Assembly (NCBI GenBank): GCA_016926475.1
Contig: JAFGON010000049.1
Coordinates: 1 to 18,007 of the forward strand
Reading direction: 5' to 3'
Origin: a candidate division WOR-3 bacterium
GTDB taxonomy: Bacteria; SDB-A
DNA length: 18,007 bases
The notes under the pieces were generated by a model, which was not told where the DNA came from, ran no database searches, and saw only the letters and a list, made by a program, of their open reading frames with translations. Both the position numbers and the translations under genes were made by a program. Below, one piece after another: positions 1-18,007 of the stretch. Position 1 is the stretch's first letter; every line of letters starts with the position of its first letter.

Positions 1-64
1 GAATCCCGACAATCCCCTAAATGCCAGAGACCCTTGTGGACAAATGAATCTCTTCAATTTATAA
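1..64 (+). CDS. Possible 3' end of an upstream gene (partial)
   Basis: One forward frame, entered at base 2, stays open from the window edge to a TAA at 62-64. Its 20 codons read like an ordinary polar C-terminus (NPDNPLNARDP...MNLFNL). Another forward frame is also open a little further (to a TAG near 90), so the choice rests only on amino-acid plausibility. Twenty codons cannot be assigned to any family, and chance is a real alternative. Confidence 0.25.
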   Translation, partial: NPDNPLNARDPCGQMNLFNL

Positions 65-167
65 TGATTTTATTAGGACACTAGTGAGTTATTATATCAT
101 TTAATCATAAAACACAAAAGAGTGAATGGGAATAAATTCGAAAGCTGAGATCAAGCTGATACAAGTG

Positions 168-197
168 TTGAAAAAAGGCCATGTTTTATTGTATATC
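168..197 (+). promoter_or_regulatory. Candidate sigma70-like promoter for the barrel gene
   Basis: TTGAAA (168-173) and TATATC (192-197) are separated by 18 bases and lie about 50 bases before the ATG at 249. The match is moderate and the region is AT-rich, so other boxes are possible. The rest of 65-248 shows nothing else I can name. The gene has a clear ribosome site, AAAGGAG at 237-243, five bases before its ATG. Confidence 0.35.
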
Positions 198-248
198 ATA
201 AATATGTTTCCGGATATTTTGTAAATCATTTTTGCTAAAGGAGACCGG

Positions 249-2327
249 ATGATTTTTAACCTTGTGTGTTTTATTCTTTCCGGCTTAATCGGAACACAGA
301 TAGACCAGACAATTCCCCTTTACAATGAGGTTATCACTCTTAACCAGACAAAACCGTCATGGGGGGAGGTCATGAGTGATTCTGTGGGCGTCAATATAAG
401 CTATGATAATCAGAATCTGTATATATCGCTCGACGCATATCAGGACACTTCGACAATCGTAGGTTTTAACTCGACAAGGGACAACGGATCGGATCAGGAT
501 TTCTGCGGTTTTATCATAGACCCCCTCGGGACTTCACAGGAAGGTTACATGTTTCTGTTCGGCGCAGGCGGAAATTTCTTGGACGCGAGGATATTGAAAA
601 GCACCGGAGGAACAGAGGAGTATTCCTGGGATTCAGACGTCTCCTACACCGCCCAAAGAACTGATTACGGATATAGAGTTGACGCGATCGTGCCTTTTTC
701 AAACTTCAGGAGGTCAGGAGGACAAGAGCAGAAATGGGTGATAAACATAATTAGAAAAAAACAATCCACAAACGAGACTGGATTGTATGGACTCACCGAA
801 TCAAGACAAGCTAACTTTCTTTTCAGATACGGAATTGAGACAGTAATCCGGGGTATAGGAGGCAGGGAACCTATTCATGTCATACCATACGGCATCTGGG
901 GAGGCGAGATAGACGATGGAGTGGAGAGTGAGAAGGGAGACGCCGGTTTCGACGCGAGATTTCCGTTCGGTGCAAGTTCTGTAGTAAATCTGGCTTTCAA
1001 CCCGGACTTCAGCCAGCTCGAAGGCGACCCCCTTGAGTTCGATTTCAACGCGCGATATGTCCTTTACTACTCTGAATACAGACCCTTTTTTCTCGAAGAG
1101 AGAGGTGTTTTCCGGTCCCTAAGAGAAATATTTTACTCGCGAAGGATATACAATCCTTTCTTAGCGGCGAGATACACTTATAAAACGGAAGTCAACCAGT
1201 TCGGATTTATCCTCGCTTCAGACGAAAACGACACGGCTATAGGCAACCCGGACGCTTATGCGGGATTGTTGCGATATAAGAGGTCTTTCGGCGTCAACTA
1301 TTTAGGCGCGATGATTTTAGGCAGGCAGAACAGGGAGACGGAAGACTTAAATTATATCTTGATGACCGACGGCGACCTGAATTTTTTCGACGAAATGATT
1401 GGCGCTAACTACACCTGCGCCATGTCCAGAACAGAAAAAGAAGAAGAGGACACGACAGGTTATTATTATGATACCGAAACAAGTTATAAAAGGGGTAATT
1501 TCAAGCTGAGTATATACAATTCTGGTATAACAAGGCACTACGACAATAAGCTGGGATACATCACGGAGAAAGACTATCAGTCCCTGAATGTATATTTTGA
1601 CTATAGATTAAATCTCAACAGACCTGTAATTAAAAGAATCGTTTTCGGTTTCTATCCCGGGGCATCCGGATCTTGGGATGATTTCTGGGGAAACCTCTTC
1701 GACAATTACGATTCGATTGAATATTCTCACGCCGAATATTTGGAAATAGATCTTTTTACCAGTTTTGTCGCATATTTATATGCACATCAGGAGAAAACAG
1801 AATACAACGGAGATTATTACTGTTATCAGGGCGTTGAATTGGGAATGAACCAGGATATCACACCGAACATGCATGTCTATGCCGGAGGCTACACAGGTTA
1901 CGGAATAGACTACAACTACGGCAGGCTGTGCAAAAAATACAGTTATTGGGGAGGATTGTCAGGGAATATTTTTGAAAAAATATCATACAATTTTTATATT
2001 CAGGCACAACAGTTTTACGGCGACACTTCGGGGTATGCCTTAAAACCTTCTGAAATCAAAAACGCTGACTGGCAGTGGAATTCATACAAACCTGTTATTC
2101 AACTCACTTATACGCCCGACAACAGGTATTCTTTTACATTCACTTACCAGAAACTCTGGGCTGATTTCGCCCCCTATTACTGGGCTCCTGAAAACTACGA
2201 TTTGGACGAGGACAAATTCTTCGCTCTTCTCACTTTCAAACCATCCACGGGAGACGCCGTCTATTTCGGAGTTAGATTCCCGGAAAAACTCGTATTCTTC
2301 AAATTCACCCATAGGTTCGAGTTTTAA
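249..2327 (+). CDS. DUF5916-like outer-membrane beta-barrel protein with N-terminal CBM9/DOMON-like domain
   Basis: A 692-residue exported protein. The start is supported by AAAGGAG five bases upstream. A short hydrophobic N-terminus (about residues 1-16) can serve as a signal peptide. Residues about 40-190 follow the CBM9/DOMON-like pattern seen in DUF5916 proteins: a strand with NLYISLDAYQD, an RDNGSDQDF segment, IDPLGTSQEGYMF and the G-NFLDARI strand. From about 200 to the end, alternating aromatic/polar strands with Tyr-rich turns, the EYRPFFLEERGVF motif and a C-terminal aromatic residue (FKFTHRFEF) indicate an outer-membrane beta-barrel. Such proteins occur in Bacteroidetes-like and related candidate phyla; substrate and role are unknown. 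The usual IDG-x-W opening of the N-terminal domain is weak, so the domain may be slightly shortened. It stands alone, followed by a 600-bp repeat region. Confidence 0.75.
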   Translation: MIFNLVCFILSGLIGTQIDQTIPLYNEVITLNQTKPSWGEVMSDSVGVNISYDNQNLYISLDAYQDTSTIVGFNSTRDNGSDQDFCGFIIDPLGTSQEGYMFLFGAGGNFLDARILKSTGGTEEYSWDSDVSYTAQRTDYGYRVDAIVPFSNFRRSGGQEQKWVINIIRKKQSTNETGLYGLTESRQANFLFRYGIETVIRGIGGREPIHVIPYGIWGGEIDDGVESEKGDAGFDARFPFGASSVVNLAFNPDFSQLEGDPLEFDFNARYVLYYSEYRPFFLEERGVFRSLREIFYSRRIYNPFLAARYTYKTEVNQFGFILASDENDTAIGNPDAYAGLLRYKRSFGVNYLGAMILGRQNRETEDLNYILMTDGDLNFFDEMIGANYTCAMSRTEKEEEDTTGYYYDTETSYKRGNFKLSIYNSGITRHYDNKLGYITEKDYQSLNVYFDYRLNLNRPVIKRIVFGFYPGASGSWDDFWGNLFDNYDSIEYSHAEYLEIDLFTSFVAYLYAHQEKTEYNGDYYCYQGVELGMNQDITPNMHVYAGGYTGYGIDYNYGRLCKKYSYWGGLSGNIFEKISYNFYIQAQQFYGDTSGYALKPSEIKNADWQWNSYKPVIQLTYTPDNRYSFTFTYQKLWADFAPYYWAPENYDLDEDKFFALLTFKPSTGDAVYFGVRFPEKLVFFKFTHRFEF

Positions 2328-2342
2328 GAGAAAAAGAGATAT

Positions 2343-2517
2343 CCACCACGAAGGCCGCGAATAATCGCGGCTTCACGAAGGTGAAGAAAGAAATATAAAG
2401 AACTTTTCTTTAATAAAATTTGTATCTCAAATTTTATACTTCGTGCAGGGCAAATCATCGATTTGCGCCTTCGTGTAGGAGAAAATTATGTATGTAATTT
2501 TCGGCGCTTCGTGGTAG
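2343..2517. repeat. Composite intergenic repeat A: hairpins separated by CACGAAG/CTTCGTG heptamers
   Basis: Five exact heptamers are visible: CACGAAG at 2347-2353 and 2374-2380, and its reverse complement CTTCGTG at 2439-2445, 2469-2475 and 2507-2513. Each gap holds a hairpin of different sequence. The first is a 7-bp stem at 2354-2371 (arm GCCGCGA). The second is a 9-bp stem at 2413-2437 (arm ATAAAATTT). The third is a 7-bp stem at 2450-2466 (arm GCAAATC). The fourth is an 8-bp stem at 2481-2502 (arm GAAAATTA). The outer ends form an imperfect terminal inverted repeat, CCACGAAG against CTTCGTGG. No open reading frame uses the region. It may be a non-autonomous mobile repeat, a structured 3' element or ncRNA; the sequence alone does not decide. 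Confidence 0.7.
2376..2431 (+). repeat. 56-bp direct repeat, copy 1
   Basis: Begins CGAAGGTGAAGAAAG and ends TTTGTATCTCAAA. A second copy 383 bases downstream (2759-2814) differs at only two positions that I can see. It starts inside a CACGAAG heptamer and ends in the right part of a hairpin, so the duplicated segment belongs to the repeat mosaic and is not a gene fragment. Confidence 0.8.
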
Positions 2518-2625
2518 AAATTTTCTTCTATCTTTAGTTAATTCAAAAAACAAGAATAAAGACATCCACCACAAAGTATATATCAAAGAAAATTCTCTTT
2601 TTTCATCATAGATGAGAATATCGTT

Positions 2626-2647
2626 ACGCGAATGGACACTAACGAAG
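2626..2647 (+). repeat. Short decamer-type repeat (ACGCGAATGG-ACACTAACGAAG)
   Basis: Two degenerate units spaced about ten bases. They are related to the three-unit decamer array at 6746-6772, which shares CGCGAATG and CGAAG. Just upstream, near 2569, a degenerate copy of the repeat edge (CATCCACCACAAAG) can be read. This suggests an older, eroded element between composite repeats A and B. Confidence 0.45.
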
Positions 2648-2664
2648 AATAAAAGAAAAGATTT

Positions 2665-2764
2665 CCACCACGAAGGTCGAGATAAATTTCGACACTGTTA
2701 ATTCACTAAAAGTGAATTAACATATCACGAAGGATGGATTGTAAACAATCCATCTTCCCGAAGG
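2665..2764. repeat. Composite intergenic repeat B: same design, different hairpins
   Basis: Opens with CCACCACGAAGG like repeat A. Heptamers lie at 2669-2675, 2726-2732 and, in the variant form CCCGAAG, at 2757-2763. Between them are a 5-bp GTCGA/TCGAC stem (2676-2693), a perfect 12-bp stem with an AAA loop at 2696-2722 (arm TGTTAATTCACT) and a 10-bp stem with an AA loop at 2733-2754 (arm GATGGATTGT). The hairpins differ from those of repeat A while the joints are conserved. Confidence 0.7.
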
Positions 2765-2814
2765 TGAAGAAAGAAATATAAAGAGCTTTTCTTTTATAAA
2801 ATTTGTATCTCAAA
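2759..2814 (+). repeat. 56-bp direct repeat, copy 2
   Basis: Second copy of the segment at 2376-2431, with two substitutions. After it, the sequence departs from repeat A: the CTTCGTG joint expected next is replaced by ATTCGAG, so copy B is incomplete on its right side. Confidence 0.8.
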
Positions 2815-2901
2815 ATTATATTCGAGCGGACCTCTTAAAATAGACGCAATGGAGAGAATTCAATGTTAATGCAAAAAATGTAATTATTTGTCATTAATTG
2901 C

Positions 2902-2930
2902 TTGCAAAAAGTGTCATATTATGACATTAT
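2902..2930 (+). promoter_or_regulatory. Candidate promoter with internal 15-bp palindromic operator
   Basis: TGTCATA-T-TATGACA at 2912-2926 is a perfect inverted repeat with 7-bp arms. It lies ten bases before the ATG of the AAA ATPase gene. A further half-site, TGTCATTA, lies at 2889-2896, 23 bases upstream of the first arm. TTGCAA (2902-2907) and CATTAT (2925-2930) are 17 bases apart and could be weak -35/-10 boxes. In that case the palindrome fills the spacer, a classic repressor position, and transcription would start at about the ATG. The palindrome is directly visible; the promoter assignment is inference. Confidence 0.5.
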
Positions 2931-2936
2931 TTAAGT

Positions 2937-4271
2937 ATGAAAAGAAATATTTACAGGAATTTGCTGTCTTGGAAGGAAAAAAAGAACAGAAAACCTCTTA
3001 TAATAAAAGGGGCGAGACAAACAGGTAAAACTTATACTGTTCAAGAATTCGGAAAAAATGAATTTTCCAAGCTTCATTACATAAACTTTGAAAAAGACAG
3101 AAAAGCTTCTCAAATATTTGTAAAAGATCTCAATCCAGACAGAATACTTAACGAAATGAGATTTTTTCTGTCTCAGGACATTGATTCGCAAAACGATCTG
3201 ATTTTTTTTGATGAAATTCAGGAAGAACCACGCGCTTTGACTTCTTTAAAATATTTTAGCGAGGAAAAACCGGGCATCAATATTATATCGGCAGGTTCTC
3301 TCATAGGTCTTCATCTGACAGAAGAATCAAGTTTCCCCGTGGGTAAAGTGGAATTTTTAAACATGTACCCTATGAACTTTGAGGAGTTTTTGGAAGGGTC
3401 AGGAGAAAATTTATTGTACTCTTTTTTGAAAGAATATGACGGTAAAATTAATATTCCAGAAATTATTCACGAGAAATTTGTCACTGAACTGAAAAAATAT
3501 TTTGTTGTCGGCGGAATGCCTGAGGCCATAAAGATATTTACTGAATACAAAAATGACACTTTCAAAGCTTTCAACAATGTCCGTGAATATCAGGAAAATC
3601 TTCTTTATTCAATTAACGCAGATATGGCAAAACATTCCGGCAAGCAGAATTCCATGCAGATAGAGAGAGTTTTCAGAAGTATACCGGAACAATTGTCAAG
3701 GATCAGAGACGGTTCTTCCGGCAGGTATATTTTTAAAAACGTGATACCGGGTGTAAACAGATATTCAAGAATGATTGGTGTTATTGATTGGTTGGTGACT
3801 GCAGACCTTGTTTTAAAAACTCATATAATTGATCATGCCTCTGTTCCTTTGACTGGAAATATTAAAGAAAATATGATGAAACTATACTTTTACGATATTG
3901 GTCTTCTCGGTTCCATAAGCGGTTTATCTCCAAAAAGTATTATTGATTACGACTACGGAAGATATAAAGGTTATTTTGCCGAAAGCTTTGCGGCGAGAGA
4001 ACTCGTGACAGATTATAACGTCAAATTGTTTTCATGGTTTAAAAATAGAGCTGAAATAGATTTTCTTGTCGAAAAAAATGGAAAAGTAATACCAATTGAA
4101 ATAAAAGCCGGTGAAAAGATTAAGACAAAAAGCCTTAATTTTTTTAACAAAATTTGCAAAAGTGAAAAATCTTATGTTCTCAGCATGAGGAGTTTTCATG
4201 AGGACAATATTGGCGGTACAGCGAATTACCCGCTTTATATGATTTCGAGGATTTTGGAGCTCAAGAAATAA
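2937..4271 (+). CDS. AAA+ ATPase of the AAA_14/DUF4143 family with C-terminal nuclease-like domain
   Basis: A 444-residue protein with Walker A GARQTGKT (residues 25-32), Walker B LIFFDEIQ (Asp92-Glu93) and the family's SAGSLIGL segment (about 118-125), followed by the YPMNFEEFL motif. The C-terminal DUF4143 half ends in a PD-(D/E)XK-like pattern: Glu373-x-Asp375, then Glu388-x-Lys390 in IPIEIKAG. This two-part layout is common in bacteria and archaea, often as a scattered, transfer-prone single gene; no precise biochemical role is established. There is no clear Shine-Dalgarno before the ATG, and the predicted transcription start is close to it, so the mRNA may be leaderless. The gene appears more AT-rich than the metabolic genes further on and sits beside a repeat cluster. 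That would fit lateral acquisition but does not prove it. It converges on the propeller gene across 114 bases with no evident terminator. Confidence 0.85.
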   Translation: MKRNIYRNLLSWKEKKNRKPLIIKGARQTGKTYTVQEFGKNEFSKLHYINFEKDRKASQIFVKDLNPDRILNEMRFFLSQDIDSQNDLIFFDEIQEEPRALTSLKYFSEEKPGINIISAGSLIGLHLTEESSFPVGKVEFLNMYPMNFEEFLEGSGENLLYSFLKEYDGKINIPEIIHEKFVTELKKYFVVGGMPEAIKIFTEYKNDTFKAFNNVREYQENLLYSINADMAKHSGKQNSMQIERVFRSIPEQLSRIRDGSSGRYIFKNVIPGVNRYSRMIGVIDWLVTADLVLKTHIIDHASVPLTGNIKENMMKLYFYDIGLLGSISGLSPKSIIDYDYGRYKGYFAESFAARELVTDYNVKLFSWFKNRAEIDFLVEKNGKVIPIEIKAGEKIKTKSLNFFNKICKSEKSYVLSMRSFHEDNIGGTANYPLYMISRILELKK

Positions 4272-4385
4272 TCCTTCTATTGTTTAAATGAATAAATACT
4301 GATTTTACCTTTTTATATACACCCAGCATGGTTTAAAATATTTGTTCAAAAAAACGATTTATTCAATTCATTATGGGTTTTTTAA

Positions 4386-5804
4386 TCACCTCATAACTGA
4401 AAATTCGAGTGTTTTAGAATAATCTCCGGATTGAACTCGACAGAAGTATGAGCCGTTTTGGACTAGGTTCCCCTGGAAATCTTTGCCATTCCAAGTGAAT
4501 CTGTAATTTCCTGTGGTCAGGTTTTCGTCGAGGATTATCGCTACTTTTTGACCCAACACGTTGAACACTTCGACACAGACCCGGCAGTCAGTTTTTACAT
4601 CGAAAGATATCGTTGTTGTATTGGACATGGGATTTGGAATAAGAGACGTCAATATAATGGGATAGATTAAACCTTCCTCGATTTCCTCGACTCCGAGGTT
4701 GGGAACCCATTTTGCGACTCTGTCAGCCAGAGGGTTGCCTCCTGCATCCGTGAACTCTCCTCCTGCGTAAATGTCGTTTCCCGAGGAATACAAAGATAAG
4801 CAAATATTGTTCATTCCAGTGCCCAGCGATTCCCAAGATGTTCCGTTCCATACTGCAATCCGGTCAGCGTTAGGATCACCGCCGGCGTCAGTGAAATATC
4901 CGGCAACGTATATTTTGGATCCTGAAATGAGAATCGAACTGACGATGTTGTTCAATCCCGGTCCTAAAGCTTGCCAAGACGAGCCATTCCACACTGCGAT
5001 ATAGTCGGCGTTCGGATCGCCACCAGCGTCAGTGAATTCACCGCCTGCATAAATGATGTTTCCTGAACGGGCAATAGCCCAGACAATACCGTTAAGACCT
5101 GATCCAAACGATCCCCATGTTGAACCATTCCACACCGTTATACGGTCCGCGTCGGGATTGCCGCCTGCGTTAAAAAAAGAACCTCCTACATAGACTAAAG
5201 TGTCATAAAGATATATAGTTGCAACCCATCCTTCCAATGCTATAGTGCCCAGAGGTTCCCAAGTGTTGACATTCCATCTTGCTATATTATCTGCGGCCGG
5301 ATATCCACCTGCGTTTCCAAAAGCTCCGCCAACATATACAAATTGCCCCGAAACTTTGATATCGTTGGCCCATCCGTCTAATCCTGCACCGAGTGGTTCC
5401 CATGTTGTGCCGTTCCATTGTGCAATGCTCATTGTATTGGGAACTCCTCCGACACTTGAAAAATCACCACCGACGTATAATAAACTGTCGCCGGCTGCTA
5501 CAGCCTTGACTTCGTAATCTGCTCCAGTTCCGAGAGCTTCCCAAGATGTGCCGTTCCATTTTGCTATACGGTCGGCATTGCTTACATTGCCTGCATCTAG
5601 AAAATTTCCTACGACATAAACCTCTGAATCCCAAACAATTACGTCATAGACTCTTCCGTTCCAGATGCCTTCTCCAAGGTTTGTCCACGTTCCTGTTTCG
5701 TAGGGCAAAAACCTGTGGTCTTCGTTTGAAATGAAATTTGAGGCTGAAATACCGGAGATAACAATACATGTCAGAAGAAAACAAAACAAGTTCTTCAATT
5801 TCAT
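4386..5804 (-). CDS. Secreted seven-repeat beta-propeller protein with C-terminal FlgD/T9SS-like Ig module
   Basis: A 472-residue exported protein. The start has AAGGAG (5811-5816) six bases upstream, and residues 1-22 form a typical signal peptide. Residues about 38-365 are seven consecutive repeats of 45-48 residues, each with the frame WNGTSWEALG...IYAGGEFTDAGG...ADRIAV. Boundaries fall at about 83, 130, 177, 225, 272, 319 and 366. Seven repeats of this size suggest a closed seven-bladed propeller, with the first and last repeats supplying parts of one blade; that is inference from the count. After a linker, residues about 385-472 match the FlgD-like Ig/sorting module: PNPMSNTTTISF, VEVFNVLGQKV, then a GNYRFTWNGKD loop. 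This module is used as a surface-anchoring or secretion tail in Bacteroidetes-like and candidate-phylum bacteria. It lies 50 bases downstream of another exported-protein gene and is probably co-transcribed. The ligand is unknown. Confidence 0.8.
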   Translation of the reverse strand: MKLKNLFCFLLTCIVISGISASNFISNEDHRFLPYETGTWTNLGEGIWNGRVYDVIVWDSEVYVVGNFLDAGNVSNADRIAKWNGTSWEALGTGADYEVKAVAAGDSLLYVGGDFSSVGGVPNTMSIAQWNGTTWEPLGAGLDGWANDIKVSGQFVYVGGAFGNAGGYPAADNIARWNVNTWEPLGTIALEGWVATIYLYDTLVYVGGSFFNAGGNPDADRITVWNGSTWGSFGSGLNGIVWAIARSGNIIYAGGEFTDAGGDPNADYIAVWNGSSWQALGPGLNNIVSSILISGSKIYVAGYFTDAGGDPNADRIAVWNGTSWESLGTGMNNICLSLYSSGNDIYAGGEFTDAGGNPLADRVAKWVPNLGVEEIEEGLIYPIILTSLIPNPMSNTTTISFDVKTDCRVCVEVFNVLGQKVAIILDENLTTGNYRFTWNGKDFQGNLVQNGSYFCRVQSGDYSKTLEFSVMR

Positions 5805-5854
5805 AATCGACTCCTTGTTGATGGTTAAGAAATTTTACTAAAAATCATTTCATT

Positions 5855-6352
5855 TTACTCTTGTCCTGCAGAATCCTCTTCAGGTGAAAAATTTTGTAAA
5901 ATCATTTTGCCCAATGTGTCGTAAACACTTAGTATTTCAATGTTTAGTTCAGCAAAGGCGTCGTCTATATCAGGATTGTCCCAGTCCCAGTTGTAGACAT
6001 AATTGATCTCGAAATATAAAGTATCCCAAGGTTTTAACCACTCCTGGGGGGTATATCCGAATTCGTCGTCCACCCAAGGGATTTCCTCGTAATAAGATTT
6101 AAGTTCGGCGCGGAAAACTATGTTTGAAATTGTGTAGTGTGTGTTGTTGAAGAGCCATATAGCGACCACGGGTTCGCGCCCGTGGCCTTTCTCAAGAAAA
6201 AAAAATGTCTTGTCGAGGATTTCGATTTCTTCGTATTGTTCAGTACGGGATGAGTCCGGATTCAGAGGTTTATCACCGGATGTATCGTATGAAGTGTTTG
6301 ATAAACTTGATAGATTCAGAAAAAACAAAGGAAAAATTATAAAAAATTTCAT
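5855..6352 (-). CDS. Exported protein of unknown function
   Basis: 165 residues. The N-terminal hydrophobic stretch MKFFIIFPLFFLNLSSLS is a likely signal peptide; there is no lipobox Cys, so a soluble periplasmic or secreted product is expected. The mature part is acidic and aromatic, with alternating strands (AIWLFNNTHYTISNIVFRAEL, later LKPWDTLYFEINYVYNWDW). These resemble Ig-like FxLYD-type domains in which a neutral-state strand is followed by a Pro-Gly/Pro-Trp turn. I do not recognise a named family. A GGCGGAG element just before the ATG can act as ribosome site. As first gene of a two-gene unit with the propeller protein, it may share its envelope role. Bases 6166-6185 inside the gene form a 7-bp GC-rich stem (arm CCACGGG) that stands out in AT-rich surroundings. 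Confidence 0.6.
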   Translation of the reverse strand: MKFFIIFPLFFLNLSSLSNTSYDTSGDKPLNPDSSRTEQYEEIEILDKTFFFLEKGHGREPVVAIWLFNNTHYTISNIVFRAELKSYYEEIPWVDDEFGYTPQEWLKPWDTLYFEINYVYNWDWDNPDIDDAFAELNIEILSVYDTLGKMILQNFSPEEDSAGQE

Positions 6353-6362
6353 CGCTCCGCCT

Positions 6363-6414
6363 TTCCAATTGGGACATGTTTATAATATAATGATTATGAC
6401 TCTAAAGTCATCAA
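6363..6414. promoter_or_regulatory. Divergent promoter region with 16-bp palindrome
   Basis: For the plus-strand gene, TTCCAA (6363-6368) and a perfect TATAAT (6386-6391) are 17 bases apart. ATGACT-CTAA-AGTCAT at 6396-6411 is a perfect inverted repeat placed at the predicted transcription start, where a repressor would block. In the other direction TTGATG (6414 to 6409) with an AT-rich -10 near 6390-6384 could serve the exported-protein gene, so both promoters would share the site. The palindrome is seen; its role is inferred. It could instead form a small hairpin at the mRNA 5' end. Confidence 0.45.
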
Positions 6415-6445
6415 TTTATAAAAAAATAAAAAAAAGGAAAAAATC

Positions 6446-6658
6446 ATGTCAAAGTGGGAATACGCGGAGATCTGGTATCAGCAGAAAATCACTGTAAAAG
6501 TTTTCAGTTCGAAGGGGCACACGCACCAGGAATATGAGGAGGTCCAATGGCCTGATATACTCTCTCGAATGGGAGAAGAAGGATGGGAAATGGTCAGCGT
6601 TATTGGCTCACCCAACGGTATGCAGTACTGGTATTACTTCAAAAGGCCGGTTGTTTAA
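6446..6658 (+). CDS. Small DUF4177-like protein
   Basis: 70 residues. It has the short opening strand WEYAEIWY, a central helix DILSRMGEEGWEMVSVIG and a closing strand MQYWYYFKRP. This is the layout of the DUF4177 family: a WEY start, an LGxxGWELV core and an FKR end. These small alpha/beta proteins are widespread, and their function is not established. A purine-rich AAAGGAAA just before the ATG can serve as ribosome site. The gene stands alone, divergent from the exported-protein pair and followed by repeats. Its size equals the normal size of the domain, so it is complete. Confidence 0.7.
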   Translation: MSKWEYAEIWYQQKITVKVFSSKGHTHQEYEEVQWPDILSRMGEEGWEMVSVIGSPNGMQYWYYFKRPVV

Positions 6659-6675
6659 CAAAAAAAAAGAAAACC

Positions 6676-6717
6676 CACCGTGAACGGTGTTATAAATTTC
6701 ACTTACACTAAGTGTAA
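6676..6717. repeat. Two small hairpins downstream of the DUF4177-like gene
   Basis: CACCGT-GA-ACGGTG (6676-6689) and TTACAC-TAA-GTGTAA (6703-6717) are perfect inverted repeats within 60 bases of the stop codon. The opening ACCCACCG recalls the CCACCACG edge of the repeats at 2343 and 2665. The second hairpin shares its ACTA-A-AGTG core with the 12-bp stem at 2696-2722. Neither is followed by a T-run, so a simple intrinsic terminator is not supported. Confidence 0.5.
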
Positions 6718-6745
6718 ATAGAAGAAAAAAGAAGAAGTTATTAGC

Positions 6746-6772
6746 CACGAATTGACGCGAATGAACGCGAAG
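6746..6772 (+). repeat. Tandem decamer repeat CACGAATTGA/CGCGAATGAA/CGCGAAG
   Basis: Three units with a 10-base period, related to the pair at 2626-2647. Short tandem CACGAAT/CACGAAG units of this kind are a recurring intergenic feature in many environmental bacterial genomes, from general knowledge of such repeats. No open reading frame covers it. Confidence 0.55.
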
Positions 6773-6796
6773 TAAATAAAGAGACATCCAGCGGTT

Positions 6797-6817
6797 CTGT
6801 TACCTCACTATAAGTGA
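6797..6817. repeat. Degenerate relative of the 12-bp-stem hairpin
   Basis: CTGTTA at 6797-6802 is followed by TCACT-ATA-AGTGA at 6805-6817. This aligns well with CTGTTAAT-TCACT-AAA-AGTGA at 2695-2715 in repeat B. Upstream, AGACATCCA (6783-6790 region) echoes the repeat edge near 2569. It looks like an eroded copy of the same element about 4 kb away. Confidence 0.45.
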
Positions 6818-6890
6818 TTAGTATTTAACGAATAAAATTGAAATTATAGCTGCTTGAAAATGATGTTTTACGCTAAAGAATATTTTGGTA

Positions 6891-6922
6891 TTACAACATT
6901 TAGAAAAAAGATATATTATAAT
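6891..6922 (+). promoter_or_regulatory. Candidate promoter of the toxin-antitoxin cassette
   Basis: A perfect TATAAT lies at 6917-6922, 27 bases before the ATG at 6950. The overlapping TATTAT (6914-6919) stands 17 bases after TTACAA (6891-6896). The -35 match is weak. GGGGGA at 6941-6946 is the ribosome site. No clear palindromic operator is visible, although TA operons are usually autoregulated. Confidence 0.4.
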
Positions 6923-6949
6923 TACTCTTAGAATCAAATAGGGGGAAAT

Positions 6950-7282
6950 ATGAATAATGAAAAAATGTTGAAATTTTTTTATAAGACAAATACAGCCTAT
7001 AAAAGTCATTACATTAACGGTGTTATAGGCGGTTTAACGCCGAAGGGTGATCTGAAATTAGATTTTTTCTCAGAAAATTTCCCTGTTCCGAATAGTGTTG
7101 TCCATGAATTACTTGAAAATAATAATTTAGGAAAAGAAATCCAAAGAGAACTCAGCGAAGGAATAATTAGAGAAATAGAATGCGGGCTGGTGATGAATTT
7201 GGAAACTGCAAAAAGCATAAATCAGTGGTTGACTGAAAAAATAAAAGAAATCGAAAAATTTTATAAAAAGAGCCAAAAATGA
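6950..7282 (+). CDS. Conserved hypothetical protein, first gene of a toxin-antitoxin cassette
   Basis: 110 residues. The N-terminal part has strands around SHYINGVIGGLTPKGDLKLDF; the C-terminal part reads GIIREIECGLVMNLETAKSINQWLTEKIKEIE. The second part resembles the VMSPETAK...L...I pattern of DUF3467-like proteins, with a closing helix. I recognise the general look of this family (IxGxxGGxTPxGxLxLDF...REIExGxVMxLExAK), but not a function. No DNA-binding motif is evident. The stop codon overlaps the next start in an ATGA, so translation is probably coupled to the antitoxin gene. Whether it is part of the antitoxin complex, a third component or a passenger cannot be told here. GGGGGA precedes the ATG closely. 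Confidence 0.6.
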   Translation: MNNEKMLKFFYKTNTAYKSHYINGVIGGLTPKGDLKLDFFSENFPVPNSVVHELLENNNLGKEIQRELSEGIIREIECGLVMNLETAKSINQWLTEKIKEIEKFYKKSQK

Positions 7283-7560
7283 ACAACTATTCCAACGCGT
7301 CAATACATTCTTCAAAACAGGCATATAATTGGTGGTATAAAATACCGGAAAGTATAAAAAATACAGCTTCTGCTCTGAATAATTATGCTCAAACAGCGGA
7401 AAAACTATCTGAAAGTCACGAAAAGCAATACTTTTGCAAAGTATCTCCAATAGTGGAAAAATTGGAATTTTCAGAGTATGACTCTATTATCGTCTGTGAA
7501 ACGGCTTTAATAAAGGATTGGTTGCTTCCCCAGGAGGATATTGCTTGGAAGGATTTGTAA
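7279..7560 (+). CDS. Probable antitoxin of a PemK/MazF-type toxin
   Basis: 93 residues beginning in an ATGA overlap with the preceding gene. There is no recognisable ribbon-helix-helix or AbrB DNA-binding motif. The call rests on position directly before a PemK/MazF toxin and on the C-terminal peptide DWLLPQEDIAWKDL. Acidic tails of the form DWLxPEExAWxxL are seen in small proteins encoded next to PemK toxins, where the tail may act as toxin-binding segment (family knowledge plus inference). The N-terminal region is helical and Ser/Asn-rich. The last 16 bases overlap the toxin reading frame, and the toxin's Shine-Dalgarno lies inside this gene. There is no strong ribosome site of its own, so translation likely depends on the upstream gene. 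Confidence 0.6.
   Translation: MNNYSNASIHSSKQAYNWWYKIPESIKNTASALNNYAQTAEKLSESHEKQYFCKVSPIVEKLEFSEYDSIIVCETALIKDWLLPQEDIAWKDL
7532..7537 (+). promoter_or_regulatory. Shine-Dalgarno that sets the toxin start
   Basis: AGGAGG, seven bases before the TTG at 7545 and inside the antitoxin coding sequence. It favours TTG 7545 over the earlier in-frame TTG at 7518, which has no comparable site and would add nine residues before the family's normal N-terminus. Confidence 0.65.
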
Positions 7561-7883
7561 GGGGAGAAGTAGTAGTCATTCCTTTTCCGTTCTCTGATTT
7601 GACAAACAGTAAAAAAAGACCCGCTCTAATAGTATCAAGGCTTAAAGGCGATGATGTTATTCTTTGTCAAATTACGAGCAAAACCATTAAAGACGATTAT
7701 GCTATAGAAATTCTTGATTCAGATTTTAATAAAGGATCTCTCAATCAGCCAAGCAATATAAGACCCAACAAGTTATTCACGGCTGACAAAAAAATCATTA
7801 GAAGGTCTGTTGGAAATTTGAATGACAAAAAGTTTGATAAAGTAATAGAAAAAATTGTTCAGATCATAGAAAATAAAATTTAA
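7545..7883 (+). CDS. PemK/MazF-family mRNA interferase toxin
   Basis: 112 residues from the TTG at 7545; a longer version from TTG 7518 would have 121. It shows the PemK/MazF signature: RGEVVVIPFPFSDL (residues 6-19), KKRPALIVS with Arg25, then ILCQITSK with Thr44-Ser45. These correspond to the RNA-cleaving Arg and Thr/Ser region of the family. MazF-type toxins are ribosome-independent endoribonucleases that fold as SH3-like barrels and are inhibited by the partner's C-terminal tail. The family usually has 105-120 residues, so this one is complete. The start overlaps the antitoxin end by 16 bases, linking toxin synthesis to antitoxin translation. A rare TTG start may keep toxin output below antitoxin output. 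It converges on gpmA across 73 bases. Confidence 0.88.
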   Translation: MEGFVRGEVVVIPFPFSDLTNSKKRPALIVSRLKGDDVILCQITSKTIKDDYAIEILDSDFNKGSLNQPSNIRPNKLFTADKKIIRRSVGNLNDKKFDKVIEKIVQIIENKI

Positions 7884-7956
7884 TAAACTGTAGCCTGAGG
7901 TAAAATTCACAAAAAATATACATCATTGTAGCGCGGTGAAAACTAATAAACTTTTT

Positions 7957-8700
7957 TTACGCTTTACCCTGATTCTTCACGGCCTGTTCTGCTGAGGAGA
8001 GTTCCTCGTCAGATGCGAGGTAGTAATGCTTTACGGGCTTTAAAGCGTCGTCGAGTTCGTAGATCAGCGGTATACCTGTCGGTATATTCAGGGATACAAT
8101 CTTGTCCTCAGGAATGTCGTCTAGAAATTTAACCAGCGCTCTCAAGCTATTTCCGTGAGCGGCGATAATCACTTTTTTGCCGGATTTGACAGTCGGTGCG
8201 ATACTTTCGTGCCACAAGGGCAGAAACCTCGCGACAGTGTCTTTCAGGCACTCGGTCAGGGGCAGGTCTTTTTCGGACAGGTTTTTGTAGCGGGGGTCGT
8301 TGCCCGGATAGCGGAGGTCGGCCTTGGTAAGCTCAGGGGGCCTGATGTCATAACTTCTTCTCCATATATGAACCTGTTGCTCTCCGAATTTCTGCGCCAT
8401 TTCAGATTTGTTCAAGCCCTGTAGGGCACCGTAGTGGCGTTCGTTGAGCCTCCAGTTCCTTTCGACCGGTATCCACATAAGGTCCATTTCATCGAGAGCT
8501 ATCCAGAGAGTCCTTATGGCTCTTTTCAAAACAGAAGCGAACGCTATATCGAAAACAAAGCCTTTTTCCTTTAGTTTTTTGCCGGCTGAGTGAGCCTCTA
8601 CGACGCCTTTTTCGGAAAGATCTACATCGGTCCATCCTGTGAAGCGGTTCTCCTTGTTCCATACACTCTCACCGTGTCTTAAAAGTGTCAATTCATACAT
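7957..8700 (-). CDS. gpmA: 2,3-bisphosphoglycerate-dependent phosphoglycerate mutase
   Basis: 247 residues, the normal size of cofactor-dependent dPGM. It interconverts 3- and 2-phosphoglycerate in glycolysis and gluconeogenesis in the cytoplasm through a phosphohistidine. Visible residues: LRHGES with the phosphorylated His9, TGW at 21-23, Lys59-Arg60, NERHYG with the acid/base Glu87, RRSYDIRPP at 114-122, and AAHGNS with His182. The ATG has a strong AAGGAG (8706-8711) six bases upstream. The first 13 bases overlap the 3' end of the preceding phosphatase gene, so this is the last gene of a four-gene overlapping operon. Confidence 0.95.
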
Positions 8701-9326
8701 GATGTCTCCTTTTGGATCAAGTGAAGATGAGAATCTTCGCCGAGGCTTGTAACTTTGAAATTTCCGTTTTCAACGGAGATTACTGTTATGGACGTGTTGT
8801 CTATTTTATCTGTGTTCCAGACCTCCGAAAGAGGTTTTTTTTCTGCAAGAGCACAGGCGGTTCTTATAAGAACTCCGTGTGAAAAAGCCAGAATACTTTT
8901 ATCTTTATGTTCTTTGGAGACATAATTTAAAAACTTCTCCGCCCTTTTTTGAACTTCTTCAAAAGTCTCGCCTCCTGTTATTGCAAAAATATGGGGACGG
9001 AGGTTGAAATCGTCATATTCTTTCGGAGTTTCCCTCTGTATGTCTTCGATGAGTTTACCTTCCCAGATTCCGAGATTTATTTCTTTTAACAGGTCCGATC
9101 TGATTATTGGCTGGCATCTTTTTTTTGTGATTACTTCAGCGGTTTTCAGGGCTCTTTTGAGAGGGCTTGAATAGATAAAATCAAATTTGGAGTTTTTGAG
9201 CCGTCTTTCGAGAGATTGCGCCTGTAACAATCCGAGTTCGGTGATATCTGATTCGCCCTGTCCCTGGAGCCTTTTTTGACAGTTCGAAGTGCTTTGGCCA
9301 TGCCTGACGAAAGAGATTTTCGTCAT
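8688..9326 (-). CDS. Histidine phosphatase superfamily protein (CobC/GpmB-like)
   Basis: 212 residues. The RHG motif FVRHGQS contains the catalytic His9; Arg58 lies in [11 protein letters not shown], Glu82 in [12 protein letters not shown] and His150 in FSHG. These form the phosphate pocket of the branch with phosphatase-type members (alpha-ribazole phosphatase, GpmB-like proteins, fructose-bisphosphatase-like). The substrate cannot be read from the sequence, and no cobalamin genes are nearby to support CobC. Its start overlaps the deacetylase stop (ATGA), and its end overlaps gpmA by 13 bases. It is therefore a superfamily paralogue sitting directly beside true gpmA, of which it is a distant relative only. 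Its ribosome site is weak, suggesting translational coupling to the deacetylase. Confidence 0.85.
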
Positions 9327-10135
9327 TTACCCGTCTCTCCCGAATAGCGCGAATACTTTCTGTAGACCGTGTCTTCGAGAGCTTCTTCCAGGGATATAAA
9401 TGTCCAGCCATTTTCCTTGAAATGATCGAGAATTTCACCGAGGGTGAAAGAGTTAAGATAATTCATGTGCAGAAGCATTATAAGAGGCACGTCTCTTTTG
9501 TATTTTTTTGTGTAAAAACTGTCGTTGTATACGATTCTCTCGCTTATGTGGGAGAGATAATCCCGCTTGACGGATTCGAGAAAAACCGTGTCACCGGACG
9601 GAAATGAGTCGACGAATGTTTTGTTGAACTTCCAGTCGTCATTGTCTATCGTTACCGGAGCGACTTCGTAGCCGCGGCTTCTGAGCGCCGCGAGGACGGA
9701 ATCCCTTTTTTCAGGTGTGTCTCCCATGCTGAGACAGGGATACCTGAAGTACTTGGGTCTTTCACCGAAAAGAGAAGTCAGCACAGAGTCGCAAACAATG
9801 AAATCCGAAATGTATTCTTCCGCCGAAACGTCGTCGAGGTCATGATGGGTATGAGTGTGGTTTGCTACTGTGTGGCCTCTTCGGACGAATTCGTTCATGA
9901 GGTCGAGGGCGAAAGAGTTTATCGTCGATGTCACTGTAAAACCGGTCACCTTGACGCCTCTGGAATCGAGAGTGTCGAGAATTCTCAGGAAATAGTCCTG
10001 TTTCTGTTCTCGGCTGAGGCCTCTTGTGTATGTGAAAGGCAGGTCGTCTATTGTGATGGCGACTCTTTTTTGAGCCGAAGCGATTTCCGCGAGCGATAAG
10101 GCGGTGAAAATAAAAGCAAAAACAGTAGCTTTCAT
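9323..10135 (-). CDS. Exported polysaccharide deacetylase (NodB/CE4 family)
   Basis: 270 residues with a signal peptide at 1-21 ending in ASA. CE4 motifs are in order: AITIDDLP with Asp30-Asp31; HTHTH with metal-binding His93 and His97; RYPC with Arg131; IDNDDW at 163-168; and LLHMN with His223. CE4 enzymes remove N- or O-acetyl groups from chitin-like sugars, peptidoglycan or other polysaccharides with a divalent metal in the periplasm or outside. The substrate is unknown here. The ATG has TAGGAGA upstream and overlaps the aminotransferase stop by four bases. The neighbours are cytoplasmic metabolic enzymes, so the functional link in this operon is not obvious. Confidence 0.88.
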   Translation of the reverse strand: MKATVFAFIFTALSLAEIASAQKRVAITIDDLPFTYTRGLSREQKQDYFLRILDTLDSRGVKVTGFTVTSTINSFALDLMNEFVRRGHTVANHTHTHHDLDDVSAEEYISDFIVCDSVLTSLFGERPKYFRYPCLSMGDTPEKRDSVLAALRSRGYEVAPVTIDNDDWKFNKTFVDSFPSGDTVFLESVKRDYLSHISERIVYNDSFYTKKYKRDVPLIMLLHMNYLNSFTLGEILDHFKENGWTFISLEEALEDTVYRKYSRYSGETGK

Positions 10136-11325
10136 AAGAATTCTCCTATCACTTCAGACAGAATTTTTATCCCTCTGTCAATCTGCTCGATCGAAGGAAA
10201 AGAATAATTCAGTCTCAGAGTGTTCTTTCCGGACGCGTCGCAGTGGAAAGGCTGGCCGGTTACGAAGGCGACATTTTTTTCTATAGCTTTATAGAATACA
10301 TCTTTGGCGTCAATGTTTTCCGGCAGTATGACCCACAGGAACATTCCGCCTTCAGGTTTTGACCACTCGACCTGCCGGGGCATGTTTTCTTCGAGAGCTC
10401 CGAGCATGGTCGAAATTTTTGGTTTGTAAAGGTCGATGGCTTTTTGTATGGTTTCTTCCATTTTTCCTTTCGAGATGAATTCAGACAATATGAGCTGAGT
10501 GAAAGACGGAGTGCAGAGGTCGACGGACTGTTTGAGCATTATTATTTTTTCTATGATTTCTTTTTCTGCCGTAATCCAGCCCATTCTCATGCCGGGAAAA
10601 AGCATTTTTGAAAATGTCTTCAGAAGGATTACTCCGCTGCCTCCTGAAATTGTCCAAAGACTCGGTAATATGTTTCCGGTAAAACTGAGCTCTCTGTAGG
10701 GAGAATCTTCGATTATCAGTATTTCTCTTTTCCGGGCAAATTTGACGAGTTCATTTCTCCTTTCAAGTGTCATCGTAATCCCTGAAGGATTTTGGAAATC
10801 CGGAATCGTGTATATAAATGAAGGCGGAGTGCCCTTCTTTTCGAGTTCGTCAACTTCTTTTTCGAGGGCGTAAATTTCCATTCCGCCGAAGTCCATTTTT
10901 ACGCCTATCATTCTGGCCATGTCGCGTCTGAAAGCCTGGATGGCTCCAAGATAAGAAGGCAGTTCCATTATGACGGGAGTGCCTTCGTCAATGAAAAGCC
11001 TCGAAACGAGGTCGAGACCCTGCTGTGACGATGAAGTGACGCATATCTGTTCCTCGGTAGCCTTTTCGCCGAAATCGGCCATGAACTTTACGAGGGAAGT
11101 CTGCATTTCAACTTCACCCGGTGTCGGTCCGTACTGGAGAGCCAGATAGCCTTTTGAGTGAAGAACTTTTTCAGTTATCTCGGTTATCTCTTTCGTCGGG
11201 AAAAGCTTCGAGTCGGGAAGACCGCCTCCGAAAGAAATTATGCCCGGCTTTCTGGTCAAGCTGAGAAGCTCCCTGATTTCCGATCTTTTTATGCTCGTAG
11301 AAATTTTTGAGAATCTGTGGTTCAT
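10132..11325 (-). CDS. PLP-dependent aminotransferase, class I/II (2-aminoadipate/aromatic/MocR-like type)
   Basis: 397 residues from the ATG at 11325, which has AAAGGAG six bases upstream. The frame stays open upstream to 11469, but that would overrun the divergent helicase gene and its promoter and add residues with no family match, so the shorter start is preferred. Fold-type I features (short-form numbering): GGGLPD near the N-terminus, YGPTPGEVEM, PDFQNPSG with Asn179, EDSPYREL with Asp207 and Tyr210, PLP Lys240 in TFSKMLFPGMRMGW, and substrate-binding Arg371 in RLNYS. This pattern fits the subgroup of LysN-like 2-aminoadipate aminotransferases, broad aromatic/branched-chain aminotransferases and MocR C-terminal domains, without the GntR DNA-binding part. 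The exact substrate is uncertain. It is the first gene of the four-gene operon. Confidence 0.88.
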   Translation of the reverse strand: MNHRFSKISTSIKRSEIRELLSLTRKPGIISFGGGLPDSKLFPTKEITEITEKVLHSKGYLALQYGPTPGEVEMQTSLVKFMADFGEKATEEQICVTSSSQQGLDLVSRLFIDEGTPVIMELPSYLGAIQAFRRDMARMIGVKMDFGGMEIYALEKEVDELEKKGTPPSFIYTIPDFQNPSGITMTLERRNELVKFARKREILIIEDSPYRELSFTGNILPSLWTISGGSGVILLKTFSKMLFPGMRMGWITAEKEIIEKIIMLKQSVDLCTPSFTQLILSEFISKGKMEETIQKAIDLYKPKISTMLGALEENMPRQVEWSKPEGGMFLWVILPENIDAKDVFYKAIEKNVAFVTGQPFHCDASGKNTLRLNYSFPSIEQIDRGIKILSEVIGEFL

Positions 11326-11349
11326 AGTCGCTCCTTTTTGGAAAAAGAT

Positions 11350-11379
11350 ATTATATTTTAAAATCTCTGCCCCGGACAA
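11350..11379 (-). promoter_or_regulatory. Promoter of the aminotransferase-gpmA operon
   Basis: On the minus strand TTGTCC (11379 to 11374) and a perfect TATAAT (11355 to 11350) are 18 bases apart, 25 bases before the ATG at 11325. No operator-like palindrome is evident. Confidence 0.55.
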
Positions 11380-11386
11380 TTTTTTT

Positions 11387-11416
11387 TTAACAAATATCTC
11401 CGGGTGCTGATAAAAT
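11387..11416 (+). promoter_or_regulatory. Candidate promoter of the helicase gene
   Basis: TTAACA (11387-11392) and TAAAAT (11411-11416) are 18 bases apart, each one base from consensus, and lie 25 bases before the TTG start at 11441. It is arranged back to back with the operon promoter on the other strand. Confidence 0.45.
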
Positions 11417-11440
11417 CCAGAAAACAGAAATGGGGTAAAA

Positions 11441-13768
11441 TTGGACGTATCGGTAGGTGAATTAGTCAAATTCGTGTATTTCGATCAGGATCTCGAATCC
11501 GGATTCAGAAGTCTGAAAAAAGCCGTCAGGGGCGTAGTTCTTCACAGGGAATACCAGGAGTCGAAATCCGCAAAAGCCGATTACTCGGCCGAGGTATTTC
11601 TCACGTACGATTTCGAGTTTAAGGGAAGGGAATTCACTCTGAAAGGAAAAGCCGACGGTATATTTCGTGACTCAGGAATCGCCACTGTGGAAGAGATAAA
11701 AACGGGTAGCGTTCAAGGAAGGGAAGAGAGCGCCCTCGAGATGCACCTTGCACAGGCAAAGTGCTACGCGTTCATGTACTCGCGGATAAATAATGAAGAC
11801 TCCGTAAAAGTTTTAGTGACTTATCTGGACGAAACAGGTCCGAAATCCGAAAAAAGCCTCGTATTTACAAAAGAAGAACTCGAGAGAGATTTTTTTGCCC
11901 TGTTTGACAAATATTACAGATGGATTGAATTTGAGGAGAACAGAAGAATACAGAGAAACGCCACGCTTAAAAAAGCGAGTTTTCCACACTCAAAATACAG
12001 AAAAGGACAGGACGAGCTCTCTGCGAGCGTTTTCGAAGCGATAGAATCTTCAAAGACTCTGTTTTTTAGGGCACCGACCGGAATCGGTAAAACAGTGGCG
12101 ACAATTTTTCCCGCGATGAAGGCTATTGGAGACAATCTTGTCGAAAAGGCTTTTTATCTCACGGCAAAAAATACCACGAGGGAAGTCGTTGAAAAAACTC
12201 TGGAGCTGTTTCTGGAAAAAGGCGTCGCTTTGAAATCAGTTTCAATAACTGCTAAAAGCAGGATATGCTTCATGAATCTCGAAGTCTGCGACACGAGCCA
12301 CTGCCCTTATGCCAAAGGATATTACGGACGAGTCAACGGAGCCATCATAGAAGCTCTGGAAAACGACAACCTTTTGACGAGAAACGAGATCGAAAAATAC
12401 GCCGAAAAGCACAGTGTTTGCCCTTTCGAGTTTTCGCTCGATGTTTCAAATTACTGCGATTTCATCGTCTGCGATTACAATTACCTTTTCGATCCGGCCG
12501 TTTTTCTGAGAAGGTATTTTACACAGGATTCCAATGATTTCGTTTTTCTCGTCGATGAGGCTCACAATTTACCTGACAGAGCACGCGAGATGTTTTCGGC
12601 TCAGTTAAAACTTTCGGATTTCTCCAACAAAAAATATTTGGCTGACGATGATATTCTCGAAGGATGCACAGAAGCCGTCGAGGAATTTTTCAGGGACCTC
12701 GCGTCGAAACTGCCCGAAGAGGGATTTTGGGTGCAGAAAGAACCGGTGGAGGAAATTATTGAACTTCTCGCGGCTTTCTCCACGGCGTGCGGATTATGGC
12801 TCGAGGAAAATTACGGAAAAAAACATTACGAGGAATTGCTTAAGCTGTATTTCGATGTCCAGTCTTATTTGAAGACTTTTGAATATTACGGCCCCACTTA
12901 TGTCACTTACACGAAATTCGAAAGAGGAGACGTCCTGCTGAAACAATTTTGTTTGGACCCTTCTGAGAACATAGGGCAGATATTGAAAAAAGGAAGATCG
13001 GGAGTGTTTTTTTCGGCGACTCTCAAACCAATTGAATATTACAGAGACATTCTCGGCGGAAATCATGACTCTGTATTGCTCGAACTTAATTCGCCTTTTC
13101 CAAAAGAAAACCTCGCAATTTGCGTGACTCCATTTGTTTCGACGAAGTACGCTTCGAGAGATTTCAGTCTTATCTGTGTCTGTTCTATAATACACGAACT
13201 GATTTCATCCAAAAAAGGCAATTACATGGCATATTTTCCGTCGTACGTATATCTGGAAAAAGCTCTGGCTTGTTTTGAGGAAAAGTATCCCGACGTAAAA
13301 ATAATAGGGCAAAAAGCTCAGATGACCGAATCGCAGAGAAAAAAATTTTTAAAAAACTTCAAAAAAACAAAAAAAGAAGGAGTCCTCGGATTCGCCGTCA
13401 TGGGAGGCGTATTTTCTGAAGGCATTGATCTTCACGGAGAAAAACTTTCGGGAGCGGTGATCGTTGGAGTGGGTCTCCCCAGGATCTGTTTCGAACTCGA
13501 CATAATAAGGGAGTATTTCGAGTCCAAGCTGGAAGCTGGATTCGAGTTCGCATACATGTATCCTGGTATGAACAAAGTTCTTCAAGCTGCCGGAAGAGTA
13601 ATAAGGACGGAAAAGGACAGAGGGGCGATAATTCTCGTCGACGAAAGATTTTCTCTCTCCAGATATACCGACTTGTTTCCCGAAGAATGGTCGAATTTCA
13701 AAACAGCGTCTTCGACGAATGATGTAAAAACTATACTTGAAGCTTTTTGGGCTAAAGCGACAAAATAA
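11441..13768 (+). CDS. Fused Cas4/RecB-like nuclease and XPD/DinG-type iron-sulfur DNA helicase
   Basis: 775 residues from a TTG at 11441. Upstream in-frame codons offer no better start, an ATG at 11430 runs straight into a stop, and SVGELVKFVY matches the family's N-terminus. Residues 1-165 form a PD-(D/E)XK domain: His35, Asp72 in GKADG, Glu85-x-Lys87 in VEEIKTG and Gln105-x3-Tyr109. The helicase follows: Walker A APTGIGKT (Lys217), four iron-sulfur cysteines C276, C283, C288 and C327, then DEAH at 372-375. Later come GGVFSEGIDL and the arginine-finger motif QAAGRVIRTE. This is superfamily 2 in the XPD/DinG branch, expected to unwind DNA 5'-3'; a nuclease N-terminus suggests a repair role. 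The Cas4-type C-terminal cysteine cluster of the nuclease is absent. The gene stands divergent from the operon and 25 bases before the cyclase gene, possibly co-transcribed with it. Confidence 0.85.
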   Translation: MDVSVGELVKFVYFDQDLESGFRSLKKAVRGVVLHREYQESKSAKADYSAEVFLTYDFEFKGREFTLKGKADGIFRDSGIATVEEIKTGSVQGREESALEMHLAQAKCYAFMYSRINNEDSVKVLVTYLDETGPKSEKSLVFTKEELERDFFALFDKYYRWIEFEENRRIQRNATLKKASFPHSKYRKGQDELSASVFEAIESSKTLFFRAPTGIGKTVATIFPAMKAIGDNLVEKAFYLTAKNTTREVVEKTLELFLEKGVALKSVSITAKSRICFMNLEVCDTSHCPYAKGYYGRVNGAIIEALENDNLLTRNEIEKYAEKHSVCPFEFSLDVSNYCDFIVCDYNYLFDPAVFLRRYFTQDSNDFVFLVDEAHNLPDRAREMFSAQLKLSDFSNKKYLADDDILEGCTEAVEEFFRDLASKLPEEGFWVQKEPVEEIIELLAAFSTACGLWLEENYGKKHYEELLKLYFDVQSYLKTFEYYGPTYVTYTKFERGDVLLKQFCLDPSENIGQILKKGRSGVFFSATLKPIEYYRDILGGNHDSVLLELNSPFPKENLAICVTPFVSTKYASRDFSLICVCSIIHELISSKKGNYMAYFPSYVYLEKALACFEEKYPDVKIIGQKAQMTESQRKKFLKNFKKTKKEGVLGFAVMGGVFSEGIDLHGEKLSGAVIVGVGLPRICFELDIIREYFESKLEAGFEFAYMYPGMNKVLQAAGRVIRTEKDRGAIILVDERFSLSRYTDLFPEEWSNFKTASSTNDVKTILEAFWAKATK

Positions 13769-13793
13769 CAAGAAAATGTGATATTCTTTTATC

Positions 13794-16700
13794 ATGAACC
13801 CTTTTCTGCCGAATGATATTGACACCTCTTTTGCACTCAAAAAAAGAAAGGGAGCTCTGCTTTTCGCCGACTTAAAGGGATTTACGGAGCTGAGTGAAAA
13901 ATTCGCCGAACACGGAGTTTTGGGAACCGGAGAACTAACGCAGATAATAGACGGATGTTTTGATTCCCTGCTCACGGTTGTAAGAAAATACGATGGCGAC
14001 GTCATCGAATTTATCGGCGATGCTCTTTTCATAAAATTCAAAACCATGAAAGCAGCTGAAAAATGCGCAAAAGAGATGTCGGAAAAGATTAGATCTTTTT
14101 CTGACCTTAAGACTTCTTTGGGCGGATTTTCATTGTCCATGAAAATCGTCTATGCTCGAGGCCGCTGGAACGAATTGATACTCGGCAATCCTAAGAAGGC
14201 GGTGTTTTTTTTGACAGGAAAAACCTTGAAAAGAATCGCGCTATACGAGGAGAAAAAATCAAAAGAAGATATCGTTGAAGCACCTTCTGCCGGAACCGAA
14301 AGCAGAAAAAAGATTGAGTCTTTACCCATTGATTTCAATATAAAAGGGACGAAGAGTTTTTTGCCGAATTTCAGCGAAAGACTGCCTAAAAAAGGCACTT
14401 TCGGGGAATTCAGGTCTGTCGCCTGCGTTTTTATAAAAATAGCGGGTTACGATGAGGAAAATCCCGACTACGAGAATCTGAATTCCGCGTTTGTTCGTAT
14501 TTTTAAAGCGATCGAAAAGCACGGAGGCTCACTCAACGATCTGGACAACGCGAGAGAAAAAGGAAGCAGATTACTCGTATTGTTCGGCGCACCTGTCGCT
14601 TTCGGCGACGACAGCGAAAGGGCAGTCATGTTCGCCCTTGAGACAATCGCTGTTTTAAACGGAATGCGCGGGCTGCAAGCGTCTTCGAGTGTAGGCGCCG
14701 GATACGTATATGCCGGTATAATCGGCGACAAAAAAAGAAAAAAGTATTCTGTCATAGGCGACACTGTAAACTCGACGTCGAGGATACTCGACACTCTTTA
14801 CGACGGAGAGATCGCTGTTTCCGATGATGTATTCAGGATGACTAAAAACCGGATCAATTACGAAGCTATGACGGATGTTCGGGTTAAGGGTAAAAAAGGT
14901 CTGCTCAAAAGATACAGGCCGCTGAGTTTCAAGAGAGAACTTACGAAAACACACCCTTTCGTAGGCAGAGAAAAAGAATTGAAAAAGGTGACGGGATGCG
15001 TTATCAAGAGCAGGACAGCCATAAGGATCGTTGGTCAAGCCGGCATAGGGAAGACAAGATTTATTGAAGAAACAGCCCGTATAGTCGCAGAAAATGGAGT
15101 GACGGTTTACAGAGCCAGAGCTGAAGAGCACAGGCCCGCGTTCCATCTTTTTTCATCGCTTGCAAAAAATATCTGTTCCATAGCCGACGACGACTCCGCG
15201 AAGACAAAATTTTCCAAGTTGAAGAAAGCTTTTGAAAGGTCCGGAAAAATCCCGGTGACAGCAATTGACGACATAAACATGATAGCGGGGATGCTTTTCG
15301 GTATGGAAGTGCCCGATGAAAAACGCCTGGGACTGACTCCGGAGCTAAAAAAGGAAAATCTCATAGGTGCAATGGTGAAGCTTATCGAATCGGCGGGCAG
15401 GCGGTTATGTGTAATTCTCGATGACCTTCACTGGTCAAAACCCGAAGACACCGAAGCGATTAAAGTCATCACAAGATCTCTTCTTCTTTATTCGCAGTTT
15501 CCTGTAAGCATTATTCTTTCCTCAAGATCCGAGGCAGACTTGAGTCTCGACGAAAAAAGAACCAAATCGCTCAAAATTGATCTCAAACCGTTCGATAAAA
15601 AGCCTTTCGACAAATTCATAGCTCAGGTTCTGGGCAGGAAAAAACTCGAGGATCAGGTTTTAAAAACGGTTGTTGAAAGATCCGGAGGTAATCCTTTTTA
15701 CGCGGAACAGATACTTTCATATTTAAGAGACAAAAACCTGATAATTGAAAAATCGGATAAGTGGCTGGCTGTTCCTTCCTACAGGGAGGACGCCCTTCCG
15801 GAAAACCTGTTTTCAATAGTGACGGCTAGAATAGACAAACTCGGCGAGAGAATCAGGGAAAGCCTCAGGATAGCAAGTGCTATCGGCATGGAATTCAAGG
15901 TCGGAATAATCGACGAGGTTATGAGGGGAAAAACCGTCAACGAACTTAAGAGCGCCGCAGAAACAGGCCTTGTAAACCTCGCCGACAGGGAGGAACTTGA
16001 ATACATATTTTCCCACGCGCTTTTCAAGGACGTAATATACCAGTCAATACTCTCGGAAAAGAGGAAAACGATTCACCTGGCTGTGGCAAAAGCTTTGGAA
16101 AAAAGCGGAGCAACAAATTCCAAAGAGAGACTTTCTTCACTGGCACATCATTACGACATAGCTCAAAAGTGGAACAAGGCATTCAAGTACAGGCTTGAAG
16201 CCGGTAGAAAATACAAAAGCGAATATTTAAATGAAGAGGCGATTTTTAATCTTGAAAGAGCCATTCAGATTGCCTATGAATCGCCGGTCCCGATCAGACA
16301 GAAATTGCAAGCCATGGAAGATCTCATAGAAACCTATTTCAACACGGGTAAAGTGGGAAAAAGCCTGACTTGGGCGGAGGAGCTAGACAGGCGGAGTGAG
16401 GGAGATCCGGTGATCAAGTCAAAAGCGCTGAGATACATGTCTCTATGCCTGTCGGGAGAAAAGAATTTCAGGGAAGCGCTTTCCTCTCTGGAAAAAGCCT
16501 ACCGCTCACTAAGGAGTAGCTCTTATTCCTGCACGGAGGAAAAAATAATGAACGCTTTGGCCAGGGCAAACATATACAGAAATGTTTTCGATCTTGAAAG
16601 AAGTCTCGCCGAAGCTCAAAAAGCAGAAATGATGTACGGAAAGCTTTCGAAAAAAAGAAAAGATCCCAAGGTCGAGGTCAGGATATGCATGGAAATCGGC

Positions 16701-17984
16701 TCATCACATTACAGTAAATTCGATTATGACTTGGCTGTGAAAAAATTCAGGGAAGCCTCTGATATAGCCGAAAAAATAAACGACAAGCACAGACAGGCAT
16801 CGGCCATATCCAACAGCGGAGTGATATATCACTATCAGGGTAAATTTGACAAAGCGCTTTCCTGCTACAAAAAAACCGAATCGATTACCGGCGAAATAGG
16901 AGACAGAAGAGGGCAGTGCCTCTCAAAACTGAACATCGGTTGCGCTTACAACGACATGAAAAAGATAGAAGAGGCTCTGGTTAAATTCAAGGAGGCGTTG
17001 AGAATAGCGCTCGAAATAGATTTCGTAAAGATGATAATGTTCTTATACATAAACATCGGCAATAGTTACAACAACATGCGCCGCCACAAAGAAGCGGCTC
17101 AATACACCGAGAAAGCCAAACCATACGCCGAGGAATTGCGGGATTATTCCGCTTTGGCGAGGATAAACGAAAACCTCGGGAATATATTCAGCAGGCAGGA
17201 AAATCTGGACATGTCCGAGAAGTGTTTTACCGAATCCATGAAATATCTGGATCTTTGCAAGGACCTGAAATGGAAAGTTTATGTCAGCGAGAAAATTTCA
17301 AAAATACAGATTGAAAAAATGGAATACATTAAAGCTCTTGAAACCCTCAGAAAAACTCTGAGAGTTTCAAGAAAAATTGATTCCCGCGAAGGCGTGTTCG
17401 AATCTATGTCCTATGCGAGAGAAATATTCCGGGAGACAGGTAAAAATAAATTGGCGGAAATCTACTCGAAAAAGACCGACGAAAACCAGGCAGAATCAAT
17501 TGATAAAGAAGTAATTGCCATTCATCTCCTGAAAAAAGCCGATTTTCTGATTTGCACAGCTGGCGCAGGAAGGCTGGATGAAATTGAAACTGTTATGGAT
17601 GAGGTAAAACGATTAAACGACAAAATCAAAGCCGAAAAGGTCGAAGTTGAGTATTATTATTTACTCGGAAAATTTCAAAGAGTGATGAAGAATTATGATT
17701 GGTCCTTAAAAACGCTTAAAAAAACAAAGAAACTTTCTTCGTCGATCAAATGGAAAAGCTATATCGCGAGAGTGTATCTGGAAATGTCATTGCTATTAAA
17801 AGACAAGGGCGATCAGCTTTCGGATAAATACCTCGAAAAAGCTGAGAAAGAATTTATAAAAATGAATAATCACAAAAGAGCGGAATGGGCAAAAAGAGTT
17901 TATTCCAATCACCTGAAGCCTGATTCTAACCCAAAGCTCATAGAACCCTCGATCCGGAGTATTTCCCCGAAAAAGACCCTGTGA
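13794..17984 (+). CDS. Soluble adenylyl cyclase-like protein: two class III cyclase domains, STAND-type ATPase and TPR repeats
   Basis: 1396 residues. C1 (about 20-155) keeps both metal-binding Asp residues: Asp26 in FADLKGFT and Asp76 in EFIGDAL. C2 (about 205-375) lacks both, with Lys215 and Ser258 in their places. C2 keeps the transition-state pair Asn326 and Arg330 in IGDTVNSTSR, which C1 lacks (LTGKTLKRIAL). The two domains should therefore form a single composite active site, as in mammalian soluble cyclase (ADCY10). The purine-specifying Lys position of C1 is Glu72, and the partner position in C2 is Ser319. FVGREKEL leads into the ATPase: Walker A GQAGIGKT (414-421) and Walker B CVILDDLHW (539-547). 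TPR-like helices run from about 780 to 1310. No transmembrane segment or signal peptide is present, so it is cytoplasmic. It follows the helicase gene by 25 bases and has no clear Shine-Dalgarno. Target and trigger are unknown. Confidence 0.85.
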   Translation: MNPFLPNDIDTSFALKKRKGALLFADLKGFTELSEKFAEHGVLGTGELTQIIDGCFDSLLTVVRKYDGDVIEFIGDALFIKFKTMKAAEKCAKEMSEKIRSFSDLKTSLGGFSLSMKIVYARGRWNELILGNPKKAVFFLTGKTLKRIALYEEKKSKEDIVEAPSAGTESRKKIESLPIDFNIKGTKSFLPNFSERLPKKGTFGEFRSVACVFIKIAGYDEENPDYENLNSAFVRIFKAIEKHGGSLNDLDNAREKGSRLLVLFGAPVAFGDDSERAVMFALETIAVLNGMRGLQASSSVGAGYVYAGIIGDKKRKKYSVIGDTVNSTSRILDTLYDGEIAVSDDVFRMTKNRINYEAMTDVRVKGKKGLLKRYRPLSFKRELTKTHPFVGREKELKKVTGCVIKSRTAIRIVGQAGIGKTRFIEETARIVAENGVTVYRARAEEHRPAFHLFSSLAKNICSIADDDSAKTKFSKLKKAFERSGKIPVTAIDDINMIAGMLFGMEVPDEKRLGLTPELKKENLIGAMVKLIESAGRRLCVILDDLHWSKPEDTEAIKVITRSLLLYSQFPVSIILSSRSEADLSLDEKRTKSLKIDLKPFDKKPFDKFIAQVLGRKKLEDQVLKTVVERSGGNPFYAEQILSYLRDKNLIIEKSDKWLAVPSYREDALPENLFSIVTARIDKLGERIRESLRIASAIGMEFKVGIIDEVMRGKTVNELKSAAETGLVNLADREELEYIFSHALFKDVIYQSILSEKRKTIHLAVAKALEKSGATNSKERLSSLAHHYDIAQKWNKAFKYRLEAGRKYKSEYLNEEAIFNLERAIQIAYESPVPIRQKLQAMEDLIETYFNTGKVGKSLTWAEELDRRSEGDPVIKSKALRYMSLCLSGEKNFREALSSLEKAYRSLRSSSYSCTEEKIMNALARANIYRNVFDLERSLAEAQKAEMMYGKLSKKRKDPKVEVRICMEIGSSHYSKFDYDLAVKKFREASDIAEKINDKHRQASAISNSGVIYHYQGKFDKALSCYKKTESITGEIGDRRGQCLSKLNIGCAYNDMKKIEEALVKFKEALRIALEIDFVKMIMFLYINIGNSYNNMRRHKEAAQYTEKAKPYAEELRDYSALARINENLGNIFSRQENLDMSEKCFTESMKYLDLCKDLKWKVYVSEKISKIQIEKMEYIKALETLRKTLRVSRKIDSREGVFESMSYAREIFRETGKNKLAEIYSKKTDENQAESIDKEVIAIHLLKKADFLICTAGAGRLDEIETVMDEVKRLNDKIKAEKVEVEYYYLLGKFQRVMKNYDWSLKTLKKTKKLSSSIKWKSYIARVYLEMSLLLKDKGDQLSDKYLEKAEKEFIKMNNHKRAEWAKRVYSNHLKPDSNPKLIEPSIRSISPKKTL

Positions 17985-18007
17985 AAATCTTTCTGAGGAT
18001 AGCATTC
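17981..18007 (+). CDS. Possible start of a following gene (partial)
   Basis: A GTG at 17981 overlaps the cyclase stop as GTGA and continues open to the edge as M-K-I-F-L-R-I-A-F, which looks like the opening of a signal peptide or membrane segment. The overlap style matches other gene junctions in the window. Nine codons are too few for certainty. Confidence 0.3.

Follow-up and report, generated by a model that had tools for sequence, protein, structure and literature searches.

Hairpin-filled CACGAAG arrays in a candidate division WOR-3 genome are probable gene-less derivatives of a putative mobile element with a GxxExxY gene

Introduction

Arrays of the CACGAAG and CACAGAG type are commonly met between genes in environmental genomes, and GxxExxY genes (TIGR04256, PF13366 PDDEXK_3) constitute a widespread family for which we know of no role. 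The arrays presented here are linked to this family by a gene on another contig (C28) of the same genome, which is a clear family member. Members elsewhere lie between plain, inverted triple-heptamer ends, whereas in the genus studied here hairpins take the place of the spacers between the heptamers.

Several other described systems invite comparison. The copies resemble MITEs in that they are short, gene-less and numerous and share their inverted ends with a gene-carrying copy elsewhere in the genome, but their ends are three-heptamer arrays with side hairpins, no target duplication was found, and no known transposase goes with them. The REP/BIME/REPIN palindromes with their RAYT likewise comprise intergenic palindrome mosaics, gene-bearing and gene-less forms and hairpin ends; the enzyme fold in the present case is, however, PD-(D/E)XK and not HUH. 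A fixed tag, GTAG or CGTC, serves to sort most REPs (PMC3733652), whereas the hairpins described here lack a constant tag of this kind. For the IVP protein of the 23S rRNA intervening sequences (PF05635), a short gene is also bracketed by complementary arrays, but the protein belongs to another family and the array units, seemingly ~7 bp long, have another sequence.

Here, we analyse a stretch of 18,007 nucleotides from a candidate division WOR-3 bacterium (assembly GCA_016926475.1, contig JAFGON010000049.1, positions 1 to 18,007, forward strand), called the window throughout, with a focus on positions 2343-2764.

Results

The region contains seven exact CACGAAG/CTTCGTG heptamers (2347, 2374, 2439(-), 2469(-), 2507(-), 2669 and 2726), a number reached in 0 of 200 shuffles, and an eighth with one mismatch (CCCGAAG at 2757), in agreement with an initial, sequence-only reading that had described eight heptamers punctuating the region. 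The same reading had placed a hairpin in nearly every gap, which is true of most gaps (2354-2373, 2446-2468, 2476-2506 and 2733-2756, with one more hairpin in the core at 2381-2438), but 2514-2668 consists of linker and decayed repeat rather than a hairpin gap, and 2676-2725 holds two hairpins. We distinguish two copies. Copy A (2347-2513) is a complete element, consisting of heptamer, hairpin, heptamer, 58-nt core, opposite-strand heptamer, hairpin, heptamer, hairpin and heptamer; its orientation flips at the core, and its ends are CCACGAAG...CTTCGTGG, as originally noticed. The outer bases on either side of it, GATATCCAC (2338-2346) and GTAGAAATTT (2514-2523), are conserved. Copy B (2669 to ~2822) comprises one end and a decayed core that runs beyond 2764. 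The segment 2336-2525 folds with z=-7.1 relative to shuffles, and no open reading frame of at least 80 aa lies within 2347-2822. The features are as follows.

2338-2346, no strand: outer bases of copy A (one end), GATATCCAC; the last CTTCGTG is followed elsewhere by GTKGATATC (outer sequence common to right ends)
2347-2353, plus: copy A heptamer 1, CACGAAG (exact heptamer search)
2354-2373, plus: hairpin GCCGCGAATAATCGCGGCTT; the same hairpin at C80, near versions in G001 and G002 (array comparison)
2374-2380, plus: copy A heptamer 2 (exact heptamer search)
2381-2438, minus: AT-rich, gene-less core of copy A with hairpin ATAAAATTTG...CAAATTTTAT; a GxxExxY gene fills the equivalent place in C28 (array comparison, fold)
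2439-2445, minus: copy A opposite-end heptamer, CTTCGTG (exact heptamer search)
2446-2468, minus: copy A opposite-end side hairpin (fold p=0.02)
2469-2475, minus: copy A opposite-end heptamer (exact heptamer search)
2476-2506, minus: copy A opposite-end outer side hairpin (fold p=0.01)
2507-2513, minus: copy A opposite end, outermost heptamer (exact heptamer search)
2514-2523, no strand: copy A opposite-end outer bases GTAGAAATTT; elsewhere TTTCTAC before the first CACGAAG (array comparison)
2669-2675, plus: copy B heptamer 1 (exact heptamer search)
2676-2725, plus: copy B two-hairpin gap, hairpins 2676-2693 and 2697-2721 (sequence)
2726-2732, plus: copy B heptamer 2 (exact heptamer search)
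2733-2756, plus: class D hairpin GATGGATTGTAAACAATCCATCTT, identical in G001:C19 (array comparison, fold)
2757-2763, plus: copy B heptamer 3, CCCGAAG, one mismatch (sequence)
2764-2822, minus: copy B core, homologue of 2381-2438; opposite end decayed or lost (sequence matches)

Nearby, a second repeat type with CACGAAT/CGCGAAT units occurs among the CACGAAG arrays (window 2599-2668, L164 and L165) and recurs in G001. An AAA_14/DUF4143 ATPase gene (window 2937-4271) adjoins the arrays. Positions 1-85 of the window, at the contig start, comprise the end of a probable IS repeat, copies of which (95-100% identity) lie next to different flanks at six contig ends of G001.

Three species of the genus were compared: that of the window genome (G000, 2.15 Mb) and the sister species G001 and G002. 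In a genome-wide search of the kind proposed in the sequence-only reading, heptamer pairs of the form CACGAAG-N15-40-CACGAAG occur at 18 places in the window genome, against 0 in the backward control, and at 27 and 18 places in the two sister species; a species of another genus in the same family has 0, and a wide pattern search of 145 genomes gave scattered matches beyond the genus, most of them look-alike sequence within coding regions. Modules bounded by two exact heptamers fold as hairpins in 55 of 64 cases across the three species (p<=0.05 vs dinucleotide shuffles), and the arms are perfect in 45 of 56 distinct hairpins. The hairpins sort into classes, and within classes D and B the arms covary, with 23 and 26 double-change cells (6.6 and 7.8 in shuffles) and an arm pairing of 97% and 92% (35-54% when slid). 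Just one plain tandem array, CACGAAGGACACGAAG at C65, was found in the window genome, and many contigs break inside arrays.

The hairpins are reassorted between arrays: one outer type occurs with differing inner hairpins, and a chimeric hairpin (G001:C61:3549) combines the left arm of one type with the right arm of another. From inspection of the array sequences, we read this as exchange of hairpins at joints and loops. A complete copy in G001 (L157) runs from outer bases through heptamer, hairpin A, heptamer, hairpin B and heptamer to the core, followed by three inverted heptamers with two hairpins and outer bases. In its minimum-energy fold each left heptamer pairs with its right partner, and the four side hairpins stand at two four-way junctions. 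With hairpins at the positions of spacers, left-right heptamer pairing would thus give a ladder of four-way junctions.

In the window genome, the core position of the copy at C28 is occupied by an intact 123-codon GxxExxY gene, flanked on either side by three heptamers and two hairpins. Copy A of the window shares its inverted ends with this copy; simple loss of internal sequence from the gene-bearing copy does not obviously account for the gene-less core. The encoded protein exceeds the curated cut-offs of TIGR04256 and PF13366 (152.7 bits vs 35, E=5e-45, and 149.4 vs 22). Residues D67, E77, K79, Q91 and Y95 do not vary across 28 relatives, and with its D...ExK and QxxxY motifs the protein belongs, by sequence and predicted fold, to the PD-(D/E)XK nuclease superfamily. 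A PDB sequence search revealed no relative. The AlphaFold model (pLDDT 94.9) has its best PDB structure match in Cas4 SSO0001 (Z 9.9); archaeal Hjc, a Holliday-junction resolvase, follows lower at Z 7.0. As unrelated folds often reach Z values below 8, cleavage of junctions is no more than a guess. What the sequence-only reading had taken for hairpins in place of spacers stands, but it had overlooked the inverted ends of a single element, the pairing of left and right heptamers, and the full copy with its GxxExxY gene.

In other phyla the element has a plain form, TTCAC-CRCRRAG-N1-2-CRCRRAG-N1-2-CRCRRAG, followed by a PD-(D/E)XK-fold protein gene of ~125 codons and the same array inverted. GxxExxY genes of 28 distant genomes have inverted matching flanks (median score 20 vs 11 mispaired), while blocks shifted within the same loci yielded no matching flanks. 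We then took 80 named GxxExxY loci, 77 of them with usable flanks, for which the flank score was 22 vs 11 mispaired (p=4e-23). Of the 77 loci, 54 have a three-heptamer array upstream and 56 have one downstream, mostly with 1-2-nt spacers; 42 have arrays on both sides, against 0 in the shifted controls (62-70 loci each). The consensus heptamer is the same left and right at 34 of the 42 both-sided loci (10.1 expected). Exact CACGAAG is sparse near distant GxxExxY genes, the heptamer being locus-specific in sequence and tracking protein relatedness (Mantel r=0.19, p=0.0005). The relatives nearest to the C28 protein (63-72% identity; Planctomycetes, Omnitrophota and others) nearly all have CACGAAG, including 8 of the 8 closest, in plain arrays with short spacers of 1-2 nt. 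In the genus of the window, hairpins of ~20-36 nt occupy the positions of the spacers of ordinary arrays, as had been suspected, with the heptamers kept, and are thus most simply the derived feature.

Among the other GxxExxY loci there is one clear parallel for hairpins between heptamers, an independent case in the unrelated genome G110 (L138, minus strand, 831-865 and 1738-1775): near a GxxExxY gene, CGCGGAG heptamers enclose a hairpin, GGCACCTCTCCAAGGTGC-TAT. Eight GxxExxY matches were found in plasmids and none in phage records. For the 23S_rRNA_IVP genes (L174-L203, 27 with usable flanks), 21 of 27 loci fell in the top 5% relative to mispaired flanks, with inverted short tandem arrays of a seemingly ~7-bp period.

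Filled and empty sites of the plain form can be compared in Bacteroides, where an element lies between radA and a gene for an FAD protein in ~17 of 119 genomes. The heptamers at the filled sites differ (CACAGAG, CACAGAT or CGCAGAT) but are matched left and right. The site is empty in at least six other Bacteroides genomes, stop and start lying 1-15 nt apart, and a remnant array persists in a few genomes; the MAG G251, in which a filled and an empty site are both present, was set aside. The insertion could be one old event that was inherited vertically. Gene-less array pairs occur in B. neonati as well. No target duplication is evident at the plain copies in Bacteroides, and the genus of the window offers no clean empty site. 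Within that genus, one intergenic site differs in content between the three species: G001 has a complete CACGAAG ladder there, G000 has decayed pieces, and in G002 the site is occupied by another hairpin-bearing element. The latter (L292, G002:C119 44700-45300) is a short element of the form ACCGCGAATAC-hairpin-...-GTATTCGCGGT. Both flanks are common to one array site of G000 and one of G001 (C68/C19), and array sequence is present at the htpG site in both G000 and G002. Inheritance therefore also plays a part, and movement is not the sole process.

Discussion

We consider it probable that the arrays in the window derive from a GxxExxY element, which apparently is undescribed so far; a literature search by repeat strings and family name returned no report of arrays bracketing GxxExxY genes. 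With less assurance, we favour the fuller explanation that the parent of copies A and B is a small mobile element in which inverted triple-heptamer ends enclose a GxxExxY gene, that both copies are MITE-like forms of it without the gene, and that the following mechanism applies. The ends would adopt the ladder structure as single-stranded DNA or as an extruded cruciform, the GxxExxY nuclease would cut the heptamer joints or the junctions, or close to them, and the element would spread through repair or joining, with gene-less copies mobilised in trans. Hairpins may be gained and exchanged through recombination at heptamer joints and loops, and the near-perfect palindromes may be upheld by arm-to-arm copying or by selection for DNA structure. 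Movement driven by the nuclease, which we infer, is the more tentative part, to which we give somewhat less than an even chance. More speculatively, GxxExxY genes and inverted arrays may form a mobile element class that spans phyla, in which a lone PD-(D/E)XK nuclease would recognise the paired arrays as cruciforms or four-way junctions, and the genus of the window may have multiplied these junctions with exchangeable hairpin cassettes.

The alternative that survives best, although we think it unlikely, is that the GxxExxY gene is a passenger and that some other system, for instance an IS, template switching during replication or general recombination, moves or copies the arrays. No GxxExxY match was found in the assemblies of G001 and G002 despite their many hairpin arrays. 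The mobiliser may therefore be missing there, may lie in unassembled sequence or may be a different protein. The unrelated 23S_rRNA_IVP gene is bracketed in a similar manner by inverted short arrays, which suggests that such arrays may be a general vehicle, and the probable IS end is common to G000 and G001 at 95-100%. Against this, arrays accompany GxxExxY genes in many phyla and on both sides, and their heptamers track the relatedness of the protein.

Less probable again is that the arrays are structured RNA, whether as a non-coding RNA or as a stem processed by RNase III like the 23S rRNA intervening sequences, and selected for RNA folding. The fold is very strong, the arms covary strongly and the position is intergenic, but the ladder of the complete copy is equally extreme as DNA (z=-13.5, against -13.6 as RNA), copies are scattered over unrelated loci and frequently adjoin each other, and no Rfam family matches the window at its gathering score. 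Paired RNA tolerates G.U, whereas in DNA both G.T and A.C are mismatches. Between left and right heptamers there are 18 G.T and 19 A.C among 840 pairs, and in the hairpin arms 3 G.U and 2 A.C, although these last numbers are small. The lack of a G.U excess favours upkeep and action as DNA over RNA and weakens the structured-RNA option that the sequence-only reading had offered.

Mutation alone, with slippage and template switching at the heptamers building hairpins and arrays in place, would be in keeping with the tandem reiteration of half elements in C28 and with the chimeric hairpin of G001. We regard it as improbable as a sufficient cause, given that class-specific hairpins and termini recur in whole copies at different loci, that G000 and G001 have an exact core in common and that the plain form has both empty and filled sites. 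REP/BIME-type palindromes moved by a RAYT (Y1 HUH) transposase are a very remote prospect. The intergenic mosaics of alternating orientation do resemble BIMEs (PMC2817692, PMC3116915) and GTAG stands at the foot of some hairpins, but the two bases between hairpin and heptamer may be TA, TT, TG or others, and it is the palindromes that vary here while the joints are constant.

On the favoured explanation, a derivation of the window copies from a GxxExxY element, the link between GxxExxY genes and the arrays suggests an identity for both and is testable in cultured Bacteroides. The genus of the window, which has rebuilt the ends with swapped hairpins and kept the left-right pairing, would constitute a natural experiment on whether DNA structure or sequence is read.
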